From positions 25,262,401-25,326,400 of the forward strand of contig CM049317.1 of the NCBI GenBank assembly GCA_026874595.1: 64,000 nt of DNA, read 5' to 3'. The DNA is from Sipunculus nudus (Eukaryota; Annelida; Sipuncula; Golfingiida; Sipunculidae). How positions within the stretch are numbered: position 1 is the stretch's first letter; every line of letters starts with the position of its first letter. Below are positions 1 through 64,000 of the stretch, piece by piece. Made by a program: the position numbers and the translations under genes. The notes under the pieces are model-generated. The model did not search any database and was not told the origin of the DNA. It was given only the letters and a program-made list of their open reading frames with translations.

Positions 1-122
1 GAGGTCTCGTGTCATAGAGTCAGACAGCGATGATGATGCAACCAAGCGGAGTCCACCATCCAAACAGGCACGGCTAGAGAAGTCTGCTACTGCTTCAAGT
101 AAAATCTCAAGCAATGACACAG
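1..122 (+). CDS. Penultimate exon of an acidic, probably nuclear protein (5' part outside window)
   Basis: Read from base 2, this stretch is open and codes for about 40 residues rich in Ser, Asp and Lys, with an R-V-I-E-S-D-S-D-D-D motif followed by a basic S-P-P-S-K-Q segment. It ends in phase 1 at ACAG|GTATGT. The next exon, at 7501, takes up the split codon and runs to a stop, so this is the second-last coding exon of a + strand gene whose body lies before the window. Composition suggests the disordered tail of a nuclear protein; I do not recognise the family. The real 5' edge of the exon is not visible. Confidence 0.6.
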
Positions 123-845
123 GTATGTTATATGTAGACCTGTAGGTCTTGGGTCAAAATGGTACTTTTGTTTGATTCTGGTGAAAGCCTGAGTGACCAG
201 TGCCAGTAAATATGTGTTAATTGATAAGTTCAGTAATGATATGTTTTAAATATGTCAACTTTCATTTTCTGGGGCAGGACAATAATTAGTCAAACTTCTT
301 TATTCTCATATAACTATTGTTCCATGTAAGTCTGTTATGTGCAACCCACAGTCACAAGTTTGTGTGCGTCACCTGTTCAAGCGTGTCACACTATGTTACT
401 TTTCATGTGTTACCTGTTACCCTTTTGTGTTTCTTGTACATCACTTTCATTATTCTGGGAGTCATTTGTGGGACTCATTTTGTGTTTCACTTTACTGTGT
501 GACCATGTCAGTCATTGGTCAAGGTTCCCACAAGCTTGAAATTCCTGTTTCAGGGGCCTTCAAAGTGTTTGCATTTAGATAATTTTGAAAATTCCCTTGA
601 TTATAATGTAATGGTAGGCAGTGCTAGACCTCATGGAGCAAAGCTTGCTTAAAGCTAAGATTCCATATGCATGGATGGAGGAATGTGTGTTTATATATAC
701 AGGCAGCTGCATGGCAACATGCATGTTTTCTGTGTTGTTCCAGGATACCATGCCAAACTGGCAAAAAATGCAACATGTAGAGATTGGTTGTGCTGTATAA
801 GTATTCTGCATGCTGGATCTGCACATATGGAATCTCACTTCACGT
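123..845 (+). other. Intron sequence, no recognisable feature
   Basis: First part of the 7.4 kb last intron of the acidic-protein gene. AT-rich; the overlapping open frames around 317-582 and 575-949 have no coding character. Confidence 0.5.
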
Positions 846-3513
846 TTTTAGCTCAGCTGACTATAAGTCATCTGAGCTATAGTCGTGGTCCATTGTCCGT
901 CGTCAGTCTGTCTGTCTGTCCGTCCGTCTGTCCAGATGTCTGTCCGTAAGACTGGCACGTTTTGACACCATTGGACCTACGAATCTGAAATTTGCCATAC
1001 AGTTAGGTGTCCCAAAAATCTCCTACCATGCCGAAAATTGGGTCAATAGGACTTCGTTCCTTTGAGATATTAAGGAAAAACCTCAATTTTTTATTAGATA
1101 TCTATTTTCACACTTCAGGACTGCCTAATATCAAAACCACTCATCTGGTTTTCTTCATATTTTACATAAATATTCCTCTATATAGTTCCTATGTACATGC
1201 CAGAAATTAAGTCAGTATTATTCAATTTAAAAAAGTAATGGGCCAAAACATAATGGACTTTGTAAAAAAATCAGGAAAAATATTTGGTCACTTAAGACAA
1301 AAAGTGTGAAAGGTAGGGACTTTTTTTCAGTAATACAACTTTAATTGATCAAAATTTAATTGTATACCAAAAATTAGATCAAAATCTGTTAAATTTTTTT
1401 ATATATTGGCAAAAATATAAAATGGGTTCCTTAAATTTTGCCCAAGTTTGACCATGGCACGTTTTTTTTCCTGTAAGTACTGTGGATTTAATTTTCACAG
1501 CATGTTTTTGTTAGCATTTTGTCTGTTAACACCAAAAATTTGAAACCAGTTGATCAAAAACTGTACATAGATTTTAATTCAAGTTTTCAAGCACCATGTC
1601 ACATCAAGTTTACATCAAGCTAGTGTTATGCAGTTTGCTAGAGCTCAGCTCCCCAGTTCTAAGTTCCTTAAATTAAGCATACAGTTAGATGTCTCCAAAA
1701 TCCCCTACCATGCCAAGAACTTTATCACTAGGACTTAATTCCTTCAAAATATTAAAGAAAAACTTCATTTTTCCATTAAAAACCCATCGTTACACTGTAA
1801 GACTGCCTAATATCAAAACCACTGATCTGACTTTGATCATATATAATATACATATTTTTCTATACATTCGCTATGCACATGCCAGAAATGATGTCAGTAT
1901 TGCGTAATTGTTTTAAGTTATGGGCCCAAACATAATGCACTTTTTAAAAAATTAAGAAATATATTTACTCCCTTAACAAGAGGATTGCTGAAGCTAGAGA
2001 TTTTTTGTCAGGGATGTAACATTATTTAATCAAGATTCAATTGAATACCAAAAATTAGTTTTGAATTTTTCAAATTTCATAAGTTATTAGTATAAATATA
2101 AAATTAGTACCTTAAATTTTGCCCAACTTTGACCATGGCACGTTTGTTTCCTGAGAGCACTGTTGATATAATTTTCATATCATGCACACAAGGATTTCAT
2201 CTTTTTAGTTTAGAAAGCTGAAAGAAATTGGCCAAATATTGTAGCTTTTATTAATGTTTATATGAGACCATGTCAGACCCAGGCTTAATCAAGCCCCTCT
2301 TCAGTCACCTGTATGTTGACCTTGTTGACCTTTCATCAGATTATGCGTGCTTGAGCAAAGCATACACTGGGGCAGCCAGGCAGCTAATGCCCAGCCACAG
2401 TTGATCCAGGTGTCCAACCCAACTCATCTAGTAGTTGTTTTGAAAAACAACATAACAATAAATTAATAATTTTGTATTGTTTTTTTATAACAAATTAAAG
2501 AAAAATTAATAGAAAAGGAATTTGTTAGTTGATGAGTAACAGAAAATTAACTTGCAGTTACTGATGATGTAAGAATCTTGTATGGATGGATAGAATATCA
2601 ATGTCAATGTTATTCCAAATAACACCATGCAGTCACCTATGGTATTTTTCAGTGAAATTTTAATGATAAAAAAATAAATCATATTATTCATTACTAATCA
2701 TTAGGGATCATATGAAGGAAATTAATGATAGACAAAGATGCAGTTGATAATATTAATCTAAATTCCTACTGTGTCTAGTGTGTAGATTGATGTGAAAGTA
2801 GTCCAAAGTGAATATATTACATTTATTTTTTTTTAAATATAAATAAAAGCCATAAAACCAGGTACTTATGATCATTCTTAAATTTGTGAATTTTGTATAT
2901 TCTGGATTCTCAACATCTTTGTTTGGCTAAAACTGAATAAATACTAGACATGGTGCAAATGCTTTGAAAATGTATTTGAATACGAATATGAATATATACT
3001 GCATTAAAAAATTTTATTGCATAAGAATGGGAATTCAGGTAAAAATTAAAGTATTTGAATACCAGTGCAGATACTTTCAAAATGTATTCATATATGCATT
3101 CATGAATATATTCTATGATATTATTTCAATAATCATTTCAGTTATATTTTATTTTAAAAAGTCATATGATTTTCTTATTATTTTTTTTTAATAAAAATTA
3201 TATTGGCACAATATTTGTTATTAAATTTTTAATAAATAGTTAAACTCTTTTATAATATGTGCTGCTTATAAGGTATATGGCCAAGTCAAAATCTGTGTGA
3301 CAATAGCACTCCATTTATTAATAAAATTAATGAAATCAATCCTCTTCCCTGTCTCCAAAGATACTATCAAAATCATACATAAGCTAAACACCAACAACTC
3401 ATAATTAAGCTTATATTTATTACCACACAAAACAAGCATGTGCCTCTTTCCCAAATCATATTTTTTATCATATATTACAGCTGAGCGCCATGACCCATGG
3501 GTTCCTTGTTTAG
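846..3513 (+). mobile_element. Repeat family T, copy 1 (about 2.7 kb, non-coding)
   Basis: It starts with tttttaGCTCAGCTGAC, passes a 'gtccgtccgtc' low-complexity leader, and ends with CAGCTGAGCG..TGACCCATGGGT..CTTGTT. A near-identical copy lies in reverse at 26149-28793, and related copies with the same ends lie at 33870-37120 and 38421-40832. Both ends share GCTCAGCTGA in inverted orientation, so it looks like a DNA-transposon-type non-autonomous element. No transposase or reverse transcriptase frame is visible. Inside are two similar sub-blocks (about 960-1480 and 1680-2170). It lies in the last intron of the acidic-protein gene. Confidence 0.6.
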
Positions 3514-3769
3514 TCAATATCATGTTTGGATAATGCATAATGCATTTAAAGGTATTGTGCTCTGAGTAAGCATGCTGAAAAAAAATTTGTGTAACTGCAA
3601 AACAAATTTTTAGGAAGATCAGAAAGTAAAAGAGTGGTAATGGAAACTGGAAATACAGTGTGAAAATCCAAGTTTGGTCTTTAAGTTTCTGTAAGTAAAC
3701 TTGTGGGAACTCTGTTCATGCATTCTTCTGTATCACTATCTTCTCTGTTCAGCTCTTTATAAGTTTCAT

Positions 3770-6700
3770 TGTGTCACTGATCTTTACAGTTGTGAGTCAG
3801 TCTGTCACACTGTGTCATTGATCGTTACAGTTATGGGTCAGTCTGACACACTGTGTCATTGATCGTTACAGTTGTGAGACAGTGTGACAGACTGTCTCAC
3901 AACTGTAACGATCAATGACACAGTGTGACAGACTGTCTCACAACTGTAACGATCAATGACACAGTGTGCCAGACTGACCCATAACTGTAACGATCAATGA
4001 CACAGTGTGTCAGACTGACCCATAACTGTAACGATCAATGACACAGTGTGACAGACTGACCCATAACTGTAACGATAAATGATAAATGATCAATGACACA
4101 GTGTGACAGACTGTCTCACAACTGTAACGATCAATGACACAGTGTGACAGACTGTCTCACAACTGTAACGATCAATGACACAGTGTGCCAGACTGACCCA
4201 TAACTGTAACGATCAATGACACAGTGTGTCAGACTGACCCATAACTGTAACGATCAATGACACAGTGTGACAGACTGACCCATAACTGTAACGATCAATG
4301 ACACAGTGTGACAGGCTGACTTATAACTGTTAAGACCAGTAACACAGAGTGTGACAGGCTGACTTATAACTGTTAAGACCAGTGACACAGAGTGTGACAG
4401 ACTCTCACAACTGTAACGATCAATGACACAGTGTGACAGGCTGTCTCACAACTGTAACGATCAATGACACATTGTGACAGACTGTCTCACAACTGTAACG
4501 ATCAATGACACAGTGTGACAGACTGACCCATAACTGTAACGATCAATGACACAGTGTGACAGACTGACCCATAACTGTAACGATCAATGACACAGTGTGA
4601 CAGACTGACCCATAACTGTAACTATCAATGACACAGTGTGACAGACTCTCACAACTGTAACGATCAATGACACAGTGTGACAGACTGACCCATAACTGTA
4701 ACTATCACTGACACAGTGTGACAGACTGACCCATAACTGTGACGATCAATGACACAGTGTGACAGGCTGACTTATAACTGTTAAGACCAGTGACACAGAG
4801 TGTGACAGACTCTCACAACTGTAACGATCAATGACACAGTGTGACAGGCTGTCTCACAACTGTAACGATCAATGACACAGTGTGACAGACTGTCTCACAA
4901 CTGTAACGATCAATGACACAGTGTGACAGACTGACCCATAACTGTAACGATCAATGACACAGTGTGACAGACTGACCCATAACTGTAACGATCAATGACA
5001 CAGTGTGACAGGCTGACTTATAACTGTTAGAATCAATGACACAGTGTGACAGACTGTCTCACAACTGTAACGATCAATGACACAGTGTGACAGACTGACC
5101 CATAACTGTAACGATCAATGACACAGTGTTACAGGCTGTCTCACAACTGTAACGATCAATGACACAGTGTGACAGACTGACCCACAACTGTAACGATCAA
5201 TGACACAGTGTGACAGACTGACCCATAACTGTAACGATCAATGACACAGTGTGACAGACTGACTTATAACTGTTAGAATCAATGACACAGTGTGACAGAC
5301 TGACCCATAACTGTAACGATCAATGACACAGTGTGACAGACTGACTTATAACTGTAACGATCAATGACACAGTGTGACAGGCTGACTTATAACTGTTAAG
5401 ACCAGTAACACAGAGTGTGACAGACTCTCACAACTGTAACGATCAATGACACAGTGTGACAGGCTGTCTCACAACTGTAACGATCAATGACACAGTGTGA
5501 CTTTCTGTCTCACAACTGTAACGATCAATGACACAGTGTGACAGACTGTCTCACAACTGTAACGATCAATGACACAGTGTGACAGACTGACCCATAACTG
5601 TAACGATCAATGACACAGTGTGTCAGACTGACCCATAACTGTAACGAACAATGACACAGTGTGACAGACTGACCCATAACTGTAACCATCAATGACACAG
5701 TGTGACAGACTGACCCATAACTGTAACGATCAATGACACAGTGTGACAGACTCTCACAACTGTAACGATCAATGACACAGTGTGACAGACTGACCCATAA
5801 CTGTAACTATCACTGACACAGTGTGACAGACTGACCCATAACTGTAACGATCAATGACACAGTGTGACAGGCTGACTTATAACTGTTAAGACCAGTGACA
5901 CAGAGTGTGACAGACTCTCACAACTGTAACGATCAATGACACAGTGTGACAGGCTGTCTCACAACTGTAACGATCAATGACACAGTGTGACAGACTGTCT
6001 CACAACTGTAACGATCAATGACACAGTGTGACAGACTGACCCATAACTGTAACGATCAATGACACAGTGTGACAGACTGTCTCACAACTGTAACGATCAA
6101 TGACACAGTGTGACAGACTGACCCATAACTGTAACGATCAATGACACAGTGTGACAGACTGACCCATAACTGTAACGATCAATGATACAGTGTGACAGGC
6201 TGACTTATAACTGTTAGAATATGACACAGTGTGACAGACTGTCTCACAACTGTAACGATCAATGACACAGTGTGACAGACTGACCCATAACTGTAACGAT
6301 CAATGACACAGTGTGTCAGGCTGTCCCATAACTGTAACGATCAATGACACAGTGTGACAGGCTGTCTCACAACTGTAACGATCAATGACACAGTGTGACA
6401 GACTGTCTCACAACTGTAACGATCAATGACAGTGTGACAGACTGTCTCACAACTGTAACGATCAAGTCTGTTACACTGTGTCATTGATCGTTACAGCTAT
6501 GAGTCAGTCTGTCACACTGTGTCATTGATCCTAACAGTTATAAGTCAGTCTGTCACACTGTGTCATTGATCGTTACAGTTATGGGTCAGTCTGTCACACT
6601 GTGTCATTGATTCTAACAGTTATAAGTCAGTCTGTCACACTGTGTCATTGATCGTTACAGTTGTGAGACAGTCTGACACACTGTGTCATTGATCGTTACA

Positions 6701-7435
6701 GTTGCGAGTCAGTCTGTCACACTGTGTCATTGATCGTTACAGTTGTGAGACAGTCTGACACACTGTGTCATTGATCGTTACAGTTTTGAGACAGTCTGTC
6801 ACACCGTGTCATTGATCTTTACAGTTGTTAGTTAGTCTGTCACACCGTGTCATTGATCGTTACAGTTGTGAGACAGTCTGACACACCGTGTCATTGATCG
6901 TTACAGTTGTGAGTCAGTCTGTCACACTGTGTCATTGATCGTTACAGTTATGGGTCAGTCTGTCACACTGTGTCATTGATCGTTACAGTTGTGAGACAGT
7001 CTGACACACTGTGTCATTGATCGTTACAGTTTTGAGACAGTCTGTCACACTGTGTCATTGATCGTTACAGTTGTGAGTCAGTCTGTCACACTGTGTCATT
7101 GATCGTTACAGTTGTGAGACAGTCTGACACACTGTGTCATTGATCGTTACAGTTTTGAGACAGTCTGTCACACTGTGTCATTGATCGTTACAGTTATGGG
7201 TCAGTCTGTCACAATGTGTCATTGATCCTTACTGTTATGAGTCAGTCTGTCACACTGTGTCATTGATCGTTACAGTTTTGAGACAGTCTGTCACACTGTG
7301 TCATTGATTGTTACAGTTATGGGTCAGTCTGTCACACTGTGTCATTGATCCTTACTGTTATGAGTCAGTCTTTAACACTGTGTCACTGGTCTTTACAGTT
7401 GTGTGTCAGTCTGTCACACTTTTATGTCACTAGTG
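3770..7435. repeat. 3.7 kb minisatellite, about 41-bp unit, orientation switches twice
   Basis: The unit is about 41 bp, built around GATCAATGACACAGTGTGAC followed by AGACTG(ACCCAT or TCTCAC)AACTGTAAC. Units run in one orientation from about 3770 to 3883, in the opposite orientation from 3891 to about 6465, and in the first orientation again to about 7435. The first switch is a near-perfect palindrome with a 7-base spacer at 3884-3890. Variant units (TTATAACTGTTAAGACCAGT, TCTCACAACTG) recur in blocks, suggesting higher-order expansion. There are no unique spacers, so this is not a CRISPR array. Confidence 0.9.
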
Positions 7436-7500
7436 ATACTCTCTTGGATTTCACTCCCCTGTTTCGCTACTAATGTATGTGTATTTGTTCTGTCTTGCAG

Positions 7501-7619
7501 CCAGCTTTCCGGCAACAGTTATGACACAGCCCTCAAGTGACTCTGACTCTGATGTGGATGACCACATCCCAGTTAGACGTGGCGTGAAGAGAGCAGCGAT
7601 AGAGAGTGACAGTGACTAA
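7501..7619 (+). CDS. Last coding exon of the acidic protein
   Basis: A good acceptor (tgtcttgcag) precedes the exon. The split codon from the exon ending at 122 gives Ala, followed by 38 residues with an S-D-S-D-S-D-V-D-D cluster, a basic R-R-G-V-K-R stretch and a final A-A-I-E-S-D-S-D before TAA at 7617-7619. Matching phase across a 7.4 kb intron, and the repeat of the E-S-D-S-D motif seen in the first exon, argue that both belong to one protein. Degenerate copies of the last codons lie in the 3' UTR (see findings). Function unknown. Confidence 0.65.
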
Positions 7620-8410
7620 CAACCTGGTCCTATCTGATGTTCAGTCTACACAGAAGCTATGGAGAGTGACAGTGATTGGAAACCTGGTCGGAACACCCGT
7701 GCTGCATAAATGGCAGCCATAGAGAGTAACAGTGACTCTCAGTGAAATTGGGTACCCCTTGTAACTGGGAAATAATTTTCAAGATTTTTTTTATCTGTTT
7801 AAACATGGTTTCAGAAATTTATCCAGGGTTTGCTGGATGAAAACTAACAGTGAACGGGCTACCTGCGACAAGATTAATAGAATGAATATCAGTCTTTCTT
7901 GGATATAGTTTTGTACTAATGTGAAGTGTAGACGGACAAGTTAAAATTTCAGATATAAAAATTAAGACAACCTCTCTGATCTAGCAGTGTAAGAACACTT
8001 ATAATTTTCATCATTCAAGATCATGGAATATTCCATTCTTTGGATGGCCTGATATTTATGATAATACTGTAAGAAAAAAAAAATACTGCCAGAAACTTTT
8101 TATTGCATACATTAAGAGCTCTTTTTATGCTGGGTCTGCATACAGTTAAGATATTTATAGCAAGTATATGTCATAGGAGTGACTCCTGCTCTTTGGTCTT
8201 ATATTTATTACATAATTAATTTCTGGTTCTTTTCAATATATGTTCATTTGTAATATTGGTGTATTCTCAATTCATCTATATATTTAAACATTGCATGAAT
8301 GCCTCTTGCTTAATTCATTTCTAATTGTGATGTTTTGGCAATACAACAGATGATACATTTCTTCTTATTATTTTTTTTTATTTTATGAAATAAAATTATA
8401 GAGCATGCAG
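7620..8410 (+). other. 3' UTR of the acidic-protein gene
   Basis: This follows the stop codon and ends near an AATAAA at 8389-8394. The first 115 bases hold two degenerate in-frame copies of the last coding segment; the rest is AT-rich and featureless. Confidence 0.5.
8389..8394 (+). promoter_or_regulatory. Poly(A) signal of the acidic-protein gene
   Basis: An AATAAA about 770 bp after the stop codon, with a T-rich stretch just before it. The convergent gene's signal lies about 90 bp further on. Confidence 0.45.
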
Positions 8411-8464
8411 AGAAGTTTTCATTTGTCTCATGTTTTCATTTCTGGGGTTAAATGATAAAACAGA

Positions 8465-9299
8465 TAAAATACAAGATATGTTTTTATTAGTTTTATAAGC
8501 ATCAGAATGATCACACTAAATTTACTTTACACAAAATATATTACAAAATGCAAAAATGATATCACAATCAGAAAAAAAAAAACAATATTTTACAAAACTT
8601 GACAGCCATACAAGCCGTAACATTTACACAAATATACAGTTCATGATCTGTTTAACCAGATTACTATCATACATATCATTATAACTGTAATTGGTCATAG
8701 GCAACTTTAATATTTATAATATATTCCCATGTAACATAGGGTATTCTGTAACCCATCTTTTCAGTTACAATTGAAGAACCATGTAATTGATCCACGACTT
8801 TTGACACAGAACACCTGAATTATAGTAATCTTAATAGTCCTGGATCAGTCACGGACATGGTTGAAACTATAACCTCCTTTGTACAGCTAAATCAGCAGTG
8901 ATCTTAACATGACAGGCCTGCAATTTCACAGAAATTTTAAACACTACAGTATCCTTTCTTTGATTCCAAGTATTGTAATTTCCTTGAAGTTCTGTCTGCA
9001 GGATAGGTTAAACCTTGGGAGGGGTTTTCAACCGACAATATCTTGGCCACTCCATATACAAGGGGATGTCATTAGTATGGTTGTAGGCCATAGCTGACAG
9101 ATGCACAAATTAATGCCTTCGGCAATGATAACTGTCAAAATATACACTTTAAACTTTAGCAGCAAACCAGGCAGTGGTTGCCAAGAAATAGGCTCAGTAG
9201 CAGTCATTTTTAGTGCAAATAAATGCAAAATTACTTTCATTATTATGACTGTATGTGTGTGTGTGTCTTTGTGACTCCCGACGGCAGCTGTATCTCCCA
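8465..9299 (-). other. IGBP1: IGBP1 3' UTR
   Basis: Sequence between the IGBP1 stop and its poly(A) signal. It is AT-rich with a short (TG)n near 9250. The chance frames at 8909-9097 (+) and 9028-9327 (-) have no coding character. Confidence 0.45.
8483..8488 (-). promoter_or_regulatory. IGBP1: Poly(A) signal of IGBP1
   Basis: TTTATT on the + strand (AATAAA on the - strand), about 810 bp beyond the IGBP1 stop codon. It faces the signal at 8389-8394, so the two transcripts would end roughly 50 bp apart. Confidence 0.4.
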
Positions 9300-9340
9300 T
9301 CATCCCATGTTCTGTCGATTTCCCCATCCTCTTCTGTGGT
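9300..9340 (-). CDS. IGBP1: IGBP1 exon 10 (last, 12 codons)
   Basis: Too short to appear as an open frame. The acceptor is ...ttacag|AC; the split codon from exon 9 gives Asp, then H-R-R-G-W-G-N-R-Q-N-M-G and TGA at 9302-9300. This matches the invariant C-terminus of animal alpha4 proteins. A (TG)n tract lies just beyond, in the 3' UTR. Confidence 0.92.
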
Positions 9341-12300
9341 CTGTAATCAATAATAGTTTTGATAAATTATTATTAAAAAATGCATGTAAAAATCAGGATT
9401 CAAACTCAACCTAGAAACTTGGATATTATAGATATATGACCTTCCAGATGACTTTCCAGAAAATAAGATAAAAAAATTTTTTTACAGGTCGATAGATTAT
9501 GAATTTTTTAAAAATATTTTGCCCACCTGCAATGAAAAGAGCCTGTGAAACAATTTACTTTTCTTTAACCTGATACCATTGTAGTATTATACTCACCATC
9601 CTTCCAGTCATCCCAGTCTCTGGCCTTCTTCAGCATTTCAGGATCATCGTTTTCAATTTTCTCCTCCTTCTCAAGGTCTTGCTTTGCGTGTTCTTCCGCT
9701 GCTTTCTCTGGATTGTGAGCATCTGACATCTGCTTTTGAACATCTCTGTAACAGAACATCAGGTCAAAGGTCAATAAACATCACTATCAGGTCAAAGGTC
9801 AAACATCCCTGTAACAGGAACATCTGATCAAAGGTCAAAGAAAATCTTTGTAACAGGAACATCAGGTCAAAGGTCAAAAAACATCCCCATAACAGAAACA
9901 TCAGGTCAAAAGTCAAACATCATCCTTGTAACAGGAACATCAGGTCAAAGGACATCCATGTGTTAGGAACATCAAGTCAAAGGTCAAAGAACAACTCTGT
10001 AACAAGAACATCAGGTAAAAGGTCAAAGAACATCCCTGTAACAGGAAAATCAGGTCAAAGGACATCCATGTGTTAGGAACATCAAGTCAAAGGTCAAAGA
10101 ACAACTCTGTAACAAGAACATCAGGTTAAAGGTCAATGAACATCCCTGTAACAGGAACATCAGGTCAAAGGACATTCGGTGTCAGGAACATCAAGTCAAC
10201 GGTTGAAGAACAACTCTGTAACAAGAACATCAGGTTAAAGGTCAAAGAACATCCCTGTAACAGGAACATCAGGTCAAAGGACATCCATGTGTTAGGAACA
10301 TCAAGTCAAAGGTCAAAGAACAACTCTGTAACAAGAACATCAGGTTAAAGGTCAAAGAACATCCCTGTAACAGGAACATCAGGTCTAAGGACATCCATGT
10401 GTTAGGAACATCAAGTCAAAGGTCAAAGAACAACTCTGTAACTAGAACATCAGGTTAAAGGTCAAAGGACATCCCTGTAACAGGAACATCAGGTCAAAGG
10501 ACATCCCTGTAATAGGAACATCAGGTCAAAGGACATCCCTGTAATAGGAACATCAGGTCAAAGGACATCCCTGTAATAGGAACATCAGGTCAAAGGACAT
10601 CCCTGTAATAGGAACATCAGGTCAAAGGACATCCCTGTAATAGGAACATCAGGTCAAAGGACATCCCTGTAATAGGAACATCAGGTCAAAGGACATCCCT
10701 GTAATAAGAACATCAGGTCAAAGGACATCCATGTGTTAGGAACATCAAGTCAAAGGTCAAAGAACAACTCTGTAACAAGAACATCAAGTCAAAGGTCAAA
10801 GGACATCCCTGTAACAGGAACATCAGGTCAAAGGACATCCCTGTGATAGGAACATCAGGTCAAAGGACATCCCTGTAATAGGAACATCAGGTCAAAGGAC
10901 ATCCCTGTAATAGGAACATCAGGTCAAAGGACATCCCTGTAACAGGAACATCAGGTCAAAGGACATCCCTGTAACAGGAACATCAGGTCAAAGGACATCC
11001 CTGTTACAGGAACATCAGGTCAAAGGACATCCCTGTAACAGGAACATCAGGTCAAAGGACATCCCTGTAATAGGAACATCAGGTCAAAGGACATCCCTGT
11101 AACAGGAACAGCTCAAATTAGCTGAATCTTATGTTGGAATGCAGATCCAGTACACAGGTTTTGCTTCTCATTTATGAGCCAATACCTGGATTGACTCCAC
11201 ATTATCTGTCTGAACTGTTGAACATACAGATGCCTGTATGATCATCTTTTGCCACAAAATTGTTTTTGCCAATTAAGAACAAGGCTGGTGACCTGTGACA
11301 TCAGGCTTTCACAGTTGCAGCTACAAAAGCATGGAATTCTATTCCTGAAGATATTCATACCAGAAATATTTTTTTGGAATTTATAGAGAACCTTGGAAAC
11401 ACCTTTTCAGAGAAGCATTCTATTAAAGTTGCCTATTTTAGTCAGATTTCTCTTCAGTTATTTAGGATCTATTTCTAAACTTGTTTCATTGTGGTAACTT
11501 GATGTGTACAGGCATTTTAGTGTTTAACATGTGATATAATTGATATATTCTACCACTGTTCATCAGAGAACAACAGCATTGTAATGTCCTTGTAAAGTGT
11601 GATGTACCTGGGTAGTGTACGAGTTATATAATAAATAAGTATTATTATTGTCCCCTGCCATCGCCCAAGGCGCTGTCGGCGAGGGACATAGAAACAGCGA
11701 GTGTCCCCCTTTCTGACGGTCCATCACACATTTATTAAGGCAATGACTCAAAAAGAATTTGAGGTACAGTCACAAAACTTGCAGCATGAATGCACCTTCT
11801 CAAGGGCTAGGTCAAGTTCGAACATGGATAATCTTGACACATTTTCTAGGTCACAGTGGCGATAATGCTAAAATGATGTTAATGCAATTACTCGAAAAAG
11901 AATTCGAGGCACAGTCACCAAACTTCCAGCATTGACGCACTTCATGAAGGGCTAGGCCAAGTTCAAACATGGATGACCTTGACACATTTTCATGGTCACA
12001 GTCGTGAAAATGCTTAAATAATGTTAATGCAATAACTCAAAAAGAATTTGAGGCACAGTCACAAAACTTGATGCACTGTAAGATGTACCTTATGAAGAAT
12101 TTGGGACACAATAACCTAACTTGCAGCAATGACCTACCTCATGAAGGGCTGGGTCAAGTTGGAATAGGGATGACCTTCATGCAGTTTTCAAGGTCAAAGT
12201 AGTATTTTTAGTGTGTGACATTGATCCCCCTCTAATTTCATTCAGGTATTCACAACTTTATTATCTAAATATTCCCAAATCAGGTGGGGGCCGTACTAGA

Positions 12301-15300
12301 TCTGTTCCACTGATTAACTTTTCCCTTGTTACTATTTTTATAATTAATAATGAGACCAGGACTACATAACACTTCTTAAAGTCATATACTTTGGTTTCTG
12401 TAACTTACTCTGGTTTTGGTAACTTCCCAGCAGCCACCTGTTGTTCGTAGAATTCTTCCACAGTGTACGTCGGCACACCAGGGTAACCTGCTCCAAACAC
12501 CTTAGCCTGTACCTGGTCTCGTGTCAGTATAAATGGACGGAATGCCTGCAGAAATGAGTGTCACTAGATTATGCCAGGAAGTTTATTTAATGTTATTCAA
12601 AATTTCTCCATGTGATTTTACCATAAGACTTGCACAGTTTTAATTATCAACTGAACAATGTCTTGCCTTATTTGCATTAAAACTTCATTGAAATGACACC
12701 TTTAATACATCCTTGTAACCAACACTGAATTATCAAACTATATTTGTTATTCATATTTTTTTAATTAGCATGGATAAGTCTATATTTTTTTTATTTTTTG
12801 TTTACATTATGGTGCAACATAATTATTATACTGATAAAATATCTGTAAACTATTTTTCTACATAAACATTGGAACTCAACACAACACTTTCAAGCCAGAT
12901 CATGAGAAAGTGTCTTGCAAAATATTTCAAACTATTTCATGCTATTATAAAGCATCAAGTTTTTATCATTGTCATTTACCATCATTCATTTTCATACAAT
13001 ACAGCACAATAATAACTTGATTTATTCACCCCATTTAGAAAATAAAATACATCTTACCTCATCTTATGATTCAATAAATGTCCAGCACTTACTTGTTTTG
13101 ATTTTTCAGGCTTTTTACTTTTCTCATCTTTCGAGGTACTATCACTAGATTTCCTACTGGCCATATACTGTATAATCTTAAGTTCACCTGAAAACAATGT
13201 TAAGTAGAATGAGTTTGCAAAAAACAGATATATGTCTCCCTTCCCTATGGGCCCCTCTTCCCGAAAATTTCAGGAAACAAATATGGACTACTGGTACTTC
13301 AAAAGTTCTGTTGTTCACAAAACCCTAAAATTCAGAAGATTTGATTTCAGATGATTTTGAAATTTTCAGGGCATTTAAGGGAATGGGCAAGTGAAGAATC
13401 ATTAGGTTTTGGTGTGGATCTGGCACAATACAGATCCAGGAATGTCATCAAGGCATATTCACAAATGTAAAGTCATTTATGCACTAATAAAACTGGGAAT
13501 ATGGGCCGAATAAGTGAATGCAAACAGGTTACGGAGAATCCCATAAAAACGACCCCCCCCCCCCCCTTACATTACCACATGGCAGAGCCTTGCATTCCTT
13601 AGAATGCATATTTCTAGTTATAATTAAGTTAATCATGTTGATTAACCTTTGAACAAGACGTTTGATCATGTTGATTAACTTTTGAACAAGACGTTTGTTC
13701 ATGTTGATTAACTTTTGAACAAGACGTTTGTACATGTTAATTAACCTTTGAACAAGACATTTGTTATAGTTTTATTAACACCGTTATATTTCAACCAGTT
13801 CTGTAAATCTCTTTCACAACATATTAATAAACATGAAGTAGAATGATTTGTGATCACTTAACAGTTACAGTCAGACCCTCTATTAGGCCCAGCTTACATG
13901 GCCCCTTTGGATTCACTACCCTGAAGGCACCCTCATATGATAATATACTATATATTCCTATTAATTACCCTAAAACAGTTCTCTCTTACTACCAATACCA
14001 CCTTACTTCTAGCTTTGAATGAGAAAGCAAGTAAAGCAGTTGTGATACACTGCCTGATCTCATTCTTTAGAACAACTGGGTATAAAAAGTATCTTTTAAA
14101 TATTATAACTGGAATAAGGAGTGATTTACAAATCTGACTAGACATTTCTTGGCACCGCAGGTGCCAGAGTATCCCCAGACATAGTAGGCCCCCACCCCTT
14201 TATAAATAGACCCCCATTTTTAGCAGCATATACTGACACTTGGCATATTCATTGTTTCTTCCATCTAACAATCCACAATCTTGTTAAAGATGTTGGTCCT
14301 GTGACCTTGATCTTTTTGAAGATGTGTCCTGTGACCTTGACCTGTGACCTCATGACCCCAAAATCAAATCTGGTCTTGCTTTTCCAATGGGACATATGCA
14401 AGTTAAGTTTGAAATCTATACATCAATAAAGCAGGAATTATCACCCAGAAACTAATTTTTGGACAGATGGCTCCTGTGACCTTCACCTTTGACCTTGTGA
14501 CCTCAAAATTGATAGTGTTCTTCCTCTCTTGGCAGGAGAACTATATGTGCAAGATGAAAGATCTGAGATGAAATGTTTGGATGAAAATGCATCCACATCT
14601 TTTTAAAGATGTGTCCTGTGACCTTGACCTTTGACCTCATCACCCCAAAATCAATTTGGGTCTTGCTTTTCCAATGGGACATATACAAGTCAAGTTTGAA
14701 ATCCATACATCAATAAAAGCAGGAATTATCATCCAGAAACTAATTTTTGGACAGATGGCTCCTGTGACCTTCACCTTTGACCTTGTGACCTCACAATTGA
14801 TAGGGGTCTTCCAGTCTTGGCAGGTGAACTATATATGCAAGAGGAAAGATCTGAGATGAATTGTCTGGCTGAAAATGCATCCACAATCTTTTAAAGAGGT
14901 TTCCTGTGACCTTGACCTTTGACCTCATGATCCCAAAATCAATTCAGGTCTTGCTTTTCCAATGGGTCAAATTCAAGTCAAGTTTGAAATCCATACATCA
15001 ATAAAAGAAGGAATTATCATCCAGAAACTAATTTTTGGACAGATGGCTCCTTTGACCTTCACCTTTGACCTTGTGACCTCAAAATTGATAGGGTTCTTCC
15101 TCTCTTGGCAGGTGAACTATATGTGCAAGATGAAAGATCTGAGATGAAATGTTTGGATGAAAATGCATCCACATCTTTTTAAAGGTGTGTCCTGTGACCT
15201 TGACCTTTGACCTCATAACCTCAAAATCAATTTGGGTCTTGCTTTTCCAATGGGACATATACAAGTCAAGTTTGAAATCTATACATCAGTAAAAGCAGGA

Positions 15301-18300
15301 ATTATCATCTAGAAACTAAATTTTGGACTGATGGCTCCTGTGACCTTAACCTTTGACCTTGTGACCTAACAATTGATAGGGGTCTTCTACTCTTGGCAGG
15401 TGAACTATATGTGCAAGATGAAAGATCTGAGATGAATTGTTTGGATGAAAATGCATCCACATCTTTTTAAAGGTGTGTCCTGTGACCTTGACCTTTGACC
15501 TCATAACCTCAAAATCAATTTGGGTCTTGCTTTTCCAATGGGACATATACAAGTCAAGTTTGAAATCCATACATCAATAAAAGCAGGAATTATCATCCAG
15601 AAACTAATTTTTGGACAGATGGCTCCTGTGACCTTCACCTTTGACCTTGTGACCTCACAATTGATAGGGGTCTTCCACTCTTGGCAGGTGAACTATATAT
15701 GCAAGAGGAAAGATCTGAGATGAATTGTTTGGATGAAAATGCATCCACAATCTTTTAAAGAGGTTTCCTGTGACCTTGACCTTTGACCTCATGACCCCAA
15801 AATCAATTCAGGTCTTGCTTTTCCAATGGGTCAAATTCAAGTCAAGTTTGAAATCCATACATCAATAAAAGAAGGAATTATCATCCAGAAACTAATTTTT
15901 GGACAGATGGCTCCTGTGACCTTCACCTTTGACCTTGTGACCTCAAAACTGATAGGGGTCTTCCTCTATTGGCAGATGACTTACATGTGCAAGATGAAAG
16001 GTCTGAGATGAAATGTTTGGCTGAAAATGCATCCACAATCTTTTTAAAGATGTGCCCTGTGACCTTGACCTTTGACCTCATGACCCCAAAATCAATTGGA
16101 GTCTTGCTTTTTCAATGGGACATATATAAGTCAAGTTTGAAATCAATACATCAATAAAAGCAGGAATTATCATCCAGAAACTAATTTTTGGACAGATAGC
16201 TCCTGTGGCCTTGACCTTTGACCTTGTGACCCCAAAATTTATATGGATCATCCACTACTGGCAAGTGAGCTATATATTCAAGATGGAAGACCTAAGATGA
16301 AAGTTTGGCTTAAAATGCATCCACAGTATCTTATAAAATGCCAGTCCAGTGACCTTGACCTTTGACCTCATGACCCTAGAACCTATAGGGTTCTTACTTT
16401 AGTGGTGGGCCATACATAAGTCATGTTTGAAATCCATATGGCTATCAACACTGGATATATCATAAGAGGTGTGTGATTTTCACCATATATGGCAATATTC
16501 AAGGTCAAGGCCACTATCATAGGAAAGGTCATGACCCCAATTTAAATAAACATCATCCCATAACCCATACCTATGTATATGCATAATATAAAAGAAATCT
16601 GTCCATTAGTTTTTGACTTATAATGCTCACAGTACTGTAAGGTGGCAATTTTGGGGGTATTAAACGGCACAAAAACAAGTACAGAATAATAGGTGGCGCC
16701 ACCAGTTTCTGGAACATGACAACCCTATCCATGATCTTCCATCAACTTGATTTTGGGATAAATCCATGCAAGATTTCTTGAGATATTAAAGAATTTGTGT
16801 GATTTTCCCCAAAATTGGACCTATTCAAGGTCAAGGACACTCTCCTAGTAAAGGTCATGACCTCATTTTAAATAGGCGTCGTCCTCTCACCCATATCTAT
16901 ACATATACCAAGTTTGGTAAAGTTCCTTGAAATATTTTTTGGGTTATCGCGCCAACAAGATTTATATGCGGCGGCGGCGGCGGCGGCGGCGGCGGGGGGA
17001 CCGGTATGAAAACATAGTATCCCCCGACTTTGTCTGGGGATACAATTAGTAGGGCTTTCAGAATGGTTATCAATGAGAAATTACTGTACTTAAACTTGTT
17101 TAAGGAAATCATGAAATATATCCATGTACTTACTTTCTATATTTTCTATTTCTTCTAAGCTTCTTTGCACCCATCTTTTAATTAGTGTCATATAGTAATC
17201 CCTCTGAAATAAGATTAAACAGGTAAATTTAAGAAGTAAAGATACAATATTTATACAAAATGCACAGGAGAACAAAAACTCCTCTGCTTTCCAGCATCCT
17301 CTTCTCTGGGTGGTTACTGGTAGCTGTTGGGATAAATTTCAATATTAAGGCCCTGTCACAGCACTGCGTGCAACTTACAGGTGACAATTTTTGCTGCCCG
17401 CAGCTCCCCGCAGTTGGCATGGACCTGGCAGTATCTTGCCCAGATCTTGTCCAGACTTGCCTGCAGGTGCACACGGAAGTCCGAATTGCCCGCAGCAAAG
17501 TAACGAACATGCTTAAAACTTGGTCCAGGCACGTGCAACTCCTGCACCTTGCAGGTAACTCCCCTATATGTTGCCCGGACCTAGCATGCAGGTAACCTGC
17601 AGTGCCCGTATGTGGCCCGGAGCTAACACAGACCTGTCTCTAAGCTCTCACGCACCTGGCCCACGTCTCACGGAGCGCACGCAATGCCGATGCAGATTCC
17701 ACGCATCCAACAGGCAAGTTCAATGTGAAACCTACCCAAATCTTGGCCTGCCCGCAGAGTTTTAACTACGTGCAACAAAATTCATGCACACAACAAGCCC
17801 GTGTGGCCCACGCAGTACTGATGTGACAGTGCCTTTAACTATCAGTGTGGTTTCAATGATCCAAAATTAAAATTTTCAATCAGAGCCACTGATGATCATA
17901 TCATTTTTGTCAGGACCACAGATAATCATATAAGTCTTGTCAAGGCCACTTATGATCATGTTAGTTTTGTCACTTTTTTGTCAGAGCCACTGTAATCCAG
18001 TCAGTTTGGTCAGAGCCACTGATGACTATACGAGTCCCTGTACACTGGAGGAAGAATATATTGCAACAATATCTTGCACCACAACTACCCTTAGGAGGTA
18101 ATACTTATAAGATTTTCTAAAGTATATAATTAAATTATTGTAAAAAATAGGTATATACATCAAAATATTTTAACCCTCCAGTAAATGATACAATAAAGCA
18201 CACTTAGCACAGTTGCGTCAATATTGAATGAACAAACAGATCTATGACAGGGAGATTTGTTAAAAGCATATCTTATGTGGTAAAAACTGAACTAAACTTC

Positions 18301-20368
18301 TTTGGATTTTAAAGTTTATGATTTCTACTCAAGATGGTATACTTCACATGAGGGAAAAAAAGATTTTTCACTGCATTCCCAGTTGTATTAAAATATGGAC
18401 ACAAAAAAATTTCGAAATCTGTTTAAAAGAAATAGTCATTATGTACAAGTTTATATGATTCCATTTATCACTTACTGACCCACCTTGATTTCATCATCCA
18501 CATGTTCCTTTTGTACTTGAGTATGTAAGTCGTTCAGTCTCTTCTCTAGCTCTTTCTGTTGTTTATACTGCTCTATTTTGTTTTGTCTTGATCTCGCCTG
18601 AGATATGAGATCCTGTGCCCTGTCATAACAAAATAAAGATGACTTATCCAAAAAACCTCAGCACCAGCAAGCGGGAATATCTTACAACCCATTTTTTTCC
18701 AAGTGCACCCAAGAAGTAGAATTTATTGTCAAAGAACAATGAAAACTAAAGGTTAATTTTTAGCACAGTGTTTACACAACTGACTAGTTATTGAGGTTAT
18801 CAGCAATGGTCAGTGACTACGACGAGACCCAACTTTGATCCTCTCAGTCCTACAGCCTGAAATATTGCACATTCGCTGGGACGCTTGGACCCCCAAAACT
18901 GAGCGTCTTGATGAGATTTTGAGCATCATAGACACTTGCCCCCATGTCCCTGAAAATCTGGTTTCCAAAATACACCAAAAGAAATTATCAAGAAGCCCTA
19001 AACTGCAAAATGTTTCAGCAACAGAAAAAGAATTCTACTCAACATTAGAAGAGCAAATGACCACCAATATTTCTAGTGATGATCCAAAACATGTCACATA
19101 TAAAATTTAAGAATGAAACAAAGGGAAAATCTGTTAAAAAAATAATTAAAATATTATGCAGCCAGTACCACTCCTATTACAGGACTGAAGGTCCATTATT
19201 CTCATTCTTAAATCAGACATGAAAGATCTTAGTTCTTTTTTAAATAAACAAGTTTGACATGCATACTTAAATCTTCATGGTAGTCAAACCTACCAACCCA
19301 TTGTGTCCAGGTGTCACAAACAGTGCAATGTACTGTGTTAAACTTGATATATAAAATGTCACTGCTGGAAATCCTTAAGTAAAACAGCCAACTAGAGTGA
19401 ATTTGTGGCAGTAAACTCTATCAACTACTGTGGTTTCCTTTATTTTCGCGAGGGTTTTAATTTCGCGATATTCGCGAATGGGAAATAATCGCGAAAATGA
19501 CACCCACGGGAATAACTGGCCAATTGAGTATGTCCTTCTTATTAAGTGTAGCCAATACTTGAATGGGAATAGGTTAGAACAGTGAGAAATCTTAATATAA
19601 ATTACATCCATGCAGGTATAGGGAAAACTTTCCCTTAAATTTGAACTTAAGAACCTGTGCTGTGTGTACGAGCCCATCCTTATATGAGAAGAATATCACA
19701 AGCTCATGAATTATTCTCAATTTATAATACACACAGGAATGGCTTTACCAAAGATTTGATGTAGGTCCTGGTGAGATCGCGAAAATGAGACCCTAGCGAA
19801 GCATTAAAAATGGAGAAATCTCGAAATTTCAGCCTCCAAATATGAAGCCAACCACAGTATCCTCACCCAGCCTGAGTTCGGGAACCTTTGTTACTGTCTT
19901 CATCGCCTTCACCTGAGCCAGGGATATGAACGTCTGTAATACCGTAATTTTTACATGACCTTAGGAAGTCTTTATAGTAGGCCTGCAAAGAAATAAGCAG
20001 AAAAGATATTACGCTCAATTCAAAAGATTGCCAACAATATATCTGATAGTCATCACAATACATCACAGAATTTGTCATTATTTTATGAAATATATATATA
20101 TGAGATACTGCTTTTCCATGCAATTTACCTTAATGTCTACTTAAGTTTGTATCCTACATTACTTTGTACACCCTATTTTCTCAAGAAAGATAATGTCTGA
20201 AGTCTGTAAGAATTGATACATGCAAATGTTGGTGTGATATTAGGGGATGTGGATGACATCTCTTGTGAAGGACTGTTGGAATACCCCAGCAATGTCTTGT
20301 TTAATCCTTATGGGGTCTTACTATGTACACTGTCAAGCTTTAGGTCTTTATTCAATTATTTATCAAAT

Positions 20369-20417
<49 letters not shown>

Positions 20418-23400
20418 AAATTATTCTTTTATCTCATTAAAGTCATTACTGGAAAATGTGACTTATCAGACAAAACATAGCTCAGCTATGCATCTCAAAA
20501 TTGTGTCAGTTGTCTTCTCGATACAACAATATAGCATATATATCAATAACCTATTTGATGTATTTGTAAGTTCATAAATTAATATATATCAATTGTAAGG
20601 CTTTGCACAGTACCTGCACAAATAATCACAAGGACAAAATACAACCAATGACCAACTAAGTTACTTAAATAAATAGATTCCAAATATCTATCAAAGTCAT
20701 CAACCCATAAAAAAGTATCAACTAGAAATATGCGTTCTTAGGATTGCAGGCCTCTGCCATGTGGGGAGTCCTTAATGCGGGGTACTCTGCAATCCGCGTT
20801 TGGTGCATATATCTAATTCCAATAGATGGTATCCATACAGGGCTCACTTTCTCTGTCTGATATACACAGTAATTTACACAGCCACCACATGGAGATGAGG
20901 TTTTTTATATGTTGTAGCATATCATTTGAGGTGGATCATGGATTAGGACGAGTTTCTCACCTGTGACTTTTTTACATGTTCACCTCGGTCACCACGACAC
21001 AACTGTCCTGTGAAGAAACCAAGGTAGGCGGGAAGTAACATATACCTGAAATAAAACAAAGTTCTATTAATATGTATTCTGTAACTCTTGTGAAATTGTA
21101 AATCTGAAATTAATCCTATGATTCCTATCAGGAATTAAAAAAAATAAAAACTGCATTTACATGAATGATATCCCCTATTAGGTGAATGAAGTCAAACTCA
21201 ATTGATATCTTGTGATTTTTTACCATCTTACTGATATCCCACTGATTTCTGATCTGGTAATGAAAACCAATTGAATCTTTACCAAAACAACGGAACCTTT
21301 ATTAATTTAAAATTGTCTTGTATTTGTGAGTTATACTCAATTATCTTAAGAGTCCATAAAATGTAAAAGTGGTCTTTGGAATTTTATTTTGCAGAGTTCA
21401 TTTGAAGAAATTTAAATATCAATTAATCATAGGACATTAAATAGGCAGTTACGTTGAAGTTAATAATTATACCTGTCATATATGTTTAAAAGCAATCCTA
21501 ATAACATTGTGTCATTGATTGGCAAGTTAAAAGTTAATTTAAATAAGACTCCTAGATCAATTCCAATTTTGCTGTTCAGATTTTTTTATCAATTAAAAAC
21601 TTTGCTAACAAACCTACTATTGGTGCCATATAAAGAGCTAACAAACAAGTACGATGGAAAGATATAGCAGGAACAAGAACAATCAGTGATCCACAGGACT
21701 ACAGCTCAACTTACAGTGGTTGTCTTTTTGTTCCCAAGGGTTTTCAAGGGAAAAAGAAATTATCACAAAAAATGAAACTTTCTATATATGTGAATACGAG
21801 GCCCCATCATCGCAGGCTAGTCCAAAGGAAAAACTTGTTATAATTAATTATGTCAAATCTTTCAAATTATCTGCCAATAATGAATTTTACTGGGGTCTCC
21901 ATCTGTTTTTTTTTGCATATATTATCTAATTATAATACCTGAGATTATCAGAAATCCATATAATCATTTATATGCTTGGTGTAGATAATTGTATGGTGTG
22001 CTCACAAAAACTGAACCCTCATGAACAATGAAAAAGTGAAAATCTCAAAATTGTAACCACACAAATATGAAAGCAACCACAGTATGTACATTTGCAGATG
22101 ACCCCCCCCCCCCCCCCTATACAGAGTAATTTTACATGCAGCCTTCCAGCCTCACCTCATATCAGCTGTAGCTACTTCCTCAATTACTTCATTTGTACTG
22201 AACATACTGAGCTCGTTCACCATTGTAATGGCCTTCTCTGCCTTCTGTATACAATGAATCATTTCAACCTATAAAAACAAAATGTGATTAATCCATATTT
22301 TTTAACTAACATGAACAAGTGACCCATGGGTCATGGTGCTCAGTTGATATATAATTTTGCTATAATGATCTAAAATCAAGTCATCACCTGCTTATTCAGA
22401 CCTGAAAGAACAGATGCAGAGACAGAGTTTACTGATTGGGAGTTTTAACTTAGAGTTAGACATGCAAGGCTGTTCTATAGTAAATATATTTGCCACTGTA
22501 ATATGTAAACTAGACATTTCTTGGCACCGCAGGTGCCAGAGTATCCCCAGACATAATAGGCCCCCCCCCCTTCAAGAATAGACCCCCATTTTTAGCAGCA
22601 TATACTGACACTTGGCATATTTATTGTTTCTTCCATCTAACAATCAACAATCTTGTTGAAGATGTTGGTCCTGTGACCTTGATCTTTTTAAAGATGTGTC
22701 CTGTGACCTTGACCTTTGACCTCATGACCCCAAAATCAATTTGGGTCTTGCTTTTCCAATGGGACATATGCAAGTAAGGTTTGAAATCTATACATCAATA
22801 AAGCAGAAATTATCATCCAGAAACTAATTTTTGGACAGATGGCTCCTGTGACCTTCACCTTTGACCTTGTGACCTCAAAATTGATAGTGTTCTTCCTCTC
22901 TTGGCAGGAGAACTATATGTGCAAGATGAAAGATCTGAGATGAAATGTTTGGCTGAAAATGCATCCACATCTTTTTAAAGATGTGTCCTGTGACCTTGAC
23001 CTTTGACCCCAAAATCAATTTTGGTCTTGCTTTTCCAATAGGACATATACAAGTCAAGTTTGAAATCCATACATCAATAAAAGCAGGATTATCATCCAGA
23101 AACTAATTTTTGGACAGATGGCTCCTGTGACCTTCATCTTTGACCTTGTGACCTCAAAAATTGAAAGGGGTCTTCCACTCTTGGCAGGTGAACTTTAAAA
23201 TACAAGTCAAGTTTGAAATCCATACATCAATAAAAGTAGGAATTATCATCCAGAAACTAATTTTTGGACAGATGGCTCCTGTGACCTTCACCTTTGACCT
23301 CAAAATTTATAGGGTTCTTCCTCTCTTGGCAGGTGAACTATATGTGCAAGATGAAAGATCTGAGATGAAATATTTGGCTGAAAATGCATCCACAATCTTT

Positions 23401-26400
23401 TTAAAGATGTGTCCTGTGACCTTGACCTTTGACCTCATGACCCCAAAATCAATTTGGGTCTTGCTTTTCCAATGGGACATATACAAGTCAAGTTTGAAAT
23501 CCATACATCACTAAAAGCAGGAATTATCATCCAGGAACTAATTTTTGGACAGATGGCTCCTGTGACCTTCACCTTTGACCTTGTGACCTCAAAACTGATA
23601 AGGGTCTTCCTCTATTGGCAGATGACTTATATGTGCAAGATGAAAGGTCTGAGACGAAATGTTTGGCTGAAAATGCATCCACAATCTTTTTAAAGATGTT
23701 TCCTGTGACCTTGACCTTTGACCTCATGACCCCAAAATCAATTTTGGTCTTGCTTTTCCAATGGGACATATACAAGTCAAGTTTGATATCCATACATCAA
23801 TAAAAGAAGATATTATCATCCAGAAACTAATTTTTGGACAGATGGCTCCTGTGACCTTCACCTTTGACCTTGTGACCTCAAAAACTGATAGGGGTCTTCC
23901 ACTCTTGGCAGGTGAACTTTAAAATACAAGTCAAGTTTGAAATCCATACATCAATAAAAGTAGGAATTATCATCCAGAAACTAATTTTTGGACAGATGGC
24001 TCCTGTGACCTTCACCTTTGACCTCAAAATTTATAGGGTTCTTCCTCTCTTGGCAGGTGAACTATATGTGCAAGATGAAAGATCTGAGATGAAATATTTG
24101 GCTGAAAATGCATCCACAATCTTTTTAAAGATGTGTCCTGTGACCTTGACCTTTGACCTCATGACCCCAAAATCAATTTGGGTCTTGCTTTTCCAATGGG
24201 ACATATACAAGTCAAGTTTGAAATCCATACATCACTAAAAGCAGGAATTATCATCCAGGAACTAATTTTTGGACAGATGGCTCCTGTGACCTTCACCTTT
24301 GACCTTGTGACCTCAAAACTGATAAGGGTCTTCCTCTATTGGCAGATGACTTATATGTGCAAGATGAAAGGTCTGAGACGAAATGTTTGGCTGAAAATGC
24401 ATCCACAATCTTTTTAAAGATGTTTCCTGTGACCTTGACCTTTGACCTCATGACCCCAAAATCAATTTTGGTCTTGCTTTTCCAATGGGACATATACAAG
24501 TCAAGTTTGATATCCATACATCAATAAAAGAAGATATTATCATCCAGAAACTAATTTTTGGACAGATGGCTCCTGTGACCTTCACCTTTGACCTTGTGAC
24601 CTCAAAAACTGATAGGGGTCTTCCACTCTTGGCAGGTGAACTTTAAAATACAAGTCAAGTTTGAAATCCATACATCAATAAAAGTAGGAATTATCATCCA
24701 GAAACTAATTTTTGGACAGATGGCTCCTGTGACCTTCACCTTTGACCTTGTGACCTCAAAATTTATAGGGTTCTTCCTCTCTTGGCAGGTGAACTATATG
24801 TGCAAGATGAAAGATCTGAGATGAAATATTTGGCTGAAAATGCATCCACAATTTTTTTAAAGATGTGTCCTGTGACCTTGACCTTTGACCTCATGACCCC
24901 AAAATCAATTTGGGTCTTACTTTTCCAATGGGACATATACAAGTCAAGTTTGAAATCCATACATCAATAAAAGCAGGAATTATCATCCAGGAACTAATTT
25001 TTGGACAGATGGCTCATGTGACCTTCACCTTTGACCTTGTGACCTCAAAACTGATAGGGGACTTCCTCTATTGGCAGATGACTTATATGTGCAAGATGAA
25101 AGGTCTGAGACGAAATGTTTGGCTGAAAATGCATCCACAATCTTTTTAAAGATGTGTCCTGTGACCTTGACCTTTGACCTCATGACCCCAAAATCAATTG
25201 GAGTCTTGCTTTTTCAATAGGACATATATAAGTCAAGTTTGAAATCCATACATCAATAAAAGCAGGAATTACCATCCAGAAACTATTTTTTGGACAGATA
25301 GCTCCTGTGGCCTTGACCTTTGACCTTGTGACCCCAAAATTTATATGGATCATCCACTATTGGCAAGTGAGCTATATATTCAAGATGGAAGACCTAGGAT
25401 GAAAGTTTTGCTTAAAATGCATCCACAGTATCTTTTAAAATGCGAGTCCAGTGACCTTGACCTTTGACCTCATGACCCCGGAACCTATAGGGTTCTTACT
25501 TTAATGGTGGGCCATACATAAGTCATGTTTGAAACCCATATGGCTATCAACACTGGAGATATCATAAGAGGTGTGTGATTTTCACCATATATGGCAATAT
25601 TCAAGGTCAAGGCCACTATCATAGGAAAGTTCATGACCCCAATTTAAATAAACATCATCCCATAACCCATACCTATGTATATGCATAATATAAAAGAAAT
25701 CTGTCCATTAGTTTTTGACTTATAATGCTCACAGTACTGTAAGGTGGCAATTTTGGGGGTATTAAACGGCACGAAAACAAGTAAAGAATAATAGGTGGCA
25801 CCACCAGTTTCTGGAATATGACAACCCTATCCATGATCTTCCATCAACTTGATTTTGGGATAAATCCATGCAAGATATCTTGAGATATAAAAGAATTTGT
25901 GTGATTTTCCCCATAATTGGACCTATTCAAGGTCAAGGACACTCTCCTAGTAAAGGTCATGACCTCATTTTAAATAGGCGTCGTCCTCTTACCCATATCT
26001 ATATATATACCAAGTTTGGTAAAGTTTTGTGAAATATTTTTTGGGTTATCGGGCCAACAAGATTTATATGCGGCGGCGGCGGCGGCGGTGGCGGCGGGAC
26101 CGGTATGAAAACATAGTATCCCCCGACTTTGTCTGGGGATACAATAAATAAACAAGGGACCCATGGGTCACGGCGCTCAGCTGATATATATGATAAATAT
26201 GATTTGGGAAAGAGGCACATGCTTGTTTTGTGTGGTAATAAATATAAGCTTTATTATGAGTGGTTGGTGTTTAGCTTATGTATGATTTTGATAGTATCTT
26301 TGGAGACAGGGAAGAGGATTGATTTCATTTATTTTATTAACAAATAGAGTGCTATTTTCACACAGATTTTGACTTGGCCATATAACTTATAAGCAGTACA

Positions 26401-29400
26401 TATTATAAAAGAGTTTAACTATTTATTAAAATTTAATAACAAATATTGTGCCAATATAATTAAAAAAAAAATAATAAGAAAATCATATGATTTTTTAAAA
26501 TAAAATATAACTGGAATGATTACTGAAATAATATTATAGAATATATTCATGAATGCATTCATGAGTACATTTTGAAAGTATCTGCACTGGTATTCAAATA
26601 CTTTCATTTTTACCTGAATTCCCATCCTTATGCAATAAAATTTTTTAATGCAGTACATATTTATATTTGTATTCAAATACATTTGCAAAGCATTTGCACC
26701 ATGTCTAGTATTTATTCAGTTTTAGCCAAACAAAGATGTTGAGAATCCAGAATATACATAATTCACAAATTTAAATAATGATCATAAGTACCTGGTTTTA
26801 TGGCTTTTATTTATATTAAAAAAAAATAAATGTAATATATTCACTTTGGACTACTTTCACATCAATCTACACACTAGACACAGTAAGAATCTAGATTAAT
26901 ATTATCAACTGCATCTTTGTCTATCATTAATTTCCTTCATATGATACCTAATGATTAGTAATGAATAATATGATTTATTTTTTTATCATTAAAATTTCAC
27001 TGAAAAATACCATAGGTGACTGCATGGTGTTATTTGGAATAACATTGACATTCTATCCATCCATACAAGATTCTTACATTATCAGTAACTGCAAGTTAAT
27101 TTTCTGTTACTCATCAACTAACAAATTCCTTTCTATTAATTTTTCTTTAATTTGTTATAAAAACAATACAAAATTATTAATTTATTGTTTATTATTATGT
27201 TGTTTTTCATAACAACTACTAGATGAGTTGGGTTGGACACCTGGATCAACTGTGGCTGGGCATTAGCTGCCTGGCTGCCCATGTGTATGCTTCGCTCAAG
27301 CATGCATAATCTGATAAAAGGTCAACAAGGTCAACATACAGGTGACTGAAGAGGGGCTGGATTAAGCCTGGGTCTGACATGGTTTCATATAAACATTAAT
27401 AAAAGCTACAATATTTGGCCAATTTCTTTCAGCTTTCTAAACTACAAAGACGAAATCCTTATGTGTGCATGATATGAAAATTATATCAACAGTGCTCTCA
27501 GGAAACAAACATGCCATGGTCAAAGTTGGGCAAAATTTAAGGTACTAATTTTATATTTATACTAATAACTTATAAAATTTTAGAAAATTCAGAACTAATT
27601 TTTGGTATTCAATTGAATCTTGATTAAATAATGTTACATCCCTGTCAAAAAAACTCTAGCTTCAGCAATCCTCTTGTTAAGGGAGTAAATATATTTCTTG
27701 TTTTTTTTTAAAAGTGCATTATGTTTGGGCCCATAACTTAAAACAATTACGCAATACTGACATAATTTCTGGCATGTGCATAGCAAATGTATAGAAAAAT
27801 ATGTATATTATATATGATCAATGTCAGACCAGTGGTTTTGATATTAGGCAGTCTTACAGTGTAACAATGGGTTTTTAATGATAAATGAAGTTTTTCATTA
27901 ATATTTCGAAGGAATTAAGTCCTAGTGATAAAATTCTTGGCATGGTAGGGGATTTTGGAGATATCTAATTGTATGCTAAATTTGAGGAACTTAGAGCTGA
28001 AGCTGGGGAGCTGAGCTCTAGCAAACTGCATAACACTAGATTGATGTAAACTTGATGTGACATGGTGCTTGAAAACTTGTATAAAATCTACAGTTTTTGA
28101 TTAACTGGTTTCAAATTTCTGGTGTTAACAGACAAAATGCTAACAAAAACATGCTGTGAAAATTAAATCCACAGTACTTACAGGAAAAAAAACGTGCCAT
28201 TGTCAAACTTGGGCAAAATTAAAGGTACCAATTTTATATTTTTGCCAATATTTAAAAACATTTAACAGATTTTGATCTAATTTTTGGTATACAATTAAAT
28301 TTTTATTAATTAAAGTTGTATTACTGAAAAAAAGTCTCTACCTTTAACACTTTTGGTCTTAAGTGACCAAATATCTTTCCTGATATTTTTACAAAGTCCA
28401 TTATGTTTGGGCTAATAACTTTTTTAAATTAAATAATACTGACTCAATTTCTGGCATGTACATAGGAACAATATAGAGGAATATTTATGGTCAATATGAA
28501 GAAAACCAGATGAGTGGTTTTGATATTAGGCAGTCCTGAAGTGTAAAATTAGATTTCTAATAAAAAAACGAGGTTTTTCCTTAATATCTTGAAGGAACGA
28601 AGTCCTATTGACCAAATTTTCGGCTTGGTAGGGGATTTTTGGGACATCTTACTGTATGGCAAATTTCAGATTCCTAGGTCCAATGGTGTCGAAATGTGCC
28701 AGTCTTACGGCTGGACATCCGGACAGACATCCAGACGGACGACGGACAATGGACCACGACTATAGCTCAGATGAATTATAGTCAGCTGAGCTAAAAAAAA
28801 AAACCCATGCATTGATAAATGTCACTGATAAATTTATGTAACCCTAACAATGTGGACTCAATTTGAGTCCTACATCACTGACAGAAAACTAGCCCATAAG
28901 AATGAACTCCTCAATTGCTTTTTTTCAGTGACTGACGCATTGTGGAGTCCATAGATTGCACCTGCAGTTAACTGTGATTACAACACTCCATACACAACTG
29001 TGAGATTTAACATATATCCATTGATTAATGTTTAGTACATCTATGTGTATTGTATATTTGACCACTAGAAAACATTACTGTTCTCTTCTCAGCCCTATTT
29101 CGCACCAAGGAAGTTAAAATATGAACATAATAGTACACAGGCCTAAAGCCTTATACAGGACTGCCACCAAATGCAAGATGTCTACCGGGGCTGTTAATGC
29201 TTCAATTCTCTCTGGACAAATACTATCAGTTGTTGATGTTAGAGGTGCTTCATGCTTTCCAGAATGGTTATTTTTCATTACAGTCCTTTCGACATACAAC
29301 ATAATGTGAAATTGGTATGTTAAAACCATAGGGAATATTTTTATTTAATTTTCTTTCTAAGAGTAACAGATCGTATCGTGCTATAACCCCAGTTAGCCCT

Positions 29401-29929
29401 TTGGTGGGCCGGTGACACAACAGAAACCTGAAACCTGTCGCGTCGACGTCGGCGGCTAACAGAAAACATAGTCCCTTACAGAAACTTAATTTTTGATGTT
29501 TTCCCATGTAGACCGGATTATATACAAGATTGACCTAATTTTCATAAAATGTGTTGTCTGGTATACTTTGTATGTTCTAGCATTTACTAGTAACTTTCAT
29601 GTGGATGGTATCTAGGGGAAACCTATGCTGTATATTTGCAGTTAGTTATTATTTAAATGAAAGGCTAAGTGAAATGTCATTTAACACGTGAGTGTCTAAA
29701 AATAGAACTGTCATCACTCAAATGTCAACAGCCCAGGCACCATCCAGCTGTGACAGTACACCTGATTTTAACTGAACTGTATTGTTCATTGTATAATCTT
29801 GTCAGTGGTCTGAAGTATTACCTGGATTTCATCGGATCCACTGGCTTCGCTGCCATTTTCCACGCGGTCGTAAACTTTATAAATTTCTTCATACAAATCA
29901 GAGAGCTTTGGTACGTGCGGCTCTGCCAT
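9300..29929 (-). CDS. IGBP1: IGBP1 / alpha4 (TAP42 family), complete gene, 10 coding exons
   Basis: Regulator of PP2A-type phosphatases: family members bind free catalytic subunits of PP2A, PP4 and PP6, and act in TOR signalling in yeast. Joining the exons gives 1050 bp, i.e. 349 residues plus stop (human protein about 339). Exons in transcript order: 29929-29822, 22268-22156, 21045-20961, 19982-19867, 18619-18484, 17203-17134, 13187-13093, 12545-12409, 9745-9597, 9340-9300; every junction is GT-AG and in phase. Diagnostic segments are P-F-I-L-T-R-D followed by Q-A-K-V-F-G-A-G-Y-P-G near residues 246-264, an Arg/Gln/Lys/Glu helix (K-Q-Q-K-E-L-E-K-R-L), W-V-Q-R-S-L-E-E-I-E, and the C-terminal D-W-D-D-W-K-D ... 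G-N-R-Q-N-M-G. The helical N-terminal part should form the TPR-like phosphatase-binding domain. A small conserved gene stretched over 20.6 kb by repeats. A second copy of exon 1 lies at 31134-31241. Confidence 0.93.
9597..9745 (-). CDS. IGBP1: IGBP1 exon 9
   Basis: Codes for D-V-Q-K-Q-M-S-D-A-H-N-P-E-K-A-A and on through an acidic/basic coiled stretch to A-R-D-W-D-D-W-K-D, the conserved C-terminal motif. The donor is GATG|GTGAGT. The acceptor (tgttctgttacag|AGATGT) has been copied many times just upstream in the 9746-11115 array. Confidence 0.9.
9746..11115 (-). repeat. Minisatellite derived from the IGBP1 exon 9 splice acceptor
   Basis: Roughly 40 tandem units of 32 to about 42 bp. On the transcribed (-) strand each unit reads GACCTGATGTTCCTGTTACAG then GGATGT, nearly the same as the real exon 9 acceptor and first six exon bases. 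The last 600 bp (about 10490-11110) are homogeneous 32-bp units; the part nearest the exon is more divergent and includes AGGTCAAAGGTCA. Lies wholly in intron 8. Confidence 0.88.
11640..12235 (+). repeat. Interspersed repeat with three to four sub-units of about 140 bp
   Basis: It opens with TGTCCCCTGCCATCGCCC and a nearby GGGACA/GTGTCCCC inverted motif. Sub-units then repeat 'CAATAACTCAAAAAGAATTTGAGGCACAGTCAC...', '...GGGCTAGGTCAAGTTC...' and 'GACCTTGACACATTTTC'. No coding frame. Lies in IGBP1 intron 8. Confidence 0.6.
12409..12545 (-). CDS. IGBP1: IGBP1 exon 8
   Basis: Codes for A-F-R-P-F-I-L-T-R-D-Q-V-Q-A-K-V-F-G-A-G and Y-P-G-V-P-T-Y-T-V-E-E-F-Y-E-Q-Q, the most conserved block of the family. 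Acceptor ttctgcag, donor CCAGA|GTAAGT, ending in phase 2. Confidence 0.93.
13093..13187 (-). CDS. IGBP1: IGBP1 exon 7
   Basis: Codes for E-L-K-I-I-Q-Y-M-A-S-R-K-S-S-D-S-T-S-K and a Lys/Ser-rich linker ending S-K-Q before the P-F-I-L-T-R block. Acceptor tgttttcag, donor ACAA|GTAAGT. Confidence 0.88.
13380..13625 (-). mobile_element. Copy of hairpin-ended repeat family G
   Basis: Shares 'TTTTGGTGTGGATC', 'CAGATCCAGGAA', 'GGAATATGGGCCGAATAAGTGAATG' and the terminal hairpin 'GCATTCCTTAGAATGC' with copies near 47.7, 48.2, 49.3, 53.7 and 55.7 kb. A 14-base C run interrupts it at about 13553. Strand is arbitrary; the elements carry no gene. Confidence 0.5.
13626..13765. repeat. 33-bp tandem repeat, four units
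   Basis: Units of CATGTTGATTAACTTTTGAA-type sequence followed by CAAGACGTTTG(T). The period of 33 (11 codons) keeps a frame open by chance and gives a repetitive K-R-L-V-Q-K-L-I-N peptide on the - strand, which I do not regard as a gene. Confidence 0.75.
14137..17045 (+). mobile_element. Repeat family A, copy 1 (2.9 kb, built of ~300-bp modules)
   Basis: It starts CTTGGCACCGCAGGTGCCAG, then GTATCCCCAGACA, and ends with an inverted GTATCCCCCGAC..GTCTGGGGATAC. The body has about seven modules of roughly 290-306 bp. Each holds 'GTGACCTTGACCTTTGACCT', 'CTTGCTTTTCCAATGGGACA', 'GGAATTATCATCCAGAAACT', 'GTGACCTTCACCTTTGACCT' and 'GCAAGATGAAAGATCTGAG'. A (GGC)n run lies at about 16970-17000. The many small open frames (M-G-L-A-F-P-M-G-H-I-Q-V and so on) recur with each module and are not genes. 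It lies in IGBP1 intron 6 and ends about 90 bp from exon 6. Confidence 0.7.
17134..17203 (-). CDS. IGBP1: IGBP1 exon 6
   Basis: Codes for R-D-Y-Y-M-T-L-I-K-R-W-V-Q-R-S-L-E-E-I-E and N-I-E, matching the conserved R-E-Y-Y..L..W-I..S-L-E-E-I block of alpha4 proteins. Acceptor cttatttcag, donor GAAA|GTAAGT. Confidence 0.9.
17345..17838. mobile_element. Short TTAA-flanked inverted-repeat element (piggyBac-like MITE)
   Basis: A GC-rich block of about 490 bp in AT-rich surroundings. It is flanked by TTAA on both sides (17345-17348 and 17835-17838). The ends are inverted: GGCCCTGTCACAGCACTGCG on the left, and AGGCACTGTCACATCAGTAC followed by TGCG on the right read in reverse. TTAA duplications are typical of piggyBac-type elements. 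Open frames at 17229-17595 are inside it and are not genes. Lies in IGBP1 intron 5. Confidence 0.65.
17876..18035. repeat. Degenerate tandem repeat, about five units
   Basis: Repeats of 'TCAGAGCCACTGATGATCAT' plus 'ATCAGTTTTTG', about 30-45 bp each. Lies in IGBP1 intron 5. Confidence 0.6.
18484..18619 (-). CDS. IGBP1: IGBP1 exon 5
   Basis: Codes for A-Q-D-L-I-S-Q-A-R-S-R-Q-N-K-I-E-Q-Y-K-Q, then Q-K-E-L-E-K-R-L-N-D-L, the long basic helix of the TAP42 fold. Acceptor gttatgacag, donor CAAG|GTGGGT. Confidence 0.92.
18835..19110 (+). other. Unassigned 91-codon open frame inside IGBP1 intron 4
   Basis: On the strand opposite IGBP1. The peptide has protein-like composition (W-D-A-W-T-P-K-T-E-R-L-D-E-I-L-S-I-I-D and further Lys/Ser/Glu-rich sequence) and does not come from a repeat I can see. 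No convincing promoter or splice sites. It could be a fragment of a processed pseudogene or chance; I do not recognise a family. Confidence 0.2.
19426..19859. mobile_element. MITE with TACTGTGGTT ends touching the exon 4 donor
   Basis: It begins TACTGTGGTTTCC and ends AACCACAGTA (inverted). The sub-terminal parts are rich in TTCGCGA / TCGCGAAAAT in opposite orientations. It ends two bases before the CCTCAC that is the exon 4 donor (GTGAGG) on the other strand. A related end (AGCAACCACAGTATG) lies at about 22070-22085. Confidence 0.6.
19867..19982 (-). CDS. IGBP1: IGBP1 exon 4
   Basis: Codes for A-Y-Y-K-D-F-L-R-S-C-K-N-Y-G-I-T-D and a Gly/Asp/Ser linker to R-T-Q-A, corresponding to the L-x-x-C-x-x-Y region of alpha4. 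Acceptor tttctttgcag, donor CTGG|GTGAGG, ending in phase 2. Confidence 0.87.
20372..20415. repeat. (AT)n microsatellite
   Basis: About 22 dinucleotides in IGBP1 intron 3. The Ile/Tyr-repeat open frames across it are artefacts. Confidence 0.9.
20961..21045 (-). CDS. IGBP1: IGBP1 exon 3
   Basis: Codes for Y-M-L-L-P-A-Y-L-G-F-F-T-G-Q-L and on to H-V-K-K-S-Q, matching the Y-L-L-x-P-A-x-L-G signature of the TAP42 N-terminal helices. Acceptor ttatttcag, donor ACAG|GTGAGA. Confidence 0.92.
21046..22155 (-). other. IGBP1 intron 2, nothing recognised
   Basis: AT-rich sequence with a fragment of the exon-4-type MITE near 22000-22085 and a 17-base C run near 22100. Small frames at 21482 and 21720 are not supported. 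Confidence 0.5.
22156..22268 (-). CDS. IGBP1: IGBP1 exon 2
   Basis: Codes for V-E-M-I-H-C-I-Q-K-A-E-K-A-I-T-M-V-N-E-L then S-M-F-S-T-N-E-V-I-E-E-V-A-T-A-D-M, matching 'L-F-S-x-N-E-x-x-E-E-x-A-T-x-D' of the family. Acceptor ttttatag, donor TGAG|GTGAGG. Confidence 0.92.
22314..22352 (-). mobile_element. Solo end of repeat family T
   Basis: AACAAGTGACCCATGGGTCA followed by TGGTGCTCAGTTGATATATA, the same terminus as at 3513, 26149, 37120 and 40832, with no matching body beside it. Confidence 0.55.
22510..26145 (+). mobile_element. Repeat family A, copy 2 (3.6 kb, with internal 724-bp tandem duplication)
   Basis: Same ends and module order as 14137-17045, including (GGC)n near 26070-26098 and the GTCTGGGGATACAAT end. 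It contains a 724-bp block repeated in tandem (23185-23908 and 23909-24632; the same open frames recur at that offset) and a third diverged start at 24633. It lies in IGBP1 intron 1 and directly abuts the family T copy starting at 26149. No protein-coding gene. Confidence 0.7.
26149..28793 (-). mobile_element. Repeat family T, copy 2 (reverse orientation)
   Basis: Reverse-complement counterpart of 846-3513: the order of sub-blocks and even the chance frames (M-N-N-M-I-Y-F-F-I-I-K, M-Y-L-N-T-N and others) are shared. It ends with TCAGCTGAGCTAAAAA at 28793. With copy 1 it forms a 2.6 kb inverted repeat with a 22 kb spacer that encloses nine of the ten IGBP1 exons. Confidence 0.65.
28794..29290. 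other. IGBP1 intron 1, nothing recognised
   Basis: An A-tract followed by AT-rich sequence without a recognisable gene or repeat. Confidence 0.5.
29822..29929 (-). CDS. IGBP1: IGBP1 exon 1 (copy proximal to the gene)
   Basis: ATG at 29929-29927 in good context (gcgccATGg). Codes for M-A-E-P-H-V-P-K-L-S-D-L-Y-E-E-I-Y-K-V-Y and 16 more residues ending D-E-I-Q, with donor CCAG|GTAATA in phase 0, fitting exon 2 (V-E-M-I). 'L-x-x-L-x-x-x-I/G-x-x-x-x-x-x-V' is the usual start of alpha4 proteins. The larger open frame on the opposite strand is its shadow. Confidence 0.9.
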
Positions 29930-30258
29930 GGCGCTTATCTCCTGTGTTCTTACAACAGTAGACTAAGATTATGGAACACTGTGTGTGAACTGCTCGGAGC
30001 CTGCTTTTCTGCCTGGGTGTCTCATAGTATAAATGCATCCGAATATTGTATTTCATTTTTTAATTTAATATGCTTATCGGTCCTCCGAAATCTAAACATT
30101 GTAGAAAAAGTTGTTTTAGTATTTTATTTAGCATTGGATTATGAAAATGAAACTATGTTATAGTGACTTTGACTAAAATCATTTTTAATTGACAGATAAT
30201 TTCTGAATTTTTAACAACAGCAGGAACTATACAATATCCGCTACAACCGTAGAGCAAG
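29930..30258. promoter_or_regulatory. Bidirectional IGBP1/FMC1 promoter, copy 1
   Basis: The two start codons face away from each other across 329 bp, so one region must serve both genes. No TATA box in a consistent place. Part of the duplicated unit. Confidence 0.7.
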
Positions 30259-30330
30259 ATGGCAGCTTCCAGGGAAATGAACTTGAGAATTTTTCGCGGT
30301 TTACTTAGAGAGCTGAAACATGCTCACCAG
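30259..30330 (+). CDS. FMC1: FMC1 exon 1, upstream copy
   Basis: Identical to 31571-31642: M-A-A-S-R-E-M-N-L-R-I-F-R-G-L-L-R-E-L-K and H-A-H-Q before CAG|GTAATA. Could be spliced to exon 2 in place of the downstream copy; the protein would be the same. Confidence 0.75.
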
Positions 30331-30471
30331 GTAATAATATCTATTTAAGATTTGTAATTAATGTCAGTACTTAACGTTTGAACAGAAATACTCAAAAAGG
30401 AGATCTTAACCATGCTCACGGGTGAACAAAGTCACCTTTTCTTCTCGTCAACTTACACTTTAAAGTCTTTA

Positions 30472-30603
30472 CAGTGGAACCTCGAATAACCGAATGGCTC
30501 GATTATCCGAATGGTTCGGAACATCAGGATTGTCCAGGAATTTATGGGATGGAAATACCTCCCTGTGAATTCTCACAAATTCTTTGCGATTTCCCACTTG
30601 GGG
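30472..30603 (+). mobile_element. Pogo/Tigger-like element end
   Basis: CAGTGGAACCTCGAATAACC then GAATGGCTCGATTATCCGAA resembles pogo-superfamily inverted-repeat ends (CAGT start, 'ACCTCG..AATCCGAA'). Only one end and about 130 bp are visible. The 1312-bp duplication breaks at its far side; the second copy is at 31784-31915. Confidence 0.4.
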
Positions 30604-31133
30604 ACATACAACATAATGTGAAATTGGTATGTTAAAACCATAGGGAATATTTTTATTTAATTTTCTTTCTAAGAGTAACAGATCGTATCGTGCTATAACC
30701 CCAGTTAGCCCTTTGGTGGGCCGGTGACACAACAGAAACCTGAAACCTGTCGCGTCGACGTCGGCGGCTAACAGAAAACATAGTCCCTTACAGAAACTTA
30801 ATTTTTGATGTTTTCCCATGTAGACCGGATTATATACAAGATTGACCTAATTTTCATAAAATGTGTTGTCTGGTATACTTTGTATGTTCTAGCATTTACT
30901 AGTAACTTTCATGTGGATGGTATCTAGGGGAAACCTATGCTGTATATTTGCAGTTAGTTATTATTTAAATGAAAGGCTAAGTGAAATGTCATTTAACACG
31001 TGAGTGTCTAAAAATAGAACTGTCATCACTCAAATGTCAACAGCCCAGGCACCATCCAGCTGTGACAGTACACCTGATTTTAACTGAACTGTATTGTTCA
31101 TTGTATAATCTTGTCAGTGGTCTGAAGTATTAC

Positions 31134-31241
31134 CTGGATTTCATCGGATCCACTGGCTTCGCTGCCATTTTCCACGCGGTCGTAAACTTTATAAATTTCT
31201 TCATACAAATCAGAGAGCTTTGGTACGTGCGGCTCTGCCAT
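31134..31241 (-). CDS. IGBP1: IGBP1 exon 1, distal duplicate
   Basis: Exact duplicate of 29822-29929 with its donor, 1312 bp further from the gene. It could act as an alternative first exon giving the same protein, or be silent. Confidence 0.75.
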
Positions 31242-31570
31242 GGCGCTTATCTCCTGTGTTCTTACAACAGTAGACTAAGATTATGGAACACTGTGTGTGA
31301 ACTGCTCGGAGCCTGCTTTTCTGCCTGGGTGTCTCATAGTATAAATGCATCCGAATATTGTATTTCATTTTTTAATTTAATATGCTTATCGGTCCTCCGA
31401 AATCTAAACATTGTAGAAAAAGTTGTTTTAGTATTTTATTTAGCATTGGATTATGAAAATGAAACTATGTTATAGTGACTTTGACTAAAATCATTTTTAA
31501 TTGACAGATAATTTCTGAATTTTTAACAACAGCAGGAACTATACAATATCCGCTACAACCGTAGAGCAAG
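31242..31570. promoter_or_regulatory. Bidirectional promoter, copy 2
   Basis: Duplicate of 29930-30258. It is the proximal promoter for FMC1, as copy 1 is for IGBP1. Confidence 0.65.
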
Positions 31571-31642
31571 ATGGCAGCTTCCAGGGAAATGAACTTGAGA
31601 ATTTTTCGCGGTTTACTTAGAGAGCTGAAACATGCTCACCAG
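31571..31642 (+). CDS. FMC1: FMC1 exon 1, proximal copy
   Basis: ATG in context agcaagATGg; 24 codons; donor CCAG|GTAATA, phase 0. Confidence 0.9.
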
Positions 31643-34600
31643 GTAATAATATCTATTTAAGATTTGTAATTAATGTCAGTACTTAACGTTTGAACAGAAA
31701 TACTCAAAAAGGAGATCTTAACCATGCTCACGGGTGAACAAAGTCACCTTTTCTTCTCGTCAACTTACACTTTAAAGTCTTTACAGTGGAACCTCGAATA
31801 ACCGAATGGCTCGATTATCCGAATGGTTCGGAACATCAGGATTGTCCAGGAATTTATGGGATGGAAATACCTCCCTGTGAATTCTCACAAATTCTTTGCG
31901 ATTTCCCACTTGGGGAAATAATTTTATTAATGAGAAAAAAAATAATATTCTGTATATACGCACTTCAAGTCTTCAGTTACTGGAAAAGGTCACTTGATAT
32001 AAATGTCTTAACTATTTCATTTTAGAAAAAAAGTGTTCTGGTTTTATGCATTTAGCTTTATTTAAATGTGCTTTTTTATTTATTTTTTTCATCAATTATT
32101 ATATTTTATTTTATTATTATTTTATTTTACAAGATATCTGGCTAATTTTTGTTTTAGTATTGCTTCAGGTACTTAAAATATGTACGTAGTGGTTTCCTGA
32201 AGTGTGATTTGTCATGACTCATGTTTCTTTATCTAAAACTGTCCCTGTTCTTGAAAACAAATGTTTATTTGTAATTTATATTTTTTTTCATCTCCGGAAT
32301 TCAAACCTTAATGACTTTCCATTTAAATACCTATATGTAAATAACTAGCAGCAAACACAATGCCCCAAGAGGCTGAGACAGGCACACATAATAGTCCAGA
32401 TCATAGATCTCTAAGTGTCCCTGTTAACCTTTGGAAAATTATTATTTTTTTTTATGATTTTTTCAGAAGAAATGGCAGACACTGCCAGCCCTGTCATACA
32501 TCAGAGACCAGTACCATGACCATCAAGTCACGAGTAGGAAGGTGTGTCGTGGGGAGAACGAGATGAGACACCTGGCTCAGACGTACAGCTGTTACCTTGA
32601 GAGTCTCAGGAAACAACAGGTGTGAACCAGCGCAGGGTACAAATTAGGCTAAAAAATTTACATGCTCCAGGTGCACCCTTGAAACAAAACCTACATGCCC
32701 CTAAAGATTTCAACATGCACCTTCTAAACCTAGTTAAAATTTTTTGTTAAGGAGTTTCTGTTTCTCAAAGAATAGTAATGCTAATTTAAGATTGTGATGT
32801 TTATGAATAGTAAAAAAAAATTGTCATTTAATAGAGTGGTAATTCACAGTGGTATTTAATATTTTAGGGGCCTGGACTGTCTAAATGTAAAATTCTCGGT
32901 CACTTCGCTGTTTGATCCTTGGCATCACTGTGTTAGTGAGTTGTAGTGGCCTGTTCAAGGCTGGTGGTTTTCTCTGGGTTCTCTTGTTTTCTCCAACTTC
33001 AGACACAAATGACCACCATCACTTGAGCCATGTAGAGCGCCTGGATTAGTTATGATAACTATTTTTGCACCCATATAAAGTTTGAATGAATGCTGTGTGC
33101 CAGGACGGACACCATATCAGAGTAAATATTATGAAGAAAACACCAGGTTTGAAAAATCATATATTTCATAACCTTGAAATCTGCTGTATAAAATGTTGGC
33201 AGAGTAAATCCAGCCTCATTTGTACATTAGGGCCCCCTTCCAATTGTGAAAAACATGTTGATGTACATGTTTCTGCACACTGGTAACTCACACTAGTGTT
33301 AATCATATATACCTTTTCCATTCACGTGTTCCCTAGTGAAATCATGTCAGACAGAGGGGGTTCTGCACACATGGGAAAATGCCCAATTCAGCGTGTGTTT
33401 TTTCAGAGCATGGATACGCATGTGGAAAACAGGCCTTATGCTGAGAGTAAAATACAGTCACAGGGTTGTTTACAGTTGTTTGCTTCACATGGTTCAGTTG
33501 TAATATTGTCCACTACTTTATGTCTCTTTTTTCCTTTTATCGCAGACAGCAATAAAAAAGTTTTTTTTTTCTATGCATTGTGACTCCTTTCTGTGTGTTT
33601 ACATAATTTTTTGTGATCTATGCAAAACTGCAATCAATTAAATAGATTATGAAAGAAACTGACCAATCATTGATATAATTGATTAACTGGTGCAATAATA
33701 CTGAGCTCTCAGGTATTAAACCAGTGTCCAGTGCATTCGGGTTGAAGTATTGTCTGTTAGATTAAATCATTTGTAGCAGTGAATGAGTCTGCTATAATAT
33801 CTCTCTGATCAGAAATTCACACTGATAGTTTTATCTATTTATTTCTCTCTGTCAGTAATGACCAGAACTGTTTTTAGCTCAGCTGACTATAAGTCATCTG
33901 AGCTGTAGTCATGGTCCATTGTCCGTCGTCCGTCCGTCCGTCTGGATGTCCGTCCGTAAGACTGGCACGTTTCGACACCGTTGGACCTACGAATCTGAAT
34001 TTTGGCATACAGTTAGATGTCCCCATAATCTCCTACCATGCCAAAAATTGGGTCAATAGGACTTCGTTCCCCTGAGATATTAAGGAAAAACCTCAATTTT
34101 TTATTAGAAATCTATTTTCACACTTCAGGACTGCCTAAAATCAAAACCACTCATCTGGTTTTCTTCATATTTACCATGAATATTCCTCTATATAGTTCCT
34201 ATGTACATGCCAGATATTAAGTCAGTATTATATAATTTAAAAAAGTTATGGGCCCAAACATAATGGACTTTGTAAAAAAATCAGGAAGATATTTGGTCAC
34301 TTAAGACCAAAAGTGTTAAAGGTAGGGACTTTTTTCCAGTAATACAACTTATATTAATCAAAATTTAATTGTATACCAAAAATTAGATCAAAATTTGTTA
34401 AATTTTTTTAGATATAGGCAAAAATATAAAATTGGTACCTTAAATTTTGCCCAACTTTGGCCATGGCACGTTTTTTTTCCTGTAAGTACTGTGGATTTAA
34501 TTTTCACACCATGTATACATAAGGATTTAATCTGTTAAAATCTGAAATTTAAAAATAAAAGCTGCAAAATTAGGCTAGTTATTGAATTTTTTTGGAGGCT

Positions 34601-37225
34601 CTTGTTAAATTCCCTTACATTGTCAAGCAGTCCACTTTGATGACTGTAGGTCATTCAGTGCACATCTCTATGCTCCCCAGGCTGTTGACATAATTTTAGA
34701 TGTCCCCAAAATCTCCTACCATACCGAAAATTGGGTCATTAGGACTTTGTTCAGGACTTAGAGATATTAAGGAAAAAAAAACTCCGTTTTCCATAAAAAA
34801 AGCCATTGTTACACTTCAGGGCTGCCTAATATCAAAACCACTGATCTGTTTTTGATCGTATTTAGGATTCACATTCTTTTATACATTTTCTATGAACATA
34901 CCAAGAATTAGGTTAGTATTGGGTATTATTTTGAAGTTATGGGCCAAAACATAATGCAATTTGTTAAAAAAAATCAGGAAATATATTTACTCACATGAGA
35001 ATTGCTGAACCTAGAGACTTTTTTTCAGGAATATAACTTTATTTAATCAAGATTCAATTGTTTACCCAAAATTAGATCTGAATTTTGCAAATTTTTCAAG
35101 TTATTAGCATAAATAAAAAATCAATACCTTAAATTTTGTCCAACTTTGGCACTGTTGATTTAATTTTCACAGCATATATACATAAGGATTTAATCTTTTA
35201 AAATCTGAAATTTCAAAGAAATTGATTGGAAAGAATAGCTTTTATTCATGTTTTCATACACCATGTCAAGTGTTGTTTACATCTAGCCCACCTAGTAGTA
35301 CAGCCTTCACTTGCATTATGTAACCCACCCCAGGCAGCTTGCCTTGGGTCAGCTTGGCCACTACCAGCAGGCTTCCCCTCTGCTCTGCACTCCCCCCCCC
35401 CCCCCCCCCCCAGATGGTGCATAAACTAGATGAATGTTATTATTTTCTGTATGTGATTCATTCTTATTCTAGGCTATGCTACATTTTAGATTTTGTATTG
35501 TACCACCAGGGTTACAATGATTAAAGTGTACATTTAATTGTGTCCACAAAGTGGTGTATTGCTATGAAAGTGTGGATGTTCATGAGATAAGTAATTCCTT
35601 ACTTCAGAGGAGTAAAAACTTCACCAGGTGTGAAATTGACTATTAATTTCAGTAATTAATTAAAACTTGGATAGTAATTAGCACAATGATATTGTTTGTT
35701 TCTCATTCAACCAACAGTGTGTATACTTTATTTGAAAAGATGTTTTATTTTATCAAATTTACTGAATCTTTTATTTTATTTTGGTGAATAAAATTAAGCA
35801 GGTACTGAAAACTCCAATGTGCAAAACTTTTTAATAGTGATTCAAGGAATATTCTTGTAGATGCCATGTTGTGGCATTATTTTCTTTTAAATTCAGTTTA
35901 AACATTTATGATTTAAAAATAATTAAATATATGTGTATGCTTAATATGACCCAATATGAGCTACACTCTGGATATATGATGATTGCAACTTTTGCAACAA
36001 TTCTAATATTTTAACTTATAGTTTCAGTTTTTTACTCTGTATATATAATGATTGCAACTTTTGCAACAATTCTAATATTTTAACTTATATTTTCAGGTTT
36101 TTTCATTTAAAATTTATAAAACCTGTAAATAAAAAAAATGATTCAGATAAAAACTTCTTAATGGAAAAAGTGGATATGCTTAAAAAAAAATAGGCTTATA
36201 TATAAACTTAAATGCATTATTCCCTTGAAAGTGAAATAAAGGTATTAGTCCATTCTGTCCACTTGCCTGTCCATCTGTAAATTTTCCATCTGTAAATTTT
36301 CTTACATTACACGATCTCAAAACTTTTACTGTTTTTCTTCATGACAGTCTTGTCAGAGTATTAGTTTGCAATCATATATTTAGAACTTTACTATAACCAA
36401 GTAGGAGGGCCCCTTTCCTCTTAGCTTTTCATATTCTTATATAAATGAAAAACATTACAATAGAATATTTCTACATCCACCTTCGTGCTGCCCTCACTTT
36501 TCCCTTCTCCGAACCCCATCCCAAAGTCAGCCTCAGTAAGCAAGAACAAGATGAATCAGATATATTCATACTTTAATATTTTGTATAACTATTCGTCCAT
36601 AGGTACCTATGTACATGCCAGAAATTATGTCAATATTGTGTAATATGTAGACATAGTGGGCATCACAATAATGTACCTTGTCAAGACTAAAGAGATATTG
36701 TGTCATACAGTCACAAATTCATAAATCACTTCATCAGCATAGTTAATCATAACATCATATCTGTCAAATTGAAAGCTTGCAGACTACCATACACTTTAGA
36801 TCCTTCAACAAATAGCCTTATCATCATTCTACTACTGCTTATTACTGCTGTCATTGCATTCATATTTGCTCAAATATATCACAATTTTCTACACCTCTTT
36901 AATAAATAAAAAATAAACCACTATATATGACTCTATTAATCCATCAGTCAGGTTATTTCATTTATCATTTACTCACATATTACATTACATTCCTTTATAA
37001 TAGCCCAACATATCCATGATATTCATAAGCTTTATCGACTCGATATAGTATCACAGTGGAGAAACATTTATGGTCCAATCACGATCAGCTGAGCGCCGTG
37101 ACCCATGGGTCCCTTGTTTTTTTCAGGAGCTCCGTAGCATGTATCAAGGTCGAGGTGAAAGGTCAGTCCACGAAACAGCGAACCTTGTTGGTCTTGAAGT
37201 ACCAAACAACCAAGATAGGAAGTGA
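31571..37225 (+). CDS. FMC1: FMC1, mitochondrial ATP synthase assembly factor, complete (3 exons, 107 aa)
   Basis: Homologues (C7orf55 in human, Fmc1 in yeast) act in the mitochondrial matrix, helping assemble the F1 part of ATP synthase through the Atp12 chaperone. Exons 31571-31642, 32467-32619 and 37127-37225 join in phase 0 to give 24+51+32 codons plus TGA (human about 113 residues). Diagnostic segments are F-R-G-L-L-R-E-L near residues 12-19, the middle K-V-C-R-x-E-x-E-M-x-H-L-A-Q-T-Y-x-C-Y-L-E-S-L-R, and the final G-E-R-S-V-x-E-T-A-x-L-V-G-L-E-V-P. The family is related to the LYR proteins. Starts head to head with IGBP1, and its first exon is duplicated at 30259. A poly(A) signal lies at 37514. 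Confidence 0.93.
32467..32619 (+). CDS. FMC1: FMC1 exon 2
   Basis: Acceptor ttttttcag. 51 codons, K-K-W-Q-T-L-P-A-L-S-Y-I-R-D-Q-Y through K-V-C-R-G-E-N-E-M-R-H-L-A-Q-T to L-R-K-Q-Q. Donor ACAG|GTGTGA. Confidence 0.92.
32620..33869 (+). other. FMC1 intron 2, first part
   Basis: No recognisable gene. The frames at 33086 and 33296 lack coding character. Confidence 0.45.
33870..37120 (+). mobile_element. Repeat family T, copy 3 (3.25 kb, diverged interior)
   Basis: It starts GTTTTTAGCTCAGCTGAC, with the 'GTCCGTCCGTC' leader and two sub-blocks (33960-34500 and 34690-35220) like copy 1. It ends CAGCTGAGCGCCGTGACCCA followed by TGGGTCCCTTGTTTT. The middle (35.3-36.6 kb) has a long C run at about 35393-35411 and a local direct duplication at 35973-36100. 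Its end lies against the FMC1 exon 3 acceptor. Confidence 0.6.
35973..36100. repeat. Two-copy direct repeat (about 60 bp each)
   Basis: ATGATTGCAACTTTTGCAAC then AATTCTAATATTTTAACTTA occurs twice about 68 bp apart. Confidence 0.75.
37127..37225 (+). CDS. FMC1: FMC1 exon 3 (last)
   Basis: Acceptor tttttttcag|GAG. Codes for E-L-R-S-M-Y-Q-G-R-G-E-R-S-V-H-E-T-A-N-L, then V-G-L-E-V-P-N-N-Q-D-R-K and TGA. The polypyrimidine tract continues directly from the family T end at about 37120. Confidence 0.93.
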   Translation, partial: ELRSMYQGRGERSVHETANLVGLEVPNNQDRK

Positions 37226-37513
37226 TCGGAACTTAATGGAAAAGGCCAAATATATGTAATAATTGATGGCTGGACTGAACTTAAAGAGAAATTTTGTTAT
37301 ATACAGTTTACAAGGTACTGGTATTGGATGTCAAATGGAAAGCAGCCAATAAAATGTATTCCCAAATGGAAAACTACCAATAAATGCAACAATGTAGATG
37401 TTAAACACTAAGAATATGAGAAGATGCAGCCCACACTGATTCTGATGGCACAAAAACATACCCTGTGGCCTCTTATCTGCAAATAATTGTATATATATAT
37501 TTATATGTGATTG

Positions 37514-37519
37514 AATAAA
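37514..37519 (+). promoter_or_regulatory. FMC1: FMC1 poly(A) signal
   Basis: AATAAA about 290 bp after the stop codon, followed by T-rich sequence. Confidence 0.55.
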
Positions 37520-37539
37520 TGTTTGAATTGTTTACTCTT

Positions 37540-38420
37540 TTCTGTTGTTTTCTTGTAAACACTGAACCTGTGCAAGCCAGATCTATTAATATTGAAATAT
37601 CATTTTTTTTTCAATTATGTTTATATATATAGGTAACATAGGTATATGTATACATATATATATTGTCTGTGTTGCCCATTTCAAATATATTATAGCCAAG
37701 TGTAAGTTAAATAAGATAAGGTTTTGTTTTCAGAAAATAATAAATCTGAACCAGGCTCAAATCTATATTATTTTATAGGAAACTAGAAATTGAGAAATTG
37801 AACTGGTCAATCATTATTACTCATAATGTTTTATTTCTAATATATAAATATTTTCTAAAAATGATTCAATTGATCATCCCCTTTTGCTATTAGCAAAGTG
37901 CTGTGTGTGTGTGTGTGGGGGGGGGGGGGGTTATATACTACCTACCCCTTAATTAAGGCCATCTCAGCAGAAACATACAACAGATTATTTTGCACAACCT
38001 CCCTCCAGCTTACCAATGCCCATTTTCCTGTAAAGTTATGAAAAAAAAATAAAGGGTACCGATAAATCATCATGTTAAAAGTGCTGGATTCAGATAAACC
38101 CCCTATGATTATTCAGATTTGGGTATGGTCACAAAAAAGCATTAATCTACTCTTAAAGTCTGCTGATACATATTGCATTGTCACCATACTCACTACAGAT
38201 CAGTCATTTTCCATAAAGACTAAAACCTTGATGTTGCAAACAAGATAAGACTCTACTAGTTAGGGTAAATTTGGTTATTCAAGGTTTATTTTCGAGCACC
38301 TGCCATTTTTTTTTATATTCCTGCTGTCCTACCGGGATCCTGTTTATATAAAGGTAGTCCTGTGTTATTGTGAACCTTACAATTTTGAGAACAATTCTTC
38401 TAATTTTACTGCAATTTGTT
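37540..38420. other. Intergenic, nothing recognised
   Basis: AT-rich, with a (TG)n(G)n run at about 37902-37931. Confidence 0.5.
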
Positions 38421-40832
38421 TTTAGCTGACTTTCAGTCATGCTGGGCTATAGTGATGGGTCTTTGTCCGTCGTCCGGCCTGCCGGCCGTCTGTCCGTTAG
38501 CAGGGCACAAGTCGTAACCGTAGGGGCTAGAGCCATGAACCCTATGCAGTCTTAGAGGTTATAAAAAGATCTCCTTGCAAACCTGAAATTAGGTCACTGC
38601 GACCTATATTCTCGAAGTTATGGGGTGTGTTTGCACCCCCCAGAAATAACTCTTTGAGACAAAATTTTCATCCCAAACCTTCCATCTTTCACATACAGCT
38701 CACCTACCAACAGGGGAAGAACCATAATTTTTTTTAGGTCAAAAGGTCAAGGTCACAGGAGCCTCTTCTTTGAAAAGCCTGTGGATGCATTTTAAGCCAA
38801 CCCTTTCATCCCAATTCTTTGATCTTTCACATATAGCTCACCTACTAAGTTGGAGAAGAATCCTATAGATTTTGAGGTCACAAGGTCAAAGGTCAGGGTC
38901 ACAGGATCCACTTCTTTGAAAAGGTTGTTGACACATTTCAAGCTAGACTTTTCATTCCAAACCTTCCAGCACTGATATCGCTTCTCTGCCAACAGGTGAA
39001 AAGACCTGGTGATTTTGAGGTCAAAGGTCAAGTTCACAGCACCCACTTATTGCGTGGAGTCATTTTCAGGCAAACTTTTCAATCTGTACCTTCCATCTGT
39101 CATATATGGCTTACCTACCAATAAGGGAAGAAGCCTATTGATGTTGAGGTCAAAAAATCAAAGGTCAGGGTCACAATATTTAATTGTTCTAAATGCTTGT
39201 GAGCATGTTTCAAGTGTAACTGTTCAACCCAAACCTTCAGTCTTTCACATATGCCACATCTATGCATCACTCAGTTTGACTCAAACTTCATATTTATGGG
39301 TCTTTTTGCTTGAATAAATAACTTATTGATTTTGGGGTCAGCTGGTCAGCAGGTTAAAGGTTGCAGGTCAAAGTTATTCAACCATTGGTTGCCAAGTAAT
39401 TACACCAGATTTAAGTGGTAAGTAGTTGCCCATCATTTAGAAAGAATCCAGTTGATATATGGGCAAAAGGCCAAGGTCATAGGTCAGGTATGTTCACAAT
39501 TACTTATTTTATAGACCATCTCTATTTTTTCTTGTATATATAACCATCCCACTCCAGCTGGTACATCTCCCTGTGTGGCTGTAATTGTGAGTGACACTGG
39601 TGACATATGATTCCCTTTTGTATCAGCCTATTAGGTGATAAGGCTCAGTGATAAGTACCTCGTTACTTCATAACAAAAACACTGTTGTCAGAATGCTCCA
39701 GCCAGGCATTAAGACTATGAGAGTATAGTATTAATGTTTAGCTACTGATTTATAAGATGATGGGAACATTTTGCAGTTTATTTTATGGAATCCTAGCAAT
39801 AAACTTAGTTTCCTAGATATCTGAATATTTTAATATATATCACCACATATAAAAGCAAGTGTTTGTTCTCATAATATGTGGATGTGTACCTTGATTTAGG
39901 ATGGCTTTTTGTTTTATTTCAAGACTCTTAGTCATTCTTTCTGCATTTCTTTTCTTTCAGGCAGTTTACCTACCCTGCTGACCCCATTGAAAAGCAGAGA
40001 GATAATAAAAAATATTGGACTTACACTTTTTACAATTGCATTTCTATAAATCTGATATGAGGGCCTGGACATGCCTTTTGAATTATTTTGGGCATTCATT
40101 ACTGGATAATTTGCCCCAAGTTTGGTCTCTTATTGGAGAATGTGGGATATCAAATGTCGTACTTGTCAGAAATCCATTATGTCTGCCAGTTAGCCACCTT
40201 AGAAATTCTTTCTTCAGTGAAGTTTCAGTAATTTTTCTTTAATGTTTGGTCCAATTTAGAGTATGTTTGTTGTCTGATTTCAGACTTGTCAGAAGTCCAA
40301 TATGGCCACCAGGCAACCATCTTTTAATTCCTTTTGATCATATTATCTCAAGAACAGTTAAAGTGAATGCAGTTGGATGTATATTTATGTAATCTTGTAA
40401 AGGATTGGGTCAAATATTTCTGAATAAATATTACCATCATTTATAAAAGTGCAGTACAGTTGGCTTGTATTGAATAAAAATTCATACAGAAGCACCTGTT
40501 TCTCAATAATTCTTGCATGTATTTCCATGATTTTTGCTTTATATTTTGATTTTATATTTGCCCTTTGTGGTGTTCCTTTTGAGACTGACAGGTTTCAAGC
40601 AAGCTGTTGGAATAGTTCCTGTTAGCTTAACAATCATTCATTTTCCTCAGACCATCAATTCACTGTGTTTCAACCAGACATAGGTGATATGTATTTCTGT
40701 TGTAATAGAAAATTTTAAACAAATTGGCAAATTGGTTCTTCAAAATTTGACTGGAAGTTGTGAATCTCAGTCCATGATGTCACAGGTCATGCTTGGCAGC
40801 TGAGCGTCATGACCCATGGGTCACTTGTTGTT
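38421..40832 (+). mobile_element. Repeat family T relative, copy 4 (2.4 kb)
   Basis: It starts TTTAGCTGACTTTCAGTCAT with a 'GTCCGTCGTCCGGCCTGCCG' leader and ends CAGCTGAGCGTCATGACCCA then TGGGTCACTTGTT. The body (38.7-39.5 kb) has repeats of 'TTTGAGGTCAAAGGTCAGGG' and 'ACCTTCCA..CTTTCACATAT', so it is a different subfamily from copies 1-3. No coding gene. Confidence 0.5.
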
Positions 40833-41296
40833 CTTGTTAACAAAAAAATTATTTTCATTTATTTTAATATAATATCTATTTGAAGAAAAAAAAATCCCTA
40901 CTACAGCTCCAGTTTCTCCACAAATAATGCATGGAATGCCTTGCAAATTCCATGCTTATTTTGCCTGGAAAGCTTTTTTCTTTAAAGGACACTTTTCTAT
41001 GAGAATATTGGCGACATCTGTTTTTATAATTTTACACCAGTGTAATGGTCCGATTGTAGGGAGCACTGGAGTCTGAATTCCGAGCTTGCGGACTCCCTTT
41101 ATCTCTGCACTTTGGGACATTTAAGAAGTTCACGACGTAGTTATTAATTAGGTTAAAAAAAACTAATTCCTACATGGATTTCAATAGGAAGAAGATTTTA
41201 GGAGTCTTGGACGCTCAAGCTAAAATGTTGGAGAGTCCTGTCCGAGTTTGGAGCGTCACAAAGGGGAGATGATCGATCTGTGTCATATTTACAGAA
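40833..41296. other. Intergenic, nothing recognised
   Basis: Unique-looking sequence without exon-like segments that I can support. Confidence 0.45.
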
Positions 41297-41491
41297 GCGG
41301 ATCCAGGGGAGGGGGGGGGGTCTGGACACCCCCCTTTTTCACCCGAAGCAACCTTTTTTAAGGGGTTTTAGACGTAATTTTGCGGCCTGGACCCCCCTTT
41401 TCCAGACATGATGACCTTTTTTTTAGGATTTTCATTAGTCCTCCTGGGTTGGACCCCCCCCCCCTTTTCCTAAATTCTGGATCCGCCCCTG
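41297..41491. mobile_element. Short GGATCC-ended inverted-repeat element
   Basis: It starts GCGGATCCAGGGGAGG and ends CTGGATCCGCCCCTG; the inverted ends are about 15 bp. Interior rich in C and G runs. Related elements lie at 42213-42476 and 48593-48760. Confidence 0.6.
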
Positions 41492-41999
41492 ATTTATATA
41501 GTTATTTTGTCTTTTATTGTCAATATAGTAGTATTATAGGATTAGAAAACGTGTCATTAAATTATTATAGTGGTATGCAAGGGTTAGTTGTGAGTGCAGT
41601 CATATCTTCTAATGTGAGTGGTGCACAGGGGGAAAAGGAAAAAAAATCATAATTTCCCTTTGTGATATCCAGGTTTTATATATGGACTAAAATCAGGACT
41701 AAATTGTTATTCTGTAATTAACTCTTGGCGTATCTATAAGGGGGCACAGGGGGCAAAGATTTTTACTTGTTGGCTTCTGGTGTGAGAATATTAATTATCT
41801 TTTATTCTATATCAAAACTTTTTCATTTAACTGACCAAAATTTGAATATTTTTATTAAAATTTGAAACAAATTTTCCACGCGGCACAAGGGGGACATCCC
41901 GTCACACACTCATACTCCTTCACACAAAGCAAAAGGAAATTAATCTCATTACGAGGGATTAATATGGTATATATTAATATGGATATATGGTCTGATATC

Positions 42000-42212
42000 A
42001 CAGCCGATGTCAGTCTCATCCGACTTTGCCTTCCTGGTCTTTCGGACCTGTTCATTCTTGTAGCTTTTCTCGGCTTCTTGGAGATCATACAATCCAAGCA
42101 GCCATGATAAATAGATGCCTGTAAAAACTTTGGTGAGGAGTCTCAGCGCAGACGGCGATGAGAACGGGACGCGAACCTACAACCTTGCGGTCACAAATCA
42201 GCGTTCTAACCA
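42000..42212 (-). mobile_element. tRNA-derived SINE, main part (interrupted)
   Basis: On the - strand: GAACGCTGATTTGTGACCGC, then AAGGTTGTAGGTTCGCGTCC (box B-like GGTTCGCGTCC), continuing into a non-tRNA body to about 42000. The head is completed by 42477-42498 on the other side of an inserted element. The body also reads open for about 60 codons to TAA, so a 3' terminal exon cannot be fully excluded. Confidence 0.5.
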
Positions 42213-42476
42213 AGGCGCGGATCCGGGGGGGGGGGGGGGGGTATTTTGTTATTCAGAGTTATTTTGTTAATCAGAGGTGACACACGGGACTGCTCTCATC
42301 CAACGATTCGGACTTTTTTTAGACAAATCGTATGCATGACGGGGGGTTATTGGATTTTGAGACCACCCCCCCCCCCCCCCTCTGCTCTCAACCAACGACC
42401 TTTTTTTGACAATTTTTATGCATGACACCCGTTGGCCGTTTATCCCTCCCTGCAAAAAATCCTGGATCCGCGCTGG
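42213..42476. mobile_element. GGATCC-ended element inserted into the SINE, with TAACCA target duplication
   Basis: The element begins AGGCGCGGATCCGG and ends CCTGGATCCGCGCTGG. TAACCA is present at 42207-42212 and again at 42477-42482. It carries two G/C runs (about 42225-42241 and 42365-42380). Confidence 0.65.
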
Positions 42477-42498
42477 TAACCATAACGCAACCACAGTC
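42477..42498 (-). mobile_element. tRNA-derived SINE, 5' tip separated by the insertion
   Basis: On the - strand GACTGTGGTTGCGTTATGGT, which supplies the box A side of the tRNA-like head that continues at 42212. Confidence 0.5.
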
Positions 42499-43360
42499 TA
42501 CTTAACCTAGTGGCTAGGTGATAGGTGTAGTTGATGCAATTCCTATATTTTCCCCATTTAAAAAAAGCCATGTGTATTCTCTGCTCATACTATAAGATGA
42601 CATAACTAATTGAACAAAGCTTGCACACACAATCACACACACACACACACTGAAAGAGAATTTAGAAAATAACAATTTATTGTAGCCCATATGGTTTCGA
42701 GTGCATTGGTAGTAAACATTCATGTATTTCTGATCATTGAATTTTACTGCATTGTACAACTTAGTCCGATTGAATCGGACTCTAAGATAAAAACTCTTTA
42801 TATAGGGCAGGGCCTAATGATATTGAGTCCGATTAAATCGTGCTCTGTACAGATAGGTGCAAAGCATCTGGCCCGGACGCATGATTAGGTGAAGTTACTT
42901 ATGTGTTATGTTTAATTTTGGACTGGTTCACCAGGTGGCGCCCGTTTCTGTTTGTGAGGGAAAGATTCCGCGGCAAAATCCGAGAGCTGTATTTATATTG
43001 GCGTGGCTGGTCGTCGCAGATAAAGGTATTATATCTAAGTTATTTTTTAATCAGAGGTGACATACGGGACTGTGTTGAACAAATCATTATTGTCGTTATA
43101 ACAAAACCGAACACTTAATCCCTTTCGTCGCTAATAGTTTGCGCTGTTGTGAGGAGAAAGGTGTATTTAGATTAATTCTGAGAAAGATGACAACATTATT
43201 GGTAATATTACGTCATTGGCTGGAATCATAGATCCTTTACTTGAAGCTAAAACGATATCGAAGAACAGACTCCCAGAATTGTTAGCATTTCTCTTCAAAC
43301 AATCTTGATTAATTTTAACTTTGAAACTTCCTTTTCTTAAAAAATCCGGGATCACTGCAT
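42499..43360. other. Intergenic, nothing gene-like recognised
   Basis: Contains an (AC)n at about 42632-42652, two AGTCCGATT..AATCGGACT-type palindromic motifs (about 42760-42845), and at about 43050 a short stretch (AATCAGAGGTGAC, ACGGGACTG) shared with the element at 42213. Confidence 0.4.
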
Positions 43361-43446
43361 TTTATTTTTATTTTTTATGTATTTTGCATATGTTTTAAAT
43401 CCGGTAATGACGTGTGGATAGGTCACTCGGCCTTCCATTTCATTGG

Positions 43447-43666
43447 TCATTTTTTCCTGACGTCAGCAATAAACACCATGTCCATGAACTCATCATAATT
43501 GATGGAGTCTGTAGGGTTACTGTCCGCTCGTTTGACCATGTTTTGTATCTCCCGCTCCGTGAAATATTTTCCCAGCGAATTAAGCGCGTTTTGTAATTCC
43601 TTTTTGTCGATTGTTCCGCTCCCGTCTTTGTCAATATACTGGAACACTCTCCTTAGGGCTACCTTC
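43447..43666 (-). CDS. EF-hand protein exon 3 (loops 3 and 4, stop)
   Basis: The acceptor is tgtttccag|G. The split codon gives Arg, then K-V-A-L-R-R-V-F-Q-Y-I-D and the two C-terminal loops, ending V-R-K-K and TGA. The in-frame Met upstream in the intron is not the start. Confidence 0.87.
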
Positions 43667-44898
43667 CTGGAAACAACCATAAAAGAAACGTCATTAGTGA
43701 ATACATTGAATGAATGATGTATCTATATAGTAATTTATATTCATTAAAATCACATTCACTCAGCAGGTAGGGTTTTGTTCTCATTTAATGGTTTGAGGAA
43801 GATACGCTACCTAAAACGAGGAGATTTATGAAAAATGTAGGTTTCGCACATGCAAGATTAGGATAAAGGTAATTATAACATTCATGAAAATGGTCTTTGG
43901 TTAAACAGTTGTAGTTTTCTTTTGATTAAACACGATCGTTGCAGAAAGAGGCGGTGTAGGCCTTCTTATTCCGTGAGTGTATCTGATCGATGGTATCTTT
44001 TAAGTATAATAGTTTGCTGTAAGTTTAATAGTGAAACTGCTGCATGTGGTGGATTTACGTTGAGAAAAAAGAACTTGGTTTATAAAAGAAATATGATATA
44101 CAGGTGTAAATGAGAGGGTTTTATCATGGAAAGGGTGATCTCTATTACATCTTGAATGATGAAAGTTAGGGAAACTAGCGTTTTGTTCATACGCATAAAA
44201 CCAAACCTCGGGTCCTCTCCGTGTGACCTTCTTGATGACGATGTCTTCATGGCTTTCTGAGGTTGGATAACTTCCTCCTGTATTGGTTTTAAGCTTCTGA
44301 CTTTCTCCTCCTGTTTCGGGCTTGTTACTTCTAGACTTGGATTTTTTACTTTTTCTGGACTCGGGCTGTTGACATTTTCTAGGCTTGGACTTTTGACATT
44401 CCCGGCTGGTTTTGATTTGACATCCTTGTTTTTAATTGAGTTCGTCTTTTGCTTGACCTTGAACCCCATGGCTGTCATGAACTCCACGTGTGTTATTTTT
44501 CCAGACCCAGAGGCATTTGTGTCATTGAATAATTCCTAGAATGATATAATATAAATTTTACCCACACAGATGAAAATTACATTCACTTTCTTTATTTCCA
44601 GTTATAATCGATGAGCTAGCCTTGTCTGGGCTTTAGTATTTACGTTTGCTCCTAAAATGTAACGATGTACCGATAGACGTACATAGTGCCAGCTCTAAGT
44701 ACAATGAAACAGTCGGCGGGGGGGGGGGGGGGGGGGGGGGATGTAATTTAGTTATACAATTTACCACGAGATGGTAGTAGCTGTTCTAAGCGTTGCGACA
44801 CAGCAAGAGTAAGTTTGGTGACTCTGATATTGGGAGGAATTATGTTTTGACCATTGCATCGACTGGGTCAGCCTATCGATGAGCAACAGACAAGGCAA

Positions 44899-44929
<31 letters not shown>

Positions 44930-45315
44930 TAAATATGGCGGTCTTGCAGTACTATTGCTACTGTGTTACAAACAGAACCTGCTTCTGCAGCAAAGGACAA
45001 AACTGCACATGCAGGAGACTTTTCGTGTATTAGTCAGTAGGAATCTAGCAGTGCCTAGGAAATTGCGTGTACAGTCAGAGACTTTGAAATGAACCTTGTG
45101 CAACGAATTAGTCTACAACCCGGCCATTAATATATATGACCTTGCAGCGTGGTGTACAAATTAGACTGAATTTACTTGATGAATATTTTAGACGTTATTT
45201 TGACAGCAGATTTAATGGTATTATATATGGTACCTAAAATAATAGACTAATCATCGTTCATCCGTCATTTTTACCTTTCAGTCATCGAATATGATTTTAC
45301 AACCGATTCCTATCA

Positions 45316-45366
<51 letters not shown>

Positions 45367-46259
45367 TAGGATCGCCAATTGCAAACTTTTCTCTACGCGA
45401 CCCACATTTTATTTTAATTAGAACTCCCTGATTTCGGCAATATGTTTAAATCGGTATACTGTAATGCACTGCTGTTCATATAATTTACTACATATATTTC
45501 GTAATGTCTAACTTCGAAGAAGGTTAATCACATGGAAAGTAACTAGATGACGCGGTCACTCCCTGATTGTGCAAAAAATAAATCATCTCCATGATGTAAA
45601 GCGAACCGGATCAGGCCCTGTAAAAATAAACACAGACCAAGGGAGCCGGGACTTACCCAATTTTGCGCGGACCTCCCTTATTCCGATGGTTTAGGCCAAA
45701 AAAAAAAGAAAAATAAAAGGTAGGGTTCTCAGGCTCCGCCCCGTCAATTTTCAACCCCCCCCCCCCCCCCCAATCAAAATTTTTTATTTTGATTATCCTT
45801 CAAGAAGATAAAATAAAACAATTTTGATAAGATATCCTTTGTTATGTTTTGCTTTTACCTGTTTAGGTAAAGAAAAATATGTTATTTTCATAGTTTTCCC
45901 TGATCATATGACAATTCTGATCGAAACATACAAAAAAGGAAAAAACAAAAATATCGCCCGCCCGCCCGCCCGCACTTTTTTTCGGAAAAAAATGCCCGAG
46001 AACCATACCTTAGTAAAGTGTTTTGAGCCCTGATAGATGTATGTAAGCGGTTATATGTGTGTAGATAGGTACCACGTATGTTTGATTTGACTATGTTTGG
46101 ATTTATGTATACCATGATTTCGCTGTCTGATCCCTGGTAGTGATATCGTCTTAAGATTGACGCTAGTTCCTCAAATGTCAGGAGTCCATCCTTGTTCGTG
46201 TCAGCCTCGTTAAAGAAGGCCTCGAAGTCCTGTTCGGAGAGGTTAACGTGACTCCTCAT
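43447..46259 (-). CDS. EF-hand protein with Lys/Ser/Pro linker, complete (3 coding exons, 231 aa)
   Basis: Exons 46259-46113, 44535-44207 and 43666-43447 join in phase to 696 bp including TGA. Four EF-hand-like loops lie at residues 20-31 (D-T-N-K-D-G-L-L-T-F-E-E, canonical), 56-67 (N-A-S-G-S-G-K-I-T-H-V-E, Asn in the first position), 171-182 (D-K-D-G-S-G-T-I-D-K-K-E, canonical) and 207-218 (D-S-N-P-T-D-S-I-N-Y-D-E, lacks the Gly). Loops 1 and 3 should bind calcium; 2 and 4 are degenerate. The order resembles calmodulin/troponin C, but the hinge is about 100 residues, basic and Ser/Pro-rich with octad repeats. No signal peptide or membrane segment, so cytosolic or nuclear. Probable poly(A) signals lie at about 43363-43376. 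I do not recognise a named orthologue. Confidence 0.85.
44207..44535 (-). CDS. EF-hand protein exon 2 (loop 2 and linker)
   Basis: Acceptor tcattctag|GAA. Codes for E-L-F-N-D-T-N-A-S-G-S-G-K-I and on through the linker with repeats N-V-K-S-P-S-L-E, N-V-N-S-P-S-P-E, K-V-K-N-P-S-L-E. The donor is the weak CGAG|GTTTGG, chosen because its phase 2 end fits exon 3. Confidence 0.8.
44718..44741. repeat. Poly(G) run
   Basis: About 24 consecutive G in the intron between EF-hand exons 1 and 2; a (TAA)n tract follows at about 44898-44930. Confidence 0.9.
45319..45362. repeat. (AT)n microsatellite
   Basis: About 22 dinucleotides in the same intron. Confidence 0.9.
46113..46259 (-). CDS. EF-hand protein exon 1 (start, loop 1)
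   Basis: ATG at 46259-46257; 49 codons from M-R-S-H-V-N-L-S-E-Q-D-F to S-E-I-M, donor CATG|GTATAC. An acceptor (tttttcag) 15 bp before the ATG implies a non-coding exon further upstream. Confidence 0.85.
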
Positions 46260-46360
46260 GGCTCTTTACATAAGCTGAAAAATGCAAAATACAGCTGTTT
46301 TAAAACCAACTTGAAATATTAATAAACCGCTAGTTTGCACATAACAATAGTTTAATACAG

Positions 46361-46640
46361 GCTTCTGTGGCTCAGGGGTAGAGCACAGGACCCAAAGCCG
46401 GGAGATATAGAGTTAGAATCCCAGCCGAGGCGGTGAGATTTATCACTGTCCGCCTCCAGCCTGGGTGATCACCCTGCAGGCTTAATGGGAAGGCCGTGCC
46501 CAATAGCTGTGTTTCACTCATAAACGAGTGTGATTTTCGGGGGGCGATAACACATTCAGGTGCATTAATCACCAGGCCTGATTAACACCATGATATAAAG
46601 TGAGAGGAAGATGTTGACACTGCGTGTGATACCTCTCACG
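46361..46640 (+). mobile_element. tRNA-derived SINE, second family
   Basis: The head has a box A-like TGTGGCTCAGGGGTAGAGC and a box B-like AGTTAGAATCCCAGCC about 35 bases apart. The body has TTTCACTCATAAACGAGTG, GATAACACATTCAGG, CCTGATTAACACC and ATAAAGTGAGAGG, all of which recur in a reversed copy at 52565-52735. It lies just upstream of EF-hand exon 1. Confidence 0.6.
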
Positions 46641-47699
46641 GATAGTCTGAAACCGGAATGGAATATTGCAGATATACATATACTAAGTTAAGCTAGCATT
46701 AAAAATATTGAGATGACTACCAATAAACATACAAAAAAAACTTTAAAACAAATAAAAAAATACTAGAAATAAAACAGGCAAGAGCTACATGGCTTAAATT
46801 TTATGTGTTTATAACTGCTCAAAATTAAGTAAAATGTTCAGTCACATAAGCGTAACCAAATCATTGTCATTTTCTTAAAACAATTTTTATAACTAAGGTA
46901 TAAGTAAAATCGCAAGAAATATCGAACCAGTTTGTCTTAACTGATTTGTGTGAATAATGCCCTATATAGAAAGAAGATAATTTATTGAATAAGTAATAAA
47001 TAATTTAAATAATTATGTCCTCGCGAAAATTAAATTATGATAAAATTAGTCCCTGGATGTGTCAGTGTAAATCGGTTAGTTCCTTCGACAACACTAAGCT
47101 TTAGTGCACATGTAAACAGCAGTCATTTATAGCTCCGCGTACCCCTGTATACACGTATACGCGTATAATGGCCTTGTGAACTATTTTTAGAGGATCTGAT
47201 AATAAACGCTGTAAAAGAGAAACGGGCGTTGTAACATAACGACGTTGACGGAAACAATTTGATAACTGTTCTACGCAGATAATACGTACACTACAGCATA
47301 ATCATCATTGTCCATGGCACGAGGGCACGCAAGGGTTCGTTTATCTGTACTATGTTTATTGATTTACAACCTTTAAGCCAGGCAAATTCGCTTTATTAAA
47401 GCCTTCACGCGCATTAATTTGTGACTGATCAATTATACATCAGTGAAAATACATGGCCCTTGATATATGTATGACCTTATTATTACCTGTAGACCTATTC
47501 ATCATCAATGTATTTTTAATCTAATCCAAATAAAACCACAGAGGGTTGTTTTTTTATATAAATCATACAAACTCCTATACCAATTATATGTGATAGAACT
47601 AAAACGATGCGTTAATACATGGCGATGTCAATTTGTGCCGTTGCAAACATTATCCAATCAAATAATGCCTTTATCAAACTTGTTTTAAAAGTTTAGGTT
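46641..47699. other. Intergenic or 5' intron, nothing recognised
   Basis: AT-rich; no supported exon. May be the 5' intron of the EF-hand gene. Confidence 0.45.
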
Positions 47700-47900
47700 T
47701 GATACGGAATCTCGTGAAATTTTCAGAGCATTCCGGGGATTTTTGTTTGGATCCGGCACATGGCCTGGATCCAGGAACGTCATCAAGGAATAAGGAAAAA
47801 TGTACAGTCACTTATGCATGGATGAATCAGGGAAATATGTACCAAATAAGTGAATGGCGGAGGATTGCATTCATTAGAATGCAGATTTCCAGTTTGAATT
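47700..47900 (+). mobile_element. Hairpin-ended repeat family G, 3' part
   Basis: 'GATCCAGGAACGTCATCAAG', 'AAATAAGTGAATGGCGGAGG' and the terminal 'GCATTCATTAGAATGCAGAT' as in the other copies. Confidence 0.55.
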
Positions 47901-48230
47901 AAGATCGCATGAATGTATGTATGAAAGCTAAAAATATACCCAGTATGAATAAAAATAGAATGTTAAGTAAGCGAACTTGGTGTCTGATCTTTCATCCCAG
48001 GCATGTAAAAGTCGTTAGACCTGTACACCTTATATGCAAACATATATCCTGAGCAACACAAACAGCTGGTACTTGTACACTCCCCAACGTGCTGCACTTT
48101 GTAACCACGATGTGCGATTAGACATGATTATTGATGCAGGGAGTGTTACCACCAAATTGTAGCATTGATACGTTTCAAACTGACTATGCGGATTCAACAA
48201 TGTCTTTTTTTGTGGTAGATGCTTCCTCAA

Positions 48231-48530
48231 AATGGCCTCCGCTAGGAGGTTATGCTTCCATTCCCGTTTGTGTATTTGTGTGCGATTGATCACAACATAA
48301 CTCTCGCAATCATGAATGGAATCTCATGAATATTTCATTGCATTTCAGAAATCGGCTAATTTTTAATCGATTTTGGATAGGATCCGGCACATGATCCGGA
48401 ATCAGGAAAGTTATCAAGGAATAATCACACATGTAGAGTCAGTTGATGCATGAATGAACCTGTGAATATGGGTCGAATAAGTGAATGCTGGAGGCTTGCA
48501 TTTAATCGAATGCAGATTTGTAGTAAAATG
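48231..48530 (+). mobile_element. Hairpin-ended repeat family G, full-length copy
   Basis: It starts GGCCTCCGCTAGGAGGTTAT and ends GGAGGCTTGCATTTAATCGA then ATGCAGATTTGTAGT, about 300 bp, with 'GGATCCGGCACATGATCCGG' in the middle. Confidence 0.6.
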
Positions 48531-48592
48531 TTGATGTTATGTGTAAATCTGTGTAATCCTGGTTAAATATATATGTTTAAACTGCAGGGGCG

Positions 48593-48760
48593 GATCCAGG
48601 ATTTAGGAAAAGGAGGTGTCCAACCCAGGTGGACTAATGATAAAACCTAAAAGAAAAGTACCTAGGTCCGGAAGGGGGAAGGGATAGGTCCAGGCCGAAA
48701 AAAATGGCATAAAATCCTTAAATAGGGTTGCGGCGGCTAAATTTCCTGCTGTGCCATAAA
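48593..48760 (+). mobile_element. GGATCC-ended element, truncated
   Basis: Starts GGGGCGGATCCAGGATTTAG like the elements at 41297 and 42213; no matching far end. Confidence 0.45.
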
Positions 48761-49329
48761 GCATGTGATCAGATGATGCAGAGCTGACTTATTACAGTCC
48801 AGTGACTTTTTAGGATGTGCCTATTGTTAAAGTACCCAGTATGCCTGGAGCTGTTCTGCTGGTCAGGTGTGCTAATCTAAGTGGTGACCAGTGGTTCTGA
48901 TCACACAGGGCAGTTTACTGGCCAGAACAAGCAACAGCCATGAGATTGCAAAGTACATAAGATAGACTACTCGTATTTGATGACTTAAAATTAGAAAAAT
49001 TATATGGCACATGAGTGCTCATGCAAGCACCAAGTTTGTAAACCTTGCTATTGTTAGGGGATAAAACAATGAATAGCCCCACCCCCACCCCCTTCCATCC
49101 ACTATGGGATGTCGGACAAAAACCTAAAAGTTACCCAGCAAAACCATCTTTGCACATGAACTTACTATCTCATATTCAAATTTCATAAATTGTTATGGTT
49201 CTGTGTCAGTAAACAATATTTATGTCCAAGTGTGTATGTATAGTTGTTTAAATTACCATGACAAGAAGGCATGCCCAGAGGTCTGATCTTGCATAGGGGC
49301 AACAATTCACAAACAATTAAGAAGCTTAA

Positions 49330-49475
49330 CACTCGTTACCCACCAATGAAATGTATTACAATGAACGCGTCATGGAATATTCACAAATGTGCAGTCACGA
49401 ATGAACCTCGGAATAGGGGCCAAATAAATGAATGGCGGAGGCTTGAATTTGTTAGAATGCAGATAAAAAATATAG
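49330..49475 (+). mobile_element. Hairpin-ended repeat family G, 3' fragment
   Basis: 'TGCAGTCACGAATGAACC', 'AATGAATGGCGGAGGCTTG' and 'GTTAGAATGCAGAT' are shared with the family. Confidence 0.5.
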
Positions 49476-50739
49476 TTTTGGTATAAATGTATTTGACAAT
49501 CTGGATGAAGCAGACACTAGAAACAATTAATCAGTCTGGATTACCTTATTATCTTCACAACGAGGTCAAAATGTATTTCAAAGGAAGCCGCAAAAAAAAA
49601 TCGAGAGAACAATGAATAATTATAACAGAAACCGCTAGTAAAAGGGATAATATACTTTATTTTCACCTAATGATTTCTTCGAGCTAGTACCATGGTTTAA
49701 TAGTTATAGGCAAAGTCAGTTGATTTATGACAAAAATAATGAATACATAGTATCGTCAACGGACATGCGCATGACGCTAAAGGCACATTTTGCTTTTTAT
49801 AGATATTGTGGGTAAAGAAACTATTTCCCCACAATGCTATGGGGCTACTCTATACATGCACAAGATAGAGTGCAACGTGCAATATAAACAATTATAAAGT
49901 GCCCCTGATGCCCTGTGACAAATATTTACATGAAAGTGTGACCGTTGAGACAAGTGGGCCTGTCTTTCCCAGTTTCGCGAAACCACTCACTGGGGCTGAC
50001 ATTTTGCGTTCTCACTAAACCCGAACTTCACAGGTCGCATGTTGAAAAAAAGAGAGCAAGCCTTGCAAAGGAAAAATCAGGTTAAGCGCATATAGGGTTG
50101 GATGATATAATGCCATAATGCCAGGGGCGGGGGGGGGGGGGGGGGAGTGATAAGTCGCTAATAGGTAATATGTTTTTAATATCGTTATGATTATAGTTAA
50201 TCATAATTACTTAAGTTTGACAGCAATAACCTGTAAAAACTTGATATGTTTGAAGATATATATTTGTAATTTGCACGAGCACATGGTATATATATATATA
50301 ATGTGACATTTAAACTGAACATCAAATCAAACGTTAAAAAAAGAAACATTGCCTCTTCTACGGTTCCATGTAACTCACTCGAATTTAATTATGTTACCCT
50401 CTCAATTACTAAACTGTACACATTGTATTCTTGGTATAAGGATCGCACGTATATATGCCGTTCAAGTTGGATTGAAAACGTTGTTTAAGTCTAATAAGAG
50501 GATCGACATAAACATCAGAGGATGAGCAATAAAGATAACCGATCTACTTAAAAGAAACAAAAGTTTTCTCCTGTTGAAGTAAAAAGTAAACCTGTGGGTA
50601 TTTTCAGATAAACATATCTGTTACACTTAACTAGCAAAGTGACAACATAAAGGTTTGAACATTCTTAGCCTGGATGGACTATTCACTAACCTTTCAAAGC
50701 TGATCAATAATTCGAAGAAAATATCCAAAACTACTGTCG
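49476..50739. other. Nothing recognised
   Basis: AT-rich sequence with a G run at about 50128-50145; no supported gene. Confidence 0.45.
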
Positions 50740-50990
50740 GTCAGGTAACAGACTTCACGTGACGCGATCACCGGTCCGTGACTGTCCGCTGTCCTTTATT
50801 CACGACCTCTTTGCAGTATCGTTTACGTCAACGTCGGAGTGTGATCGTCGTATTTCGCTCAGAGACACGTACACAGGACCCTGTCCCGCCCGTGTTAGTT
50901 ACAGTTAATACGGCATAAATAAAACCTTAAGTGGCACTTACCTACAGATAACTGTGCACTTTGTCCCCGGTGCGGAGGCAGACCGCATAT
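50740..50990 (-). promoter_or_regulatory. Possible promoter and 5' non-coding exon, perhaps of the EF-hand gene
   Basis: A CpG-richer patch with a strong - strand donor (TGTAG|GTAAGTGCC, exon edge 50942). The EF-hand first coding exon has an acceptor just before its ATG and so needs an upstream leader exon; this is the best candidate I can see. The link is inference only. Confidence 0.25.
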
Positions 50991-51944
50991 GTAGCTAGCG
51001 ATAAATCCTATTATAAATACATTCAACTACCCACTTGTTCATAAGGAGTAATTTATCATGCCCTTGTAAAGAAAGAATTGCATTCCACGGCTTAAAGTAA
51101 ATCATGATATGATGGCCATCTATAATAAATGTGGCACCCTTCATCATAATTCTCACATAGTGCACAAATATGTCCTGCATGAAGTCTGCACTTCAATCAT
51201 GAACGGATTAAATATTTACGATGAAGGAGGGTGCTGGTGGTGGTGGTGGTGGTGTGTGTGTGTGTGGGGGGGGGGGGGGTAGGGGGGTAGTCGTGGGCCT
51301 CCCTATTTTTTTTTGTAAATAGAAAGCAAAATGCATATTTTTTGGGGCATGTATCAAGCAAAATTTACAGCTTATAGTCCGAATCACGGGAAACAAAAAT
51401 CCGTTTCAAATAAAAATAAAATTTATCATCACATCAACAGGTTATAGGAATGGCAGATCTAAAGAACGTTACCTACAGCACTCTTGTTTGGGCTTGGGTC
51501 TTCGACACCCCCCCACCCCACACACACACAAAGGTCCTTGTAACAGGGTATACTAAATCTAATTAACGCCCCAACATTTTCCCAATAAAATGTAATAATA
51601 ATAATAATAATAATTATTATTATGTTATCAATGGAAACAAGCAAGAAGTAAACATTTTTTTTTCGCAATAAAATCTAATCAACAAAACTGGAATATTTTT
51701 TTTCTCCTCATTTGAGCGTTCATTGGTTGAGTAGGGCAGTGTCGTGTAAACATGGGAATCATATCATATTATCAGCTATTTCCTATTTTAGTTATTCCTG
51801 AAACACTCCATTTCATTGATATTTGAGGAAATTTGCAACAATGTGACATATGTTTTATTAATTGTAGAAAGAGCCTATATATTTCGGGATAGAATTATAT
51901 AAAATTAGGAAACACTGGGGTGGGGGCCATAACATGGGATGCCC

Positions 51945-51947
51945 CCC

Positions 51948-52005
<58 letters not shown>
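51945..52005. repeat. (AT)n microsatellite
   Basis: About 30 dinucleotides. A (TGG)n(TG)n(G)n cluster lies nearby at about 51235-51280 and a (TAA)n/(TTA)n at 51594-51622. Confidence 0.9.
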
Positions 52006-52011
<6 letters not shown>

Positions 52012-52564
52012 TTTGACTATCCTTTGCAACGATTACATGTTTTTGGACTGAGTGAAACGATAGTTTGATTATTATCTTATCACGTATGGTCCCCACAGGA
52101 CCCAGGGCGCTTACAACATCTGTGATGTATTTACTGATATGAGCATTACTGCAGCAGGACAGAAATCCAGGCGTCTCGTAGATTTGAACGGTGGATAGTT
52201 ATGTTCAATGATCGTCGGTACACGTGTACTTTGTTTTGTACGGGCTATTGCTACTGCGTGTGATTAAGTATTAGACTACGGCAATGTGAGCAAGGCCGAG
52301 GATAATAACAGAGCCTTACTTTAGTTGATAATGAAACGTGTGTAAACGAATCGAGATCACTCCCGGACATCGGTTGTTACAATGTCGATATGTATTTTCT
52401 TGCAATAATTAATTGTTGCCCTATCAGTAAGGTTTTATGTATGACATTATTAATTAACCCTGAGTTTGGTATTGTACATTATCGAATATATTTTTGATGG
52501 AGGTAACCTCCTCATTTTTATGCTAGGTTAAGAAAGTATTTACATCTGCAGAATTCATTTCTGG

Positions 52565-52735
52565 GCTCGGACTTCGTGACAGGGTGGTAACACACTTTAT
52601 TTCCTGGGTTTAATCAGCCCGATGACTTCTGCATCTGCGGACCCTGGGCGTGTTATCGTCCCCATTCCTGGATTACTGTGGATTCACTACTGAGTAACCC
52701 CCGAATAGGCGCATTCGTTTTTGAGTGAAACTTAG
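52565..52735 (-). mobile_element. SINE second family, 3' half
   Basis: Read in reverse: GTTTCACTCAAAAACGAATG, GACGATAACACGCCC, GGGCTGATTAAACCC and ATAAAGTGTGTTACC, the same order as at 46520-46610. No tRNA-like head. Confidence 0.45.
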
Positions 52736-53224
52736 CCGTAAGGCACGGCTCATATACATTTATTTTTCACATAAACTAATTGTGTATCAGCCAGTTTATA
52801 TAGCCGTGACAACCCGACTCAGTTGACACTGATAATTGGTCTGGTAAGCCTACTCTGACAGCCAGTGAACTTGTCGTACACACTCTAATGTCAGAGGGAC
52901 TGAATGGCGCTATAGCGTTGTATATCGATCCTGTGCTTTTTCTGCAACCCTGAGACAGATAAGTTGCACTATAAAATTAGGATAGTGTAAAGGTGTGTCT
53001 TGTAACATGACTTCAGTAAGAATTAAGGAACACATACAGGGAGGTTTTAAGTGGTTTTCGGCCCTTTAAAGATTTTAATATTTTAATGCATTCAGGAGTG
53101 GATAATTCGTTATACAATCCAATGAAGGTCCCCAAAAATTGTTCACTACATAATTTAAAATGTTCCTAACATATTAAAGGGCTTCCCCTTCCCACATCTT
53201 CCCCCATCAGGCGGTATTGGTTTT

Positions 53225-53292
<68 letters not shown>

Positions 53293-53675
53293 GCCCCGTC
53301 TAGTCTGCTCAGTCATGCTCATTGACTTTGAAATCAACATCCTGATTTTCCATTGCTCCAATACGGGTCACTCTACTACAGATTAGAGCCAAGTGATGAT
53401 TCTAGAGTATCCCTTATGAATAGATCTTTTATCTTTAAGATTAATTTTATATTCATAGATGTGTATTTGTGATTAATAATACCACCAGCAGAAGCGATTG
53501 TGAACACAGTATATAAACTATAAGATTTATTATTGAATAGATTTAGTATTTGTAACTTTGATAAATTCATAACTGCCTTTAATCTTTCCTGATCCGTCGT
53601 CTACTGTGATGTTGAGATATGAAAATGTCCATTCAAACTTCCTCTGAAGAATCAGCAAATGTGCCGTCTTTATTG
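52736..53675. other. Intergenic, simple repeats only
   Basis: Contains (TC)n(TA)n at about 53230-53290. No supported gene. Confidence 0.45.
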
Positions 53676-54095
53676 CCTCCGCTAGGAGGGTATGTATTCA
53701 TTCCCGTTTGTGGGGTGTGTTAGTTCACAACAAATCCCACGCAGACATGAACTGAATCTCATGAAGTTCTCAGGGTACCGCGGGAATGGGCCAATGAAAA
53801 TTGGATTACAATTTGGTGTGGATCTGCCTCATGATCTGGATCCAGGAAGGACTTCCAGGAATGGTCACAAATATGCAGTCACATATGCATGATTTAACAT
53901 GGGAATATGGCCCAAATATAGCCCAAATAACTGAATTCAAACACTTTGTGGGGAGACCATATTCACCAATGCACCTAGGAATGTTGGCCAAAAAGTGAAT
54001 GAAAACACTTGATGCGGAGTAACCCGCATTAAAGACGTCCACAGGCGGAGGCCTGCATTCCTGAGAATGCATATTTCTAATTTGTTATAACATGT
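53676..54095 (+). mobile_element. Hairpin-ended repeat family G, long copy
   Basis: It starts TTGCCTCCGCTAGGAGGGTA and ends 'GGAGGCCTGCATTCCTGAGA' then 'ATGCATATTTCTAATT'. Internal duplication of the 'GCCCAAATA'/'GGCCAAAAAGTGAATG' part makes it longer than 300 bp. Confidence 0.6.
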
Positions 54096-54805
54096 ATGCC
54101 AACATTTTGTGGCCAGAGAACACATGCTTTATGCGGAGACGCTCCTTGTTTCTCTCTGAAATATAAACAAAATTGCAACAGAAAAGCAATTGAACTCGTC
54201 TGTATGTGATTAAAATAACTTGTTTTAAAAGCAGATATACTGCCCACACATTGTCCAGTAGAAAAAGAAGTTATTTATAAAAGATAAAATAAATTTGGAA
54301 ATAAAGAAATCAAACAAAATGCATCTGCACCAATACTGTGTGATAAATTTAAAATACGGGGAAATTAGTCCAGTTTCAAAATCTATCATACGAGTACCCA
54401 CAGTTTCAAAAGCTATCATACGAGTTACAACCCCCCCCCCCCTCCTGATTCTTTTCACTTAAATCATATGATCTTTCACGTGACACCCGTTGCAAGAATA
54501 ATGGCTCACTATTACTATACCGGACGAAAGGAGGTGGTGTTGTGACAGATTTTACAGATATGCTACAGACGTAGTGATGTGGTTAGTAATATGATTACTG
54601 ATATAAACTACGTCCTCGTATAGTAACACTAAATCACGGTGTGTTGAACAGGATCAATGTATGTGCGTGTATGTGAGTGTATGTTAACAGTTATAAGTCC
54701 AGATGAGGTTTACCTAAAGTCTATGTGTAGCGTATAAGATGTGGCGCATACTTCAGTGTCCCACACAATAAGGCATACGTTATATACCCAAAATGTGTGT
54801 CTCGT

Positions 54806-55212
54806 TATACTGTGGATTCAGAAAATTTCGTTGGTTTTAAATTTCGTGGTTTTGACATGAGGCATTATTCGTGGGGTTAAACTATTCGTGTATTTATCGT
54901 TCCTGGATATTTTCTGAGAGCAAATCTGGGTAACAAGTGTATAAATGCAGAAAAATTTTAAAAGAAACGCGTGAACGTCCATTCAGAAAACTTAATCTGT
55001 ACATTTAGGTTACATATCATATGCGTATAATTAAAACTTATTTATAGGTAATTTTTAACCTGGACGGTAATGTAGATGTTATAAAACCTTTATAATAAAC
55101 TAAGTGAACAAAGTGATGATTTTTCAATTTCGTGGGGAAAAAAATTTACGAATTTCACAAAATTAAAACACCCACGAAAATTCAGAATCCAAAGCTTACA
55201 GCATAACAGTGT
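54806..55212. mobile_element. MITE with GTTATACTGTGGATTC-type ends
   Basis: The left end GTTATACTGTGGATTCAGAA then AATTTCGTTGG is mirrored at the right by CCACGAAAATTCAGAATCC and TACAGCATAAC. Interior AT-rich with 'AATTTCGTGG' in both orientations. Confidence 0.55.
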
Positions 55213-55679
55213 ACTTGTGTGCTATATAGGTCTAGAGGTCCTGCTAATAAATAGAAAAGCATGTGCTGTAACAAAAAGTTTAATCTTTCCGTGTTTTAGG
55301 TTTACTCATACATATTGACAATACGAGTCATCTCTTTATAGCCTGGTCAAGGGCTAATTAAGATATGAATATTCAATATATTATTCGGGCAGCTGTTGAG
55401 GAAACAGGGAAGCTTTTGTCCTGCTTCCTAATTGATTGCACTAATTGCTTTACCAGTCATCTCAATTATAAGTGGAAATTCATATCAAATGATTATTTTT
55501 TAACATGTATTTTTGTAATCATCAGCTCAAACCTTTTTTTCTATGAATGTGTGTTTGTACCGCTATTTATAATTAGTTCCTTACCTCCCTGATGTAAAGT
55601 TATAAATATGTGTATAATCTGACAAACAGCAAATTAATTATCTGATCAAGGAATTGGTAGCTGATTTTCTGTATTGTTT
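55213..55679. other. Intergenic, nothing recognised
   Basis: AT-rich, no supported feature. Confidence 0.45.
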
Positions 55680-55975
55680 TATTGCCTCCGCCAGGAGGGT
55701 ATGCGTTTATCCCCGTTCGTGTTTGTGTGGGTGTTTGTTCACTATATAAATCACGAACGAATCCCATGAAATTTTCATGCATTTCGGGAATGGGCCCCCA
55801 TGAAGAATCGGTCAGATTTTGGTGTCGATCCATGCCATGATCCGGATCCAGGAACGTCACCGAGGAAAAGTCACATATTTCCAGTCACAACGCATGAATG
55901 AACCTGGAAATACGACCCCTAAAATTGAAGGGCTAGGGCTTGCTATCATTAGAATGCGGATTTCTATTTGCATAT
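55680..55975 (+). mobile_element. Hairpin-ended repeat family G, full-length copy
   Basis: It starts ATTGCCTCCGCCAGGAGGGT and ends 'CATTAGAATGCGGATTTCT', with 'CATGATCCGGATCCAGGAAC' inside. Confidence 0.6.
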
Positions 55976-56557
55976 AAAATCTCTCCAAACACAATCTTAT
56001 CGTACACTAGTATTAGTTTCGTCGACTCACTGTGATTATTATTTTCATTGTCTCATTTATTTCAAGTGCTTGGTGTGATTTAACTGATAATATGCTCAAA
56101 TAAAATGCCTAAGGTTATTCACGGCGGTGGTTTAAGAAGGACATACTTCACCGATGTTCGTCCGCAGGTCTATCTTCCTCTCTTCATGTTATTTTAATGT
56201 GATTACAAGAAGTGTAATGAAAATAATTCATAAACCTGATTAACCTGCAAAAATGACACATCCAGATATTCTGTGACTAAATGACAGTGTGGAGGAATAT
56301 AATTAATAAATATGTTGGACCTGTCAAAATGACACATACAGAAATTGTTTGATCAAATATGTGTACATCGGGGTTATTTCATGCATAGATTCTTCCCTTT
56401 GCGCATGTGTGCATAAATACAGCAGATGTATTGTAAAACACTCACCAACAAGGATGTTTGATACTTATCTCCTTGTATTTAGCTGCGTGTCATACAGCTG
56501 ATTGTTTTAGACACATGTGACCCCTTGGGCGTGATCTCCATGGACACACAGGTCAGC
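55976..56557. other. Upstream region of the lectin/WSC gene
   Basis: Holds two related stretches ('CAAAAATGACACATCCAGA' near 56252 and 'TCAAAATGACACATACAGA' near 56323). Otherwise nothing recognised. Confidence 0.4.
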
Positions 56558-56565
56558 TGACGTCA
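56558..56565 (+). promoter_or_regulatory. CRE-like motif TGACGTCA before the lectin/WSC gene
   Basis: A perfect palindromic CREB/ATF consensus 17 bp before the start codon at 56583. It may fall in the 5' UTR; an 8-base match can occur by chance. Confidence 0.25.
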
Positions 56566-56582
56566 CAGTATACGGGATCAAT

Positions 56583-56679
56583 ATGGCCGTCGCACGTTTA
56601 CTCCTGACGTCCGTTTTACTTTTGATGTTGTTTGTTTTGGTCAAAACATCTGAGCCGAAATGTCTGAATGTATCAAAAG
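56583..56679 (+). CDS. Lectin/WSC gene exon 1 (signal peptide)
   Basis: M-A-V-A-R-L-L-L-T-S-V-L-L-L-M-L-F-V-L-V then K-T-S-E-P-K-C-L-N-V-S-K. Donor AAAG|GTATGA, phase 1. Confidence 0.8.
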
Positions 56680-58723
56680 GTATGAATTTTCGTTGTGTTT
56701 GATCTAAGTAATTACCCTATAGCTCGTCTTGCTACGAAAAAAGACCAACCAATGTTACACCATCCCTAATAATGTAGTTATCTTTAAAAAAATTAGTAGC
56801 GTATTTCAGCTGGAATCAAGTTTTTATTAAACAAATGTATAAAGTGATTTATTTATTTACATAAGAGATTAACCACCACTGCCAATTCTAATGCATGTAT
56901 ATGTATGGTGTATATATTTTAAACATTTCATATGTTTATCTTACATATGATATAGGTTGCTCCCAGTTGTGGCGTTATATCTTTATACGTGCACAGTCCC
57001 ATTATTTCAGGAAATATTATGTATTTGTTTGACTTAGTGAGTAATTAGATATAGCTGGTCCTAGCAGTTAAAACAAAACTATCAAAAGTATACTTAGTCG
57101 ACGCGGTCTGAATATACTGATATTTAGCAAACACGAATGTAAAAACTAGAGAAATAGATCATATGAATTAGAATTGAGTAGTAACAAGAGACTGGAACGC
57201 TCAATTTCATTAGTTCTTTCAACCAAGTTAAGTTTAATAACAATGTTACCCAATGCACTACAAATGTTAACAAGTATGTCTACACACAGTACAGCAAAGA
57301 GATACTCACATTACAGACAAGAGACAGATGCAGTGCTGCCAAGAGAAACATACAGTAAAGCCAAGAGACACACATAGCACACCATGCGACGCACTCATAG
57401 AACAGCCAAGAGACGCACTCACAGTTCTTTCTAGAGACATTCACATTACAGCCAAGAGACACACAGTGCTGCCAAGAGACACACACTCAATACAACCAAG
57501 ACACACACACAGAATACACTCAGGACAAACACACAAAGTACAGCCAAGCAAGAGACACACTCACAAAACAGCCAAAAGACACACACACAATACAGCCAAC
57601 GGACACACAAAGTACAGCCAAGGGACACCCACAGTGCTGCTAAGAGACACACAAATACTGTAAAGACAAAGTAAGGCGTGTTAATGAGTGCGCCAGGTTT
57701 TTATTGATTTTTTTTTGATAATTTCCGTTTAGACCTCCAGCTGGTTGATGTATACTGAAACTTCCTGAATATAGTAAATCCAGCTTGGATAGTACCGGAT
57801 TTCACAGGGCTCGTCTTATGTATTAGTATGACCAGATAAGCATCTGTATATATGTTGTGTGTATATCTCATCAAGGGCGTTGCCTGTGGGTAACAGGATT
57901 ATGTTAATTATTGTGTATGCACGGCTAGGACACAGAGAGCGGCACAGCGAGTGAACATGAGTTAACATTAATCTTCCACAGGAATATAACTTTTTGAATA
58001 GATGGTCAATGCCTCCGCGCGCTTCAGGCTATATGTAATTTCTTTTCTTTATCGTGTAATCGTGATCACCATTCAAATGTTGTTCACATAGCATTAAATT
58101 CAGACAAGGAACAAAATTTATTCTCGTTTCTTGTATACAAAAAGGGTAATAGTTTACACATGACCTGCTGCACATTAAATCAATTTATGAAACCTGTATT
58201 TTTTACTACAATTTTCCAAAATTTTGTAGGCCGACTGACAAGTATATATAATTGGTTTGCTGAGGGTAAGGCAATAATTACCGTTAAATGATCAATACAT
58301 AAAACTTGCTTTTACACAATTTAACACATACCATCACGACCCTAAATGGATAAGGCAAAACACACATAAATTTATTTAAATAGTTATACTGTTAGAAAAT
58401 AATTGTTCTGGACAAAACTATTTACTCCATTGTCAAAAGCATCAGCAAAACATCCAAACTCCATTAACTTCCCTGTATCATTCATAACCATAATAATCCA
58501 TATATTAACCATAATCAAATAGAGACAACCTATGTATTTAAAGTGTCATAAACGGACTGGTGACCCTGACAAATTTATACTGGATTGCAAAATATTTTCT
58601 CCCTAATGGAAGTCACAAACAATTCTTTTTCACCTAACTATTTTGATAGGTGTCCTAGTGATGTGGCAAGGTTTTTAGAACAGACAGTTATATAAATTCT
58701 ACAACATAATAATAATAATAAAT

Positions 58724-58756
<33 letters not shown>

Positions 58757-61700
58757 TATACTTATTATTATTACTACAATTATTATAATGACAGGTATGT
58801 TCTTAACAAGACTCATGCTCTCTATTGATTTGACACAGGTAAAATATTTTGCCTTTATAATGGAAGTCTCAGCTGGTCCACAGCGAGAGAGCTATGCGTA
58901 AAGAATGATGGTATTTTGGCCATCGACAAAGACCAAGTTACCCATTCAGTGCTGCTAAGCCTGGTGAAAAAGAAAATTGGGATGAACCATGCCTGGATCG
59001 GCGGCAAAGCTGTCTCTCTGTATTGGTCCTGGATTCTGCGTGAGTGATTTATATATTGTCTTAATTGCATCGGATATTTCGGGTACCTCCATAATGGACA
59101 CAACGTAAAGAAGTTTTTTCCTTCATTCTCTCTACATATTCTTTAAAGGATTAAATACTTATGTAAATTTCAACTAAAAATATAAAATACAAGGTTCTAT
59201 AATATAAAATATGCGTGTATTGTATATTATATTTCAGCTGACGGATCTGCCCAGAAAATGTATTTTCAGGGCTGTTATGAAGAATCTAATAAGACAGCTG
59301 TGAAGCAACACTGTGTAAATGTAGAAAATATTGCACAATGTGAGAAAAACTGTGATGTCTATGGCTACTATTCACTGCATAAGGTGAGCAAACAATGAGT
59401 ACAAAAAAAGGTAATAAAAATATTTCCTACTTTATTCACGAGTCAGTTCATAACCAGGCATTTTTTGAGGTGCATGTTTAAATGAAGTGAACTAAAGCTA
59501 TTGATGAGAATAGTTTACTAGTGACCAAGCTCTTAAAAATGGGGACCTTTCAAGTGTTTAAACTAAGTAAAACCAGAGGACCGATTCATTCATTTTTTTC
59601 TTACTAATCAGGACATATTTAGCATTCCATTTTTCTTTTGTTTGGTTTTTGTTAAGGCATCTTCTGCAAAATTGGCCATGTGTTGTTGTGGACGAAGTCT
59701 TGGTGATACTTATTCTGAACACTGCAGCAAGAATGGTTGTCTTAATGGGGCACATTTCTGTGGAACTCTCCTCTCAACTAGAGCCTGGTATGCCCTTGAC
59801 ACAAAATCAAGTAGGAAAATCTTTTCAAAATTTTATATGGACAAACATCATATGTAAAAATATGAAATAACTTTTTGTGTAAACATATAACATACTTTAT
59901 AAATGTAGCTTTGCATTGATCACTTAGTTTAACTAAGTGATACAAATCAGTATATTACATCATGGAATTAAAAAAAGATGAAGGGGTAATTGTAAGATAT
60001 AGTTTTCCTTTTTTTCTGACCGTAAAAAGTAATTCAGGTCATATCAAAGAAATATACCCTGTATAAATAGTATTCCACTGGATTTTCTGCTACGGTATTT
60101 TATTTTATAAGCATTATATCTTAAGCTATAGTTCAATATACAGCCGAATGTTTAATCCTAGTCTTATAATGTATAGAAGTTGTATAATGTATCCCTGTCA
60201 TATGATGTTTCTTACTTATAAATTTATCTTAGCTCTACCTATCATGTATCCCATATACCCAATTTTATACCAGAATAATGCATGCTAGTGCTGAACACAC
60301 GATCATCATTTTTGTGGGGTGATTACATATCTTATAAAATCTGATTTATTAAAGCCCCACTGATGCAATTGACATTATCCAAACCTACGTGTTTTCTTTC
60401 ATATCAGTTGAACCAGTAACCAGTTTAGGTAACCAAAACAAAACTTAAGGGTTCCCGCCGGTGTATAACTTTATGCAGAGATCTGCTTCAGATATTTGCT
60501 AAATTATGGTATTTTTAGCTTTTTAACGTTTGAAATAACTGCCTGAAATAATAATAAAACAATGCCATCTATCCAGTAAATAACAGGGCTAACCGAAAAA
60601 AATTACATTTTACATAAAAAATGTGACATTGTGTTAACTTGTAAAGTGAGCTGAAAACCATTGATTTCGCTGACGCTGAATGCATATGAGGGAATTTTTT
60701 ATTCTATGTATGTCAGGTTAATAACCGAACATTCGAATGGTTGCTATACTGGTTACAAACGAGCTCTTATGTAATAAAAGGGTAATCATTGTTTTGTTAA
60801 ACTTCCTGAATTCCGCACCGTTAATAACGAAATCCATGCAGAACCTTGTTTTAGGAATCTTGTTACTCGAATGAACAATAACATAAGTTGAAAATATGGC
60901 GTCAGACGGCGTCTGAAGGGATAATGGGTTATTTAATGGTCGTTTTTGAATACGTTTGACATAAAATATTTTATCTTTCATGATAAAACATTTAACAGAT
61001 CCAAAACACTAAATATAGCATATTCAAGCACAATTTTTTGATAACCCGATTATACCAAGCGACGTACACATCAATGAGGGTACTCATAACTGAAAGTTTA
61101 TTCCATTGTGAAACTGTACAATGACTGTGCTTATTTACCGGCGATGTGTTGTTTGTTTTATATCATAACAAATATTATAGAACACATTGATAGCACACAT
61201 GAATACCAGCAAAATAAATAGCCAAACAGAACATATCTTCACACTGTAGAAATGATCAAATGGACTATGTGGAAACCTCCTAGTATCAAGGACTACAACC
61301 AGTCGCTTTGTGGGTCGGTTTCACGGAACGAACAACGGAAACTGGTTATGGAGGTACATCCGTGTAATGAAGAGAAAAAGTCTGTTTGTGGTGGAGGTAA
61401 TGTAATTTATATACAGACCACATGTTTCAAAATATTTAAAAGAAATATACCTAAGTTTACAAATGTATATACCTCAGTACGGAGATTTTAACTAGATATA
61501 ATAATATAAAATGGTGATGTGACATTCAGTTTCAAGAACATTTTTGTGACCAATTTATTAGATAAAATGTTCGTGTTTATTGCGAACAGTACTCTGTCTA
61601 TTGGAAGGCACGTAGTAATCAGAGCAAATCATTTCATTATTATATAAATGTTGTTTTAGGTCGATACCATGGAAATATCTGCAAATTTGGTGAACTGTCC

Positions 61701-64000
61701 ACAGGAAATAAGACCTTCAGGAGATGCTTGAAAGTGGTGCACAGTACGAGAGCATGGGAACAAGCAACAGAAACATGTTCTTCTGTTATAGGCATGACAG
61801 GACAAAGAGACCAGTCACTGGTTATACCTTCCTCTGCGCATGTTTACGAGACACTAGAAAACCTTCTAAGATTAACGGCAGTTAATGTGAACTTTTGGAT
61901 TTCTGCAACCAATAATGTCTGGCGATGGTACAACCGTAAGACGAACAGTTCTCCTTCCACAAAAGCAACTATTTTTACTATATTTACATGTATTAATTAG
62001 TTATAATGACAGAACAATTATCAAATTTTCACGTAAATGAGATATCATTGCATCAGTAATTTTCATTCATGATAAATATCGATAAATTCACTAATATTTG
62101 AATAATAATATGGGGTTTAACATTTTGTATTATACAGCTGCAAGTGGTTTCATAATAGTTCATGATATTTCCTTCATAATATTAACCGTTAAAATACTTC
62201 AACATTAACACCTATATACACCGCCTCATTTCCCCCCTATGAGCCACATAGAGATATAGCCATAAACATATAGTAAACTTTTGTATATTCTACATGAAAG
62301 ACCAGGAAAGACATACTGTATCAGAAGACATAAAATCCAATAACTGGAAGGATAAGATTTCCAGACTCACACGTAGCGGTCGATGTCTTGCCGTCAACAG
62401 ACTAGGGGAGTGGCGAGCACAGCCCTGTAACGTAAACAGGGAGCAGATCCCAAAGTTGACACACTACATTTGTGAATGTAAGTTAAAATCTTACCTTATT
62501 TTTTTCTTATGAATGGCAGTACGCGCCTGAAGTGTGAGTGTTTATATGTATGCTTGTGTATGTCACAAGGGGCTGAAAAACGTCCAGGTGCGGAATTACG
62601 ATAGGATCAACCGGTTGGGTTTCACAAAGTCAGACGCACTGTCAGGGTGAAAATCCGCCACGTAAATGCAAGTGAAAATGTTTGTTGATGGTATTGAAAC
62701 GTCGAGAATGGAATCAAGTGTGTCCTGACTGGTTTCAGTTCTATATTTTCTGATTAAATTCTTAGAAAATTGACATTTTTGACAAAAGAGCATTGCCAGC
62801 GTCATGAATGAGAATTTCTTCAAGTGTATCCTGTTTTAAACTGGAAGTGGCAATCATCATATGGAATGGAACTAAACTGGTTTTCAAATGTAAAATATTG
62901 AATGGGCAAAATGCAAACAGAGCGAATTTCACCATATCTGAACCCATATGAAACATATTCGCCATGTGAAATGAATAGGAAACTTTTGAAATCAACACGT
63001 AATTAAGAAAAACTATAGGCTATTGTTATCGGCCAAATGGCTTGGGTATTGTTTTTGTCGCTGTTGGTTAGTTTCATGATTTGTTTTACAGTAATTTAAC
63101 TCGAATTGTTTTCGATTTTTGACAATATGTGATGTTTTGAACTAAAGGAAAATGTATTGAAGTTTGGGGGTAATTTTCATGGCAATATAATGGATTTGTT
63201 AAAGGGATTTCGTTACCATTAAGGTATAGGGCAATGTCATACACAAGTGTAAGGGAAATGTCATAACCATGTTCCCGTCTGCATAGGGAACTATTCACCC
63301 GCGAGCTCAGTATTGAGCGCCCATGAGCCAATATTGTTACATTTTGTTTTAACTTTGACAACACGCCGGCCAGGCACCCCGTGTTCATATGCAGATGTAC
63401 CGGCGGCATGTCACCAAGTGGCCTTGCGAAAATGAAACCTAAAGATCTGTTTCAATGTGCGCGTATATGCGTATGTGCGTGTATGCGTTTATCAGAACAA
63501 AACCCTTGCCCCCCCCGAAATGTTCGGATGAACGGCGCTTCACTGTTCATCTATTGCTAAAAGCAATATTCGAAAGTCTTAACAACAATTGTGAAGAAAA
63601 CAGAACTGCATTTCATAAAAAATGTGCTCCCTCGTAGGCATAAGAATAATTTAAAAAATGGTGATATTCCGAGGATATAGGATCAGTTTTAATTATAGAA
63701 AGGTTTTGTGACATCATATTGATGTTATTTCCTATAGCCGTACAAATAGTATTCAACAAAACTTTTCATTTAAAAACCTCTAGTTACATTAAAAGTGCGT
63801 TGTGAAAAAAATCAGCTCTATGGAGTATTGCCTAGGGAGTATTGTTTGCTTTGATCCGGTAAAATAAACATTTATTCTTATGGAAATTTAAAATAAATAA
63901 GTGCAATAAGTATTTTGGACAATCTAGGACTCTTTAAAGTCAATATTATATCAAATATAACAATGCCAAAGTATTGTTCTTCTATTTCAGTGGCTAGGAA
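56583..64000 (+). CDS. Secreted or membrane protein: signal peptide, C-type-lectin-like fold interrupted by WSC domain, second C-type-lectin-like domain (3' end outside window)
   Basis: Eight exons are visible: 56583-56679, 58839-59039, 59238-59383, 59657-59810, 61250-61396, 61660-61935, 62301-62477 and 63991 onward. All join in phase; every intron is phase 1 except the phase 0 one between the two WSC exons. Residues 1 to about 23 are a signal peptide (M-A-V-A-R then a Leu/Val core). Residues 34-100 look like the first half of a C-type lectin fold (C37, W45..A..C52, G-I-L-A-I, W-I-G-G at 85). Residues about 109-197 fit a WSC domain (G-C-Y at 111, paired Cys, C-C-C-G, F-C-G). Residues 200-249 supply W..W..P-P and closing Cys. 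Residues about 271-399 are a second lectin-like domain ending Y-I-C-E. No E-P-N or Q-P-D motif, so sugar binding is doubtful. WSC plus lectin domains also occur together in polycystin-1, but nothing here proves that identity. Confidence 0.82.
57275..57665. repeat. Degenerate tandem repeat of about 22-25 bp
   Basis: Units like ACAGCCAAGAGACACACAC, about sixteen in number, in intron 1 of the lectin/WSC gene. Long frames through it on both strands (57328 +, 57446 -) are artefacts. Confidence 0.7.
58705..58757. repeat. (TAA)n microsatellite
   Basis: Interrupted TAA run about 80 bp before exon 2 of the lectin/WSC gene. Confidence 0.85.
58839..59039 (+). CDS. Lectin/WSC gene exon 2 (first half of lectin-like domain 1)
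   Basis: Acceptor tgacacag|GT. C-L-Y-N-G-S-L-S-W-S-T-A-R-E-L-C-V-K-N and G-I-L-A-I-D, then H-A-W-I-G-G-K and Y-W-S-W. Donor CTGC|GTGAGT, phase 1. Confidence 0.85.
59238..59383 (+). CDS. Lectin/WSC gene exon 3 (WSC, first half)
   Basis: Acceptor atatttcag. Y-F-Q-G-C-Y-E-E-S then E-N-I-A-Q-C-E-K-N-C-D-V-Y-G-Y-Y, the GCY and C-x3-C features of WSC. Donor TAAG|GTGAGC, phase 0. Confidence 0.85.
59657..59810 (+). CDS. Lectin/WSC gene exon 4 (WSC, second half)
   Basis: Acceptor tttttgttaag. M-C-C-C-G-R-S-L-G-D-T-Y then C-S-K-N-G-C, F-C-G and A-W-Y-A-L-D, the C-x-C-G and C-G..Y pattern of WSC. Donor TCAA|GTAGGA, phase 1. Confidence 0.82.
59811..61249 (+). other. Intron 4 of the lectin/WSC gene, nothing recognised
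   Basis: AT-rich. The - strand frame at 60718-60981 has no coding support. Confidence 0.45.
61250..61396 (+). CDS. Lectin/WSC gene exon 5 (possible second half of lectin-like domain 1)
   Basis: Acceptor cactgtag. K-W-T-M-W-K-P-P-S-I-K-D-Y-N-Q-S-L-C-G-S, then V-H-P-C-N-E-E-K-K-S-V-C-G, resembling the W-x-W-x-P ... C ... C end of a C-type lectin fold. Phase 1 at both ends. Confidence 0.75.
61660..61935 (+). CDS. Lectin/WSC gene exon 6 (lectin-like domain 2, first half)
   Basis: Acceptor ttgttttag. C-L-K-V-V-H-S-T-R-A-W-E-Q-A-T-E-T-C then F-W-I-S-A-T and W-R-W-Y-N. Donor AACC|GTAAGA, phase 1. Confidence 0.83.
62301..62477 (+). CDS. Lectin/WSC gene exon 7 (lectin-like domain 2, second half)
   Basis: Acceptor acatgaaag, a weak one kept because phase and domain fit. 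R-S-G-R-C-L-A-V-N-R-L-G-E-W-R-A-Q-P-C and H-Y-I-C-E close the lectin fold. Donor GAAT|GTAAGT, phase 1. Confidence 0.78.
62478..63990 (+). other. Intron 7 of the lectin/WSC gene, nothing recognised
   Basis: No supported feature; the - strand frames at 62596-62998 and 63086-63409 show no family resemblance. Confidence 0.45.
63991..64000 (+). CDS. Lectin/WSC gene exon 8 (first bases)
   Basis: Acceptor tctatttcag at 63981-63990 in the right phase (split codon gives Leu, then Ala-Arg). The exon continues outside the window. Confidence 0.55.

Follow-up and report, generated by a model that had tools for sequence, protein, structure and literature searches.

A perfect 1312-bp tandem repeat of the IGBP1/FMC1 gene starts in Sipunculus nudus, probably a young duplication of a head-to-head promoter and both first coding exons

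In the 64,000-bp stretch of the Sipunculus nudus genome analyzed here (the window; contig CM049317.1, positions 25,262,401 to 25,326,400 of the forward strand, GenBank assembly GCA_026874595.1), the starts of two divergently oriented genes, IGBP1 and FMC1, are written twice in tandem. The question raised by this locus is whether the doubling is a genuine and recent duplication or an error of assembly and, if it is genuine, in what order it arose and what it would mean for the two genes. The features discussed below are listed in Table 1.

Table 1. Features of the IGBP1/FMC1 locus, with positions counted from the first base of the window
Feature	Position	Strand	Basis or remark
IGBP1 downstream matches to human	18490-18609, 17129-17203, 12417-12539, 9598-9687, 9303-9338	-	tblastn
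IGBP1 exon 2	22156-22268	-	Splice sites; tblastn match 22155-22238
Target-site duplication ACAGAAAAC, left	28881-28889	+	9 bp flanking element
569-bp MITE-like element TAGCCC...GGCGGCTA, whole	28890-29458	+	Contains left breakpoint 29291; dispersed copies
Copy 1 of 1312-bp unit	29291-30602		Exact period-1312 match
Target-site duplication ACAGAAAAC, right	29459-29467	+	9 bp flanking element
IGBP1 first coding exon, proximal	29822-29929	-	tblastn, open frame, donor; gene in TAP42 family PF04177
Candidate bidirectional promoter (329 bp between start codons), copy 1	29930-30258		CpG observed/expected
FMC1 first coding exon, distal	30259-30330	+	tblastn, open frame, donor
Copy 2 of 1312-bp unit	30603-31914		Match extends to 31916 via 2 shared bp (GA)
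Truncated element, last 168 bp	30603-30770	+	Then same 9-bp ACAGAAAAC
IGBP1 first coding exon, distal	31134-31241	-	Identical repeat copy, tblastn
Candidate bidirectional promoter, copy 2	31242-31570		Identical repeat copy
FMC1 first coding exon, proximal	31571-31642	+	tblastn, joined gene model
Palindrome, 7-bp stem	31901-31919		Hairpin search; spans right breakpoint
FMC1 exon 2	32467-32619	+	Found once
FMC1 exon 3 through stop codon	37127-37225	+	Found once

The window contains a direct repeat array (29291-31916) with a period of 1312, a length of 2626 bp, and 2.0015 copies. Comparison of copy 1 with copy 2 gives 0 differences in 1314 positions, in agreement with the initial annotation, which had described two tandem 1312-bp units with no difference between them. 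The start that it gave for the array, 29291, stands, but the matching run continues for two bases past the end that it gave, 31914, since both sides of the junction carry GA. Outside the array, identity drops immediately at both edges to 26 to 34% (flanks of 50 to 200 bp), which is chance level; alike copies placed head to tail and ending abruptly are the features of a tandem segmental duplication. Within the window, no other tandem pair reaches 99% identity, and there are no N bases in the window or between the copies.

A search of the assembly (1.43 Gb, 153 contigs), with scoring of the 40 best among 964 candidates, placed the whole unit twice, both times at this locus; a full extra copy would be expected to rank at the top of these candidates. 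Of the 41 matches to the unit obtained in this scoring, the 39 outside this locus span just its first ~168 bp, and the stretch 30331-30604 was not found beyond the two window copies (2 of 2 candidates scored). On these grounds, we rejected the possibility that the unit in its entirety is mobile or widely dispersed. Positions 30470-30540 and 31782-31852 carry TACAGTGGAACCTCGAATAACCG..., for which no genome copies beyond these two were found and which presumably resembles the end of a pogo/Tigger-type transposon. An inverted repeat pair (28163-28797 and 33871-34500, 89 to 94% identity, ~5 kb apart) flanks the duplication on both sides. Elsewhere in the window, a 41-bp satellite (3770-7420), read by eye from its consensus units, switches orientation twice, with 3.2 units (3770-3900) and 23.3 units (6465-7420) running one way and 63 units (3875-6465) running the opposite way. 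Open frames that by eye resemble EF-hand exons (44080-44535 and 45888-46265, minus strand) and part of a C-type lectin-like domain (61566-62000, plus strand) are also present.

Each unit holds a putative first coding exon of each gene ("exon 1" refers to the coding part only, for both genes). IGBP1 exon 1 has 36 codons (MAEPHVPKL...DEIQ) and FMC1 exon 1 has 24 codons (MAASREM...AHQ); in both copies, these exons are open, end in phase 0, and are followed by a splice donor, which is GTAATAC for IGBP1 and GTAATAAT for FMC1. With human IGBP1 and FMC1 sequences as the tblastn queries, exon 1 on its own is matched weakly (E values of 0.064 for IGBP1 and 1.2 for FMC1), and we assigned the exon 1 identities on the basis of start codons, frames, donors, neighborhood, and downstream exons. 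IGBP1 exon 2 begins at 22268 on the minus strand and is in frame with either first exon. The joined IGBP1 exon pieces score 132.7 bits against Pfam TAP42 (PF04177), above the curated cut-off of 26, and two single exons score 43.8 and 32.6 bits; the part corresponding to human residues 78 to 147 was not located by tblastn in the window. Satellite blocks of alike 288- to 289-bp units lie within the IGBP1 introns (14310-16438 and 22682-25540), the second of which has an additional 713-bp period (96%).

The putative FMC1 gene (FMC1 is an LYR-type ATP synthase assembly factor) is complete in the window: three exons, with the proximal exon 1, encode a 107-amino-acid protein, and the distal exon 1 is identical to the proximal one and therefore gives the same protein. 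Exons 2 and 3 are matched by the human query with E values of 4.5e-7 and 4.4e-5, respectively. Against Complex1_LYR_2 (PF13233), the protein scores 15.2 bits, with a cut-off of 22.3, and against BCDHK_Adom3 it scores 15.6 bits, which is also below the cut-off for that family. As far as exon-by-exon searches of the 1.43 Gb reach (short exons could escape them), the doubling is confined to the gene starts. No further copy of IGBP1 was found in these searches, which gave 2 genome matches, both of them exons at this locus, and no further copy of FMC1 was found among 4 matches at this locus (two of which are exon 1) and 1 poor match elsewhere that contains stops (E = 0.33). Duplication of whole genes was rejected, since the downstream exons are each found once.

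The two genes are arranged head to head with 329 bp between them, which, with start codons standing in for transcription starts, is within the <1-kb spacing of a bidirectional pair. The 329 bp have a CpG observed/expected ratio of 0.76, which rises to 0.88 when the exons are included; the ratio for the window is 0.47, and the raised ratio of the 329 bp is compatible with an unmethylated promoter. The word AAGATGG sits at the FMC1 start and resembles what we take to be a YY1 site. A simple motif search of 29801-30360 found no NRF1, Sp1, ETS, CRE, or E-box sites and found two TATA-like words, one inside IGBP1 exon 1 and the other between the start codons; a bacterial promoter scan is uninformative on an animal promoter. 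The literature searched gave no report that pairs FMC1 with IGBP1 or with a bidirectional promoter, and we make no claim that duplication of such a promoter is new to the literature. The open frames, the phase 0 donors, and the 329-bp spacing of the start codons uphold the earlier account of what the unit contains, and these frames and this spacing, together with the exact repeat, likewise fit its description of a tandemly duplicated head-to-head promoter with two first exons, in which the promoter is predicted. The identical exons and in-frame joins also agree with its proposal that either first-exon set could be used without changing either protein.

The left breakpoint provides information on the order of events. 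An element that starts before the unit, at 28890, terminates within it and supplies the unit's first 168 bp, so that the element is whole across the left edge of copy 1 and cut at the start of copy 2. Besides this locus, 39 matches to the element are spread over 16 contigs. In 14 copies picked as distinct places from 34 loci, identity with the window element is 94 to 97%. An exact 9-bp target-site duplication flanks the window copy and 7 of these 14, and 8 of the 9 bases are duplicated in another 5; of the remaining two, one lacks the 5' end and one matches 3 of the 9 target-site bases. We take a 569-bp MITE with a 9-bp target-site duplication to be Mutator-like. The short length, constant ends, many copies that are 94 to 98% alike, and 9-bp target-site duplications are shared with elements of that kind; in contrast, the terminal inverted repeats of this element are very short (TAGCC/GGCTA), and the superfamily label is tentative. 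The element pieces in copies 1 and 2 share two bases that are absent from 8 other aligned copies, as well as the 3' ACAGAAAAC, and an independent insertion of the 168-bp piece in copy 2 was rejected because of these two private bases and the common flank. Since the element is whole in copy 1 and cut in copy 2, with the same private bases and flank, it was inserted before the duplication. In the sequence as assembled, then, the element appears to have been present in IGBP1 intron 1 when the duplication took place, and 30602/30603 appears to be the new joint. The initial annotation overlooked that the left breakpoint lies inside a mobile element, and the use of this element as a recorder of event order is absent from it.

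The junction itself contains 2 bp of microhomology (GA). Among random junctions drawn in the window, 17% share as many bases or more; the overlap would fit end joining or template switching without being diagnostic. Of the two breakpoints, the right one lies in a palindrome and the left one does not. This palindrome hints at a stalled-fork origin, but the evidence is weak because it concerns one of two inspected breakpoints and because comparable hairpins take up 0.7% of the window when GC-richer stems are counted and 2.3% when every stem of at least 7 is included.

We consider it likely that this locus carries a young tandem duplication of the IGBP1/FMC1 head-to-head promoter plus both first coding exons. 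The kind of event looks ordinary rather than like a new kind of gene control. The 569-bp element would have inserted in IGBP1 intron 1 first; later, break repair or a replication template switch would have joined FMC1 intron 1 (30602) to the interior of the element (29291), and this joining across the 2 shared bases would have copied 1312 bp once. The outer pair of first exons (IGBP1 exon 1 of copy 1 and FMC1 exon 1 of copy 2) would lie as far from the downstream exons as in the ancestral arrangement and is probably the source of most mRNA. The inner pair could be spliced onto the same exon 2 of each gene, with the other first exon skipped within a longer intron; lacking an acceptor, a first exon would be passed over in this way, leaving the proteins unchanged. 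RNA from the inner FMC1 start would run to the right across promoter copy 2, and RNA from the inner IGBP1 start would run to the left across promoter copy 1, so that the inner transcripts would converge and overlap from ~30259 to 31241 at least. Transcripts that converge and cross the other promoter copy would therefore probably be weak or redundant.

With zero differences, divergence between the copies is at most 0.23% (upper 95% bound), which, at assumed rates of 2 to 4e-9 per site and year, corresponds to an age of less than about 0.3 to 0.6 million years. The duplication is possibly polymorphic in the species; in the Mediterranean mussel, which is an analogy only, many structural variants are described in hemizygous regions (available part of PMC7653742). 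That a double promoter segregates with its inner pair active, providing both genes with two interchangeable first exons apiece and with inner transcripts that overlap head-on, is a tentative suggestion that we consider doubtful.

The main rival to a real duplication is assembly error. In the form that we take most seriously, although we consider it unlikely, an uncollapsed contig-end overlap or noisy reads from a single haplotype would have caused one real unit to be written twice. False duplications of the homotype class are attributed to read errors that leave sequence under-collapsed (available part of PMC9516828), and perfect identity, exactly two copies, and a junction that is not diagnostic are also what an under-collapsed assembly would be expected to produce. 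In the same part of that study, residual false duplication is 0.3 to 2.3% even in better assemblies, and false duplications on one scaffold are marked by gaps between the copies and by reduced read depth. The 1312-bp pair resembles these in having alike copies on one scaffold; in contrast, it has neither a gap nor sequence differences between its copies, and both the junction and the window are free of N. None of 15 random 10-kb stretches contained a tandem pair that reached 99% identity and had a period of 200 bp or longer (6 of the 15 contained arrays of at least 90%), which argues against such an error, although the 150 kb sampled is a small sample that bounds the rate only to less than about one in 50 kb. 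The same 15 stretches give no support to near-perfect tandem pairs as a common real class and are too few for such pairs to be called rare. Heterotype false duplication, in which two haplotypes are written in succession, is the larger class in most assemblies tabulated in the available part of PMC9516828, with the exception of the older hummingbird assembly. However, the chance of zero differences between alleles would be 2e-6 at 1% allelic divergence, 0.001 at 0.5%, and 0.07 at 0.2%, so that an allelic difference of at least 0.5% would make this error unlikely; with no N between the copies, we regard it as highly improbable overall.

Tandem repeats are prone to gene conversion, and an older duplication could in principle have been held identical by it. 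Conversion is expected to leave unconverted borders at repeat edges; here, however, identity is perfect to both edges of the unit, and the copied element is just ~3 to 6% from its 14 relatives, which does not require great age, and we give this explanation very little credence. Of the three causes that the initial annotation had offered, a recent event is therefore the one we favor, ongoing conversion is unneeded, and a two-haplotype error is opposed by the zero differences and the lack of N. A further explanation is that the double promoter has been maintained for raised or retimed expression of IGBP1 and FMC1. Among Drosophila yakuba tandem duplications, regulatory shuffling altered expression more often than whole-gene duplication did, with raised expression in 24 of 76 chimeras versus 5 of 66 whole-gene copies (available part of PMC5460883), and an expression effect of a promoter duplication is therefore possible. 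The extreme youth of the IGBP1/FMC1 pair, however, leaves no time for conservation to show, and we consider maintenance of this kind very doubtful.

A recent duplication of the two gene starts, which we favor, differs from the 5' and regulatory-shuffling duplications described for D. yakuba (available part of PMC5460883) in that the unit is 1.3 kb and spans two divergent starts and in that it yields a second start per gene rather than a chimeric protein. Duplication of the promoter region of HK1 in hereditary hemolytic anemia, where long-read RNA revealed aberrant expression (available part of PMC12374552), is a precedent for duplication at a promoter. It is a single-gene case with a disease effect, whereas the duplication described here involves two genes and is known from sequence alone.

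If the repeat is an assembly error, the lesson would be that alternative promoters should not be called from perfect kilobase-scale tandems at gene starts until the reads have been checked. If it is real, a mobile element at a duplication breakpoint records which event came first, and the locus is a clean, brand-new promoter duplication with two sequence-identical copies, so that any difference in their use must stem from position alone (proximal or distal placement, or promoter interference). If the inner pair is active, the locus would be a natural, one-step test of what a copied bidirectional promoter does before any mutation.
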